The notes under the pieces were generated by a model. That model was not told the DNA's origin. It saw nothing but the letters and a program-made list of their open reading frames with translations, and ran no database searches. 45,596 nt of DNA from a virus, in the IMG/VR virus record IMGVR_UViG_3300035643_000024, positions 1-45,596 of that record, one strand, 5' to 3'. Positions 1-45,596 of the stretch are shown here, in pieces. The position numbers were made by a program, and so were the translations under genes. Numbering within the stretch: the first letter of the stretch is position 1; each line of letters starts with the position of its first letter.

Positions 1-127
1 ATATCTTGTTTATCTTTCGCAACATGAGATGGTACAATTCCTGAACTTTCTCCACTTGGCTTAAAAACCAATCGAGTAAACTCGTCTGAGCTATTAACGA
101 GTTCTTTGGCAGTCTCGAAATCATCAA
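1..127. repeat. Direct terminal repeat, left copy (circle junction)
   Basis: Bases 1-127 are identical to 45470-45596. The repeat lies inside the ATP-grasp gene and is not a gene boundary, so it most likely marks where a circular assembly was opened rather than a physical phage end. The non-redundant unit is 45,469 bp. A short true terminal redundancy cannot be excluded from sequence alone. Confidence 0.97.
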
Positions 128-473
128 ATTCCTGATATTCCGCGATAGGAATACCGCAGTCCTTGAAAATTGAGTATGTGTAGAGTCTATCCATTTCCAA
201 TCTATCGGCAAGTTTGCTGCCACCAACAACCAAATAACCAGAATCACGAAGTATATCAAGCCAAATACCACTCCCAACACAATCTGAAATAATGATAGTA
301 TCTTTGTCAATGTCTTTGTAATTATCAAATTCATAAGCCTTTGTAATAAGGCCACGTCCGGTGTCAACAGATTTCAAATCACGAATCCAGAATACTACGG
401 AGTTTCCCTCATTCCTTATTCTTAAAGCAATACCTAAACTCGCACCATTTTCACTTACGAAGAAAAACTTCAC
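1..473 (-). CDS. PurD-like ATP-grasp ligase, N-terminal part (continues at 45469 going down to 44692)
   Basis: This is the first 157 codons of a 416-residue protein that crosses the circle junction. With the GTG at 471-473 the protein starts MKFFFVSENGASLG, which fits the Rossmann-like pre-ATP-grasp domain that opens PurD (glycinamide ribonucleotide synthetase). Around residues 83-110 it reads VVGGSKLADRLEMDR then CGIPIAEYQEF, the family's linker before the ATP-grasp fold. A GGAG lies 11 bases upstream; in-frame ATGs at 519-521, 543-545 and 549-551 are possible longer starts. With the GTG start the gene overlaps the end of the upstream HNH gene by 23 bases, suggesting coupling. Substrate unknown; see the C-terminal entry. 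Confidence 0.85.
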   Translation of the reverse strand, partial: MKFFFVSENGASLGIALRIRNEGNSVVFWIRDLKSVDTGRGLITKAYEFDNYKDIDKDTIIISDCVGSGIWLDILRDSGYLVVGGSKLADRLEMDRLYTYSIFKDCGIPIAEYQEFDDFETAKELVNSSDEFTRLVFKPSGESSGIVPSHVAKDKQD

Positions 474-918
474 GTCTTTTCTCACTCCGACATATATAAC
501 AATAAGATTTATAATCTTCATGTGGACATTTAGGCCTAGTAACATTAACATTAGTTCCAGCAATCACAGAATCTCTGATATTATCTTTTTTTGTTCCTAC
601 ATATAAATGATCTGGGTTGAAACAATCCCTATTGGGACAAATTAATTTATGGCATACTAACAGTGAACTATCTAAATCAAAGTCAAGATACGCAAATGCT
701 GATAATCGGTGGACTCTGTAATTTTTACCCTCAAAATGTAATAAACCGTATCCATTACTACCTAATGCACCAATAAATATCCAACAATCGCCACATATAA
801 TCTTATAACGTTCCAATTTATTTATCACATTTTCTTTAGTTAATAAAGTAACACCCTTCTCGGGAGGACGGTATTCAATATCCGGTAATTCTAATAAAAT
901 ATCCAATGAATCCATCAT
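451..918 (-). CDS. HNH endonuclease, free-standing (homing type)
   Basis: A 155-residue protein with the HNH_3 pattern: CWIFIGALGSNGYG, then a conserved YRVHRLSAF block, then a zinc-type CHKLICPNRDCFNPDHL core in which the His and Asn-Pro-Asp-His residues fit the beta-beta-alpha-metal site, followed by NIRDSV. The C-terminus has CPHEDYKSYCYICRSEKRR, a further cysteine cluster. Such proteins nick or cut DNA and often spread as selfish genes in phages. It has no good ribosome site (ATG 918 or 915), and a perfect 18-bp inverted repeat sits directly upstream at 928-968. It separates the secreted protein block from the ATP-grasp and capsid genes, as an inserted mobile gene would. Confidence 0.88.
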   Translation of the reverse strand: MMDSLDILLELPDIEYRPPEKGVTLLTKENVINKLERYKIICGDCWIFIGALGSNGYGLLHFEGKNYRVHRLSAFAYLDFDLDSSLLVCHKLICPNRDCFNPDHLYVGTKKDNIRDSVIAGTNVNVTRPKCPHEDYKSYCYICRSEKRREVFLRK

Positions 919-927
919 ATAATACGG

Positions 928-968
928 TGTATACCACCTATTGACATTGGGTCAATAGGTGGTATACA
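928..968 (-). other. Perfect 18-bp inverted repeat upstream of the HNH gene
   Basis: Arms TGTATACCACCTATTGAC (928-945) and GTCAATAGGTGGTATACA (951-968) are perfectly complementary around a 5-base loop. It lies ten bases upstream of the HNH start, between that gene and the gene ending at 979. On the leftward transcript the hairpin is preceded, not followed, by a U run, so it does not look like an intrinsic terminator. It could restrain HNH expression, cap the upstream mRNA, or be the nuclease's target or a dimeric operator; the sequence does not decide. Confidence 0.9.
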
Positions 969-978
969 AAAAAGAATT

Positions 979-1395
979 TCATCCAAGATTCGTCAATACA
1001 GCATCAACTTCGCCAATAATCAAATTAACGGCGGCACTGATTTTGGAGAAGTTCGTTGAATTTTTCACACCAGCATCTGTCAGCAGACCGGACAAATTGC
1101 TTTTAATACTGTTAAGTGCAGTTGTGATAGTCTGTGATGTTGTGCTTCCGGGTGTTGGTGTTGCGCCCTGAACTACAGCAGAAACAGTTGCCAAATCTGC
1201 CTGCACAATTGAAATGACGCTATTAACGAGTGGTGCAATTGGTGGATCAGCCAATGTAACAATAGTTTCCACAATCGGCGCAGCATAAGTAATGACCGCT
1301 TGGATTTTCTGTTCCAAGCCAGCTTTACCAAAAAGTTTTTCGATTTCAGCACCTACTTTTTCAAAAAATGTCTTAAATGAACCTAGAAAACTCAT
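979..1395 (-). CDS. Hypothetical amphipathic Ala/Val/Ile-rich protein
   Basis: A 138-residue protein starting MSFLGSFKTFFEKVGAEIE with a good ribosome site (GGAGGAAAGTAAT upstream of ATG 1395). It is an unbroken run of amphipathic helices rich in Ala, Val, Ile, Ser and Thr, with a Pro/Thr/Gly spacer near residue 80 (TPTPGSTTSQT). No signal peptide and no catalytic motif. Helical, mildly hydrophobic proteins of this kind can be pore-forming or virion-associated, but I do not recognise the family. It follows the 108-residue gene by one base and is the last gene before the HNH insertion. Confidence 0.75.
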   Translation of the reverse strand: MSFLGSFKTFFEKVGAEIEKLFGKAGLEQKIQAVITYAAPIVETIVTLADPPIAPLVNSVISIVQADLATVSAVVQGATPTPGSTTSQTITTALNSIKSNLSGLLTDAGVKNSTNFSKISAAVNLIIGEVDAVLTNLG

Positions 1396-1396
1396 A

Positions 1397-1723
1397 TTAC
1401 TTTCCTCCTTGTTCCTTTACACAAGATATAGAACCAAGTAATGCTTGATTTTGAGCAAGCTCTTTGGGTACACTTAAATATATAATCTTTTCTGTGTCCT
1501 GAGAGGCTAGAAGTTGATAGCACGAAGCAGCCATTGTCATAAATGTATCACCCAGAAATCCAATTAACTTTCTACCTTTGAGAGCTTTACCCAATTGGTA
1601 CAAAAATGTGATGTATTGGGAATAAGCCATTGAAACAACAATTTGCTCAATAGATCGCTTGAGTTTATCATCCTTCCAATCCGTGATCCATTGCATCGGA
1701 TTGGGTGGCGAAAAGAATCCCAT
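1397..1723 (-). CDS. Hypothetical 108-residue protein
   Basis: Starts MGFFSPPNPMQWITDWKDDKL, with a clear ribosome site (GGAGAAATAAAATG). The middle holds a weakly hydrophobic helix with a Lys/Arg-rich hinge (GKALKGRKLIGFLGD) and the C-terminus carries two cysteines (ASCYQLL and SISCVKEQGGK). It may be a membrane-active partner of the gene at 979-1395, which follows one base later. Family not recognised; a virion or lysis role is possible only by position. Confidence 0.72.
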   Translation of the reverse strand: MGFFSPPNPMQWITDWKDDKLKRSIEQIVVSMAYSQYITFLYQLGKALKGRKLIGFLGDTFMTMAASCYQLLASQDTEKIIYLSVPKELAQNQALLGSISCVKEQGGK

Positions 1724-1741
1724 TTTATTTCTCCAAAGTAA

Positions 1742-1798
1742 TTGGTGCTAATCTCACATCAAGCCCCAGATTAGCACCAAAAAACTATGGGGCTTGAT
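1742..1798 (-). ncRNA. Predicted H-type RNA pseudoknot at a gene end
   Basis: Two perfect inverted repeats interlock. Arms TTGGTGCTAATC (1742-1753) and GATTAGCACCAA (1769-1780) form a 12-bp stem; arms ATCAAGCCCCA (1758-1768) and TGGGGCTTGAT (1788-1798) form an 11-bp stem. Their order is A-B-A'-B', the topology of a pseudoknot (or of two mutually exclusive hairpins). One arm encodes the last residues (YQAP) of the secreted protein ending at 1785, so a translating ribosome would melt it. The element lies between that stop codon and the ribosome site of the next gene. There is no U tract after it. Confidence 0.7.
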
Positions 1799-2291
1799 AG
1801 TAAGTAGCGTACCAAGTCCATGTAGCAGTTGTAAGTCCCGATGGACTCACAAACGTAGTAGCTGTCCCAGGAGCAGCACTTTTAACGCATCCTTGTGCTG
1901 GAGTGGAAGGGCCAATCACCCACAATACACCAGAATCGGTATTGACCGCATTGGCGCTACTATATTTAACAGCAAAGCTATTGAAGTTAGTGGATGTGCT
2001 GACCACATTTGTAATTACATTAGGTCCACCAGCACTAGCACCAACTTCATAGGCCAATGAACATACGTAATTATATAACCCACCAGCGGGCGCAGGAATA
2101 GTTAATGTTGTTGCTGTATTAACTGCTGCTGTGGCTGCAATTGGCGTTTGGGAGTAAAATGGTGTTGCCATTTGTATTGGAACCACACCAGCGCCAGCAC
2201 CAGGAGCATTTTGTGCATGGATGCGCTTAAATCCCCAAGGCACCAATGCCGCAGTCAACAGCAAAACTAAAAGTAACCAATTTTTCTTCAT
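1785..2291 (-). CDS. Secreted beta-rich protein, Sec signal peptide (paralogue A)
   Basis: A 168-residue protein with a textbook Sec signal: MKKNWLLLVLLLTAALVPWG, then I-H-A before Q, a signal peptidase I site near residue 26. The mature part (QNAPGAGAG...) is rich in Ala, Thr, Ser, Val and Asn, has a YNYVCSL and a GCVKSA cysteine likely to pair in the periplasm, and ends ATWTWYATYYQAP. It is a tandem paralogue of the next gene upstream (2313-2819), sharing TTLTIPAPA, YNYVCSLA, STNFN, DSGV, GCVKSA, GTATTFVSP and the C-terminus. Start ATG 2291 has GGAGGAAATAA. A jelly-roll or Ig-like surface protein is plausible; the function is unknown. Confidence 0.85.
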   Translation of the reverse strand: MKKNWLLLVLLLTAALVPWGFKRIHAQNAPGAGAGVVPIQMATPFYSQTPIAATAAVNTATTLTIPAPAGGLYNYVCSLAYEVGASAGGPNVITNVVSTSTNFNSFAVKYSSANAVNTDSGVLWVIGPSTPAQGCVKSAAPGTATTFVSPSGLTTATWTWYATYYQAP

Positions 2292-2312
2292 TTATTTCCT
2301 CCATTAAAGGAT

Positions 2313-2819
2313 TTATGGTGCTTGGTAATAGGTCGCATACCAAGTAAAAGCTGCATTAGCAGTAGCAGCAGGTGAAACGAAAGTAGTAGCTGTACCGGCA
2401 ACAGCAGATTTCACGCACCCAGTAGCAGGGCTTGCAACAATATAAGTCATAACCCCACTGTCAAGATTTGCAGTGGCAGGTAAACTAAATTTGCTTGCCC
2501 AACCATTGAAGTTAGTGCTAGAAGTGGTAGCATTTGTAATTGCAGTCGAAGTAGCATTTTGGTTAGCTTCCAGCGCCAAAGAACAGACATAATTATATAC
2601 GTTGCCTACAGCGGGAGCAGGAATAGTGAGTGTGGTTTGAGTGTTTACCGCTGCGGTAGCACTAATAGGAATTGCTGCAAACCATGGAGTTGTAGCCTGA
2701 ACTGTGGTTGTGGCGCTTCCAGTGCCAGGTGCGTTTTGACCACTGACATAATTCGATAACACTGCTGAGCCAAATGCTACTGCCAGCACTAGCATCCCAG
2801 ACAGAATTAGTTTCTTCAT
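2313..2819 (-). CDS. Secreted beta-rich protein, Sec signal peptide (paralogue B)
   Basis: A 168-residue protein, the same length as its downstream paralogue. The start chosen is ATG 2819 (GGAGGAAAG upstream), giving MKKLILSGMLVLAVAFGSAV and cleavage near V-S-G before Q; a longer frame to 2849 would bury the signal. The mature protein starts QNAPGTGS and has a YNYVCSLA motif, GCVKSAVAGTATTFVSP and an identical end, WYATYYQAP. The two copies clearly arose by tandem duplication and then diverged in the first third and in the Asn/Thr-rich loops, while the core strands stayed alike. Likely exported to periplasm or surface; role unknown. Confidence 0.85.
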   Translation of the reverse strand: MKKLILSGMLVLAVAFGSAVLSNYVSGQNAPGTGSATTTVQATTPWFAAIPISATAAVNTQTTLTIPAPAVGNVYNYVCSLALEANQNATSTAITNATTSSTNFNGWASKFSLPATANLDSGVMTYIVASPATGCVKSAVAGTATTFVSPAATANAAFTWYATYYQAP

Positions 2820-2836
2820 CTTTCCTCCTTTTTTGT

Positions 2837-3433
2837 TTACATCACACAATTGTAGTTATGTACTGCATTACATTTCGGGTAAAGATTTCCAGCATAGGGA
2901 TTTGGAACAACACCAAGAGTAGTCAGGAAAAAATTATTTTGATTTGGTGTTATAGGTGACGCTGGCATAGTATGTACTACGTTACTGGTAATACCTGTGG
3001 ATGTGATAGCCATAGAATCTGGGGAGTTTAGACCTACTTCAAGATGTATTGTGTTGGTAGAAGATGCTGTACCTATTACTAAATCCCCGCTAGGTGCTAT
3101 CATGTAATAAGCCAATGGAATACTTACTGAACCATTACTGGTACTGTAATTGATGCTAACAATGTTATTACCAAAGGAAAACGAGTAACTGGCAATTTGT
3201 GTCCAAACAGGATTTGCAGCCGACAGACCTATGCAAGCATAATAAATCCCATGAACCCAATCATTAAAAATCCAATTAGGATTGCAGGGATTTAGGGAAG
3301 TTATGCCAGTCGGATTTGTCATACCAGGAATTACAACAGCATTAGGTGTGGTTGTTTGATAAATCACACCCTGCGCAAAACCTATATTACAAACAAGAAA
3401 GAACAAAGCAAGAAGATAAATAATCTTTTTCAT
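2837..3433 (-). CDS. Secreted protein with Sec signal peptide
   Basis: A 198-residue protein opening MKKIIYLLALFFLVCNIGFA before QG, a strong Sec signal with a likely signal peptidase I site after F-A; a cysteine in the core (LVCNIG) makes a lipobox reading conceivable but weak. The mature part carries NPCNPNWIFNDWVHGIYYAC and ends in a cysteine-bearing KCNAVHNYNCVM, so disulphides are likely. The Gly/Ser/Thr/Asn-rich middle (ATSTN, GDLVIGTAS) resembles phage tail and carbohydrate-facing beta proteins. It sits just downstream of the head protein at 3438-3830 and upstream of the two paralogues. I do not recognise a family. Confidence 0.8.
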   Translation of the reverse strand: MKKIIYLLALFFLVCNIGFAQGVIYQTTTPNAVVIPGMTNPTGITSLNPCNPNWIFNDWVHGIYYACIGLSAANPVWTQIASYSFSFGNNIVSINYSTSNGSVSIPLAYYMIAPSGDLVIGTASSTNTIHLEVGLNSPDSMAITSTGITSNVVHTMPASPITPNQNNFFLTTLGVVPNPYAGNLYPKCNAVHNYNCVM

Positions 3434-3437
3434 GTCG

Positions 3438-3830
3438 TTACCCCAAATTGAAGTACGCAGTGATTGTTACACTGTTTGTACGAGATCGCATTAACATTCG
3501 CACGAAGGGCTGCGAAGTCACGAACTCAAAATTGAATGTGAAATTAGTGCCATCAACGGCTGTTATGTTACCTGATGCGATTGTTTGATAGTACGTATCA
3601 GAATCTATTGAAGCAACTTGTATATCAATCTCAAACGCGCCAGGAGCACCGGAAAATTTTCCAAATGCAGCAACGGCACGTTGCAAATTGTAACGTTCTG
3701 GGGGAATCGCACATTGTTTAGATGCGGATACGCCACCATTGCCGGGAGTTGGAGTTTCTGCGTTCCAAACCTGTACTGGATTTCCCAACATTAATGCTGT
3801 AACTGCACCAACATTTGAATATTGTGGCAT
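3438..3830 (-). CDS. Probable capsid decoration or head-fibre protein
   Basis: A 130-residue beta-rich protein starting MPQYSNVGAVTALMLGNPVQ. Short Gly/Asn/Thr-rich proteins of this kind, encoded directly after the portal, are typical of minor head or decoration proteins; the C-terminal VRMLMRSRTNSVTITAYFNLG looks like paired beta strands. There is no signal peptide, unlike the three genes that follow. The start overlaps the portal stop by one base (shared A in TAATG form), so it is translated with the portal. The assignment is by position and composition only. Confidence 0.55.
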   Translation of the reverse strand: MPQYSNVGAVTALMLGNPVQVWNAETPTPGNGGVSASKQCAIPPERYNLQRAVAAFGKFSGAPGAFEIDIQVASIDSDTYYQTIASGNITAVDGTNFTFNFEFVTSQPFVRMLMRSRTNSVTITAYFNLG

Positions 3831-6094
3831 TATTGTGTAGCTCCTTGTGCCAAGTCACTTAACGGCGGAATTCCCGGCGGCGTTAAATTCTGTTGCAATG
3901 TCTGAGTTGTAATCATTTGCTCCAATGCTGCTCGATATGCTTTAACATTCATGTAACCAGCAGGATTTTCTTCCTTAGCCTCTAAACCACGCTCATCAGA
4001 TAACCAAACTTTTACAATCTCATCCTGCAATGCACCATCATCAACTCCAGGTTCTGGTTCAATGGATGGAATAGTTTGTCCACCAATTTCTATTGGTGCG
4101 CTCTGCAAAAGTTTATTAATATTTATAAGTGCTTTCAATCGCTGTGCATCTCCAGGTACATACAATTCAGGAAAACCAAGAGCTTGCACGATAATTTTAG
4201 AATTTTCAGGATGCGCTAGAACTTGCATGATCTCAGGTGTTGGAACTTGTAATAATTTTACAAGTAATGCCATCTTTGCGCCGGAACTTATCGGAAAGTT
4301 TGGGTCACATTCTGCGTGTGATGCGCCTACTTTGCTTAATTTGTCCCAATTTGCTGTGATTGTTCTGTACCCACTACCATCTTTTTGAGTCATGGATTCA
4401 TTATATTTGAACGTCCTGAGTTCGTCTGCATGTTTATCAACCGAGAGAACGTTCAAATCAATCCATGTATCCTTCAAATGTTCAAACATAATTGATAACC
4501 TGGACAATGCTCTTTGTCCAGATTCAATATATTCACCTAAAGTTCGTGAACTACCTTCGGATGGACCACCGTAAATTGATGGAAAATCACCAGTAATAAA
4601 TTGTGCCTCTTCATCAATGCGGTCTTGAAAAACCTCAACTTCCTTGGATAACGTTGCCATTTGCTGTTGATGAAAACCCGCATCCAAATCTTTCCCCGGC
4701 GGAGCTTTCGCGGGTGTTATAAATCCAGGTGCAGCAGTTTGTTGTCCAAATGTGTCGAAATCCAGATATTCTGTATCAGCGAAGGTCGCGGGAATTGCAT
4801 AATCAATAGTCTCCACCGTAAGATTGCCAACCTGATTTTTGCAATCTTGTAATGGAATTAAAGTTTGCCCCGGCGGTGTCGTATGTAAAAATGGACTCAC
4901 GCGACATTTGCGAATTACCCAAGAATCGTCAATTCCATCTTCGTATGCATCCACAATTTTGTTATTGAATATCGTTACATGCAAGCCAGATGGAAACTTT
5001 CGCTTTAGGTATTCAACAATTGCCATCTTTTCATCATCTGATCTGCCAGCAATCTTTTCTAATTGCCAAGGGCGAAACCAGCAACGCTTTCCTGCTGCAA
5101 GATTCGTATCTTCCGTTGCGCCTAGCCATGATGTTGCATAAGTTGGTGCTGTGCGATACCAACGTTCACGGCTTCCAGTTGCGTCAGCAACAATATCATC
5201 ACGAAAATCTGGATAATCATTCCATGCCTTAGCAACGTTAATATCGAGATAATAAAATGCATATCCAGCTTCAGCTTGGGAGTGTATTTGCGTTGGAAGC
5301 TTTACTTCAATGGGTGATAAAATACGCCAAGTTTCTTTGGCACGGGGGAATACATCATTACCAACTTTTTCATGTATCTCCCGTTCTTCAACAGCACCAC
5401 CTTCCCCAATCAAACCACATTTGGGACATATTGGAGCTTGTTCTAATTCCTCGCCATCCCATGCTTCTGCAATAACTTCGTTGCAGGCTGGACAATTGTG
5501 TGGAGTTACCTGATGCGTTTTCAGTTCATACTTCGGTATTTGTATCTCGCCGTATTTTTTATCTCGATCAGAATACCGAAGAATACAAGCCATTCCCTGA
5601 TTGAAGAATCGGAATAAAATTTCCATTAACTTCAATTTAGCTTTGTTATGTTGTTGTATAATAAGACTAAGTTTTGTCTTGTGCTTCGCGGTAATTAAAT
5701 CAGAGGGATTATCTGAATTATCAGGGAAAAATTCTAACCAGGGAACCGATTGAGATAACGCAGCCACAATACTTTCGCCATGTGCTGTGTATATATTGAA
5801 GACATAATCGTATAATGGGCCAAAATCGGCACGACCTTCTTCCTCCCCGGTATCCATTCCCACCGACAAACCGCCGGGACCAATAGAAGCCCACTCACCA
5901 ATGTTATCAGCCCAAAAAATATTTTGAATAGATTCCCAATAACAGTCATTACGCCGCCAAGTTGCAAGTTGGTAGCTTCTAACGTATTCATCTTCGATTT
6001 CACAGGTTTTCACCAAGTCGAGGACAGAACTGCAAATACTGTCTTCATCAAAACCTTTTGGCGGATTTTTGAAAAACTTTGGTTTATCCGGCAT
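3830..6094 (-). CDS. Portal protein with embedded zinc ribbon
   Basis: A 754-residue protein with the features of podovirus-type portals: a long acidic N-terminal helix region (DLVKTCEIEDEYVRSYQLATWRR), a QSVPWLEFFP segment, a central long-helix region and a Gln-rich C-terminus (TTQTLQQNLTPPGIPPL). Length and position beside the terminase block fit P22-like portals of about 700-750 residues. Portals form the twelve-fold ring through which DNA enters and leaves. Unusual: residues 201-226 hold CPAC and CPKC pairs 18 residues apart, a zinc ribbon, in an insert (HNCPACNEVIAEAW ... PICPKCGLIGEGG) between wing strands. Downstream of the 50-residue zinc-motif gene, which overlaps its start by 11 bases. 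Confidence 0.85.
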   Translation of the reverse strand: MPDKPKFFKNPPKGFDEDSICSSVLDLVKTCEIEDEYVRSYQLATWRRNDCYWESIQNIFWADNIGEWASIGPGGLSVGMDTGEEEGRADFGPLYDYVFNIYTAHGESIVAALSQSVPWLEFFPDNSDNPSDLITAKHKTKLSLIIQQHNKAKLKLMEILFRFFNQGMACILRYSDRDKKYGEIQIPKYELKTHQVTPHNCPACNEVIAEAWDGEELEQAPICPKCGLIGEGGAVEEREIHEKVGNDVFPRAKETWRILSPIEVKLPTQIHSQAEAGYAFYYLDINVAKAWNDYPDFRDDIVADATGSRERWYRTAPTYATSWLGATEDTNLAAGKRCWFRPWQLEKIAGRSDDEKMAIVEYLKRKFPSGLHVTIFNNKIVDAYEDGIDDSWVIRKCRVSPFLHTTPPGQTLIPLQDCKNQVGNLTVETIDYAIPATFADTEYLDFDTFGQQTAAPGFITPAKAPPGKDLDAGFHQQQMATLSKEVEVFQDRIDEEAQFITGDFPSIYGGPSEGSSRTLGEYIESGQRALSRLSIMFEHLKDTWIDLNVLSVDKHADELRTFKYNESMTQKDGSGYRTITANWDKLSKVGASHAECDPNFPISSGAKMALLVKLLQVPTPEIMQVLAHPENSKIIVQALGFPELYVPGDAQRLKALININKLLQSAPIEIGGQTIPSIEPEPGVDDGALQDEIVKVWLSDERGLEAKEENPAGYMNVKAYRAALEQMITTQTLQQNLTPPGIPPLSDLAQGATQ

Positions 6095-6236
6095 TTCTAG
6101 TCAAAAAAGTTGATTTCAGATGCTTAAATCTCGAAATTTTAGCTTTACTTGCCTTTGCCTTACATTGTTTACAAGTACAAAGTCTAGGATGTTGCCGAGT
6201 TTGATATTCACGATCAAATGTACCAAGACCTCTCAT
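6084..6236 (-). CDS. Small basic CxCxxC protein
   Basis: A 50-residue protein, MRGLGTFDREYQTRQHPRLC..., with a strong ribosome site (GAGGAGACTTAGC before ATG 6236). Residues 20-25 read CTCKQC, a possible half zinc site, followed by a Lys-rich helix (KAKASKAKISRFKHLK). The stop overlaps the portal start by 11 bases, so the two are likely translationally coupled. Function unknown; a basic small protein at this place could bind nucleic acid or the portal. Confidence 0.62.
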   Translation of the reverse strand: MRGLGTFDREYQTRQHPRLCTCKQCKAKASKAKISRFKHLKSTFLTRNAG

Positions 6237-6237
6237 G

Positions 6238-6621
6238 CTAAGTCTCCTCAGTAATTTGTATTATTCCAGGGCTAAGTTTTGGAAATAATTCCTCAAATGC
6301 TAATGTTGATTCATAAATAGCATTCACGTTTTGTTGTTTTCCAACTAAAATGCAACCCAAAGTATCTGCTGGGAAATTCCCAATATGAATTTCAATTTCC
6401 TCAAAATCTGGTACTGCCTCCAGTAGTGGAACATCACGATTATGTTTTGGCGAGAAAGCTATTGTAAATCTATAAGTGCTTGCTGGAATACATCTTGGTT
6501 TCACCGGAGGATCAAGTTTCGGGGGTTCCAATGTATAACAATTAAATGTGCCTTCAAGATACAATTCCCCCAAGGTGCATGATTCCGAAAACTTTGTACG
6601 CTTCAAAAGTAAATTACTCAA
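6238..6621 (-). CDS. DUF5675-like protein, candidate cell-wall or lysis enzyme
   Basis: A 127-residue protein with the DUF5675 pattern: TLGELYLEGTFNCYTLEPP near the N-terminus, IPASTYRFTIAFSPK, then EIHIGNFPADTLGCILVG (residues about 75-92). The H-x-G-N ... D-T-x-G-C-I arrangement recalls the His and Cys of L,D-transpeptidase folds, so a peptidoglycan role is a reasonable inference; activity is not established for the family as far as I know. It sits in a cluster of membrane and coiled-coil genes between terminase and portal that looks like a lysis block, and no classical lysozyme or amidase is visible anywhere in the genome. Confidence 0.75.
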   Translation of the reverse strand: MSNLLLKRTKFSESCTLGELYLEGTFNCYTLEPPKLDPPVKPRCIPASTYRFTIAFSPKHNRDVPLLEAVPDFEEIEIHIGNFPADTLGCILVGKQQNVNAIYESTLAFEELFPKLSPGIIQITEET

Positions 6622-6815
6622 TCTTTTCTCCTGAACAAACTATCACCTTTCTTCTTTTTCCTTCTATGAAACAGGCTACTATGTTGAACTTTATGACGTT
6701 TTCCATCTTTACCAATCACAACTTCTTTGAGATGCGGAGCAGGAATACCATGAATATGACGATATGCTGTCCAACGACGGTATGCTTCTTTTGATCTAAA
6801 ATGTTCAACTGGCAC
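6618..6815 (-). CDS. Small basic protein
   Basis: A 65-residue protein with a GTG start (6813-6815): MPVEHFRSKEAYRRWTAYRH, ending in a Lys/Arg-rich tail (HRRKKKKGDSLFRRKD). Its central VVIGKDGKRHKVQHSS looks like a short beta hairpin. No obvious ribosome site, but the gene overlaps the upstream membrane protein by 11 bases and the following gene by 4 bases, so translation is probably coupled. Likely nucleic-acid or membrane contact through the basic tail; family unknown. Confidence 0.6.
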   Translation of the reverse strand: MPVEHFRSKEAYRRWTAYRHIHGIPAPHLKEVVIGKDGKRHKVQHSSLFHRRKKKKGDSLFRRKD

Positions 6816-6978
6816 TTGGTTTCACCGTACTTGGCTGAGGATTAAACACGGCAAGTCCACCACCAATTAACATCAAACCAATTTCTCGATCTTTGAAGAA
6901 AACAATCATTGCACTACCCATACTGACAAGAAACAAACCACAAAGATCATGCCATTTTGAAGATATAAAATTAATCAT
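6805..6978 (-). CDS. Small two-helix membrane protein, holin candidate
   Basis: A 57-residue protein, MINFISSKWHDLCGLFLVSM..., not in standard long-ORF lists. Two hydrophobic stretches (LCGLFLVSMGSAMIVFF and IGLMLIGGGLAVF) are separated by a KDRE turn, giving a helical hairpin, the layout of class II-type holins. The tail PQPSTVKPSAS is short and polar. Its ATG overlaps the stop of the upstream TM/coiled-coil gene as ATGA. Next to the DUF5675 gene, this is the best holin candidate in the genome, but only topology and context support it. Confidence 0.6.
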   Translation of the reverse strand: MINFISSKWHDLCGLFLVSMGSAMIVFFKDREIGLMLIGGGLAVFNPQPSTVKPSAS

Positions 6979-7280
6979 TGATCGTCACCATTGTTATTCT
7001 TCGCATGTACTTCCGGCAATTGATTCGGATAAACGATATGATTACCCACATGACGATGCGGAGGATAATCCCTTAATACATTTACTACTTCCTTTTGAGT
7101 ATCCCTTATTTCCCGAATGATTTTACCATTCTCTTTTAATTGCTTTAATGTTTCATCATGCTGTTTGGCCACATCACTAATTCTACTACTCAAATGAATG
7201 GCACCAACTATCAACGAACCCAACACTAATATTAAACTAATTAGATCGGATATAGTCCAATGCTTCCAATCCACTGTCAT
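6975..7280 (-). CDS. Single-TM coiled-coil protein (holin- or spanin-like)
   Basis: The start chosen is ATG 7280, giving a 101-residue protein MTVDWKHWTISDLISLILVL... with one transmembrane helix (residues about 11-31), then a coiled coil (ISDVAKQHDETLKQLKENGK), then a His/Pro-rich polar tail. The ATG overlaps the upstream stop as ATGA, which supports this start over the longer frame to 7373. An N-terminal anchor followed by a coiled coil fits an inner-membrane spanin, or the haemolysin XhlA type of lysis accessory. Part of the putative lysis block. Confidence 0.65.
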   Translation of the reverse strand: MTVDWKHWTISDLISLILVLGSLIVGAIHLSSRISDVAKQHDETLKQLKENGKIIREIRDTQKEVVNVLRDYPPHRHVGNHIVYPNQLPEVHAKNNNGDDQ

Positions 7281-7708
7281 GTTGTAGGTTCTCTCTTTGT
7301 TTGTTCTTCCACAACTTCTTGACCTGCTTTTTGCGCTTTGGCCTTTTCCTGCTCCTCTAGTTTCTTTTTCCAATATTCCTGAATTGCTCTTGTTTGTATT
7401 GCAATTCTGCGAGACATTGCTCTACCGAGTTCCTGGGCTGTCATTCCACGTTTAATAGGATTCGGAGCTTGCTGTCCATTACCACCCGATTGGGAAATTA
7501 CACCCAATCGTTTCATGTATATTTCTTCGGTCTTTTCACCGCGTGTGCGCTCATACGAAATCGTACTTTGCAAGAACTCTATTTGAGATTTCAGTGCAAA
7601 ATTTTCCTTTTCAAGTAAACTTATCTTTTCCATCTGATATGAAATGTCAGATTGTAGTTTACGTGACCGGAGTAACGTGGTAATTATATCTTTGATTACG
7701 CGAACCAT
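7277..7708 (-). CDS. Coiled-coil protein overlapping the terminase end
   Basis: The start chosen is ATG 7708, preceded by GGAG at a good distance, giving 143 residues: MVRVIKDIITTLLRSRKLQ, then a long coiled coil (YQMEKISLLEKENFALKSQI), a Gly/Gln linker and a second charged helix (YWKKKLEEQEKAKAQKAGQE). It overlaps the last 50 bases of terL. No enzymatic motif. A scaffold-like, terminase-partner or lysis accessory role are all possible; the gene order places it first in the membrane-protein block. Confidence 0.6.
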   Translation of the reverse strand: MVRVIKDIITTLLRSRKLQSDISYQMEKISLLEKENFALKSQIEFLQSTISYERTRGEKTEEIYMKRLGVISQSGGNGQQAPNPIKRGMTAQELGRAMSRRIAIQTRAIQEYWKKKLEEQEKAKAQKAGQEVVEEQTKREPTT

Positions 7709-9299
7709 GAAATCTCCGCACCGGCAAATTCCGTTTACGCTGAAGTTCGCGTAAACGGCGTGCCTGTTGTGCAAGATAATTAAAGTCTTTTGTTTTTTCA
7801 AACTGCTGAAGAATCTTTGCTTCTTCTGTGATGCGTTGATCCTCAAAACGCACTTCGGTTAAAAGTCTTTGCACTTCCTTTAGAAAATAGCGAACACCGT
7901 CATATGAATCGTCTCCATTAAATTCTTTTACATCTTCACGATTTCCATGACCAATGGGATTGTAAATACAACGGGGAATGGTATCAATGAGGACTGGACA
8001 AGTCTCGAAAATCTGTAACTTCGGGAGATTTGTTTCTGGCTCTGGCGGGGTGAAAGATGTAAGGTAGTCATGGTATGCGTCCAAACCATTCCAACGTAAC
8101 AAATACTGCGCATATTCATCATCATAATCCTCAACTTCAGGGACTATACGTTCAATTGGTTTCCATCGTAGATATTCTTGTAATGTGCTTTTACCACCAA
8201 TTCTATCATTGTTTGCAGTATGTAAGAACTTATCAAATCCAAGTGGTTTGAGTGCATTGTAAATTTGGTCAAATTTCGTAAGCGGTTCACCCTGTTCCTG
8301 TTTCGTTGCTGGATCAACCACAATTCCGCGAATGTTAGATTCATTTCTCAATCTTCCATAGATTTCTGACATTGCTTCTGATGTGAGTTTTTGCTTTTCC
8401 GCATATTCCCACACTGCATAAACGCAACCAGTAGGAGCAAGGCGGCCAAATAGAGCATAAAAATAAGCGCGAAAACCCCAATCCAAAGCCAACACACCAG
8501 GATAATAATTGGGTAATCGAATTGGCTTAATAACATGGAGTGCATTTTCAGGTTCACCAGGGAGTCTTACCTTACGGAAAGTTGTAAATACCTGACCTTC
8601 AAAACTACTCCACGAACCAAATTTCTTTGCCTGTCTTTCATGTTCTGGAAGTAAATCTAATGATGCCTCATATTCAAGTAACTTTTCACGCGGAACTTTA
8701 GTATTATCTGTATATAATGCTGGAATAAAAATGCGAAGTTTACCGGAAAGCTTATCTTTAATTATAGTTTGTGGTGTAATTTCTTCAATGCGCCAACGTT
8801 TCTTAACCCAATCATGGCCTTCATTGCCAGGATTTGACCCTGCACGTGAGAATGCCGGTAAATCTGAAACGCTAGACCTGATTCTTGAGCCAATAAGATA
8901 TAAATATTGCGATTCCGTGAATGATGTTAATTCATCCCATCCAATGTATTGAAATTCATCGGTATCATATAAATATTTATCATCTTCATGTTCCATGTGG
9001 CCAGCAAATATAAGTGCACCAGATGGAAATTTCCAACGCTTCTTGTTATCATTCCACAATCCACCACAGGAACGATAATACGGGTCCATTCTCGGAATGA
9101 TTTCACGTTCTAATTCAGGAGTTGTCCTGCGTAACAAAAGACCTTTGAAGCGGGGATGATTGTGAAAACCACGAAGAATGGGGAGTAAACCTAAAACTTC
9201 TGTCTTACCACCGAAGGCACCGCCACCGTAGAAGCCCTCGAAGATTTTATCTGGAAGGGCTAAGAACTTTTCTTGCTTCGCATTTGGCGACCAGTCCAC
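7659..9299 (-). CDS. terL: Terminase large subunit
   Basis: A 546-residue packaging motor with an N-terminal ATPase and C-terminal nuclease. Residues 25-33 give a Walker A, GGGAFGGKT; around 113-124 FQYIGWDELTSF is the Walker B with the catalytic Asp-Glu; SNPGNEGHDW is the coupling region seen in Terminase_6-type proteins. The nuclease half begins GVLALDWGFRAYFYALFG with its metal-binding Asp, followed by GIVVDPATK (second Asp). TerL cuts concatemeric DNA and pumps it through the portal. Starts with GTG at 9297-9299; an upstream TAA in frame blocks a longer protein. The start MDWSPNAKQEKFLALP is usual for the family. Confidence 0.95.
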   Translation of the reverse strand: MDWSPNAKQEKFLALPDKIFEGFYGGGAFGGKTEVLGLLPILRGFHNHPRFKGLLLRRTTPELEREIIPRMDPYYRSCGGLWNDNKKRWKFPSGALIFAGHMEHEDDKYLYDTDEFQYIGWDELTSFTESQYLYLIGSRIRSSVSDLPAFSRAGSNPGNEGHDWVKKRWRIEEITPQTIIKDKLSGKLRIFIPALYTDNTKVPREKLLEYEASLDLLPEHERQAKKFGSWSSFEGQVFTTFRKVRLPGEPENALHVIKPIRLPNYYPGVLALDWGFRAYFYALFGRLAPTGCVYAVWEYAEKQKLTSEAMSEIYGRLRNESNIRGIVVDPATKQEQGEPLTKFDQIYNALKPLGFDKFLHTANNDRIGGKSTLQEYLRWKPIERIVPEVEDYDDEYAQYLLRWNGLDAYHDYLTSFTPPEPETNLPKLQIFETCPVLIDTIPRCIYNPIGHGNREDVKEFNGDDSYDGVRYFLKEVQRLLTEVRFEDQRITEEAKILQQFEKTKDFNYLAQQARRLRELQRKRNLPVRRFHGSRNQRYNYHVTPVT

Positions 9300-9348
9300 G
9301 TTATCATAATTTTATGCAGCCCTCTATAGCGGTAGGCTGGATCGCTTT

Positions 9349-9672
9349 TCAGTATCCGTGAGGAACCTCTATATTGTAAGTTGTGCTATGTCGAAGTCCC
9401 TCAAATAGTCTATATCTCACATCAAAGGATTCAAGCATTTCTTTTTGTTTGGGGTGGAGTTCAATATTTATCAAATAAATTTGATTTCTCGGGCAGTTCA
9501 AATCTAAATTGGCTACCATCCCCCATAATTTAGCAGTACCACCAAACGGATTATTACGGATGAAAAAATACTTCTTCGCATTTGTTACAACAACTTCAGC
9601 AAGTGTCGGTGCTACAATCGCGCCAGCAGTAAGTATTCCGAGTTTCTTCAAAAAGTTACGACGATACATCAA
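9349..9672 (-). CDS. Small protein with Tat (twin-arginine) signal
   Basis: A 107-residue protein, MMYRRNFLKKLGILTAGAIV..., whose N-terminus matches the Tat consensus (R-R-x-F-L-K), a moderately hydrophobic core and a likely cut after T-L-A near residue 24. The rest (FFIRNNPFGGTAKLWGMVAN, INIELHPKQKEMLESFD) is short and matches no family I know. Tat substrates are folded before export, often with a cofactor; a phage-coded one is rare. It lies directly upstream of terL and overlaps the preceding gene by 4 bases (ATGA type). If the signal is real, the product reaches the periplasm. Confidence 0.72.
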   Translation of the reverse strand: MMYRRNFLKKLGILTAGAIVAPTLAEVVVTNAKKYFFIRNNPFGGTAKLWGMVANLDLNCPRNQIYLINIELHPKQKEMLESFDVRYRLFEGLRHSTTYNIEVPHGY

Positions 9673-9875
9673 ATTATCTTAAAAATACGAATCGGTACAT
9701 CCTGATGAATTGCCGGAATGAATACCATATTCAGACCGGGGCATTGAATATTTCCAATAGCATCGAAATCAATAGCCACTGGATCAACAAGTGCAATGTA
9801 TGATGTATCTCTTACAAGATTTTTCAATTCATCAAGTGTAAATGCCGTAATTGGCTGAATTTCCTCAAGTGTCAT
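9669..9875 (-). CDS. Hypothetical 68-residue protein
   Basis: Starts MTLEEIQPITAFTLDELKNL with GAGG as ribosome site and overlaps the Tat-signal gene by 4 bases. Acidic N-terminal helix followed by a hydrophobic beta-like half (IALVDPVAIDFDAIGNIQCPGLNMVFIPA). No family recognised. Preceded by two structured RNA elements (9888-9986) that could influence its translation. Confidence 0.6.
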   Translation of the reverse strand: MTLEEIQPITAFTLDELKNLVRDTSYIALVDPVAIDFDAIGNIQCPGLNMVFIPAIHQDVPIRIFKII

Positions 9876-9887
9876 TACAACCTCGAA

Positions 9888-9986
9888 GGGGGGCTAAAAT
9901 GACTGGCATCACTTTAACCCCCCATAGTTGTGTGTGAAGGGAGAATGTGCAATATACCACCCCAATATATCGCACGACACACAACT
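9888..9986 (-). ncRNA. Two tandem RNA hairpins in the leftward transcript
   Basis: Hairpin one (9926-9986) pairs AGTTGTGTGT with ACACACAACT and inside it GTGCAATATA with TATATCGCAC. Hairpin two (9888-9923) pairs GGGGGGCTAAA with TTTAACCCCCC. Each has a single mismatch on the plus strand (A-C) that becomes a G-U pair on the minus strand, so both stems are complete only in leftward RNA. They fill the gap between the genes at 9985 and 9875 and end a few bases before the latter's ribosome site. No U tract follows; RNA processing, stability or translational control is more likely than termination. Confidence 0.7.
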
Positions 9987-10248
9987 AAGTTGTTAAATCC
10001 AGAGGCGGTACTGCACCAGCATATTTAATTAAACTAGCATAGGAACTATTAGGAATTGTGTATGTATTTCCAGCAGTTCCAGCAGCAGCAGTAATCGCAG
10101 CAATTAATGCTTGCCAATCCGCTGCGAGAATATCTGCCTGCCAATCAAACGCACCATTAGCATTTACGAAACGAACACGCACGTTGTACGGTGGTGCGTT
10201 CTGAACATAAAACTGTAATGTATAACCAGGAATTGTTAAACCGGACAT
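9985..10248 (-). CDS. Hypothetical 87-residue protein
   Basis: MSGLTIPGYTLQFYVQNAPP, with a strong site GGAGGATAA before ATG 10248. The N-terminal half looks like beta strands (YNVRVRFVNANGAFDWQADI), the middle is an Ala-rich helix (LIAAITAAAGTAG). No signal peptide or known motif. Lies in the early part of the leftward arm among packaging genes; a small structural or assembly protein is a guess. Confidence 0.68.
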   Translation of the reverse strand: MSGLTIPGYTLQFYVQNAPPYNVRVRFVNANGAFDWQADILAADWQALIAAITAAAGTAGNTYTIPNSSYASLIKYAGAVPPLDLTT

Positions 10249-10428
10249 TTATCCTCCCATAGATAATTTATATACCAAGTCATACCTAATCATTTCTCTA
10301 ATTATTAATGCACCACTAACACGCCTCCAAAAAGAATCAAAATTTTCCCCTTTTTCTCTCACAACACCTACACCTTCCCCAAGAATTCCAACTTCAAACT
10401 CAACAACGTCTTGCTCCGTGAGTTTCAT
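10249..10428 (-). CDS. Hypothetical 59-residue protein
   Basis: MKLTEQDVVEFEVGILGEGV..., ending RYDLVYKLSMGG; its TAA lies within the ribosome site of the next gene (GGAGGATAAATG), a tight coupling that supports the frame. Mixed alpha/beta composition with a charged middle (REKGENFDSFWRR). No family recognised. It fills what would otherwise be a 185-base gap. Confidence 0.6.
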   Translation of the reverse strand: MKLTEQDVVEFEVGILGEGVGVVREKGENFDSFWRRVSGALIIREMIRYDLVYKLSMGG

Positions 10429-10433
10429 TACAT

Positions 10434-10739
10434 CTAAACTGCAAGGTTAAAGAGCCTGTAAATCACTTCACCATTTTTCTTAAAATGTAACTCATCCTGC
10501 GGAACATCAATAGACTGTTCTACACGCATCCCATAACAGAACATTATATTATTAGGGAATGCCAACATCATCAAGATAAATCCACGTTTATCCTCTGGAA
10601 CCTCATCCATAGCTAAATGAACATATCTCTGAAATTGGGAGGGATGCATTGAGAGGACATCAGCATCGCCAATCATTTCCTTGGCAATGTGAATTATTTC
10701 CGCGGACAGTTCACATTCTTGACAATTTAGGGTGTCCAT
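10434..10739 (-). CDS. Hypothetical 101-residue protein
   Basis: MDTLNCQECELSAEIIHIAK..., mostly helical and acidic, with a C-x-x-C near the start and a hydrophobic middle (GFILMMLAFPNNIMFCYG). The ATG overlaps the upstream stop by one base. Family unknown. Its place straight after the putative small terminase suggests a packaging or head-assembly accessory. Confidence 0.65.
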   Translation of the reverse strand: MDTLNCQECELSAEIIHIAKEMIGDADVLSMHPSQFQRYVHLAMDEVPEDKRGFILMMLAFPNNIMFCYGMRVEQSIDVPQDELHFKKNGEVIYRLFNLAV

Positions 10740-11311
10740 TATCCTTCTACCACAGTATATTCCTCAATGTTCATCTGTGTTGGCATATACATTACAACCT
10801 GTGCTCCTATCGGAGCCTCTTCTTTGGGAAGCGTTTTTTCTACCACACGCGCCAAATTACCTGCAACAATGGATGCGTCTTTAGGATGCAAGGCTTTCAA
10901 ATCATCATCATTGATAACACCCAAGGTTTTTAAGAGCTTATCCATCGCCACATCACGAATCGCGCCGAGTTTAACTCTCGTCGCGTTAACTAATTCAGGA
11001 CGCAAGTCCGAATTGCCATTAGGATTCTGATTATTATGTTGGAGGCGTCCAGACTTCCAGTTCACAACTTGTTGACGTGACGCGCCGAGTAACTTTGCTA
11101 TATTGTCACCGGTATCAAGATGCGATAATGCTGCGCCAAGCGAGCGTTCTGCTGTGGTAAATTCATTATTTTGATATTTTACACGACGACCATCTGGGAG
11201 CAACTCGGTACAACGTTGCTCCGGGGTCAAGCGGACCAATCCCGAAACCTTTTTGAGAAGATTATCCGGCGAATTTAGGAGCCGATCTGCGGTTTTTTCA
11301 TCAAATAACAT
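10739..11311 (-). CDS. HTH protein, probable terminase small subunit
   Basis: A 190-residue protein. Residues about 66-85 (DNIAKLLGASRQQVVNWKSG) form a clear helix-turn-helix, preceded by a helical N-terminus and followed by a helical region (VNATRVKLGAIRDVAMDKLL) suited to oligomerisation, and a short C-terminal tail (YMPTQMNIEEYTVVEG) that could contact TerL. That order, DNA-binding, oligomerisation, tail, and the position upstream of terL in the same arm fit a small terminase, which recognises the packaging site. It could instead be a transcription regulator. The start overlaps the upstream coiled-coil gene by one base. Confidence 0.6.
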   Translation of the reverse strand: MLFDEKTADRLLNSPDNLLKKVSGLVRLTPEQRCTELLPDGRRVKYQNNEFTTAERSLGAALSHLDTGDNIAKLLGASRQQVVNWKSGRLQHNNQNPNGNSDLRPELVNATRVKLGAIRDVAMDKLLKTLGVINDDDLKALHPKDASIVAGNLARVVEKTLPKEEAPIGAQVVMYMPTQMNIEEYTVVEG

Positions 11312-11607
11312 TATTTATTAAGTGCAGCTTTCAAGTTCGCTAATTCTACTTCTAATTTTACTACTCTATCAATCAAGTTGGGCGCTTTTTCTAAGTTCGC
11401 AATACGGCTTCCATAGTCCAATAATTTTGATATACTTGAATCAATGACGGAGGTTAGTTGTGTTACTTTGTCGGTTGAATCAGGTATTCCTTCTAATCGT
11501 GCAATGCGAGTTTCGTGACTTGACAACTTTGATGTGTTTGTTGTGATATCAGAACTTAACTGAATAAGTTTATTGTTAACCTGAGCATTGAGTTCCCCTT
11601 GATCCAT
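11311..11607 (-). CDS. Coiled-coil protein with repeated heptads
   Basis: With ATG 11607 (AAGGAGACGACA upstream) the protein has 98 residues, almost all coiled coil. It contains three similar segments: HETRIARLEGIPDSTDKVTQ, DYGSRIANLEKAPNLIDRVV and a terminal VKLEVELANLKAALNK, which suggests internal duplication (R-I-A-x-L-E followed by a Pro and D-x-V). Trimeric fibres or assembly adaptors have such stretches. No catalytic motif. Confidence 0.65.
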   Translation of the reverse strand: MDQGELNAQVNNKLIQLSSDITTNTSKLSSHETRIARLEGIPDSTDKVTQLTSVIDSSISKLLDYGSRIANLEKAPNLIDRVVKLEVELANLKAALNK

Positions 11608-11626
11608 TGTCGTCTCCTTAAGCACA

Positions 11627-11890
11627 TTAAAACATTAAAAAATTATACACACCAACCCTGACCCAATGAGCATACCACGTCTGACCGAGCTTGTCAAGAG
11701 AAATCTTCAACCTATATTTGCCGTGTTTTCCTAGACTTAGGACGCATCTGGTTAAAAGTCCAGATTTAGGGGCATTCAGACCAATTTTACAATATTCTAT
11801 AACGGTGCAATGTTGTGAGTTTTGTAAGTTAGGAGTGCGATAAATGTCGCTTGCTGGTGCGCTGACATGAGGCTCATTCATGGTGGGCAT
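11627..11890 (-). CDS. Doubtful 87-residue protein
   Basis: An open frame of 87 codons, MPTMNEPHVSAPASDIYRTP..., ending KLGQTWYAHWVRVGVYNFLMF. The ribosome site is poor for either ATG (11890 or 11881) and the composition differs from its neighbours (more Cys, His, Trp). It fills the gap between the coiled-coil gene and the rightward island; it could be a genuine small gene or chance. Confidence 0.4.
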   Translation of the reverse strand: MPTMNEPHVSAPASDIYRTPNLQNSQHCTVIEYCKIGLNAPKSGLLTRCVLSLGKHGKYRLKISLDKLGQTWYAHWVRVGVYNFLMF

Positions 11891-11944
11891 ACCCGGTGGC
11901 GTCTACAGCACTAGCGGATATATTGTCATACTTTCAAATAATCC

Positions 11945-11973
11945 TTGACATCTGAATTGAATTGTGATGTGAT
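11945..11973 (+). promoter_or_regulatory. Rightward promoter of the small-gene island
   Basis: TTGACA at 11945-11950, a 17-base spacer and TGTGAT at 11968-11973 (four of six matches to TATAAT). It lies 37 bases upstream of the ATG at 12010 and is the only evident signal for two rightward genes inside the leftward arm. Confidence 0.55.
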
Positions 11974-12009
11974 GATGTTGTAGTCTATCTCAATTTAGGA
12001 TGGTGGCCG

Positions 12010-12168
12010 ATGCGAACAGGCTTAACAATTCTACAGAATGCGTTGCGATATTGCAATCAGATGCGGCAACACTTTCCTGGGAGATCGTTTGAGGCAGAGT
12101 ATTATAGGATTGGTTACTGTTTCCTGACTGCAATATTGCACGACTTCAAAACATTGGAGAAAAAATGA
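12010..12168 (+). CDS. Small protein of the rightward island, gene 1
   Basis: A 52-residue protein, MRTGLTILQNALRYCNQMRQ..., ending HDFKTLEKK. An AGGATGG upstream could serve as ribosome site. The stop overlaps the next ATG as ATGA, in the usual coupled style of this phage, which supports both genes. It is helical, basic and aromatic-rich (FEAEYYRIGYCF). It runs against the surrounding leftward genes, has its own promoter (11945) and a terminator at 12301, so it is an independent unit; early host-directed function or a regulator are possible. Confidence 0.6.
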   Translation: MRTGLTILQNALRYCNQMRQHFPGRSFEAEYYRIGYCFLTAILHDFKTLEKK

Positions 12169-12296
12169 AAGATTTTGTGATTCGCAGAAAGCTCTGGCGC
12201 ATAATGCGCTACATTTTACGGAGACAAACAATTACGCGCGATTGCAACTATTACCGCGCGTATATGTTGCTTGCCAATCTGAGAAACTCTATATAA
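12165..12296 (+). CDS. Small Arg-rich protein of the rightward island, gene 2
   Basis: A 43-residue protein, MKDFVIRRKLWRIMRYILRR..., very basic at the N-terminus, with GGAG seven bases upstream of ATG 12165 and an ATGA overlap with gene 1. The amphipathic Arg/Ile/Leu helix could bind RNA, DNA or membrane. A terminator-like hairpin starts five bases after the stop. Family unknown. Confidence 0.6.
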   Translation: MKDFVIRRKLWRIMRYILRRQTITRDCNYYRAYMLLANLRNSI

Positions 12297-12300
12297 ACAA

Positions 12301-12336
12301 AAATGGCGCACCACAAAATATCGTGATGCGCCATTT
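12301..12336. terminator. Bidirectional terminator
   Basis: AAATGGCGCA (12301-12310) pairs perfectly with TGCGCCATTT (12327-12336), with an extra CAC/GTG pairing inside. Leftward, the stem is followed by TTTTTGTTT, a good U tract; rightward by TTTCCA. It separates the rightward island (ending 12296) from the leftward gene ending at 12350. Confidence 0.8.
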
Positions 12337-12349
12337 CCATATCTACAAG

Positions 12350-12805
12350 CTAAACGGCTAGGATCGCTCTTGCCTTTTCCATTGCCTGAGCCTGAGTCAG
12401 TTTGATACCGACGTTTGCGGCCCTCTTAACCATATCAGCCGCAAGCTTTTCAATTTGTACTTCCGGCCCAAGCAATTCATTCTTGAGCACAACATACGCA
12501 GGTTGGTAAACCAGTGCTCTGCGTTTCTCATTGATTGCCTCAAGGATAAAATTCGATGCTAATTGTTCCTTCGTTGCATCGAATTTCACTTCTTTGCCAT
12601 CCTCCGTCCGAGTTAATTGCAGTTCACTTGGACGTTTGGCGTCTGGTGCCAATTCTGCGATCTTTGTTCCATACTCAGCAACCAGAGTCTCAGATGCGTC
12701 TTTAATACTTTCGACAGCCACGTAGCTTAGAGTTCGTTTGTCTTTCTTTTCTTTCCCGTCAACCATAACCGAGCACCTAACCTCAAATTCAATCTGCTTT
12801 GCCAT
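12350..12805 (-). CDS. Hypothetical first gene of the leftward arm
   Basis: A 151-residue protein, MAKQIEFEVRCSVMVDGKEK..., with GGAGAATGTC before ATG 12805. The N-terminal half is a beta-like domain (KDKRTLSYVAVESIKDASET), the C-terminal half is helical and ends with a small basic segment (ADMVKRAANVGIKLTQAQAM). It is driven by the operator-bearing promoter at 12854-12883 and closed by the hairpin at 12301-12336, so it is its own transcription unit at the arm's start. That position and strong control suggest an abundant or early-expressed product. No family recognised. Confidence 0.75.
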   Translation of the reverse strand: MAKQIEFEVRCSVMVDGKEKKDKRTLSYVAVESIKDASETLVAEYGTKIAELAPDAKRPSELQLTRTEDGKEVKFDATKEQLASNFILEAINEKRRALVYQPAYVVLKNELLGPEVQIEKLAADMVKRAANVGIKLTQAQAMEKARAILAV

Positions 12806-12853
12806 GACATTCTCCTAGTCGGGATAACCGACCCTGAATTAGCTTACAAGGTC

Positions 12854-12883
12854 AGTATCGCCTATCGGATAGGCAAATGTCAA
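12854..12883 (-). promoter_or_regulatory. Leftward promoter with palindromic operator
   Basis: Read leftward: TTGACA (12883-12878), an 18-base spacer, then GATACT (12859-12854). The spacer is almost filled by GCCTATCGGATAGGC (12860-12874), a perfect palindrome with 7-bp arms around one G. A dimeric repressor bound there would block RNA polymerase. It serves the gene starting at 12805. Confidence 0.75.
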
Positions 12884-12980
12884 GTCTTTTTTTATACTAT
12901 TTTGTAGCTCCCACCACATATGGAAAACAGGATTCCAAGGTTCCCCATCGTGGATTCCACAGTTTGATAGCGTGAACTTC

Positions 12981-13001
12981 GCGCCTAATCGGATTAAGCG
13001 C
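12981..13001. promoter_or_regulatory. Second palindromic operator-like site
   Basis: A 21-base palindrome, GCGCCTAATCGG followed by ATTAAGCGC, with one mismatched pair. It shares the central ATCGGAT and the CCTA left shoulder with the site at 12860-12874, so both may bind the same dimeric protein. No convincing promoter overlaps it. The DNA around it (12884-13140) otherwise holds no gene. Confidence 0.55.
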
Positions 13002-13146
13002 TTTGCTTTCAATAACCTGTGGACACCCTACACTGTCCCCCATTGTTAGGCTTTGACACTATTGTATCTGTAAGTCATTGCATGGAAAGCACTTACAAGC
13101 AAAAACCTTACATTTTGGGCCAATTTTGTATCCTTTTGACACATAT

Positions 13147-13330
13147 GTAAATTTTACACGATCAGGTAAAAATTACATAGCGAATCGGGTAAAAATTACA
13201 TACTAGGTAAGAATTACATACCCAGGTCCACACCCCACCCAAGTCTGTAAGTATATGATAATAATATATATATATATAAAATAATCCCTATAAATGACTG
13301 TGTAATTTTTACACACTATGTAATTTTTAC
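13147..13330. other. Iteron-like array with AT-rich tract: candidate replication origin
   Basis: Six copies of the 11-base dyad GTAA-N3-TTAC lie at 13147, 13166, 13189, 13207, 13302 and 13320. Four are on the left and two on the right of an AT-rich tract (about 13250-13290, with ten alternating TA steps) that would melt easily. Spacings of 18, 19 and 23 bases put several on a similar helix face. This repeats-plus-AT-tract layout in the only gene-free region, between divergent arms and next to TTGACA boxes at 13053, 13136 and 13335, fits an origin, an operator array, or both. No known initiator gene is apparent. Confidence 0.65.
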
Positions 13331-13364
13331 ACTGTTGACATTTTTCGTCACTTCTTCATCACCA

Positions 13365-13388
13365 CCAGGGACAGCTCTAAGTCCCTGG
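13365..13388. other. Perfect 8-bp hairpin before the rightward promoter
   Basis: CCAGGGAC (13365-13372) pairs with GTCCCTGG (13381-13388) around an 8-base loop. No U tract on either strand. It lies between the repeat array and the rightward promoter and may be a structural part of the origin or of a transcript started at 13335-13340 (TTGACA with no good -10). Confidence 0.55.
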
Positions 13389-13408
13389 AAACAAAGGAAA
13401 TATAGTTC

Positions 13409-13436
13409 TTGACAACCATGAAAAGCCTGTTAGACT
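13409..13436 (+). promoter_or_regulatory. Main rightward promoter and structured leader
   Basis: TTGACA at 13409-13414, a 16-base spacer and TAGACT at 13431-13436. The roughly 70-base leader that follows contains GGGGC and GCCCC arms able to pair (about 13473-13496) just before the ribosome site GGAG at 13501. It would drive the whole rightward arm. Confidence 0.55.
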
Positions 13437-13513
13437 AGGCACGTTAGATGGGTGTACCACTATAGGGAGTCTAGGGGCTCGCTAAATCGCTCGCCCCAAA
13501 GGAGTTAAGCGAA

Positions 13514-13744
13514 TTGGAAGCAAAGTCCACGGTAGTGAAATACGAAATCCACGTATCTGATACGTGGAATCCTATTTTACAACATTGGAATAGTACAATT
13601 ATTGAACGTGGCTATCATTTATTTGACGATAACGCATTGAGTGTACTCGATCCTATTGGTAAATGTGTGAAATGTGGACGTAGATTAGCGGAGCATTTAC
13701 ATTGGTTAGACAAACTCATACAAACAGAGCCAGGGGTGCAATAA
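13514..13744 (+). CDS. Small protein with CxxC, first gene of rightward arm
   Basis: A 76-residue protein with a TTG start placed nine bases after GGAG: MEAKSTVVKYEIHVSDTWNP..., later GKCVKCGRRLAEHLH, a C-x-x-C with two downstream histidines that could bind zinc. The stop overlaps the next ATG by one base (TAATG). As first gene of the arm it is probably expressed early. No family recognised. Confidence 0.68.
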   Translation: MEAKSTVVKYEIHVSDTWNPILQHWNSTIIERGYHLFDDNALSVLDPIGKCVKCGRRLAEHLHWLDKLIQTEPGVQ

Positions 13745-13908
13745 TGTCAACCAAAATTTCCGTTAAGTTATCACCAAAACTAGCGGAACTAATCAAAACA
13801 AATGACGATTTCAGGAAGGATTTACATTGCGCAATGTTTGCAGGGTTGGACGCGACTCAATACTGCATTAATAAATGGTTATTGTACCTGGGACAACGCA
13901 ATGGCTGA
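13744..13908 (+). CDS. Small helical protein
   Basis: A 54-residue protein, MSTKISVKLSPKLAELIKTN..., all predicted helix with a cysteine pair further on (HCAMFAGLDATQYCINKWLL). The ATG overlaps the upstream stop by one base, and the gene ends eight bases inside the next one. Resembles small ribbon-helix-helix or antitoxin-sized proteins in length and N-terminal pattern (strand then helix), but the match is too weak to name. Confidence 0.6.
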   Translation: MSTKISVKLSPKLAELIKTNDDFRKDLHCAMFAGLDATQYCINKWLLYLGQRNG

Positions 13909-14527
13909 ACTAGACTTCGATGGTCTCGACACATCATTGACAGTCACGCCCAAATTGGAGCCAGGTGACACAATCGCATCAACCTGTCAAGTTTGTGGTA
14001 GGCACAACATCAATCCACACTGTCCACGTTGCAATGAGCACCACGCATCTGATGCTATCTGCAAAGCAGTGTTGTCAGAAGATCAAACAACGCAAGCGCA
14101 TCACCCCCAGGAAACTCGGAGTCTCCTGACTGCAAGCGAATACAACGCTCACCTTGCGCAAATTAACCTAAATCTTGACACATTTGTTGATAAAGACGGC
14201 AAAGCCGACCTGACGATAATTGAGGCGCATCTATCCCTACTACAAAGACAGATAGAATTAATTCGACTCGAACAAATGGAAACACACAAGCGCAGGAACA
14301 AAGTTTTATCGCTGCGTGACTCAGAATATGTGGATAAACTCAGGTCACAACCCACGTCAGCGGATATTAGAGCTGCTAAAAGCGAAAAACGTTTGCTTAA
14401 CATTTATGAAAAAGCGGTGTTATCATGGCGTAGAATGAATTTCAAACCAAAACAAATTGTGCAATTGATGAAAGATACATACAAGAAGGATGTAAGTGAA
14501 TCGTGGGTGGAAGGAATAACACCATGA
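13901..14527 (+). CDS. Zinc-ribbon protein with C-terminal HTH-like region
   Basis: Read from ATG 13901 the protein has 208 residues. Near residue 30 CQVCGRHNINPHCPRCNEHH has four cysteines and several histidines, a zinc ribbon. The middle is helical (IIEAHLSLLQRQIELIRLEQ). The end, VLSWRRMNFKPKQIVQLMKD followed by TYKKDVSESWV, looks like a helix-turn-helix of the kind that asks whether to bind DNA. A regulator or replication accessory is plausible. A longer frame reaches 13802 but would overlap the previous gene fully. Confidence 0.65.
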   Translation: MAELDFDGLDTSLTVTPKLEPGDTIASTCQVCGRHNINPHCPRCNEHHASDAICKAVLSEDQTTQAHHPQETRSLLTASEYNAHLAQINLNLDTFVDKDGKADLTIIEAHLSLLQRQIELIRLEQMETHKRRNKVLSLRDSEYVDKLRSQPTSADIRAAKSEKRLLNIYEKAVLSWRRMNFKPKQIVQLMKDTYKKDVSESWVEGITP

Positions 14528-14940
14528 CATTACAAAACGCACTTATAATAATTCGCAAACAAATTGATATTGACATTGCACAAGCAAAGGTTCAACGAGA
14601 TAGTACAGAAAGTTACACTAGCATTGTAGGTGACGAAACACATAAGGTGTTTTGGAGTGGTATCATACAAGGCAACGAAAACGCACTTGATAGACTTTCA
14701 CATCTTGAAAGACTTTTGCGTAATGGGGGGAAATTAGAAATGGCAGTCACATTCGTAATAGAAAATCTAGCCGGAAAGTTGGTGACAACAAAACCTCCAA
14801 ATCTTGACTTACTCAATTGTGGCGAGCTATTGTGTTTGAAATGTGGGGTTTGTATTAAATGTGTAATAAGTAAAGAAGAAAGGCAAATATGTGAGTACGG
14901 TAGAACTACAAATCACATAGCTTTTTTAGCTGAAAGATAA
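14524..14940 (+). CDS. Hypothetical protein with Cys-rich end
   Basis: A 138-residue protein beginning MTLQNALIIIRKQIDIDIAQ, coupled by ATGA to the gene before. A helical first half is followed by a cysteine cluster, LLCLKCGVCIKCVISKEE (residues about 105-122), which may bind zinc or iron-sulphur. No family recognised. Confidence 0.65.
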   Translation: MTLQNALIIIRKQIDIDIAQAKVQRDSTESYTSIVGDETHKVFWSGIIQGNENALDRLSHLERLLRNGGKLEMAVTFVIENLAGKLVTTKPPNLDLLNCGELLCLKCGVCIKCVISKEERQICEYGRTTNHIAFLAER

Positions 14941-14951
14941 AGAGAAAGCTA

Positions 14952-16601
14952 ATGCCATACATCGCAAAGACTTGTAATGCGTGTAATAAGAGAGTAACGG
15001 TCAATGAAGAATGCACGATTGATGGTGTGCGTTGGTTAACACTCACTTGTGGACACCAACAAATTGAGGAAGTCACAGAATTAACTGACTTAGATGCGAT
15101 TGTGAATTTTCGGTCAATGGACAACAAGCAATTGTTACCATTTCAGGTTGGTGGTGTTAGATTCATCGAGCAATCCGACTTTCGTTGTCTCGTTGCAGAT
15201 GAAATGCGTTTAGGTAAAACTGTGCAGGCTCTAGCTGCACTGTGGTTTCATAAAACGTTGTGGCCAATTGCAGTAATTTGTAAAAGCTCCATTAAAGAAC
15301 AATGGGCACGGGAGATTCTAAGATGGGCGCATTCATTTATGGTTCAAGTAATCGAAAAAAGCACTGATAAAATACTGCCGAAGATTGACTTTTACATATT
15401 CAGTTTTGACATTCTAAGGCGCTATGGGAAACCAATTAAAAACAATCAATTTCCAAGGGGCTCATTCTTTGCATCAGAACAACCCAAAGAAGATGAAATT
15501 GACCCCGAGTTGGTTGCAGTATTCAAAAAGATGCAGATTAAGAGCATCATCATTGATGAATGCCAGCAGATTAAAAACAGGGAAAGCCAACGCGCCGTAG
15601 AATTAAGAACATTAATACAAAAAGTAGGAATCAAACACATCTTAGCATTGTCCGGCACACCGATTAAAAACAACGCAACAGAATATTTCAGCATTTTGAA
15701 CATTCTGCGTCCAGAATACTTCCCGACATATAACGGTTACTTGTATCGTTGGGTGGATTATTATTATGATGGGTTGCGATACAAATACGCTGGATTACGT
15801 GATGTGAAAGGCTTTCAAGACTTCACAAAAGATTTTATAATCCGACGTGAACGTGAGGAAGTATTGCCGGATTTACCCAAAGTTTGGCGTGATTTCAAAT
15901 TCACAGATATGGAACAAGAAGTCGCGGAAGCCTACAACGCAACACTAACAGAATTTCAAAAGTATTGCAACGAAACCACGGATAGCGCATTTGAAAAGAC
16001 TGGAAACATATTAGCATACATGAATAAAATGCGACATCTCACCGGACTTGCAAAAGTTGACTTCGCTTTGGACTTCGTAACAGAATTTCTCACATCGTGC
16101 AACCGCAAGATAGTGCTTTTTACGCATCACAAAGACGTAGCGCTAATGTTATTTCATAAATTAGACGAATTGTGCAAGGATGGTGGATTTGATTCGCCAA
16201 TTATGCTCGCAGCTGAAATATCACCGCACGAAAGGCAATCCGTAATTGACGAGTTTCTTAATGGTACATCACGCATCGCAGTCGCATCTACATTGGCCTA
16301 CGGGGAGGGTGTGACATTAAACAAATGCGCTGATTGTGTTTTGGTCGAGCGACAATGGAATCCAGCCAACGAAGAACAATGTGAATGTCGCTTTATCCAC
16401 ATCGAACAAGAATCTGAGAAAATCACTGCCACATATTTAGTGGCAGTGGGCACAATTGATGAGTTCTTCTCAGAATTGGTGGAAAAAAAGCGAAATTGGG
16501 CTAGTGTTAATGGTAAAGAAGTACAATGGGAAGAAAGTGAGATAATGAGGGAGCTAACCGAAATTCTGTTGACTGTGGGAAAAGCAAAGTGGAGATTATA
16601 A
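14952..16601 (+). CDS. SNF2-family DEAD/H helicase with N-terminal zinc finger
   Basis: A 549-residue SF2 ATPase. The N-terminus (CNACNKR, then TCGH) is a zinc ribbon. Motif I is ADEMRLGKT (residues 82-90; the usual ADEMGLGKT with Arg for Gly), motif II IDECQ (201-205), motif III LSGTPIKN (233-240). The second lobe has ASTLAYGEGVTLNKC and ERQWNPANEEQCECR (motifs V and VI; the final motif VI Arg is His in RFIHI). SNF2 proteins move along double-stranded DNA and displace proteins; phage versions occur in replication or recombination arms and may remodel forks or clear host proteins. Start ATG 14952 with AGAGAAAG. Confidence 0.92.
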   Translation: MPYIAKTCNACNKRVTVNEECTIDGVRWLTLTCGHQQIEEVTELTDLDAIVNFRSMDNKQLLPFQVGGVRFIEQSDFRCLVADEMRLGKTVQALAALWFHKTLWPIAVICKSSIKEQWAREILRWAHSFMVQVIEKSTDKILPKIDFYIFSFDILRRYGKPIKNNQFPRGSFFASEQPKEDEIDPELVAVFKKMQIKSIIIDECQQIKNRESQRAVELRTLIQKVGIKHILALSGTPIKNNATEYFSILNILRPEYFPTYNGYLYRWVDYYYDGLRYKYAGLRDVKGFQDFTKDFIIRREREEVLPDLPKVWRDFKFTDMEQEVAEAYNATLTEFQKYCNETTDSAFEKTGNILAYMNKMRHLTGLAKVDFALDFVTEFLTSCNRKIVLFTHHKDVALMLFHKLDELCKDGGFDSPIMLAAEISPHERQSVIDEFLNGTSRIAVASTLAYGEGVTLNKCADCVLVERQWNPANEEQCECRFIHIEQESEKITATYLVAVGTIDEFFSELVEKKRNWASVNGKEVQWEESEIMRELTEILLTVGKAKWRL

Positions 16602-16602
16602 A

Positions 16603-16761
16603 ATGAGCGGACAGGAATTGTATGAACTGTATATTATCGCTAATCAAGATTTTGGATGCGTACCCGATATTTGGCATGATCTTAGCGAACTAGAACGTAG
16701 AATTTGGGAGAAACTAGCATCATCAATTCAAAGTGCGTTAACTGCGAGGCAACTAGAGTGA
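16603..16761 (+). CDS. Small acidic helical protein
   Basis: A 52-residue protein, MSGQELYELYIIANQDFGCV..., with GGAGATTATAAA before ATG 16603, one base after the helicase stop. Ends ALTARQLE and overlaps the next gene as GTGA. Predicted helical; unknown function. Good ribosome site and coupling on both sides make it a likely gene. Confidence 0.62.
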   Translation: MSGQELYELYIIANQDFGCVPDIWHDLSELERRIWEKLASSIQSALTARQLE

Positions 16762-16934
16762 TCTTCATAAAGGTTTCACAATGTCCGCATTGCATGAAAA
16801 CGGCACTTGTAATGATTCTTCATATTGGTGAACAAGTGTATAAATGTGAATCGTGTGGAAGTAAGTTTACGATGCTTACAAGTAATGAAGATGGTATGAT
16901 CGTGTCAAAATTCAAATGTATGGACAAACAATGA
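16758..16934 (+). CDS. Zinc-ribbon protein
   Basis: Read from GTG 16758 (GAGG eight bases upstream, GTGA overlap with the gene before) it has 58 residues: MIFIKVSQCPHCMKTALVMI..., then YKCESCGSKFTML. CPHC and CESC form a classic zinc ribbon. An in-frame TTG at 16704 would add another CVNC pair but lies wholly inside the previous gene and lacks a ribosome site. Confidence 0.65.
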   Translation: MIFIKVSQCPHCMKTALVMILHIGEQVYKCESCGSKFTMLTSNEDGMIVSKFKCMDKQ

Positions 16935-17071
16935 AATTCGGTCGCAGGTACGGAAAACCAATCACAGAGGAACAACACAATCGCATCATTGCAAAGCAAT
17001 TAAGGCGATGCGAAAGAAAAAATCAGAAACGAAGGGAGAAAAACGGTGACAACAGTTCGCAGCGGGTATAG
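16931..17071 (+). CDS. Small highly basic protein
   Basis: A 46-residue protein, MKFGRRYGKPITEEQHNRII..., with an Arg/Lys-rich helix (LRRCERKNQKRREKNGD). ATGA overlap with the zinc-ribbon gene; its end overlaps the following gene by 26 bases. Probably nucleic-acid binding by charge. Confidence 0.5.
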   Translation: MKFGRRYGKPITEEQHNRIIAKQLRRCERKNQKRREKNGDNSSQRV

Positions 17072-17279
17072 GAGTCTCGGAATAGATGTAGAATTGACTG
17101 TTGAGCAGGTAGATTGTATTGACAGCATGAGCGAATTGGAAAAGGGATTATTAGCAGAAAAAGTACGCCAGTTAGTTCACAAACGTATTAACGCTGAAAT
17201 GCTAAAAAATGCAGAAAACGCAACTAAACCAACAGAAACGATTACGGCTGAGGGACAGCCAGAAAGTGAATTACATTAA
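17046..17279 (+). CDS. Hypothetical 77-residue protein
   Basis: GTG start at 17046 after GGGAGAAAAACG. MTTVRSGYRSLGIDVELTVE..., helical middle (MSELEKGLLAEKVRQLVHKR) and a Glu/Thr-rich tail. No family recognised. A perfect hairpin follows at 17288. Confidence 0.62.
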   Translation: MTTVRSGYRSLGIDVELTVEQVDCIDSMSELEKGLLAEKVRQLVHKRINAEMLKNAENATKPTETITAEGQPESELH

Positions 17280-17287
17280 ACTCCGCT

Positions 17288-17314
17288 GCCATTACCTGAA
17301 TTTCGGGTAATGGC
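17288..17314 (+). other. Perfect 9-bp intergenic hairpin
   Basis: GCCATTACC (17288-17296) and GGTAATGGC (17306-17314) with a 9-base loop. It ends just before the ribosome site (AAGGAAGG) of the gene at 17328. No U tract follows, so it is more likely an RNA processing or stability element than a terminator. Confidence 0.7.
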
Positions 17315-17327
17315 AAGGAAGGTTAAT

Positions 17328-17456
17328 ATGTGTTGGATATGTGACACATTCACAGATGAAGATTTAGTGGAACAATACACTGAAGAGCAACTCGAACAAC
17401 TTGAAATAGAGCGCATACAAAATCACTCGAATGAAGATTGGGAGTATGCAGAATGA
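17328..17456 (+). CDS. Small acidic protein with CxxC
   Basis: A 42-residue protein, MCWICDTFTDEDLVEQYTEE..., strongly acidic, with C-W-I-C at the N-terminus. Good ribosome site AAGGAAGG and ATGA coupling to the next gene. The charge could mimic nucleic acid or bind a basic partner; no family recognised. Confidence 0.58.
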   Translation: MCWICDTFTDEDLVEQYTEEQLEQLEIERIQNHSNEDWEYAE

Positions 17457-17731
17457 CTCGACAACAAAAAGAAATGATTGTTCTTAATGTACTTGGGGCG
17501 CATCGTATACTAGAAGTTCCTATTAGTGGTGGACTGAAATCAGAAAAACGCTGCATCTGTGGTAAATCACCAGTACAATTAGGTCACATTGCACATCAAA
17601 TTGTACTGAGTTTAGAGCAATTTGAAAGGTTGGAGAAACATGAACATCAAGAAACAAGAACAACGAATAGACGCAATTTTAATATCTTCGCAGCAGCGCG
17701 AAGATTGGTTAGAACATTCAGAGAAATTTGA
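17453..17731 (+). CDS. Hypothetical 92-residue protein
   Basis: MTRQQKEMIVLNVLGAHRIL..., with a CIC motif and a following His (CICGKSPVQLGHIAHQ) that might bind a metal. Its last 92 bases overlap the next gene in another frame; the C-terminal NRRNFNIFAAARRLVRTF is basic. ATGA overlap with the gene before. Confidence 0.58.
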   Translation: MTRQQKEMIVLNVLGAHRILEVPISGGLKSEKRCICGKSPVQLGHIAHQIVLSLEQFERLEKHEHQETRTTNRRNFNIFAAARRLVRTFREI

Positions 17732-17807
17732 GGCTAAAATTCGGCAGCAATTGAATGAGTTGAGGAGGATTGAATGGGAAATCTTGGATTTCGGCGTTTT
17801 GTCGTAA
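17640..17807 (+). CDS. Small coiled-coil protein
   Basis: ATG 17640 follows GGAGAAAC. 55 residues, MNIKKQEQRIDAILISSQQR..., a charged helix (EDWLEHSEKFEAKIRQQLNE) throughout. It overlaps both neighbours in other frames. Function unknown. Confidence 0.55.
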   Translation: MNIKKQEQRIDAILISSQQREDWLEHSEKFEAKIRQQLNELRRIEWEILDFGVLS

Positions 17808-17953
17808 AATATGGTGGATTCGCCGTATTTGCCATGGGGGTTCTTAACATTATCGGCAGTGTTTACGTATTACACAAGGATGCATACGTGGCAATACTTG
17901 GCTTAATTACTGGAATGCTATTAATAGTAGTTGTAATAACGGAGACAACATGA
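17774..17953 (+). CDS. Small two-TM membrane protein
   Basis: 59 residues, MGNLGFRRFVVKYGGFAVFA..., with hydrophobic segments at about 13-32 and 38-56 (YVAILGLITGMLLIVVVI). Strong ribosome site GAGGAGG; ATGA link to the next gene. An early inner-membrane protein; superinfection exclusion or membrane stress are possible roles. Confidence 0.62.
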   Translation: MGNLGFRRFVVKYGGFAVFAMGVLNIIGSVYVLHKDAYVAILGLITGMLLIVVVITETT

Positions 17954-18186
17954 ACGCATCTGAAACTTTTATCAAAGTAACGGCAATAATCAATGACAGA
18001 AAAGCGTCAAAATATGAGAAGTATATCCGCGCCGATCAAATATTTGGTGCAGCCGCACCAAATGAAGATATGTTAGCACTTGGCGCGGCCGCGTGTATCG
18101 AGACGTTTCAAGGCACATTTGCTGTTGTGGAAACATTGGATGACGTGATGGATGCGCTCAGTAAAATTAAGGTTCATGTGGAGTGA
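17950..18186 (+). CDS. Hypothetical 78-residue protein
   Basis: MNASETFIKVTAIINDRKAS..., mostly helical with an Ala-rich centre (DQIFGAAAPNEDMLALGAAA). ATGA coupled to the membrane protein before. No family recognised. Confidence 0.62.
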   Translation: MNASETFIKVTAIINDRKASKYEKYIRADQIFGAAAPNEDMLALGAAACIETFQGTFAVVETLDDVMDALSKIKVHVE

Positions 18187-18188
18187 TT

Positions 18189-18299
18189 ATGCATTATATA
18201 CATGAGCACATTTGGCAAATTATCGTTATTGCATTAGCGCTAAGATGCGTTTACCTTGATGGTAAAATTGATAGATTGGAGAGAATTTGCAAACGTTAA
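18189..18299 (+). CDS. Very small single-TM protein
   Basis: 36 residues, MHYIHEHIWQIIVIALALRC..., with one hydrophobic helix and a basic end (DRLERICKR). It lacks a strong ribosome site but lies two bases after a stop and overlaps the nuclease gene by 13 bases. Likely real by context, not certain. Confidence 0.48.
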   Translation: MHYIHEHIWQIIVIALALRCVYLDGKIDRLERICKR

Positions 18300-19177
18300 T
18301 CATAGATAGCCAAATACTCAACACTTACCAGGAATGTGGTTGTAAAGCGCACTATATATTCAATCGTAACATTAGGCCACCAATCAAAGAAGAAAGTTTT
18401 GATAAGGGTGGCCTATTGCACGATATGTTGCAAGGCCATTATACACAACTAAAAGAACATTACAAAACTTCACACATCATTTCACCGGAGAAATATCAAC
18501 AGATAGTGCTACAATCTATTGAGGTTGGTCAACGTAGTTTAATGACGCGCGATTTGGATACGGAGGATGGATTAAATGTGATTGAAAGCTATCGGCAGTA
18601 TGCCACATTTCGTCAATCTGAAACATGGATTCCATTGTTTGTTGAAGAAGTAGCGACAAAGGAACTATATATTGACTCAGAGATTAGAATCCTAATGGCT
18701 GGTATTATAGATTTAGTTTATAAAACTGATTGGGATGCAGAAGATAATTCGATTTGCGATCACAAAAGCGAATCCCGCGCATCAGATCCAATATCGCGCA
18801 CCAATCAATTTTTGAAATATGCATGGATGTTTGATGCACGTAGTTTAGTCGTAAATAAAGTTGGATTTCAGAAATCTCTAAAACCTGCCGAGAAATTCAG
18901 AAGATATACGTTGGCATTTCCAAAGGCAATCATAGAAGAGTGGCGCAGAGATACAATTAAATGGGCATTACGTCTTTATAATTCTCTCCAAAATCTTGAC
19001 GAAATGAAAGACGATCGTACAACCGCATCTTGCATCGGAAAGTATGGCAAACCTTGTGGTTTGTTAGGAATTTGTGAAACTGAACCGAATTTGCGTGAAT
19101 GGAAAATTCAAAGTAATTATATTGTGGGAGAACCTTGGGACATTACGAAGAGGCTTCGTACATGGGAGAGAACATGA
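18287..19177 (+). CDS. PD-(D/E)XK nuclease, Cas4/AddB-like with Fe-S type cysteines
   Basis: A 296-residue nuclease. Motif I is GGLLHDML (His 45), motif II GIIDLV (Asp 142), motif III CDHKSES (Asp 158, Lys 160), followed by the Q-x3-Y motif NQFLKYAW (Gln 174, Tyr 178). An N-terminal Cys pair (residues 17, 19) and three C-terminal cysteines (249, 257, 263 in ASCIGKYGKPCGLLGIC) match the spacing used by Cas4 and AddB to hold a 4Fe-4S cluster. Such enzymes resect DNA ends in recombination-dependent replication. TTG start with GGAG at 18278. Grouped with the Sak4-like and SSB-like genes downstream. Confidence 0.88.
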   Translation: MQTLIIDSQILNTYQECGCKAHYIFNRNIRPPIKEESFDKGGLLHDMLQGHYTQLKEHYKTSHIISPEKYQQIVLQSIEVGQRSLMTRDLDTEDGLNVIESYRQYATFRQSETWIPLFVEEVATKELYIDSEIRILMAGIIDLVYKTDWDAEDNSICDHKSESRASDPISRTNQFLKYAWMFDARSLVVNKVGFQKSLKPAEKFRRYTLAFPKAIIEEWRRDTIKWALRLYNSLQNLDEMKDDRTTASCIGKYGKPCGLLGICETEPNLREWKIQSNYIVGEPWDITKRLRTWERT

Positions 19178-19326
19178 ACAATTATTTGATAGCTGTATTA
19201 ATACTTGGGTGGTTGTGTATTGGCGCTATTTTAATTTGGATGCACATACAACAAAAAGTTAACAAACTTTTTCTAAATGAGATAATTGAAATCAAAAGAA
19301 AACTTGATAGAAGGGAGAGAACATGA
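19174..19326 (+). CDS. Small single-TM protein with basic tail
   Basis: 50 residues, MNNYLIAVLILGWLCIGAIL..., one transmembrane helix, then a charged helix (EIIEIKRKLDRRERT). Ribosome site GGGAGAGAAC and ATGA overlaps on both sides. Unknown role. Confidence 0.62.
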   Translation: MNNYLIAVLILGWLCIGAILIWMHIQQKVNKLFLNEIIEIKRKLDRRERT

Positions 19327-19529
19327 ATCCACAATATCTTGGGGATGGCGTATATATTAGCGATGGAGCTAGGTGGAATAATGATCGCGCTGTGTATTTA
19401 ACAACTGGACACCATTTAGTTGAACAAGCAGATAATGTTATTTATTTAGAGACTGACGTGTTGGACGCATTAATTAATGTTCTTAGAAAAGAAAACCGAA
19501 TAAAAGGGGAGACAACAAATGGCAATTGA
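19323..19529 (+). CDS. Hypothetical 68-residue protein
   Basis: MNPQYLGDGVYISDGARWNN..., with beta-strand character (RAVYLTTGHHLVEQADNVIY) then a helix. This short pattern (YLGDGVY ... IYL) is seen in many phage early-region proteins of unknown function. ATGA overlap with the gene before. Confidence 0.7.
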   Translation: MNPQYLGDGVYISDGARWNNDRAVYLTTGHHLVEQADNVIYLETDVLDALINVLRKENRIKGETTNGN

Positions 19530-19755
19530 ATACCTAGATCAACAGGAAGATCAAACTGAAATGTTGCATGAACATCACTGTGATGAATGTGGTGCAACCC
19601 TAATTCCATTGTGTTCAGATGATTGTGATGAAGGCGAAACTGAACTTTGTGCGAATTGTCAAGTTGCACTTGAAGGTGATGTGACAGAAGAAGATATTAA
19701 AACGGAGATTACGGAACTTGACAAAGATACCAAGTTGCGTGATTCAGGTGAGTAA
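19519..19755 (+). CDS. Acidic zinc-ribbon protein
   Basis: 78 residues, MAIEYLDQQEDQTEMLHEHH..., with CDECGATLIPLC and LCANCQVAL forming a four-cysteine zinc site, and an acidic tail. Ribosome site GGGGAGACAAC; overlaps the gene before by 11 bases. Confidence 0.65.
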   Translation: MAIEYLDQQEDQTEMLHEHHCDECGATLIPLCSDDCDEGETELCANCQVALEGDVTEEDIKTEITELDKDTKLRDSGE

Positions 19756-19757
19756 GT

Positions 19758-20036
19758 ATGGCAAAGAAGTATGATCACGTACACAAATATAAACGTGTAC
19801 GCATGTCAAAAGTGTGGACGGTTTACAAATGTGTTTTGCCGAACTGTCCACACTTCATTTCAGTCAAATTAGTTGTGGGTCGTGATTGTGTTTGTTGGCG
19901 TTGTGGTAAGATATTTACAATGACAGCCTACACTGCAACGCTCGCATCACCACATTGTCGTGACTGCACGAAAGAAAATCTGTTTAAGGAAACTGAACTT
20001 GCTGAAATGGTGAAACTAGAAAATGCGGCCACGTGA
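19758..20036 (+). CDS. Multi-cysteine zinc-binding protein
   Basis: 92 residues, MAKKYDHVHKYKRVRMSKVW..., basic at the start, with KCVLPNCPHF, DCVCWRCGKIF and PHCRDC: three Cys pairs, enough for one or two zinc sites. Overlaps the LuxR-type gene by 14 bases, which suggests a joint regulatory role. Confidence 0.65.
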   Translation: MAKKYDHVHKYKRVRMSKVWTVYKCVLPNCPHFISVKLVVGRDCVCWRCGKIFTMTAYTATLASPHCRDCTKENLFKETELAEMVKLENAAT

Positions 20037-20235
20037 TACGTTGACAAAGAGAGAAAAAGAAATAATAAAACATGTGCTGATGGGCAAAACATATCCCGAA
20101 ATAGGTAAAGATTTAGGAATAAAAAAGGGAACTGTAATGAATCACATGCAGCACATATTCATCAAATTAGGAATGTCAAATAAAACTGAAGTTGCAATAT
20201 GGGCGGTGAAAAATGCATCCAGCGAAACTTATTAA
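20023..20235 (+). CDS. LuxR/GerE-type HTH transcription regulator
   Basis: 70 residues that are essentially one LuxR-type DNA-binding domain: LTKREKEIIKHVLMGKTYPE, then IGKDLGIKKGTVMNHMQHIF and a final KLGMSNKTEVAIWAV. The Glu, Gly, Thr-V and His positions fit the GerE profile. There is no sensor domain, as in phage-borne minimal regulators. It is a candidate binder of the palindromes at 12860 or 12981, or of host promoters; the sequence gives no direct link. Confidence 0.85.
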   Translation: MRPRDTLTKREKEIIKHVLMGKTYPEIGKDLGIKKGTVMNHMQHIFIKLGMSNKTEVAIWAVKNASSETY

Positions 20236-20383
20236 ACGCATCAAGTTTTGCTTCTTTGAAAGACTGAACAAGAAAATTGGCTGGCGAAGAGATGAAATCA
20301 AAGAAATATTTGAGGAAGCTACAATAGAGGCATTGGAAAAATATTTAGATGAAATGGGACAAAGAGATGTTAAACAATCTTAA
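20213..20383 (+). CDS. Small helical protein
   Basis: 56 residues, MHPAKLIKRIKFCFFERLNK..., basic first half and acidic helical second half (EIFEEATIEALEKYLDEMGQ). It overlaps both neighbours. Possibly a protein partner of the regulator or recombination genes; unknown. Confidence 0.52.
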   Translation: MHPAKLIKRIKFCFFERLNKKIGWRRDEIKEIFEEATIEALEKYLDEMGQRDVKQS

Positions 20384-20522
20384 ACATACGTTAGGCTACG
20401 AATATGAACTGTTAGAATTATTATATGAACACAAATCACGTGACAGGAATAATAGATATTTTTGGGTGTTATGTTGGAGAAATTTCTGGAGGAAGGAGTA
20501 TCAAAATGCCAAAAGTCAGTGA
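20367..20522 (+). CDS. Doubtful small basic protein
   Basis: 51 residues, MLNNLKHTLGYEYELLELLY..., ending in an aromatic and basic segment (YFWVLCWRNFWRKEYQNAKS). Overlaps the neighbours on both sides and has a weak ribosome site. Translation through it would deliver ribosomes to the strong site of the ATPase gene. Confidence 0.42.
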   Translation: MLNNLKHTLGYEYELLELLYEHKSRDRNNRYFWVLCWRNFWRKEYQNAKSQ

Positions 20523-21354
20523 TATGAAATCTACAAGAAGTCGAATGTTCCTCTTCAAAGGGGAATTTAAGACTGCAAAGACAACCGCAGCAGCATCTTT
20601 TCCTGACCCGATATACACATTTGATATTGATGGCAGAATGGGTTGGTTGAATATGTGTCGTTGGTTGAAAGGAAAAGATCACGATTATGACACATATACG
20701 GATTGGGAAAAGGTAACAAAGAAACTAGAACAGCTTGAGGAACGTTGTGACTTTGCCACGATTCACGTTGGTAGTTTAACAAGTTTATCACGCGCAACAA
20801 TCAATACATTATTCCGTAATCGTGGCGAAGCTAGATTAAATACTGCTAGAAAAAGGGAAAAATTGGATGAACCACTTATGTTAGGTGGTATTCCAATTAT
20901 GGGAATCGCAGATTACAGCGGCGAATCATCAGGACTTAATATTATCTTAACACAGTTGCGTGTAATTCATAACGTTTGGAAATGTAACGTAATTCTTGAA
21001 TGCCACGTTGTCACTGGCAGCACGCCACAACTTGACGGCGGTTTCAAAGAATTTCGACGCATCGTAACTGGCGGAAATAAAGTTGCCGCCGAAGTTCCTG
21101 GGTATTTTGATGAGATATACCATTTCTATTGCGATGCGGCAATAGATGGTACAAATAGACGGTTCATTTGTCACACGCGAAGTAATACACAAGATTTCGC
21201 GGGAACAGCGATTCCAGATTTGCCGGACACAATTGACCACACAAATGAAGATTTCTACAAGATTTGGAGTTCTTATCTACCAAAAGATGAAACTGCGGGT
21301 CAAATAATTCCAGTTTTATTACCAAATGGTGAATTGCCTGATATTAATTTATAG
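20506..21354 (+). CDS. Sak4-like RecA-fold ATPase with altered Walker motifs
   Basis: Start chosen at ATG 20506 (AAGGAGTATCAAA upstream), 282 residues. It has the layout of phage Sak4/AAA_24 recombination proteins: an N-terminal P-loop (residues 19-26, GEFKTAKT), PIYTFDIDGRMGWLNM after it, and later ITGGNKVAAEVPGYFDEIYH. Sak4 proteins load on SSB-coated single strands for annealing. Both key motifs deviate: the P-loop reads A-K-T where G-K-T is usual, and the Walker B position reads TIHVGSLTSL where V-V-I-D-S-L is usual, so the acidic residue is missing. It may bind but not hydrolyse ATP. Next to SSB-like and nuclease genes. Confidence 0.8.
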   Translation: MPKVSDMKSTRSRMFLFKGEFKTAKTTAAASFPDPIYTFDIDGRMGWLNMCRWLKGKDHDYDTYTDWEKVTKKLEQLEERCDFATIHVGSLTSLSRATINTLFRNRGEARLNTARKREKLDEPLMLGGIPIMGIADYSGESSGLNIILTQLRVIHNVWKCNVILECHVVTGSTPQLDGGFKEFRRIVTGGNKVAAEVPGYFDEIYHFYCDAAIDGTNRRFICHTRSNTQDFAGTAIPDLPDTIDHTNEDFYKIWSSYLPKDETAGQIIPVLLPNGELPDINL

Positions 21355-21363
21355 GAGAATCTA

Positions 21364-21702
21364 ATGGGTTGTATTTACTATGAAAGGAAAAAGGAAATTT
21401 TGGAGGAACAGAAAGGAGGTGATAAGATGGTCATTGACAGAAAGCACAAAATCGTAGCTATTGCTTACGTCAGTCAGAAGATTTACAATGAACAAAATTC
21501 GATTTTGTTCCATGCAAATGATGCTGCACTACTTCGCACATTGTCAGCATATCGTGGAATACAAGTAGAATTAGGATGCGATGCAAATCAACTCAAAGCC
21601 ACAGATTTGCTAATTGCTCGTATTGAGAAATACCAACAAAAACATCAAACAAAAATTCCTGACGTTGATCCTGTTAAGGAAGCAAGTTGTTTAAGAGAGT
21701 AA
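21364..21702 (+). CDS. Hypothetical protein with two strong in-frame starts
   Basis: 112 residues from ATG 21364 (AGGAGAATCTA upstream) or 91 residues from ATG 21427, which has a near-perfect site (AAAGGAGGTGATAAG). The shorter form reads MVIDRKHKIVAIAYVSQKIY, a likely natural N-terminus; the extension (GCIYYERKKEILEEQKGGDK) is encoded by the ribosome site itself. The core is alpha/beta with a conserved-looking FHANDAALLRTLSAYRG. Both forms may be made. Family unknown. Confidence 0.65.
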   Translation: MGCIYYERKKEILEEQKGGDKMVIDRKHKIVAIAYVSQKIYNEQNSILFHANDAALLRTLSAYRGIQVELGCDANQLKATDLLIARIEKYQQKHQTKIPDVDPVKEASCLRE

Positions 21703-21718
21703 AAGGAGGTAACTTAAA

Positions 21719-21952
21719 TTGGCAGAGGAAAAACTATTCGACTCTATTGGCATCCCACTTAATGCTGATTTGCAGTCAGAACAATCAAAGTCAGTCAAGA
21801 AAGTCACTAAGAAGTCCAAAGTAGAAACTCCACTTCAGAAACTTTACAAAAGGAAGGAAGCATTACAATCAGAATTGATTGCGGTTGAAAAACTAATTGA
21901 TTTACTGGCAAACGATTCTGAGGCACATCGCATTATCTCTGAAGAATTGTAG
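21719..21952 (+). CDS. Lys-rich coiled-coil protein
   Basis: TTG start (21719) after AAAGGAGGTAACTTAAA. 77 residues: MAEEKLFDSIGIPLNADLQS, a Lys/Ser-rich linker, then a coiled coil (LYKRKEALQSELIAVEKLID). Sits between the Sak4-like and SSB-like genes, so it may be an accessory of the recombination complex. Confidence 0.62.
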   Translation: MAEEKLFDSIGIPLNADLQSEQSKSVKKVTKKSKVETPLQKLYKRKEALQSELIAVEKLIDLLANDSEAHRIISEEL

Positions 21953-21979
21953 TAAAATTCAAACATTGAAGGTGAATCT

Positions 21980-22360
21980 ATGAAGATGCATTTAGCGCCA
22001 GAAGATATTTTAAGAAGCAAAGATGTCGAAGTTGGGTGGCATGAAGGTACAGTGAAGTCAGTTGACGAATCCGCTGCATCCACTGATAAATCAACCAATT
22101 GGAAAATCACCGTCACTATTCGAGAAGGCGGCAAATATGATGGGATTCCAGTAGAAAACTATTTCAATGAAAAAGCGCCAGGCTTTGCAATCAATTTCTT
22201 GAAAGCTATGGGCTTTGTGATTGATGAAAAAACTGGCGGTGATTACGATTTACAAAAAACTGTTGGCCGTCCGGTTGCATTCTTCGTAGAAATGGGCGAA
22301 TATCAAGGCAGACCGATTAAACGAATCAAAGATTTCAGACCGTCACAACAAACCAAGTAA
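21980..22360 (+). CDS. Probable single-strand DNA-binding protein (SSB- or DUF669-like)
   Basis: 126 residues, all beta: VEVGWHEGTVKSVDESA, WKITVTIREGGKYDGIPVEN, then GRPVAFFVEMGEYQGRPIKR. The five-strand pattern with a GxxV ... EGG...G ... GRP order fits OB-fold SSB-like proteins encoded beside Sak4 in many phages. The C-terminus, KDFRPSQQTK, lacks the acidic tip of bacterial SSB. The function would be protecting single strands and recruiting the Sak4-like protein. Confidence 0.7.
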   Translation: MKMHLAPEDILRSKDVEVGWHEGTVKSVDESAASTDKSTNWKITVTIREGGKYDGIPVENYFNEKAPGFAINFLKAMGFVIDEKTGGDYDLQKTVGRPVAFFVEMGEYQGRPIKRIKDFRPSQQTK

Positions 22361-22369
22361 ATCTTGCGC

Positions 22370-22396
22370 TACGGACATAGCTTCGCTGTGTCCGTA
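22370..22396 (+). other. Intergenic 11-bp hairpin with short loop
   Basis: TACGGACATAG (22370-22380) pairs with CTGTGTCCGTA (22386-22396), including one U-G pair on the rightward RNA, around CTTCG. It ends three bases before the GGAGG of the next gene. No U tract; similar in position to the hairpin at 17288. Confidence 0.7.
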
Positions 22397-22407
22397 CCGG
22401 AGGATTT

Positions 22408-22524
22408 ATGCACGTCAAATTTTATATAGCGACTACGTTGGACATTTTGTATGTCATATGGATTGGCGCACTTTGTTTATTGCCTACATTGGGTATTCTA
22501 TACGAACTTGGTTATGTAAAATGA
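22408..22524 (+). CDS. Very small membrane protein
   Basis: 38 residues, MHVKFYIATTLDILYVIWIG..., nearly all hydrophobic, one long or two short membrane helices. GGAGG six bases before ATG; ATGA overlap with the next gene. Confidence 0.55.
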   Translation: MHVKFYIATTLDILYVIWIGALCLLPTLGILYELGYVK

Positions 22525-22742
22525 CTCGTCTAATCATCAAAGTTTGCAGCAAACGCAAGCATGGTACAGTAGAGGCAGCAGAAAAGCACATAGAGAAACT
22601 ATGCGAAGGCACATCACAAAGTCCGGACGATTTTCGCATCTACTGTTGTGATTTGTGTTCATTTTACCATGTTGGACATAAAGAATCGAAAGTTGTGCGC
22701 GAAAGGAAGAAACATGGAACTAAAAAATACACATATACTTAG
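22521..22742 (+). CDS. Small Cys/His zinc-motif protein
   Basis: 73 residues from ATG 22521 (ATGA overlap): MTRLIIKVCSKRKHGTVEAA, helix, then FRIYCCDLCSFYHVGHKESK, a C-x2-C with two His spaced as in a C2H2 finger, then a basic tail. Similar small single-finger proteins are common in actinophage and other phage early regions. Probably binds DNA or RNA. Confidence 0.65.
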   Translation: MTRLIIKVCSKRKHGTVEAAEKHIEKLCEGTSQSPDDFRIYCCDLCSFYHVGHKESKVVRERKKHGTKKYTYT

Positions 22743-22953
22743 ATTGAATGAAGGTATGTTAAGGGACTGCTGGTGGGAAGTGGTTGAAGATAAAGAGCAT
22801 CACACTATGGAAAATATATTTGTCCTACGTCAAGTGAATTTAGCAGATCATATATCAGGTCAAGCTAAGGTGAAGGAATTTAGATTGAGTGAAGGCGAAG
22901 CTACAGAATTATATAAGATACTAAGGGAAAAACATGGCATTGTTCCAAGATAG
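22714..22953 (+). CDS. Hypothetical 79-residue protein
   Basis: Start chosen at ATG 22714 (AAAGGAAGAAAC upstream). MELKNTHILRLNEGMLRDCW..., a beta-rich first half and an ending helix (LSEGEATELYKILREKHG). Overlaps genes on both sides. Family unknown. Confidence 0.58.
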   Translation: MELKNTHILRLNEGMLRDCWWEVVEDKEHHTMENIFVLRQVNLADHISGQAKVKEFRLSEGEATELYKILREKHGIVPR

Positions 22954-23167
22954 CGCACAAACTCCAGAACGGCGCAACGAAGAAGCTAAAGTAATATTTG
23001 AAAAGTTTCTTAATTGGTTTAATTGGCTTAATCGCATCAACATAATGACATCTAGTGAAGTCATGTTTATTAACAAATTATACGGAATGTATGCTAGACA
23101 TAAAAAAGTTTTTGTGTCAGTGGAGGAATTATTTTGGCTGAGAGATTTAATGGAAAAGTATTTATGA
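22934..23167 (+). CDS. Hypothetical helical protein
   Basis: 77 residues, MALFQDSAQTPERRNEEAKV..., helical with a Trp-rich stretch (FLNWFNWLNRINIMTSSEVM). ATGA overlap with the HNH gene that follows. Family unknown. Confidence 0.58.
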   Translation: MALFQDSAQTPERRNEEAKVIFEKFLNWFNWLNRINIMTSSEVMFINKLYGMYARHKKVFVSVEELFWLRDLMEKYL

Positions 23168-23655
23168 GTAATATTAAAATACCTCCACGAGACAAGGATA
23201 TATTTAATCTCAAACTCTCAATTGAGCTAGTACCTAAATCTATATGGTATCTAAACTTACGTTCCCTGCTTGACAAATCACAATGGGATAAGATAAGAAG
23301 ATATTGCTACGAAAACGCCTCATATGTATGTGAAATATGCGGTCAGGTCGGTGATAGGTGGCCTGTAGAGTGCCACGAAAAATGGGAATATAATGACAAA
23401 ACATATATCGCTAAATTGATAGGTGTGATAGCTCTATGCCCCAATTGTCATAGGGCAAAACATCTGGGCAGAACAGAGTTTCTACATCCAGAGATGGTCA
23501 ATAATGTATATGTACATATCAGAGGAGTGAACAATTGGGATGTTGATACCTTAAATCAATACATAATTCTAAAAGCTACCGAATACGAAAAAAGATGTCA
23601 ACATATGTGGTCGGTAGATATTAGTTGGGCCATAAAACTACTTGAAAATATTTAG
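23164..23655 (+). CDS. HNH endonuclease with zinc site
   Basis: 163 residues from ATG 23164. The centre reads VCEICGQVGDRWPVECHEKW and later LCPNCHRAKHLG: two C-x2-C zinc pairs, a His in ECHEKW at the catalytic position and a final N-C-H. It is the HNH pattern seen in restriction-like and free-standing phage nucleases and differs from the HNH_3 type at 451-918. It sits directly before the polymerase gene, a common homing site of such genes. It may instead be a component of replication or host DNA breakdown. Confidence 0.85.
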   Translation: MSNIKIPPRDKDIFNLKLSIELVPKSIWYLNLRSLLDKSQWDKIRRYCYENASYVCEICGQVGDRWPVECHEKWEYNDKTYIAKLIGVIALCPNCHRAKHLGRTEFLHPEMVNNVYVHIRGVNNWDVDTLNQYIILKATEYEKRCQHMWSVDISWAIKLLENI

Positions 23656-23664
23656 GAAAGTATA

Positions 23665-26139
23665 ATGCCTAATTGGATTAATGGGGTTGGTCCAACATCA
23701 GCAAAATTAGTCGTCTGCGGCGAAGCTCCCGGTAAAGTGGAGGACGAACAAGGTTTACCATTTGTAGGTCCATCCGGTGAATTGGTCAATTCAATGTTAT
23801 CAAATGCGGGTACATCACGCAATGATTGTTATATAACAAATGTTTGCAAGGTAAGGCCACCAGATAATGACTGGATGAGATTGAAGGAAACTGGACACAC
23901 ATATGAAGAATTTGTATCAATTTTACGCAAGGAAATTGAAGTTATAGCTCCGAACTGCATCCTTGCATTGGGTGGCCGGGCATTGGAAGCTCTCACGCCA
24001 TTTAAGGGTATCGTTCACTACAGAGGTAGCATTCTTGAAGGAATCAATAGAATTAAGGTTGTGCCGTCAATTCACCCTGCGAATTTACTGGAGCATCGCA
24101 GAGATGGCATGTTCACATGGAAAGATAAAGCGTACATACAGCTTGACTTTAATAGGGCCGTACAGCAAAGTAGGTTCCCAGAATTAAGACTTCCTCAGCG
24201 TAGTTTATGGGTCTGCACTAATTCCTCTACATTATATGACTTCATAGAACGTAACAGAGACAAATGGGAATCAGGATGTGCCATTGATTTTGAAGCATAT
24301 CATTGCATTCCAATTTGTATTGGTTTATCCTTCAGCCGATACGAAGGCATTTCAGTCCCACTATTTAACACTCCCACCAAGAAAGGTAAGCAATACAATA
24401 TCAGTAACCTGGAGTTGGTTACCATATGGAGCATTGTTGCCGAATTTCTAGCAAATCCAAATATCAAAAAGATTGGGCAGAATTTGAAATATGACCAACG
24501 CATCGCAGAAAACGTCGGATTCCGCATCGCAGGAATAAAGTCCGACACGCAATTAAAATTTCACCAGTGTTATGCTGAGTTCCGCAAGCGATTAGAATTT
24601 CAAACGAGCGTTTTGACTGAAGAACCATATTACAAAGATGAATACCGGGAATTTGATCCAGAAAAAGATTCAATGGAGCAAGTGTATTTATACAACGCCA
24701 AAGATGCATCTGTAACAAAAGAACTTGATGAGATTGAGGAAGATGAAATTGAAGAGTTTGGTGTGCGAAAAGTGTATTACAACTTTTCGATGCGTTTACA
24801 TCAATTCTATTATGACATGGAATCCAATGGATTCACTGTTGACCAAGCACGTCGAAAGGAATTAATAGAAAAATATGAGCGGAAAATCAAAGAAGAACAG
24901 GAAATACTTGATAAACTATGTAATCATCCGATTAACGTCAATTCCAATAAAGATGTTCCCATGCTCATTTACGTTGAGCTTAAAATTCCGCTCAGAGTCA
25001 AGAAAAGAAAATCAGGAAGAAGTACACCGTCAACAGATGAGGACACTTTATTGTCTCTTTTGGCGAATGTTGTCAAAGATGAAAAAAGAAGGGACATTAT
25101 TGGGCGTATTTTACAAATCAGAGGATATTACAAAGTGCTTGGGACCAATCTTGGAGTCCCCAAATATGCAGAAAAAACCAAAGGCAAAAGATTCTATGAA
25201 GATGAAGATGGGCGCATCAGGACGACATTTCTAATTACGGGAACTGAATCGAATAGAACCTCCACAAATAAATTGAAACCACCAGTCAGGGATGGACAAG
25301 GTGGTTTATCATATCAAACAATTACAAAGCACACGGAAGAGGGACAAGATATTCGGTCCATGCTCTGTGCATCACCAGGATATACATTAATTGAATGGGA
25401 TCAATCACAAGCGGAATCACGCATCGCGTTACATTTGGCCAATGAACATGAAATGTTAAAGCGTATGGATAAAGAGGATTTGCATTTAATACGCGCATCA
25501 TGGATTACGGGGAGAACTTATGAGGAAGAACTTGCAATCTACAGTAACGGAAATGATTATTATAGACAAGTTGGAAAACACAGCGGTCATGCAAATGACA
25601 ACGCAGTGGGAAAACGGAAATTGGTCGAGCTTATCTTTCACCATAGTAGGATTATCATATCTGAGTGGAAAGCTGGTGAAATACTTACAGTAATGTATCG
25701 AAATTCCCCGGGCATAGAGGATGTATTTCATGCACAAATCCGCAACTGCATTCTATCAGATAGGATGCTTATTGATCCGCATAGACGTAAACGCACCTTC
25801 TACAATAAACTTGGTGACGAGTTATACAAAGAAGCATATGCACACATCAAGCAAAGTACGGTAACTGGTCAGACACAAAAAGCGGGTTTAAGTATTCGTG
25901 CACAATGTCCGTCTGTGCGTATGATTTGTGAATGGCACGATGCGCTTGTGGCAGAATGTCCAGATTCAGAATTGGATTACGTTGTTCCAATCGGCGTAAA
26001 CGCATTTGAACAACCGATAGATTTTAGTAATTGCAGTTTACCACGGGGACCATTGGTAATCCCATGTGGTGTGAAGGTGAGTAAAAACTGGAGAGACTTG
26101 GTAAGGTGGAGATCAAAAAGTGATTCTATCGGGCCGTGA
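23665..26139 (+). CDS. DNA polymerase, family A, with N-terminal uracil-DNA glycosylase domain
   Basis: An 824-residue fusion. Residues 1-165: family 4-type UDG, with GEAPGKVEDEQGLPFVGP (19-36) and the later PSIHPANLL (134-142), but without the usual N-terminal Fe-S cysteines. Residues 200-350: DEDDy 3'-5' exonuclease with IDFEAY (Asp 208, Glu 210), NLKYDQ (Asp 277) and YNAKD (Tyr 343, Asp 347). Residues 370-824: polymerase; motif A EWDQSQAESR (Asp 579), motif B RQVGKHSGHANDNAVG (Arg 634, Lys 638), motif C EWHDALVAE (His 758, Asp 759). Motif C reads HDA where HDE is usual, and the motif B Tyr position appears to be Asn 646. A similar UDG-polymerase fusion is known in SPO1-type phages. Replicative polymerase. 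Confidence 0.92.
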   Translation: MPNWINGVGPTSAKLVVCGEAPGKVEDEQGLPFVGPSGELVNSMLSNAGTSRNDCYITNVCKVRPPDNDWMRLKETGHTYEEFVSILRKEIEVIAPNCILALGGRALEALTPFKGIVHYRGSILEGINRIKVVPSIHPANLLEHRRDGMFTWKDKAYIQLDFNRAVQQSRFPELRLPQRSLWVCTNSSTLYDFIERNRDKWESGCAIDFEAYHCIPICIGLSFSRYEGISVPLFNTPTKKGKQYNISNLELVTIWSIVAEFLANPNIKKIGQNLKYDQRIAENVGFRIAGIKSDTQLKFHQCYAEFRKRLEFQTSVLTEEPYYKDEYREFDPEKDSMEQVYLYNAKDASVTKELDEIEEDEIEEFGVRKVYYNFSMRLHQFYYDMESNGFTVDQARRKELIEKYERKIKEEQEILDKLCNHPINVNSNKDVPMLIYVELKIPLRVKKRKSGRSTPSTDEDTLLSLLANVVKDEKRRDIIGRILQIRGYYKVLGTNLGVPKYAEKTKGKRFYEDEDGRIRTTFLITGTESNRTSTNKLKPPVRDGQGGLSYQTITKHTEEGQDIRSMLCASPGYTLIEWDQSQAESRIALHLANEHEMLKRMDKEDLHLIRASWITGRTYEEELAIYSNGNDYYRQVGKHSGHANDNAVGKRKLVELIFHHSRIIISEWKAGEILTVMYRNSPGIEDVFHAQIRNCILSDRMLIDPHRRKRTFYNKLGDELYKEAYAHIKQSTVTGQTQKAGLSIRAQCPSVRMICEWHDALVAECPDSELDYVVPIGVNAFEQPIDFSNCSLPRGPLVIPCGVKVSKNWRDLVRWRSKSDSIGP

Positions 26140-26569
26140 CATCAAATGGTACATAGAAAAAGGGTTGCTGAAAATTGAGCCTGTTGAAGAGGAACAATTT
26201 CAGCAGAATGGCATTGATTTAATTCTTGAAGATATGATTGATGCCTTACAAAATAAACCAATAACTTATGTTTATCGAAAAAGATTTTATCTTGGCGCAA
26301 CCAGGGAAATACTAACATTACCGGATGATTTATGTGCATTTGTGACATTGCGATCTACATGGGCGAGAAAGGGTATATTAATTTGTCCAACAATGGTGGA
26401 TGCCGGGTTTATTGGAAATCTAACTGTGGAAATATTTGCAGCGGGCTATAGCGGTCCTGCACCATTGTATAGTAGATTTTTACATTTAGTATTTGCTAAA
26501 ATGGCAACTCCGGGTGATGCGTATAAAGGCAAGTATCAAGGACAAAAAGGGGTGACATTAGCAAAATGA
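26120..26569 (+). CDS. dcd: dCTP deaminase (Dcd/dUTPase superfamily)
   Basis: 149 residues from GTG 26120 (GGTGGAG upstream), overlapping the polymerase by 20 bases. The trimer-fold signature is clear: EQFQQNGIDLILED near residue 25, then LRSTWARKGILI (Arg 78, Ser 79) and VDAGFIGNLTVEIF (Glu 104). Dcd turns dCTP to dUTP; the Ser-Arg pair and the Glu fit the deaminase rather than dUTPase. No thymidylate synthase or separate dUTPase is visible, so the dUTP probably feeds host TMP synthesis, unless it is used directly. Being coupled to a polymerase with a UDG domain hints at joint control of uracil in phage DNA. Confidence 0.85.
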   Translation: MILSGRDIKWYIEKGLLKIEPVEEEQFQQNGIDLILEDMIDALQNKPITYVYRKRFYLGATREILTLPDDLCAFVTLRSTWARKGILICPTMVDAGFIGNLTVEIFAAGYSGPAPLYSRFLHLVFAKMATPGDAYKGKYQGQKGVTLAK

Positions 26570-26802
26570 TATTTGATTTCCCTGTAACATTTCGAGTTAG
26601 GGCAAAGAATCGTGAAGAAGCCAAACAATCTCTCAAGCAATGGCTGGATATATCTAATGTAGTATGTCCAGGCTCAATTGCATCAAACCCAAAATTTCAA
26701 TATACAATAGGTAATCCAATTTGTCCACCAGACGAGCCGACTGTTCCAAAACCAAAGGAACATAATGTCATGGATAAGTCAGATATTACAAGAGACAAGT
26801 GA
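26566..26802 (+). CDS. Hypothetical 78-residue protein
   Basis: MIFDFPVTFRVRAKNREEAK, a strand then a helix (QSLKQWLDISNVV), later a Pro-rich tail (PPDEPTVPKPKEHNVM). ATGA overlap with dcd; its end overlaps the helicase gene by 38 bases. Family unknown; the FPVTFRVRAKNREEA opening is common to many small phage proteins. Confidence 0.62.
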   Translation: MIFDFPVTFRVRAKNREEAKQSLKQWLDISNVVCPGSIASNPKFQYTIGNPICPPDEPTVPKPKEHNVMDKSDITRDK

Positions 26803-27952
26803 ATTTGAATGTCCTGAACGATATATCTATTGGGCTTGTTTAACAGCAATTTCGGCAGTTTGTAGAAAGAATTTTTACCTGGATAGATTTGCTTACAAGT
26901 GCTATCCTAATGTCTATGTACTCTTGGTAGGCGATTCTGGCCTTAAAAAAGGCTATGCTGTTAAACTGGCCAAAGATTTAGCAACTAAAGCGCATTCGAC
27001 TCGCGTTATTGCGGGACGATATTCTATACCTGCCGCTATAAGGGAATTGGGAAAAGCATTTCATATCACAAAGACAGACATGCTAAAGGAAGCTCATGGT
27101 TTCTTATGCAATTCGGAATTGGATGCCGCGTTTGTAAAAGACGATGATAGCTTTTCGGTATTAACGGATTTATATGATTGTCATTGGAATCCTAAATGGG
27201 ACAATTGGTTAAAGGGTGGAGATGTAAACCTTGACGACCCATACATAGTTATTCTTGGTGGTTCAAATGAGACGAACTTAAAAGACGCACTACCGAATAA
27301 AGCCATTGGCGGTGGATATATAGCACGAAGTATTGTGGTATTTGAGGAAAAACCAAGGACTATAAGTTCGTTAGTGTATCCACCAGAAATACAGCCGAAC
27401 ATTGAAAAGTATGCAAACCGATTAAGGGAAATATCAAATATGCGTGGTGAGTTTAAGTTCACTGATTCAAGTGGAAAGTTCTTTGATTCATGGTATCAGG
27501 AGTTCAAACGTGGTACGCCGAAAGATAGAACTGGTACGCTGATGCGTATTGATGAAACCATATTAAAGGTTGCCATGTTATTAAGTTTATCAGAACGGTT
27601 CGATTTGCTTTTGATTGAAGAGGATTTACAGGAAGCAATTGATTCAGTTTTATTATGTTACGATGGGATGCGGCGCGTATTTCTCGGAAGTGGTAAAGCT
27701 GAACTCGCGGAGAAAACTGGAATCATCCTTAAACATTTAATGAAGCAATCAGATTTGCGTATGACAAGAACTAGATTAATTAATGAAGGATGGAAGTGGG
27801 GAGACTATGACAGCACTGATGTAGATAAGATCATGGATACATTACAGCAGAGCGGTGCATTGTTAGTACATCGTGAAGGTGGGGATGTGATTTACGAATT
27901 AAGGCGTGAAATTGCGGAGCAGTATATTAAATTCAAATCGGAGATGAATTAG
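26765..27952 (+). CDS. DUF3987-like P-loop ATPase, putative replicative helicase
   Basis: A 395-residue protein. Residues 54-63 (LVGDSGLKKG) are a P-loop of the G-x-x-G-x-x-K-G kind seen in DUF3987 and phage helicase-primase relatives; HGFLCNSELDAAF is the Walker B region and YIVILGGSNETNL the sensor strand. The C-terminal part, RMTRTRLINEGWKWGDYDST then IMDTLQQSGALLVHREGGDV, is a winged helix. It has no primase domain, and no other DnaB-like helicase is present, so it is the best candidate for fork unwinding. It is the last gene of the rightward arm; its TAG overlaps the opposing stop. Confidence 0.75.
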   Translation: MSWISQILQETSEFECPERYIYWACLTAISAVCRKNFYLDRFAYKCYPNVYVLLVGDSGLKKGYAVKLAKDLATKAHSTRVIAGRYSIPAAIRELGKAFHITKTDMLKEAHGFLCNSELDAAFVKDDDSFSVLTDLYDCHWNPKWDNWLKGGDVNLDDPYIVILGGSNETNLKDALPNKAIGGGYIARSIVVFEEKPRTISSLVYPPEIQPNIEKYANRLREISNMRGEFKFTDSSGKFFDSWYQEFKRGTPKDRTGTLMRIDETILKVAMLLSLSERFDLLLIEEDLQEAIDSVLLCYDGMRRVFLGSGKAELAEKTGIILKHLMKQSDLRMTRTRLINEGWKWGDYDSTDVDKIMDTLQQSGALLVHREGGDVIYELRREIAEQYIKFKSEMN

Positions 27953-30900
27953 CGATAGGTCGGTTCTAACACTTCTTTAGCTTTGCTTTCAACAAACTTT
28001 CCAACTTTGCTTTGTCCCGCAGGGATTACATACTTCAAAAACTCTTCAATGCCCCCGGCATAATCATCACGTCTAAATCGCGTCATTGCACGTGTTATTG
28101 CTTGTATAATTGGACTTCCGATCTGGAATGTTTGGAATCCAAGATGCGCTAATCTAACACCGAGCTTTTCCGTTAAATACAATAATCCAATTAGCGAACC
28201 CGTGTATGACAGAGCAGAAATCCAGTTGTTCAAAGTTGGTTTATCAAGAGCGCGTACATAAGAGCCAAGGTGTAGTTCCCCATATTTCTGTGCCCAATAC
28301 TTGAATTGGAAGATCAATTTGGAAAGGGTCTGTTCAAATATTTCTGCTTGTCGCGCCGGTGTAGTTGCGCCTTCGGCACGCATCGCCCAATCCGCTGCTT
28401 TCTTTGGGTCATTCGGATATATTTGCTGCCCAATCTTCAATGCAACACTCTTTGCAATTGTATTACCAGCATCGAAGAAATTTCCAATTTGATCAAATTC
28501 TTCACCCACTCGCTTCATTGCAATTGGTATTTGTGATTGCTGTAACATACCTGCATTTCGCGCGTCACGGACCGCTTGAATTGGATTCTTCGCAAATTCT
28601 GCGAAGCCATTAAAAACGTTCAAAGGCCCGGTTGATAACGCCTCTGGAATAACTTGACCAACAGAACGCGCAAGGTGCAACATCTGCAAATTCACGGAAA
28701 ATGGCAGAATTGATCTTGTGCCCATTCCTGTAATTGCGCCTGTTACATTACGGACTATATTGGACAAATCGAGCGCATCATATCCTGCGTAATTTCTGAT
28801 ATACCAATTAGCGTTGCGCCACAAAGTTGTATTTTTGGGTACACGCTCCAATACCTCACGCGCTTTCAATACTGCCGGTTTGTCATATATTAACCTTGCA
28901 AGAGATTCAACATATGCACGCATCACGCGATCAGAGTTGTATTCAATGTTCGTCAATTCGCCGGTCCGTCTTTCAATAAATGGACTTGTTGGTGTGGGTT
29001 TTGGTCTTACGTAAACTTGTTCTCCATGTTGTTCCCCAGTGAGCGGAACCTGTTCTTTGTTGTAATATTGCTGTATCCTGTCTCGAATTAGGTTCTTAAA
29101 TTCCCCGCGTGCAATGGGGTCGAATAAGGCAGCGATACTTGCTTTGAGTTCCTCAGCCAAATCCGGCTGGTTCATAATATGTGTGAAATATTCGTTGATA
29201 GTTCCAGGCATTTTGCCAGCGCGAGTTACCACATTATGTGCTTTTGCAAAATCCCAAATTGAATCAAGCAATTTCCTGTAACCATCCGCTACGTCAAGAG
29301 CTTTTGGACTAAATCCTTTCAGATTTAATGGAATTTCTCTAAAATTGTCAAGCAAGATTCCAACTTGTTCTTTTTCTTTTGATGTTAAAAATTTGCCTCG
29401 AATATTATCAATTATGCCATAGACTTGTGACTTAAAAATTTCTTTGGGAATTTCTCCAACGTCCTTTGTTGATGTACCTTTAATGTAATCTGCAATTGGT
29501 TTTGTCCAGGGATTTTGTTCAAGATTTTTATCTGCTGAACCGAATAGTACCTTGAGTTTATTTAGTGCGCCCGATCTGTCTTCGTATGTCAAAACCGCAT
29601 CATGTAGTTTTGATCCTTTCATACTCTCCAGTTCTTCAGGGGAGAGTTTTTCTCCCCTGGCGATTTTTTCTTGAAGTTGTGCAACATAATTTTTGAATTT
29701 ATTGTCCTTTCCTATGTTATTTACAATATCACGAAATGCTGTCGTATCGAATACGCCGGATTCATCCTTGAGATTTGCCAGGATTCTATCAGACGCTTTT
29801 TTGGTTTTTACGATTAATGGTTCGGTAGCTATTTCAGGACTTTTTTTTACTGCTTCAATCTCTTCAGGCATTTCTTCTTCGTTTACAATCGCATCAATGA
29901 CTTGATTCTGTTGCGTTCTCGTCAGTTCACGCATTCTCTTTCCGAACATCTTTTGTGCCATTGCATTTTGCTTATCAACTTCTGCAATCCAAAAATCTTC
30001 AGGAGATTCTTGGGGCAACCTGACTTGCGGTAATTCTTGCGGTAGTTCTTGCGGTAGTGCGCTTACTTCAGGCAGATCAATTGGCGAGGGTTGCCCTAAG
30101 ATTCTTGAAGTATCTAATGTATGAATGCGTGTATTTATTTCTTCTAATTGTCTTGTTAAGGTTTTTATCTCATTTGGATCTGTTGTACTTTCTAATTGAG
30201 TTTGTAATTCATCACGTTGATTCATTAAATCTGCGGCGGGGTGTTCTTCAGGTAATCTACCATATCTGAATCCTTCTTCACGTGCAAATTCTGGTAACAT
30301 TAATTCTTTTCGCTGTGCACGTTCTTCTTCTGACATTTCTGGCGGCTCAAGTTCCGGTTCAGCCAATGCACCAAATTGTTCTTCCAATGGAGGTTCTTGT
30401 GGCGGCGCTGTAGTTCGCGCCGCTTCGTCATTCTCCAAAGCTTGTAATAAATCCAATTCAGACGCATCTGAAACTTGCTTCATTGCTTGAACTTGTTGTT
30501 GTGTTTGAGGATCAATTTGAATTTGTTTCGGCACACCTTGTTCAGTAACATTTGCAACGCCAGTTGCAGGATCAAAATTTGTTATTTGTCTTGGCTCCGG
30601 TGTTATAATGACTCCAGGTTTTCGCGGAATCCTAGTTACGTCAGTTTCAGTATATCCTGGCCACTTAACTGTGCCAGCCTTTTGCATATTAACTTGCGGA
30701 ATCCCGTAAGGTTTTTGTTCAGGTAATCTTGGTACTTCCCTAGGTAATATAGGACGTGGTTCCGGTGTTACTTCTATTGGTATTTCCGGTGGTGGAATAA
30801 TTTGTGGCAATTGCCTCTGTGTAGCCGCTCCTAGCGGGTACGGTTCATGCGCAATTTCACCAGTTAATTCTGTAGGTTGTACTGTTATTGTTTCTGGTGT

Positions 30901-31455
30901 GTATTCCGGTAATTGTGGCGCTTCGACTGGCGGTAATACTTCAGGTTCTATCGCTGGTGTTCCACGCATCGCACCATATATAAACGGTGCTGCTTGTGCA
31001 GCAATTTGGCCCGCTGCTCTAGCATATCCTCCTGGTTCTTTTAATACTTGTGGTTGTATCAATGGTTGACTTATTGGATGCGTTTTCTCATATTCTTGCG
31101 CTTGCTCTGGTGTTCTTAATCTGGGTGATATTAATGTGCTTGGGTGTCTTATTTCATGTGCTAATAAATCACGTGCACCTTTTGCAATATCTTGTACTCC
31201 CCTACCAAATTCTAACATTTGACCAATAATTCCAGCTAGATCCGGATGTTCAATCGCAAAGTGTCCAAATTGTGTTTTACCAATTTGCTCTTGTGTTTGT
31301 TTGTCAATTTCAGCCGTTTTCTTCGCATTTTCATCAGCCACATCTTGATGATATTGGCCAAATAGTTCTTCAGCTTCAGATGCGCTTGGTTTGTGATCTC
31401 CACTGATGATAATGCTTTTACCATCCGGACTAGTTATCTTGTACTTTTTTGCCAT
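27949..31455 (-). CDS. Large internal virion or ejection protein
   Basis: A 1168-residue protein, the largest. It starts MAKKYKITSPDGKSIIISGD, continues with a Pro/Gln/Glu-rich disordered stretch (about residues 170-480, with PEQ-type repeats such as LPQELPQELPQV), then a long helical body and several hydrophobic helices near the end (WISALSYTGSLIGLLYLTEK). Size, a helical membrane-seeking C-terminus and the cluster with the next two genes fit podovirus ejectosome proteins like T7 gp15/gp16, which build a channel for DNA; the lytic transglycosylase domain of gp16 is not seen. Its stop overlaps the opposing helicase stop. Assignment by context. Confidence 0.65.
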   Translation of the reverse strand: MAKKYKITSPDGKSIIISGDHKPSASEAEELFGQYHQDVADENAKKTAEIDKQTQEQIGKTQFGHFAIEHPDLAGIIGQMLEFGRGVQDIAKGARDLLAHEIRHPSTLISPRLRTPEQAQEYEKTHPISQPLIQPQVLKEPGGYARAAGQIAAQAAPFIYGAMRGTPAIEPEVLPPVEAPQLPEYTPETITVQPTELTGEIAHEPYPLGAATQRQLPQIIPPPEIPIEVTPEPRPILPREVPRLPEQKPYGIPQVNMQKAGTVKWPGYTETDVTRIPRKPGVIITPEPRQITNFDPATGVANVTEQGVPKQIQIDPQTQQQVQAMKQVSDASELDLLQALENDEAARTTAPPQEPPLEEQFGALAEPELEPPEMSEEERAQRKELMLPEFAREEGFRYGRLPEEHPAADLMNQRDELQTQLESTTDPNEIKTLTRQLEEINTRIHTLDTSRILGQPSPIDLPEVSALPQELPQELPQVRLPQESPEDFWIAEVDKQNAMAQKMFGKRMRELTRTQQNQVIDAIVNEEEMPEEIEAVKKSPEIATEPLIVKTKKASDRILANLKDESGVFDTTAFRDIVNNIGKDNKFKNYVAQLQEKIARGEKLSPEELESMKGSKLHDAVLTYEDRSGALNKLKVLFGSADKNLEQNPWTKPIADYIKGTSTKDVGEIPKEIFKSQVYGIIDNIRGKFLTSKEKEQVGILLDNFREIPLNLKGFSPKALDVADGYRKLLDSIWDFAKAHNVVTRAGKMPGTINEYFTHIMNQPDLAEELKASIAALFDPIARGEFKNLIRDRIQQYYNKEQVPLTGEQHGEQVYVRPKPTPTSPFIERRTGELTNIEYNSDRVMRAYVESLARLIYDKPAVLKAREVLERVPKNTTLWRNANWYIRNYAGYDALDLSNIVRNVTGAITGMGTRSILPFSVNLQMLHLARSVGQVIPEALSTGPLNVFNGFAEFAKNPIQAVRDARNAGMLQQSQIPIAMKRVGEEFDQIGNFFDAGNTIAKSVALKIGQQIYPNDPKKAADWAMRAEGATTPARQAEIFEQTLSKLIFQFKYWAQKYGELHLGSYVRALDKPTLNNWISALSYTGSLIGLLYLTEKLGVRLAHLGFQTFQIGSPIIQAITRAMTRFRRDDYAGGIEEFLKYVIPAGQSKVGKFVESKAKEVLEPTYR

Positions 31456-32357
31456 TATTCCTCTTCGTTTATTTCTTCAACTTCATATCTTGATTGACTT
31501 TCAGGTTCTTCAATATGTAACCCAGCACCACCACCCATTTCAAATTGTATATCCTTGAGCATTTGATTATACAACGGAATTAATTTTGGATCATCTGGTG
31601 GAACCCATTCAAATTTCTTAGTCTTTGTGTTTTGTTTGTAAAATTGTTGGTACTTTGGATTCTTTGCAAAAACTCTCTTACGTGCTTCCTCAAGATTTAA
31701 CTTCTTAGGCGATTGCTCCCTTGCCGGTATTGGATGTTCTATATCAAATTCTCGTTCTTTCTTATGTAAATCAAGTCTTTCCGTTGGTCCCATTCTGGCC
31801 GGAGGAACATAATATGGATTCTGTTCCAGTTGTTGTGTAAATGGATTGAATATAGCAGAACCACTTACACTAATCGGACGCATTTGTTCAGGGTGTGCAT
31901 AGAGATCAAGTTCTTCACGTTCTTGTAAAGTTTTTGGTTGATAGCCATATCTTTCAATGTTATATTCTGGCATAGCTTGACGACGGCGCAATTCTTCAGT
32001 AGCTTCTTCCTGTCGCCGTCTTGCACCTTCGGCCAGCGCTTGCGCACCAAGATGCGTAATTTGTGCTTGTCGCAATACAAGTGAATCTTGATAGTCAAGC
32101 GCACGGCGCATTCCTTCAGTTCTCTTCAAATAATCGCTAAATTGACGGTAATATGGTTCATATTCAAATTGTGTTTGCCCCAACGCGCCTAATACACGAC
32201 GGCCCAGTGATGGATGAAAGTCTGATATTTGTGGTACATTTTGCAGGGCAGTTTGATATTGTTCCCGTAGTTTATCCCTTCTTTCATCATTGGCTAACAG
32301 AGATTCACTTTCTGGACTTAATTGTTCAAATTGACTCATATCAACATTATTAGCCAT
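31455..32357 (-). CDS. Internal virion-like coiled-coil protein
   Basis: Start chosen at ATG 32357 (GGAGCATTTT upstream), 300 residues. Gln/Glu/Arg-rich and helical with disordered parts (QYEQTALQNV-like, RRRQEEATEELRRRQAMPEY), acidic C-terminus (EEPESQSRYEVEEINEEE). Between a small Ala/Gly/Gln-rich protein and the 1168-residue protein, it resembles the middle member of an ejection trio (compare T7 gp14-gp16). The start and the large gene's start overlap with coupling, TAATG-like. Confidence 0.6.
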   Translation of the reverse strand: MANNVDMSQFEQLSPESESLLANDERRDKLREQYQTALQNVPQISDFHPSLGRRVLGALGQTQFEYEPYYRQFSDYLKRTEGMRRALDYQDSLVLRQAQITHLGAQALAEGARRRQEEATEELRRRQAMPEYNIERYGYQPKTLQEREELDLYAHPEQMRPISVSGSAIFNPFTQQLEQNPYYVPPARMGPTERLDLHKKEREFDIEHPIPAREQSPKKLNLEEARKRVFAKNPKYQQFYKQNTKTKKFEWVPPDDPKLIPLYNQMLKDIQFEMGGGAGLHIEEPESQSRYEVEEINEEE

Positions 32358-32862
32358 AAAATGCTCCTGCTCCACTTGGGCCACCAAACAAATTCTTTAA
32401 TCCTTGAGTTCCTTGCGCCCATGCTTGCATGATATTATCAAACCACCCAGGTTGTGCGGCAGCTTTTTGAGCAGTTGCCAAATCTTGGGCACTGATTCCA
32501 AGTTCAGTTCCACCCAATCCACCTAATCCTTGCATTGCTGCAAGTTGATTTTGTGTTTGTAATCCGTACAATCCAAGGTTTAGATTATTTACCGCAGCGG
32601 AAGTACTTGCTGCTGTTTGCCGCCCTAATCCGCGTGCAGTTGCACCGCCACCGGGCGCGTACCCACCTTGGATGCGTTGGCGTTGTGCCTGAGCTTGTTT
32701 TGCACGACTAAAAATAGATTGTACTTGATTTGCGGTTTGTTGCTGTGCTGCGGCGGTCATACCCGGGGTGATTCCACCGCTGGCGGCGAAATTTGCAAGT
32801 CCCCCTGCTGCCTGTCCCATATATTCTTGACCGAGGTTATATGCACTCAGGTTTTGACCCAT
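32350..32862 (-). CDS. Gly/Ala/Gln-rich structural protein
   Basis: 170 residues, MGQNLSAYNLGQEYMGQAAG..., low complexity, rich in Ala, Gln and Gly with short hydrophobic repeats (NLNLGLYGLQTQNQLAAMQG), as in small internal virion proteins (T7 gp14-like). C-terminus WFDNIMQAWAQGTQGLKNLF may touch a membrane. Overlaps the next gene by 8 bases. Function inferred from composition and place. Confidence 0.62.
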   Translation of the reverse strand: MGQNLSAYNLGQEYMGQAAGGLANFAASGGITPGMTAAAQQQTANQVQSIFSRAKQAQAQRQRIQGGYAPGGGATARGLGRQTAASTSAAVNNLNLGLYGLQTQNQLAAMQGLGGLGGTELGISAQDLATAQKAAAQPGWFDNIMQAWAQGTQGLKNLFGGPSGAGAFYG

Positions 32863-32912
32863 TCCTCTATTATATACTGAACTAGATGCGCCCTTGGGAA
32901 TGATACACCTCC

Positions 32913-33308
32913 CTAAAGCTCTAAATAAAATGCCGTCCCCGCATCACAAAATCCATATCTGTGTACGAGAACTTGATTAAAGTTCTCGTCGTTGTATGTG
33001 AATGCAGTTATTCCATCGAACTTGGCCAAAATTGCTTGTTTTTTAGCCTCTTTAAGTGCAATGTCAACAGCTTCACCTTTAATATATTTCGGTAATCGTG
33101 GGTCAAGAATTAAAATTGCTTCGGGAATAATATGCAGGAAACCTGCACCAACGACCAAACCATCGTTGGCTATGATTGATGCGGATACGTTGTTTACAGG
33201 ATCATCGAATTTATCTTTAGTGAAATTTTTATATTTTTCCGCTTGAAGGTTTCTCAAGCGGTCTATTTCATTGCTATAACATTTGTTGTATTCTATTAAT
33301 TTTACCAT
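32913..33308 (-). CDS. GNAT-fold acyltransferase-like protein
   Basis: 131 residues, MVKLIEYNKCYSNEIDRLRN, with the order of a GNAT fold: N-terminal helices, VVGAGFLHIIPEAILILDPR strands, a helix KGEAVDIALKEAKKQAI (the usual acetyl-CoA P-loop is not obvious), FDGITAFTYNDENFNQVLVH and RYGFCDAGTAFYLEL. GNAT-like proteins occur in the virion-gene region of many podoviruses (T7 gp13-like). It may be enzymatically dead and used in assembly. Starts four bases after the tailspike stop. Confidence 0.7.
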   Translation of the reverse strand: MVKLIEYNKCYSNEIDRLRNLQAEKYKNFTKDKFDDPVNNVSASIIANDGLVVGAGFLHIIPEAILILDPRLPKYIKGEAVDIALKEAKKQAILAKFDGITAFTYNDENFNQVLVHRYGFCDAGTAFYLEL

Positions 33309-33311
33309 GTT

Positions 33312-35753
33312 TTAATGTCCAAATAGACTAAACATTAATCCATCACCCGAAGTAACACTGGAAAATGTTAAAGTGCAAGATGTGGTTGACCAAGTACTTT
33401 GCACACCACTGACCTTTGCAGTAACATCTGTTCCAAAGCACATCCATGAATTTGGTACTGTAGTTCCTGGGCTTATTGTAAGTGTACTTGCTCCAGTTGT
33501 TCCCCCACAGTTTACCTGTCCGCTCCATGAACCACCAGCTTGTGATGAAAGTGATGCTGTGGCACAGGCTCCGGTTCCGGTAAGCGTAGCAGCAGCACCT
33601 CCCGATACAATTGAACTGGAAACTATTTGAGTTTGTTGGCCGATAAAATCTGTCATCGCTACGGGACTCGCCGGGGTTCCGCCTTCATCTCCAAGTGATG
33701 TTACACTGAATGACATCAGATAGTATGGAAGTAGCGCAGTTCCATTGTAGGTAGCAACTGGAATATATCCTGCGGGCGCTTTGTAGTATTGATTACCAAG
33801 GGAGACAATCCGAAGCGTTGCAGGTGCACTGTCATAGTATTCTTCCTGTATATACGCCTGTTGAGTACCTGTCGCTCCAAACTGGTTCCCAATCATAACA
33901 AGTTGACCCGCCCAGCAAATTACTGAACCCACCATTGGGCCTGTACCACAGTCAGTAGGCGCACTTGGGGGAGTTGCTTGCCAACTGTTATTAATGAGAG
34001 TTAAAGTTCCTTGTGCGCTGCCACTTCCGCCATTGGCTACGAAAATGTGAGTAGTGGTATTTACAGACTCGCTCTCACAGTTTTCGACGAGGACAGGGGC
34101 CTGTTGAGCCCAAATATCAGCCTTTTGGATTTGACTAAAATCGTCGCCCTTAAAACTTATCCCTCCACCTGTCCCATTCAAGTAAGCGCCATAAACGAGG
34201 TAGCTGAAATCGTTGTAGTCAATCCAGACATTCTTGGTACTTCCTGCACATATTCCATAAATTCCAGAATGTGCTGTACCATCTGCACCGTAAAATAAAT
34301 TATGGTCAATATAAATCTCTGATGTTTGTCCACAACCCCATGTATTTGAAACTACGTTCCCGATTTTGATGCCATCTGATCCTGAACCGGAAAGATTGAT
34401 CGTGGAAATATGATGTATATTTCCACCACTTGATGAACTGCCACCGATTGTAGCACCGCTTGAATGCAATTTTGAAAAACTTGCTGTTATATTACCAGAG
34501 CCTACGGCAGTTACCAACACCATTTCAAAACTAGCTCCAGAATCCACACGTAACCAGTATCCAGCAGCCATATTCCCTGTTGAACCTACCGTGACAGTCT
34601 GCGAGCCAGTCGTTGTAATATTTTGACTTAAAGTTCCATTAGTGTCAGAATTTTCCACAAGCCAAATGCCAGCATTAGCAGTTTTTTCTGTATCAAATGT
34701 AAGATGGTCAATTTCATAACTATTCAGATTCCAGGTTAATAACATTGGTACGCCACTGGAACCATTCCATTTTATGACGCTTCCAGCAATTATACCAGGG
34801 CGGGGCGCTGCTCCCATAATGTGAATTGAACAACCAGGAGAACCAGGCAGTACAAGTGGGGAAGAAATCAAATATATTCCAACTGGAAAAAATATAGTAA
34901 CTGAGTTAGAACCACCACAGTTTGAGCCATCAGTACCCACTATATTATTTATAAGAAGTTGAATTGCTGCTGTAACATCTGTTATGCCATTTCCTGTAAC
35001 ATTATAAGCCTGTACGTTGTAGTATTGCCCACCCGCATCTATAACCTTTGATACATTATTAGTATTGTTTACGGTCCATGGTCTTTGATCTGTTAAGCTC
35101 GTTATGGAACTTGTTCCAGTCGTGACTGTGGCAATTGGTATCTGCCCAGAAGTAAATGTTGTTGTACTTACTGTTGGAACATAAGTACTTGCTGCTAAGT
35201 ACATATAATTAGTAGTGCTTGCAGTTAATGATAGGCTACCGCCAGAATATGTTACAAGAGTGCTACCCAAAAGTAAATTAAACCCTGCTGATATATTGAC
35301 ATTTAACCCACTGCCAGCACTTGATTGATAACCAGCCACAATTGATCCAGGTGGCAGAGTTTGATACAGCATGTTTGTAGTATTGCCATTACATATCACA
35401 GATGCTCTATTATATGTATTTACCGGACCAACACACCAATTTTCGGAGAATCCACCAGTACCACCAACTGTTTGCTGATAATTCACTGTATAAAATGCAT
35501 TTGGTGGATTTGCTACCAGCGTGGGTACTACGTTTACGCTGAAAGAACTCCCAGTGATTGTGAATTTCTGTTGCATCCCGCCGGGAATCGTGTAACCATC
35601 CGAGCTAATAAATGATGTTGATGGTGTTATTGTAGCTTGCCATGTACCATGTGTTCCCATTGGTCCGCTAAAATTGTTGTCAGTTATGGTTGCAGTGATC
35701 TGACCAGATGCGTTTACAGCCAGCAATAACATCATTAATATTAGTTTCTTCAT
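33312..35753 (-). CDS. Tailspike-like right-handed beta-helix protein with signal peptide
   Basis: Start chosen at ATG 35753 (GAGGTATT upstream), 813 residues. It opens MKKLILMMLLLAVNASG before Q, a Sec signal, very unusual for a virion protein. After beta repeats of unknown type it has the pectate-lyase-3 start (VIDAGGQYYNVQAYNVTGNG, then DVTAAIQLLINNIVG and SVTIFFPVGIYLISSPL), many short Asn/Gly/Ser turns of a beta-helix, and a C-terminal beta domain with cysteines. Such proteins cut or bind surface sugars. With export it would act in the periplasm or outside the cell, or be added to virions at the envelope. The longer frame to 35810 lacks a ribosome site. Confidence 0.8.
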   Translation of the reverse strand: MKKLILMMLLLAVNASGQITATITDNNFSGPMGTHGTWQATITPSTSFISSDGYTIPGGMQQKFTITGSSFSVNVVPTLVANPPNAFYTVNYQQTVGGTGGFSENWCVGPVNTYNRASVICNGNTTNMLYQTLPPGSIVAGYQSSAGSGLNVNISAGFNLLLGSTLVTYSGGSLSLTASTTNYMYLAASTYVPTVSTTTFTSGQIPIATVTTGTSSITSLTDQRPWTVNNTNNVSKVIDAGGQYYNVQAYNVTGNGITDVTAAIQLLINNIVGTDGSNCGGSNSVTIFFPVGIYLISSPLVLPGSPGCSIHIMGAAPRPGIIAGSVIKWNGSSGVPMLLTWNLNSYEIDHLTFDTEKTANAGIWLVENSDTNGTLSQNITTTGSQTVTVGSTGNMAAGYWLRVDSGASFEMVLVTAVGSGNITASFSKLHSSGATIGGSSSSGGNIHHISTINLSGSGSDGIKIGNVVSNTWGCGQTSEIYIDHNLFYGADGTAHSGIYGICAGSTKNVWIDYNDFSYLVYGAYLNGTGGGISFKGDDFSQIQKADIWAQQAPVLVENCESESVNTTTHIFVANGGSGSAQGTLTLINNSWQATPPSAPTDCGTGPMVGSVICWAGQLVMIGNQFGATGTQQAYIQEEYYDSAPATLRIVSLGNQYYKAPAGYIPVATYNGTALLPYYLMSFSVTSLGDEGGTPASPVAMTDFIGQQTQIVSSSIVSGGAAATLTGTGACATASLSSQAGGSWSGQVNCGGTTGASTLTISPGTTVPNSWMCFGTDVTAKVSGVQSTWSTTSCTLTFSSVTSGDGLMFSLFGH

Positions 35754-35760
35754 AATACCT

Positions 35761-36297
35761 CTAAACGAGATAGAAATTATACCCATCACAAAACAACACA
35801 CCACCTTCATCCTGATTCAAATTCCACGAAGTTCGAAGATTCACATATTGTTGATTTGGAATAACAGGTGGTGTTATAACTACTGGATAAGACCCAAGAT
35901 TTAGAATCCAGCACATAAAATTGCCACCCAAAATACTTGCTGAAGATAACGCAACTACAACATTTCCACTATTGTTGTCTGATACTATTAAATTGGCTTG
36001 ATCTGCTAGTGTTATTAAATAATATCCACCAGCACCAGAACCGCTGTAACCAATTCTATGAACAAATTTTCTTTGCCCACCACCACCACCAGAGCCTTTC
36101 TTAGAACTGCCAGCTATTACCGCAGTCACTCCTCCGACTGCTGCGGAGGTACTTACCGCAGCCTGTTGCTGTTGTAATTCCTCAATAGATTTAACAAGCT
36201 CATCAGTTCCACGGCGCAAATCATCCAATACAAACCACGTTGGATGATCTTTCAACGGTGCAATTAATTTTGCGACGCGCGATTTCCAGTTTACGAT
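35761..36297 (-). CDS. Tail or fibre protein with apparent AUC start
   Basis: The frame is open to 36297, where GGAGG (36304-36308) lies seven bases before ATC, giving a natural start (I/M)VNWKSRVAKLIAPLKD. A TTG at 36255 has no ribosome site, so AUC may be the start. Protein of 178 residues: helix to residue 70, a Gly/Ser/Lys linker (GSSKKGSGGGGGQRKF), then a beta domain (GGYYLITLADQANLIVSDNN ... NFMCWILNLGSYPVVITPP) like tail-fibre C-terminal modules. It overlaps the upstream nozzle gene by 7 bases. Confidence 0.68.
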   Translation of the reverse strand: MVNWKSRVAKLIAPLKDHPTWFVLDDLRRGTDELVKSIEELQQQQAAVSTSAAVGGVTAVIAGSSKKGSGGGGGQRKFVHRIGYSGSGAGGYYLITLADQANLIVSDNNSGNVVVALSSASILGGNFMCWILNLGSYPVVITPPVIPNQQYVNLRTSWNLNQDEGGVLFCDGYNFYLV

Positions 36298-38939
36298 GGC
36301 CTAACCTCCGAGTACGGATTGCCGTAAAATACAGCTTTACTCATGCTGAAATATGAACTTGGTGTTGTAGGGTCATTTGTAAAATTATAATAGCATTTCT
36401 CGTTCCTGAAGTTTGTCTTAATTGTATATTCCATACCTGGAGTTGGTGACAATATCGGTGTTACAGCAGGTACATAGGAACTTTGTTGATCCTCACTATA
36501 AAGTGTTATATTGAGATCACCTATACCAACGCATTTTGTGCGAATGCCAAAGAAATCAGAAATACCGCCGGCATTAAAGTCTATACCGGCGGTTATAACA
36601 GACTGTACAATTGGTGATGTTACACCAGGACTGACATAATCTGTTTGCAAATTAGTATTAAATGTTACTATGATTCCAGTGCTTAGTAACGTACAAAGTA
36701 CAGCACCTGTGCCAGATGCGTTGTCGAAAATCCTTACATTATTATGATATGTCCATAAGTCCCATTTGATTGATTCCCAATCTATACCTTCATTGAAATC
36801 GCCAACCAATGCCATATTATACATTTGACTATTCGCATCAAATCCCGTGACGTGGATGCGTTTATTTATCACATCTATACAGATACGAATGCCAGCGAAA
36901 CTGGTGATGCTGTTCCATAAATCTTGAACTTTCCATGATATTGGCGGATTTACAACCTGACCGTTAAATATATACAATCCAGATGGATCAGCGAAGGCAC
37001 TTAAATCTTGTTGTGTACTACTTTCAGCGACTGGTGTTGCAGTGCTTATGCCGCGAAATGATGTTCCGAGACTCTGATCTACAGGAGTCGCGGTGTCCCA
37101 ATTTACCGGGTCTTGTCCGTTATCAATTACTGAAAATATACCTTTAGACTTAAATACAAACAGGGTTCCAGCACGGTCAATTAATGTGTTTGTAACAGGA
37201 TAGCCGTCGTCTTTGTTTACAATGTATGTCATTAAAGTTTGATTAAATGTTTCAGGTGTGCCAGCGCCAGAACAATTTAAGATCGAATTGTTCGGATATG
37301 GCATACCCCATAAAATTAAACGTGCATTGTAGAGGTTTATTCCTTGGCCAGATGGGATAGACGCCAAAATGTCAAATTGATCGTCAGCAGAATCAACCAA
37401 ATCTGTTTCAAAGAAATCCAATGTTGCAGTTGTTGTAGCATTGTCATTTATAACTCCACCATTCGTGCCGGGAACGAAGAAAAATGGTTCTGTAGTTCCA
37501 GGCATAGTTATAATAATCTGCCTGTTTACTGTGCCAGATGGCCCAATGGGAACATTAGTTAATTCCATCTGATGACTACCAGCTGCATTGAATGTAATTG
37601 CTACATTTGGAGAATCAGATGGAGGTGTAATGAAACCTGTATCCGTTTCATAAACTATATTAATTTGGTATTGACCGGCAGGAACATTGCCAGTGATTGT
37701 ACTTTGCGTATATATTGTGATGGTTACATAGAAGATATCCGCCGTTGCACCATTTCCGGGTGCGCCAGTACAATCCAACGTGATGTTAACACCAAATGTA
37801 CTGGAATTGACAACAGCAGGTGTAAGACCATTGCCCAATCCCCAAGTGTCCGTAGCCGAACCATATACTTCGTATGTATTACCAGACCAAGGATTTGGAT
37901 TGTAATAATTGTTTCCACCAGCGGTTAATGAAATATTTGAATCATAAGCTGCGCTAGTTCCAGCACCTTGCTGCCTGTGAATTGTAACAACCACACCTTC
38001 GACAACATCAGTCGAAGGAATACCAAAATTAAATCCTGTCAAAGTTAGTGTATTGGATGAGCCACCTGCTGACATGGCACAAGTAGCTGGATTGCCCGCA
38101 TCATTCTGCAATCCTGCCATATTTGACCAAGATGCATTTGAGCCTGTTTGTGCTTCTATTGAACACGCATTTGGTCCGTAAACAGCAGTTGCGATTACTT
38201 GTGCATTTCCATCCACGGCAATCATTGCAGAAGCCGCAGTGGGTGGCATTCCACCGCATTGTTTTATGGTAGGATTGTTGTTGTTAATCCCTGTTCCAAC
38301 ACCAAAAACCTGGAATGTGTCACCAACCCAAATGCCATCAGTTTCAGCAATAGCTTGAGGATTGACAATTGTAAATGTCCCTGCACCCAACGCAGTTATG
38401 GGTGCTGGACCAATATTATTACCAGGATTGGTCATTTCTTCAATTGTAATTTGTTGACCAACTTGCAGTGCAGGGCCATATACCAAATTATACGAATATG
38501 TGGCGTTATTTCCTGCTACGGACACGCCAGTAATGGCAACAGTTGACTGCGGATAATACAACATCAATAAGTTGCCTATCGGACCTGCTGCGTTGCAGGG
38601 AACTATGAACAGCGCTGAATAGAAGTTTACAGAGAAGAAATCTGTTGCGCCCGGCACATTATACAGCACTGTGCCACTGTTATTGAGGTAGAAATTTCCG
38701 TTGGAATCTATAGAAAGTAATGACGCGGGGTAAGTTCCGGTGACCCACTCAGCAACATCACCAACAGCACGGCCAATGTTATAATATAAGCTACTACCAG
38801 GACGAATGCCAAAACGACCTCTACGATAAGCAATATTTTGGCAATACCAGAAATGGTCCAATGGAACTTCGCTCATTGAACCATTCCTGTATAACCCGTT
38901 CCACGAATTTATCGCCCGTTTCTGGTATCCGGCAAGCAT
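36291..38939 (-). CDS. Tail nozzle or tubular-B-like protein
   Basis: 882 residues, MLAGYQKRAINSWNGLYRNG, then HFWYCQNIAYRRGRFGIRPG. That opening, and later NLYNARLILWGMPYPNNSIL, GTLFVFKSKGIFSVIDNGQD and WKVQDLWNSI, match the beta-propeller type proteins (P22 gp10, T7 gp12) that close the short tail. An inserted Ig-like, Thr/Asn-rich part (about 200-470; GQYQINIVYETDTGFITPPS) makes it longer than usual. Directly next to adaptor and secreted protein genes. Confidence 0.78.
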   Translation of the reverse strand: MLAGYQKRAINSWNGLYRNGSMSEVPLDHFWYCQNIAYRRGRFGIRPGSSLYYNIGRAVGDVAEWVTGTYPASLLSIDSNGNFYLNNSGTVLYNVPGATDFFSVNFYSALFIVPCNAAGPIGNLLMLYYPQSTVAITGVSVAGNNATYSYNLVYGPALQVGQQITIEEMTNPGNNIGPAPITALGAGTFTIVNPQAIAETDGIWVGDTFQVFGVGTGINNNNPTIKQCGGMPPTAASAMIAVDGNAQVIATAVYGPNACSIEAQTGSNASWSNMAGLQNDAGNPATCAMSAGGSSNTLTLTGFNFGIPSTDVVEGVVVTIHRQQGAGTSAAYDSNISLTAGGNNYYNPNPWSGNTYEVYGSATDTWGLGNGLTPAVVNSSTFGVNITLDCTGAPGNGATADIFYVTITIYTQSTITGNVPAGQYQINIVYETDTGFITPPSDSPNVAITFNAAGSHQMELTNVPIGPSGTVNRQIIITMPGTTEPFFFVPGTNGGVINDNATTTATLDFFETDLVDSADDQFDILASIPSGQGINLYNARLILWGMPYPNNSILNCSGAGTPETFNQTLMTYIVNKDDGYPVTNTLIDRAGTLFVFKSKGIFSVIDNGQDPVNWDTATPVDQSLGTSFRGISTATPVAESSTQQDLSAFADPSGLYIFNGQVVNPPISWKVQDLWNSITSFAGIRICIDVINKRIHVTGFDANSQMYNMALVGDFNEGIDWESIKWDLWTYHNNVRIFDNASGTGAVLCTLLSTGIIVTFNTNLQTDYVSPGVTSPIVQSVITAGIDFNAGGISDFFGIRTKCVGIGDLNITLYSEDQQSSYVPAVTPILSPTPGMEYTIKTNFRNEKCYYNFTNDPTTPSSYFSMSKAVFYGNPYSEVRPS

Positions 38940-38942
38940 ATC

Positions 38943-39650
38943 CTACCATAGAGTACAATTACTACCCTTCAAAACCACAATTACATCAGCGGCAGTTGAT
39001 TGTTTTACCATCAACTGTATGGTTGCGGCAGACGAACCAGACGGTTGTTGCACAGTGAAATTTAGATTTACATAATTAGCAGTTGATACAGTTGGAGTTC
39101 CAGTCACAATTGCAGTTGCGGTAGTAGTGTTAAGTCCAGAGATAAATCCGGTTGCAATTGCCGGGGAACTGCCAGTACCAGCCGTGGACATGATACCAAA
39201 GCCGTCAATTGATGTGGGCGCAACACTATCTTGAATGCCAAAGCTATCACTTACCTGTGTGGCCTGTGTCCATGCCAAATTGCAGTTTATTGGCACAATT
39301 TGTGCAACACCAGCAGGGATTGTAAAACTCAACCCTGTAATTGCTTGCAGATTCGATGAACTGCTCGAATCTGTAAAACTGGCCGTCAATGTCGGATAAA
39401 CACCAGCAAAAGTATTTGCCCAAGTGCTGCCGAGTTGACCCAAGGCAGCGGTATTTACCCATAATTGGTTGCGGCTGGAATCAAAAATAAGAGTTCCACC
39501 ATAACCGTTTCCTGACGGCGCATCAGCTTGTACTAATGTTTTGTAGTGTCCAGCAAAGCTCTCGTATGGCGGTTGAATTGAACTATGTAATCCGATCCAG
39601 AATGTAAATATTGCAAGTGTGGCAAGAACTGCTAAAGTGACTTTCCTCAT
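38943..39650 (-). CDS. Secreted beta protein with signal anchor or Sec signal
   Basis: Start chosen at ATG 39650 (GGGAGGTAAC upstream), 235 residues: MRKVTLAVLATLAIFTFWIG then HSSIQPPYESF. The N-terminal helix is a Sec signal or an uncleaved anchor; no clear A-x-A follows. The rest is a Thr/Ser/Ala-rich beta domain (SFTIPAGVAQIVPINCNLAW, IGLN-TT repeats) that ends LKGSNCTLW; two cysteines may pair. A general layout like the paralogues at 1785 and 2313 (signal, IPAG/IPAP strand, Cys, C-terminal aromatic), but no clear homology. It lies between tail connector and nozzle genes. Confidence 0.75.
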   Translation of the reverse strand: MRKVTLAVLATLAIFTFWIGLHSSIQPPYESFAGHYKTLVQADAPSGNGYGGTLIFDSSRNQLWVNTAALGQLGSTWANTFAGVYPTLTASFTDSSSSSNLQAITGLSFTIPAGVAQIVPINCNLAWTQATQVSDSFGIQDSVAPTSIDGFGIMSTAGTGSSPAIATGFISGLNTTTATAIVTGTPTVSTANYVNLNFTVQQPSGSSAATIQLMVKQSTAADVIVVLKGSNCTLW

Positions 39651-39669
39651 GTTACCTCCCATCTCGCTG

Positions 39670-39852
39670 TTATTTACTGTACCTTCCTCTTCTATTACGC
39701 CTTTTTTGCTGTAATTTGCGAAAGTAATCAGAACCTCGTTTTGCAATGCCCATACCACCAAGTTGTCCAAGAAGGACAGCGTTGGGATTCTTCTGAGCTA
39801 ATCCTCCATTTGGCCCATATATTGAAGATAATAATTCATCAAAATTTTTCAT
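39670..39852 (-). CDS. Small basic structural protein
   Basis: 60 residues, MKNFDELLSSIYGPNGGLAQ..., Gly-rich then an Arg/Lys-rich tail (YFRKLQQKRRNRRGRYSK). Between adaptor and secreted protein genes. Perhaps a DNA-touching minor head protein. Confidence 0.6.
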   Translation of the reverse strand: MKNFDELLSSIYGPNGGLAQKNPNAVLLGQLGGMGIAKRGSDYFRKLQQKRRNRRGRYSK

Positions 39853-39853
39853 A

Positions 39854-40534
39854 CTATCTCCCGATAAAATATTGTCTCATACGCCGATACGGTCTTTGGC
39901 GCGTCGGTTGACTTTGTTGATTTTTTACATTTGTACGAATGATTTTGCTAAGTTTTAATTCCGCTATTGCGGTCAAGCGTTCAAAGGCTGTGTATCTATC
40001 CAAAGTTAGATTCGCATACGCAGCAGTTTTTGGCGCAAGATACGTTTCCCCATCCATCAATGGAATTGTATCAGATTCGGACTGTGGCACGGGTAAACCA
40101 GCTTCATAATCCAAACGTAAATCCTTGTTGGCTGTTGAACCAAGGAAAATTAACTCATTTTGTTGCCACATCCAATAAGTTAAATCTGAATCCTGCTCCA
40201 AATTTGGTGCCCAAGTTTTGCGTACCATTTCCTCAAAATCTTCCCAAGCACCACCCGCGTCACGTTCCCATAATTTCACAGGTTGGCGTAAATCAGTTGG
40301 TAATGCTGGAGTTGTGGTAAGACTTATAACCGTATTCCCTGCTAAGAAGTTCAACAGTAAGACGGTTTTATCAACTGTAGGGAGTCCATTGAGATACATG
40401 TCCTCAAATAAATCGTGACACGCTTCTTGTAGGCACGGAATCAGCACTGAATCCGGCCAAAAACTGCGCTGCGAGTCATTAAGATATGCAGCAGCAGCGG
40501 ATTGTAGAACTTGACCGGCGGTGACTATTGGCAT
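39854..40534 (-). CDS. Head-tail adaptor (connector) protein
   Basis: Start chosen at ATG 40534 (AGGGGCTAAG upstream), 226 residues. MPIVTAGQVLQSAAAAYLND, LIPCLQEACHDLFEDMYLNG, then LPTDLRQPVKLWERDAGGAW and FLGSTANKDLRLDYEAGLPV: the order of helical bundle and beta insert of podovirus adaptors (T7 gp11/P22 gp4 type), ending in helices (ERLTAIAELKLSKIIRTNVK) and a basic tail. It joins portal and nozzle. Confidence 0.72.
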   Translation of the reverse strand: MPIVTAGQVLQSAAAAYLNDSQRSFWPDSVLIPCLQEACHDLFEDMYLNGLPTVDKTVLLLNFLAGNTVISLTTTPALPTDLRQPVKLWERDAGGAWEDFEEMVRKTWAPNLEQDSDLTYWMWQQNELIFLGSTANKDLRLDYEAGLPVPQSESDTIPLMDGETYLAPKTAAYANLTLDRYTAFERLTAIAELKLSKIIRTNVKNQQSQPTRQRPYRRMRQYFIGR

Positions 40535-40535
40535 C

Positions 40536-40667
40536 TTAGCCCCTGAAAATCGGTCCAAAAACTTTGGTGATAAGCCACAGTCCACCAAAGATCAGAACCC
40601 AAATTGATCCAATAGCAACTGCGAGTATTCCAATTATTTCGAGAATTATATGAATTAATCGCATCAT
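40536..40667 (-). CDS. Very small membrane protein
   Basis: 43 residues, MMRLIHIILEIIGILAVAIG..., a long hydrophobic region (one or two helices) and a basic end (TKVFGPIFRG). ATGA overlap with the upstream stop supports the start. It could be a second holin-type protein; unknown. Confidence 0.58.
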   Translation of the reverse strand: MMRLIHIILEIIGILAVAIGSIWVLIFGGLWLITKVFGPIFRG

Positions 40668-41386
40668 CCACCAAGCATTTCACTTAGAGTTTCTCTGGGT
40701 ACAGATGCACTCTTGCCGGCATTTGCATATAAAGCATTTTCTCGTTCAATTGCTGCATTGAAGTCAGCCCATTCCTTTGCCTTTACAACACTACCACAAT
40801 TTGAGCACTTAATAGCAGCCTTGTTAATCATTGTGGTACAAATTGGGCATGGAATAATATTAAGAAGTTCAGGATGCGCTTCAACAGCTTCTAAATACTC
40901 ACGTTTGTAGTTAAGAAACTTAACAGCAAATCGTTGCAAATTCGACACGGCGGAATGCTTATGATTTGATTTAACCCAATCATCATCAGCCATGCGGACA
41001 AGTTCTTTGAACCATAAAATTTGCCGTTTTCTGGCATCGTCAATCTCTTCTGGATGCTTTGCGTGAATCTGATCCACGCTTAATGCATCAGGAACCCAAA
41101 AAATTCCCGGTCCACCATCACCAGTGATGCCGATAACCGATCGCGCAAAATCTTGCACGATGGCACGTGCAACTTCGTATGGCGTTGCATCAATATTCAG
41201 GAATTTTTGTGCGCTTTCACATCCCATATAAACGTGATATTTGCTCGTTTTCACAACTAATATCACAAAATTTTTCCCATCAGATTCAGGAATAAAAAAA
41301 TCACCTGGATGGATGCCGATTTTGCGGGCATCAATTCTGAATGGCACAATTGACGCTATTGTGGCTTGTGGTTCGTAGTTTTGCAT
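40664..41386 (-). CDS. Hypothetical protein with C-terminal zinc ribbon
   Basis: 240 residues, MQNYEPQATIASIVPFRIDA. The first half is alpha/beta (GKNFVILVVKTSKYHVYMGC), the second helical, then CPICTTMINKAAIKCSNCGS (residues about 179-198), a zinc ribbon, and a tail. Encoded between capsid and adaptor genes with the gene at 41356-41997; a head-assembly accessory (scaffold partner or ring protein) is possible. I do not recognise the family. Confidence 0.7.
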   Translation of the reverse strand: MQNYEPQATIASIVPFRIDARKIGIHPGDFFIPESDGKNFVILVVKTSKYHVYMGCESAQKFLNIDATPYEVARAIVQDFARSVIGITGDGGPGIFWVPDALSVDQIHAKHPEEIDDARKRQILWFKELVRMADDDWVKSNHKHSAVSNLQRFAVKFLNYKREYLEAVEAHPELLNIIPCPICTTMINKAAIKCSNCGSVVKAKEWADFNAAIERENALYANAGKSASVPRETLSEMLGG

Positions 41387-41997
41387 TTCTCCTCCACTAT
41401 GTTAGGTTTTGCTCCAGAGTCCAAAGCATTTGGAATTGCATCGCCATAATGCAATGAATCTGTAAGACTAGACTCATTACCTTGGATTAATTCACGCATC
41501 TTATTGACTTCTTCTTCAGCTTGCTTGATAATCTGATCTTGCATCATTGCGGCTATCTTATGTCTCTCCCAAGGATGATCTATTGCATAAATCACGACTT
41601 GACAAACATCGAGTCGTGGAATCAACGCGACTCCGTTTGTATCAAATACATAAATTGGTTCGTATGTACCTTTCCATGCAAGCGGAAGCTCTTTGGACAA
41701 TTTCCCCGGTGGTGGGAAGAACTTCTCAAGAATCCAACGTTCTTTGATGTAGGAGTATTTTGGAACAAGTTTAGTAACATTCTCCTCAGTTCTTAAATAA
41801 ATTCCATTGTACACAATGTCAAAATTTCCGTGGCGTAATTCGTATTCTTCGTCAGACCAAATTAATTTGAATCTTGGTCTGTCCTTCAACGTCCCAAAAC
41901 AGCCATATTGAGAGCACAAAGCAACATTAATTGCCTTCACATCACGCACAATGCTCTCAGAGTGCATACTTGGAGAGTAAATCTCAACGTATGACAT
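41356..41997 (-). CDS. Hypothetical protein of the head region
   Basis: 213 residues, MSYVEIYSPSMHSESIVRDV, a beta-rich core with aromatic strands (FKLIWSDEEYELRHGNFDIV, YEPIYVFDTNGVALIPRLDV) and a helical, acidic C-terminal third. It overlaps the next gene by 31 bases in another frame. Found together with the zinc-ribbon gene between capsid and connector, where minor head proteins occur. No family recognised. Confidence 0.68.
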   Translation of the reverse strand: MSYVEIYSPSMHSESIVRDVKAINVALCSQYGCFGTLKDRPRFKLIWSDEEYELRHGNFDIVYNGIYLRTEENVTKLVPKYSYIKERWILEKFFPPPGKLSKELPLAWKGTYEPIYVFDTNGVALIPRLDVCQVVIYAIDHPWERHKIAAMMQDQIIKQAEEEVNKMRELIQGNESSLTDSLHYGDAIPNALDSGAKPNIVEEKCKTTNHKPQ

Positions 41998-42005
41998 ATT
42001 GGCCT

Positions 42006-42119
42006 TTATTGAATGATGTGCGTGTCATGCAACATCAGCGCGATATTTTTTACAGCCTCCCGTTGACGTGTTGCGAGTTCAGCTGCCACTGAGTTTCCAC
42101 AAGCACGCACACCATCCAA
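42006..42119 (-). CDS. Doubtful 37-residue protein
   Basis: An open frame with TTG at 42119 directly after the capsid stop (MDGVRACGNSVAAELATRQR..., ending DTHIIQ). No good ribosome site, but it fills the gap between capsid and next gene and looks helical. Weak. Confidence 0.3.
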   Translation of the reverse strand: MDGVRACGNSVAAELATRQREAVKNIALMLHDTHIIQ

Positions 42120-42124
42120 AGTTT

Positions 42125-43423
42125 TTAATACCCGCTTGGAATTGCTAGTGCATAAATATAACTGCACGCAGCAGGATTCCTCACAAAAACGTTAAAACTC
42201 GCCACTAGGTAAAAGATGCGAGATGCGAGCAAACCACCTGAAGTTCCATAAAGTGGAAATATTTTATTTTTATCCACTTCATAGAATCCAGGTTTGTGAA
42301 GTTCCGCGCGGCCCCACACATCTAAATCTACAAAATCAATGCGAGTTCTGTCCCAGTTGTAGGATAACTTTAATGGTGCTCCAGCTAAACGCATCGCATC
42401 AGAGAAATACAAGTCAAGAGGTTCCTCATGTGCTGATTTCACAATTTGAACCACTCCATAACCCATTTCTTCATAAGCTGATGCCTGCGCTGGATGCGTC
42501 CATGCTTGCAACTTTTTAGATCGTGCCTCAAGACCAATTCTATCACCAATCAAATTCATTGCAAGACGTGGTTGTGGATGTGCTAATGGCTGATTTGCAC
42601 CATTTACCGAATTTGCTACAACCTCTGGAATAGTTGCACGGTTGAAGCCGAGCCATGTGCCAACAGTGCTGGAATTGTGGTGGTAATAAACTCCAAAAAG
42701 ACTCATCGGTGGCGTTGTGGCAGATGCGCCGGATACCACAACTTTATCACCAGCCGTAACACCATTGATTTGTCCGGTCGCAACTTGGAATGTAAATGTG
42801 GGAATGTTCAAGTATGTGATAGCAGCCTCATTTTGTGCAGTCGGTGGTTGTTGTGTGCCGGTTCTTTGTGTAAGATATGTATTGGCCCAAACTGCAATAT
42901 CACAGCCAAAACGAAGTAAATGGGCACGGAAACCATCGGAGTTCATTACGTAAGTATCATATCCTGTTGGTGAATTTTGTGTCCAAGAACCGACAGTGCC
43001 AAGAGTCCCATTTCCATCACCACATGAAATAATCTTATCAGTGTTGGAACGGAACATTCCCATTGATTTGGCCATTAGATCACGGAAGTTGTTAATAACT
43101 GCTTTCCTTTGGTCGTCCGTGACCCACTCTGAACGAGTTGTCCATTCAATTGCATGTTCCAAATCCACAGTATTAATTACTGCCTTGTCATAGACCGGCC
43201 CACCACCGCGTCCCATGTCGCCACCGTCAGAGTTCCATTGTCTAGTTTTCCCACCGGGACGTAAATCCAAGACGATACGCAAATCACGTCCATTTACAAC
43301 CTCTACTGGTCGTTTTTCGATTTGCGAAAAAAATGTATTGTCTCTTTCGTACAATGTTGCGACCACAGGAGTTATTCGTTCAATTTCCGCGTTAATTACA
43401 GCAGCTTCTGTCATCGTTGCCAT
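42125..43423 (-). CDS. Major capsid protein
   Basis: 432 residues with TTAGGAGAACAAT before ATG 43423. N-terminus MATMTEAAVINAEIERITPV; then VNGRDLRIVLDLRPGGKTRQ with a Gly-rich loop (DGGDMGRGGGPVYDK), TVDLEHAIEWTTRSEWVTDD, a long spine-helix-like region and C-terminal PLYGTSGGLLASRIFYLVAS. Length, composition and the place after scaffold fit an HK97-fold capsid protein. No obvious protease site; a scaffold gene precedes it. Confidence 0.85.
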   Translation of the reverse strand: MATMTEAAVINAEIERITPVVATLYERDNTFFSQIEKRPVEVVNGRDLRIVLDLRPGGKTRQWNSDGGDMGRGGGPVYDKAVINTVDLEHAIEWTTRSEWVTDDQRKAVINNFRDLMAKSMGMFRSNTDKIISCGDGNGTLGTVGSWTQNSPTGYDTYVMNSDGFRAHLLRFGCDIAVWANTYLTQRTGTQQPPTAQNEAAITYLNIPTFTFQVATGQINGVTAGDKVVVSGASATTPPMSLFGVYYHHNSSTVGTWLGFNRATIPEVVANSVNGANQPLAHPQPRLAMNLIGDRIGLEARSKKLQAWTHPAQASAYEEMGYGVVQIVKSAHEEPLDLYFSDAMRLAGAPLKLSYNWDRTRIDFVDLDVWGRAELHKPGFYEVDKNKIFPLYGTSGGLLASRIFYLVASFNVFVRNPAACSYIYALAIPSGY

Positions 43424-43432
43424 ATTGTTCTC

Positions 43433-44680
43433 CTAAGATTTTCCGTCAAGAAGCTCTCTATCGGAAACTTTACTGTAATCCACTTTCCCTGGAGATGTTC
43501 TTGATCTAGTTCCTCCACCACCACCGCCGACTGTATTCTTACGCTTACCTTTTTCTATATCCTCCGGTGTTGGCTCAGAACGTTTCGTTTTAGTTTTATC
43601 CCGCATTCGTTTTACTAATGCAGGAATTTCACTTCTAGCGCGTGACAGGAACGCGGAAATTATATCTGTCTTGGATTGACCGCTTAAAGAACTTTTCGCA
43701 GCACGACCCCACAATCCTTTCATTCGGGTCATGTGTGCATTGTCAGCCTGCAATGCCTCTTTCACTTGCTGGCAAACTTTGTCAGCAATGTATTCGGAAT
43801 CAAATGCGCTTAATTCATTTTCTGGATCAATTTTAGCAACTTCAGCTTGAACTAACTTTGTTAATCCAGCACCAACTTGAGCTTGCGTATCCAATTCATA
43901 TTCGCGTGCTCTTTCCGCCCAGAAACCATCAATCCTTTCTTGTTCAGGATTTCGTGTATCAGATGCGCGTTCAGTTCTTTCAAATTTTGGCAAAGATATT
44001 GCTTTTTTGCCAGAGGCGTAGTCCACATCACCAAAAATAAATTTTGCTATCCATGCAGCGGCGGCTTGAAGATTTTTGTTGTCAGAACTGATACCAGCCT
44101 GATATGCGCCTTTGATAACACCATCAATTATTGGCGCTGTGATTGCGTTGTACATATCCCTGTCAGCTTTCAACAACGCCGGCAGGAATGTAGAAACGTA
44201 ACCTTGGTAAATATTCTCGTCATTATCTTTCATCACAGTGAGAAACTCTGATGTGCCTTCGGGAGTTCCAGCACTTACCATTTCTTCAAGTCCACGGTAA
44301 TCATCTGCAAGCTGCCTTGCGGTTTGTGCATCTTCCACAGTATCGTAAAGTTCGGTTAATTCTCTTTCGCGCCCCATAGCTTCACGGACTTCAGGAAAAT
44401 CTTTGAAGAAATCTTTGTATTTTGCAGTGATTTTACTGAATGATGGTCTTGTATGTCCATTTGCAAGAACAACATCTGGCTCAATTATTGCTTCTTCCTC
44501 TGGTCTTTTACCTTCTTTTTCTTCTTCTTCCTTTTCAGGTGGAACTTCCTCCTCAATTTTTGGTGGAACTTCTTCAACTTTTACTGGAATTTCTTCACGG
44601 TTCAAATCCGCAAAATCAAGGTCTTGTCCAGTATCTTCACCAATTACGGTAGTGGATGGACTACCAATGTTTGCACCCAT
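43433..44680 (-). CDS. Capsid scaffolding protein
   Basis: 415 residues. Acidic, Pro/Glu-rich N-terminus (VPPKIEEEVPPEKEEEEKEG), a helical centre and a basic C-terminal end (RMRDKTKTKRSEPTPEDIEK, then a Gly run and SRTSPGK) that would bind the capsid inner face. It lies directly upstream of the capsid gene, nine bases away, as scaffolds do. GGAGGAGATAAA precedes ATG 44680. No protease motif seen. Confidence 0.8.
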   Translation of the reverse strand: MGANIGSPSTTVIGEDTGQDLDFADLNREEIPVKVEEVPPKIEEEVPPEKEEEEKEGKRPEEEAIIEPDVVLANGHTRPSFSKITAKYKDFFKDFPEVREAMGRERELTELYDTVEDAQTARQLADDYRGLEEMVSAGTPEGTSEFLTVMKDNDENIYQGYVSTFLPALLKADRDMYNAITAPIIDGVIKGAYQAGISSDNKNLQAAAAWIAKFIFGDVDYASGKKAISLPKFERTERASDTRNPEQERIDGFWAERAREYELDTQAQVGAGLTKLVQAEVAKIDPENELSAFDSEYIADKVCQQVKEALQADNAHMTRMKGLWGRAAKSSLSGQSKTDIISAFLSRARSEIPALVKRMRDKTKTKRSEPTPEDIEKGKRKNTVGGGGGGTRSRTSPGKVDYSKVSDRELLDGKS

Positions 44681-44691
44681 TTTATCTCCTC

Positions 44692-45596
44692 CTAGAGTTT
44701 CTGATAAATTTCCTCAAAAACTTGCCCTAAATCGTTCCTGTACTGCCTATCGTTGTACTCAATTTCCTCAGCACGTTCTAAAGCCATGTCCATTGAACTG
44801 TTAATATCTTCACCAACACCACAAGCAACGCCGACTGTAGCAGTTCCGGTTGCTACTACTGGTTCATTTTTTTCATCCAGCATTATTCCATAGGCATGAA
44901 AATCTTTATATGGCGGTTTGCCCAAACCTTCAATGTGCACACCGGTAGGAACTTCACCTTGGTGTGATGGATATGGTGCCATTGACATTCTTACACCACT
45001 TGCAAAGGATTCTCGTAATCGCATCTGGTTTGTCTGCTTACGTGCGAGATCACTGAAGAATTTTCCCATATCTCCGTAGTACAGAGATGTGAATAATACC
45101 GGCGCTGCGTCATAACCAAACCTCGGTGTAAACTCAAGCCCATACACCCGACGTGTCGGTGTGACAATAACGTTAATATCAATCGGTCCCGTGTATCCTT
45201 TTCCTGACAACCAGTGTTCAACTTTTTCAAGAGTCTGCTCACAATATTCATCCTCACAGGGCCAAATTACATTTCCTGAACAACCTACTGTCGGACCTAA
45301 ATCACCAGCCAAAAATTTCTTGCTTTCTATTGTGTGATTGAATGGACGTAAAAATTTCTCACCATCAAACCAACCTTCGGTTGATAAATCTATGCCTTCA
45401 ATGTATTCCTGAAGAATGAATGTATGACCACCCGCCATAAGTGATGGAGCCTTATCCAGAAATTCTAGCATATCTTGTTTATCTTTCGCAACATGAGATG
45501 GTACAATTCCTGAACTTTCTCCACTTGGCTTAAAAACCAATCGAGTAAACTCGTCTGAGCTATTAACGAGTTCTTTGGCAGTCTCGAAATCATCAA
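44692..45596 (-). CDS. PurD-like ATP-grasp ligase, main part (N-terminus at 1-473)
   Basis: Together with 1-473 this gives a 416-residue enzyme, close to PurD (about 425). After the joint it reads LVFKPSGESSG (Lys 138 at the ATP phosphate), FILQEYIEGIDLSTEGWFDG (ATP-binding EYIEG strand), GDLGPTVGCSGNVIWP (counterpart of PurD DTGPNTGGMGAY), then YGLEFTPRFGYDAAPV, the family's EFNvRFGDPE with Asn replaced by Thr. ATP-grasp enzymes join a carboxylate to an amine via an acyl phosphate. The substrate loops differ from true PurD, so the substrate is unknown: purine-like, amino-acid addition to DNA base or protein are options. Its TAG lies at the scaffold gene's ribosome site, so it belongs to the capsid operon. 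Confidence 0.85.
   Translation of the reverse strand, partial: DDFETAKELVNSSDEFTRLVFKPSGESSGIVPSHVAKDKQDMLEFLDKAPSLMAGGHTFILQEYIEGIDLSTEGWFDGEKFLRPFNHTIESKKFLAGDLGPTVGCSGNVIWPCEDEYCEQTLEKVEHWLSGKGYTGPIDINVIVTPTRRVYGLEFTPRFGYDAAPVLFTSLYYGDMGKFFSDLARKQTNQMRLRESFASGVRMSMAPYPSHQGEVPTGVHIEGLGKPPYKDFHAYGIMLDEKNEPVVATGTATVGVACGVGEDINSSMDMALERAEEIEYNDRQYRNDLGQVFEEIYQKL
45470..45596. repeat. Direct terminal repeat, right copy (circle junction)
   Basis: Identical to bases 1-127; see the left copy. The ATP-grasp reading frame runs through it without a break in both copies, which shows that the overlap is exact and that the gene is whole when the circle is closed. Confidence 0.97.

Follow-up and report, generated by a model that had tools for sequence, protein, structure and literature searches.

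The window, by which we mean the whole analysed stretch of 45,596 bases, has a 127-base end repeat, and the junction of its ends is spanned by a large ATP-grasp-like reading frame; together these features indicate that the genome is complete and either circular or circularly permuted. The virus is a soil-type podovirus of bacteria. The replication genes run rightward and encode a uracil-DNA glycosylase fused to a family-A DNA polymerase (23665–26139, with the glycosylase domain at the N-terminus), an SNF2 helicase and a dCTP deaminase-like protein. The late genes run leftward, and the original prediction was correct in calling them a structural operon: they include the terminase large subunit (7659..9299, minus strand; PHROG 979, E 2.4e-30), portal (3830..6094, minus; aligned to L009 and L011, 80 relatives), scaffold (43433..44680, minus; 78 relatives), coat (42125..43423, minus; 80 relatives) and a stabilisation/tail protein (36291..38939, minus; 51 relatives). 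The ATP-grasp-like frame (44692–45596, continuing beyond the end repeat) comprises 446 residues with a weak match to the GARS C-domain, and is flanked by an HNH-like gene and the scaffold gene, an unusual content for a virion operon.

The terminase is distantly related to those of HMO-2011-type phages. Within the stretch searched, the phage collection gave no close relative at the DNA level, and the portal used as a query had no match in the viral-contig or phage collections. Two genome scans for prophage relatives gave only two matches; as these are two small contigs belonging to MAGs from different phyla, we claim no host; the ribosome-binding sites would argue against a typical Bacteroidota host.

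Leader-bearing genes of the window

Six minus-strand genes, all confirmed as reading frames, were examined for export signals with a rule-based caller made for this analysis. A type I Sec signal has a positive n-region, a hydrophobic core and small residues at −3/−1. Three of them are consecutive and are separated from the portal by a leaderless 130-aa gene (3438..3830, minus). The gene at 2837..3433 encodes 198 aa, with a leader at 3374–3433, predicted cleavage FA|Q and four cysteines in the mature part. The gene at 1785..2291 (168 aa, two cysteines; leader at about 2214–2291, mature protein from QNAPG) is a tandem paralogue of that at 2313..2819 (leader at about 2739–2819, two cysteines in the mature part). 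The mature parts of this pair are 59% identical and their homology starts exactly at the predicted +1 Gln of QNAPG, the leaders themselves having diverged, which would favour cleavage there indirectly. A fourth gene, directly after a 164-aa fibre-like gene, encodes a tailspike-like protein of 813 aa (33312..35753) with predicted cleavage at NA|SGQ or SG|Q and 13 cysteines in the mature part; the stretch from residue 234 to 301 shows a weak likeness to tail spike protein 2 of a Salmonella phage (36% over 68 residues, E about 0.01), and the protein has no Pfam match.

These four genes show all three features of a type I Sec signal and are convincing, whereas the fifth predicted Sec-type start, at 38943..39650, is the weakest. 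This 235-aa protein with two cysteines and a beta-type virion-like domain, encoded on the other side of the stabilisation/tail gene from the tailspike-like protein, has the charge and hydrophobic core of a probable Sec leader, but could instead carry an N-terminal anchor because a clean cleavage site is absent. The predicted Tat-type start upstream of the terminase (MYRRNFLKK...) scores 17.8 bits against the curated model TIGR01409, above its cut-off of 16.7; we correct the gene to 9349..9669, starting at ATG, with an alternative TTG start possible at 9672. The other start codons are supported by GGAGG-type sites (1785, 2313 and 38943 genes) or by the position of the ATG 4 and 7 bases past the upstream gene (at 3433 and 35753, respectively).

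None of the six proteins has a Pfam enzyme, catalytic or lectin domain, and no lipobox with Cys at +1 is present in the window's leader genes. Most of the proteins are larger than small membrane proteins and rich in Thr, Ser and Gly, as fibre proteins are. The fold model of the 1785/2313 pair (AlphaFold) reaches a pLDDT of only 44. The 1785, 2837 and 38943 proteins have no match in the phage collection and the paralogue pair no relative in the viral-contig collection, which makes the four genes orphans with respect to the collections searched.

The density of leaders far exceeds that in control phages. At the strict threshold, five of the 47 reading frames of at least 80 aa pass the rule, and six of the same 47 pass at a looser threshold that admits the Tat gene; the same rule passes 8 of 973 frames in control phages and 0.04–0.08% of internal Met codons. 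Given the control-phage rate, the probability of five or more leader frames in the window is 4e-5.

Recurrence of leader genes in related phages

Searches with terminase and coat gave a set of relatives comprising L009–L012 and about 80 IMG/VR loci, with coats 43–51% identical. Leader genes occur in 21 of 75 non-redundant relatives, most having none, and no core gene bears a leader either in the relatives (0/503) or in a further set (0/301). The gap between portal and scaffold, where the three consecutive genes of the window are located, is usually empty in relatives; when it is filled, 8 of the 15 genes bear leaders. The difference from core genes gives a Fisher value of 8e-8, which overstates independence because all eight genes stem from three loci (L011, L090 and L098), and the slot statistics as a whole are based on few loci. 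L098 has four leader genes in a row, and L090 has three called ones with a fourth, collagen-like gene that has a hydrophobic start. Additional leader genes in relatives sit upstream of the terminase. Across 12 complete relatives and the window, leader genes are more frequent on the late strand (20/399) than on the early one (3/242; p = 0.014, or p = 0.08 with the window omitted), and in 18 of 28 cases the leader ATG overlaps or closely follows the upstream stop. Among 45 relatives of a distant branch, there are six Sec-rule matches (one really a lipoprotein), three lipoproteins, and the gap from portal to scaffold is free of leader genes; such scarcity indicates that the trait is patchy.

Homologues of the window's own leader proteins were not found in the relatives. 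The slot is kept and the proteins within it change, as a fast-changing accessory set. The expectation of signal peptides at matching positions in uncultured relatives is thus borne out for the slot, in related and in unrelated podoviruses, but not for the sequences, which are not conserved.

The leader itself behaves as a detachable element. Leader-bearing proteins of L095 and L011 match a leaderless protein of L009 from the first mature residues onward, and part of a 994-aa leader protein of L098 has a leaderless match in mycobacteriophage Halley, annotated there as a minor tail protein. The modelled domain shared by L095, L011 and L009 (pLDDT 74) resembles CBM32/F5-8C carbohydrate-binding domains, a phage cement protein and the exported protein XepA. 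Leaderless relatives had been named beforehand as evidence against export; their existence characterizes the leader as an add-on module on tail-fibre-like domains rather than a fixed part of them, and domains of fibre or decoration type occur in both states.

Leader genes in other podovirus lineages

The same slot is occupied in a phage whose core proteins and those of the window do not match in BLAST. In MW202554.1 (Podoviridae sp. ctLwi270) the portal is followed by four consecutive leader genes: two encode proteins of 847 aa and 195 aa, one a LamG lectin (PF13385, 8e-14) and one a GH28/pectate-lyase-like enzyme (3e-9). The enzyme is annotated as an endopolygalacturonase (UOF78514.1; L231:18594–20192), and a GTG 39 bases upstream of the annotated start, probably the true start of the gene, yields a full Sec leader. 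The tail-collar fibre of this phage (PF07484, 1.7e-23) has a hydrophobic, leader-like N-terminus with no positive charge. L017/L235, related to this phage, has three Sec-leader genes after the coat (L235:15664–16122, 18057–18398 and 19511–20425); a scan for a second portal lineage yielded only two loci. In the isolated acidobacterial podovirus Tunturi_3 the annotated fibres are leaderless. The same phage (PP885686.1) has a Tat-like protein (MNRRQLFKGAAALVAATVLPLPALA; L233:42137–42649) encoded outside the virion genes.

Cysteine content and other signs of export

Among cysteine-bearing mature leader proteins of the discovery set, 22 of 23 have an even number of cysteines, as against a background of 0.42–0.44. 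Cysteine parity played no part in choosing these proteins; the set includes a few homologous pairs, and lipoproteins and four doubtful rule matches (L097, L103, L126, L148) were left out of the count, although the relatives still show an even number in 19 of 25 when every rule match is counted. The excess is smaller in later sets (7 of 11). Cysteine density is 1.75 per 100 aa in mature leader proteins and 0.75 in structural accessory proteins, and 17 of 24 leader proteins have Gln at +1.

Export signals are also retained in strongly diverged families: the leader in a two-cysteine Sec family (L100, L111, L125, L143, L153, L156), and the lipobox in lipoprotein families of the relatives. Two conserved lipoprotein families (L096, L102, L110, L128, L151, L155; and L138, L140, L164) are located mostly upstream of the terminase and are possibly exclusion or lysis proteins. 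L094:2770–3420 encodes a PEP-CTERM protein, combining a Sec leader with an exosortase sorting signal, that is, host surface sorting, which points to an exosortase-bearing host. Tat-like N-termini occur upstream of the terminase in L103 (1067–1354; MDRRTF...) and L152 (397–738; MERRSFLK...) as well. In these two small proteins a stretch of 24–29 residues matches a phage coat protein loop (..GVPYHxSNAS..W.G..R), which is absent from the window's Tat gene.

Discussion

What could be the role of signal sequences in a virion operon? Leaders, late location, cysteine pattern and recurrence in phages are read from sequence; actual export, glycan target and benefit are our interpretation of them. The leader proteins are very probably exported in truth, and the original claim of an exported protein set stands, with its list of functions still hypothetical. 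The disulphide-type cysteines that it pointed out are reflected in the parity counts, and an adhesin, spike or enzyme character is likewise supported, with a catalytic domain only in the GH28 protein of MW202554.1. On balance, we find it somewhat probable that the variable accessory set of the late operon is exported to the cell surface or surroundings, where it binds or cuts glycans. The host Sec system, and Tat for one protein, would move the set over the inner membrane in late infection; the leader would be cut at A/G|Q, and disulphide bonds would be made once the proteins are out of the cytoplasm. Beta-rich and similar to adhesins, lectins and spikes, the mature proteins would remain on the surface of the infected cell or leave it, and bind or cut glycans of the envelope or matrix. 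The benefit might be aided spread of the progeny and prevention of re-adsorption to the dying cell and its debris.

The main rival is that fibres, spikes and decoration proteins acquire their fold and their disulphides in the periplasm and join the particles at lysis. Leader genes do have virion genes as neighbours, a leader is borne by the one long spike-like protein found in the window, the collar fibre of MW202554.1 starts with a leader-like stretch, and leader domains have leaderless counterparts with a predicted fold that also matches the cement protein. Tailed phage fibres, however, are assembled in the cytoplasm; those annotated in Tunturi_3 have no leader, the collar stretch of MW202554.1 lacks positive charge, and the PEP-CTERM protein and lipoproteins of relatives carry signals of the cell surface rather than the virion, so that we regard such late attachment as unlikely. 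A further reading, of slightly lower probability, is an extracellular completion of a tailed phage: receptor-binding and decoration proteins would pass through Sec, be oxidised to disulphides beyond the cytoplasm and cover the virions no earlier than lysis. The lectin- and enzyme-type relatives and the surface-sorting signals lead us to favour a putative action on the cell surface or matrix over later attachment to virions.

The genes might alternatively be cargo (morons), host genes for secreted proteins captured with their leaders at insertion-tolerant spots and serving no common strategy. Absence of homologues of the window's genes in relatives, turnover of contents between phages and the host-like appearance of the GH28, LamG and PEP-CTERM proteins are consistent with this, but tight translational coupling to the portal and other late genes, runs of consecutive leader genes, tail-fibre-like domains and use of the same slot in separate lineages make it quite improbable. 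The hydrophobic N-termini might also belong to ordinary virion proteins that are not exported and use them to bind membranes or in assembly. This has a precedent in P22 gp7, from which a host protease removes 20 N-terminal residues (database record note), and would suit the unclear cleavage site of 38943..39650; cleavage motifs with Gln at +1, even numbers of cysteines, the charge–hydrophobic–polar order, the Tat score and the conserved lipoboxes of relatives speak against it, and we consider it very unlikely. Least probable are spanin-like lysis proteins or Cor/Llp-like superinfection-exclusion proteins: the lipoprotein families that relatives encode upstream of the terminase could fit such a role, but the lipobox is confined to relatives and the window's proteins are for the most part too large and too fibre-like in composition.

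The preferred reading, export of an accessory set to act on the cell surface, has wider consequences. Recurrence of unrelated proteins in the same slot points to a little-known phage action on the cell surface or surroundings. If this is true, adhesins and glycan enzymes made by the phage would be set free from infected bacteria at lysis or before it, with consequences for re-adsorption, the breakdown of biofilm matrix and carbon in soil. A leader combined with even cysteines in late genes is, moreover, a sequence test applicable to all viral genomes.

Tail spikes are not known to carry a Sec leader; the likeness of tailed-phage spikes and fibres to the leader sets consists in the weak spike match of 33312..35753 and the collar domain of MW202554.1. 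Puniceispirillum phage HMO-2011 and podoviruses of its type have a terminase homologous to that of the window, and their terminase, portal, coat and tail genes follow one another in a similar order, but the rule finds no leader in the stretch of HMO-2011 examined. Like the window, MW202554.1 has consecutive Sec-leader genes in the slot after the portal, in its case for lectin, enzyme and adhesin; its terminase, portal and coat are different, and the product names of its record do not mention leaders. The GH32 enzyme of Bacillus phage SP10 is thought to act on extracellular matrix polysaccharide, but GH32 enzymes of this kind have no signal peptide (PMC4595243), unlike the canonical leaders of the window. 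XepA of PBSX and YomS of SPbeta are late phage proteins that were found past the membrane but not in particles (PMC6834076); their beta-sandwich is similar to the L095/L011/L009 domain, a likeness of fold only and in relatives, and they are single proteins of a lytic cassette, in contrast to the leader-bearing set among the virion genes of the window. The papers searched contain nothing that matches signal peptides on virion operons. Exported phage proteins are known singly, but no description was found in those papers of a virion operon with several genes for probably exported, disulphide-rich proteins, recurring as unrelated proteins in the same slot of different podovirus lineages.
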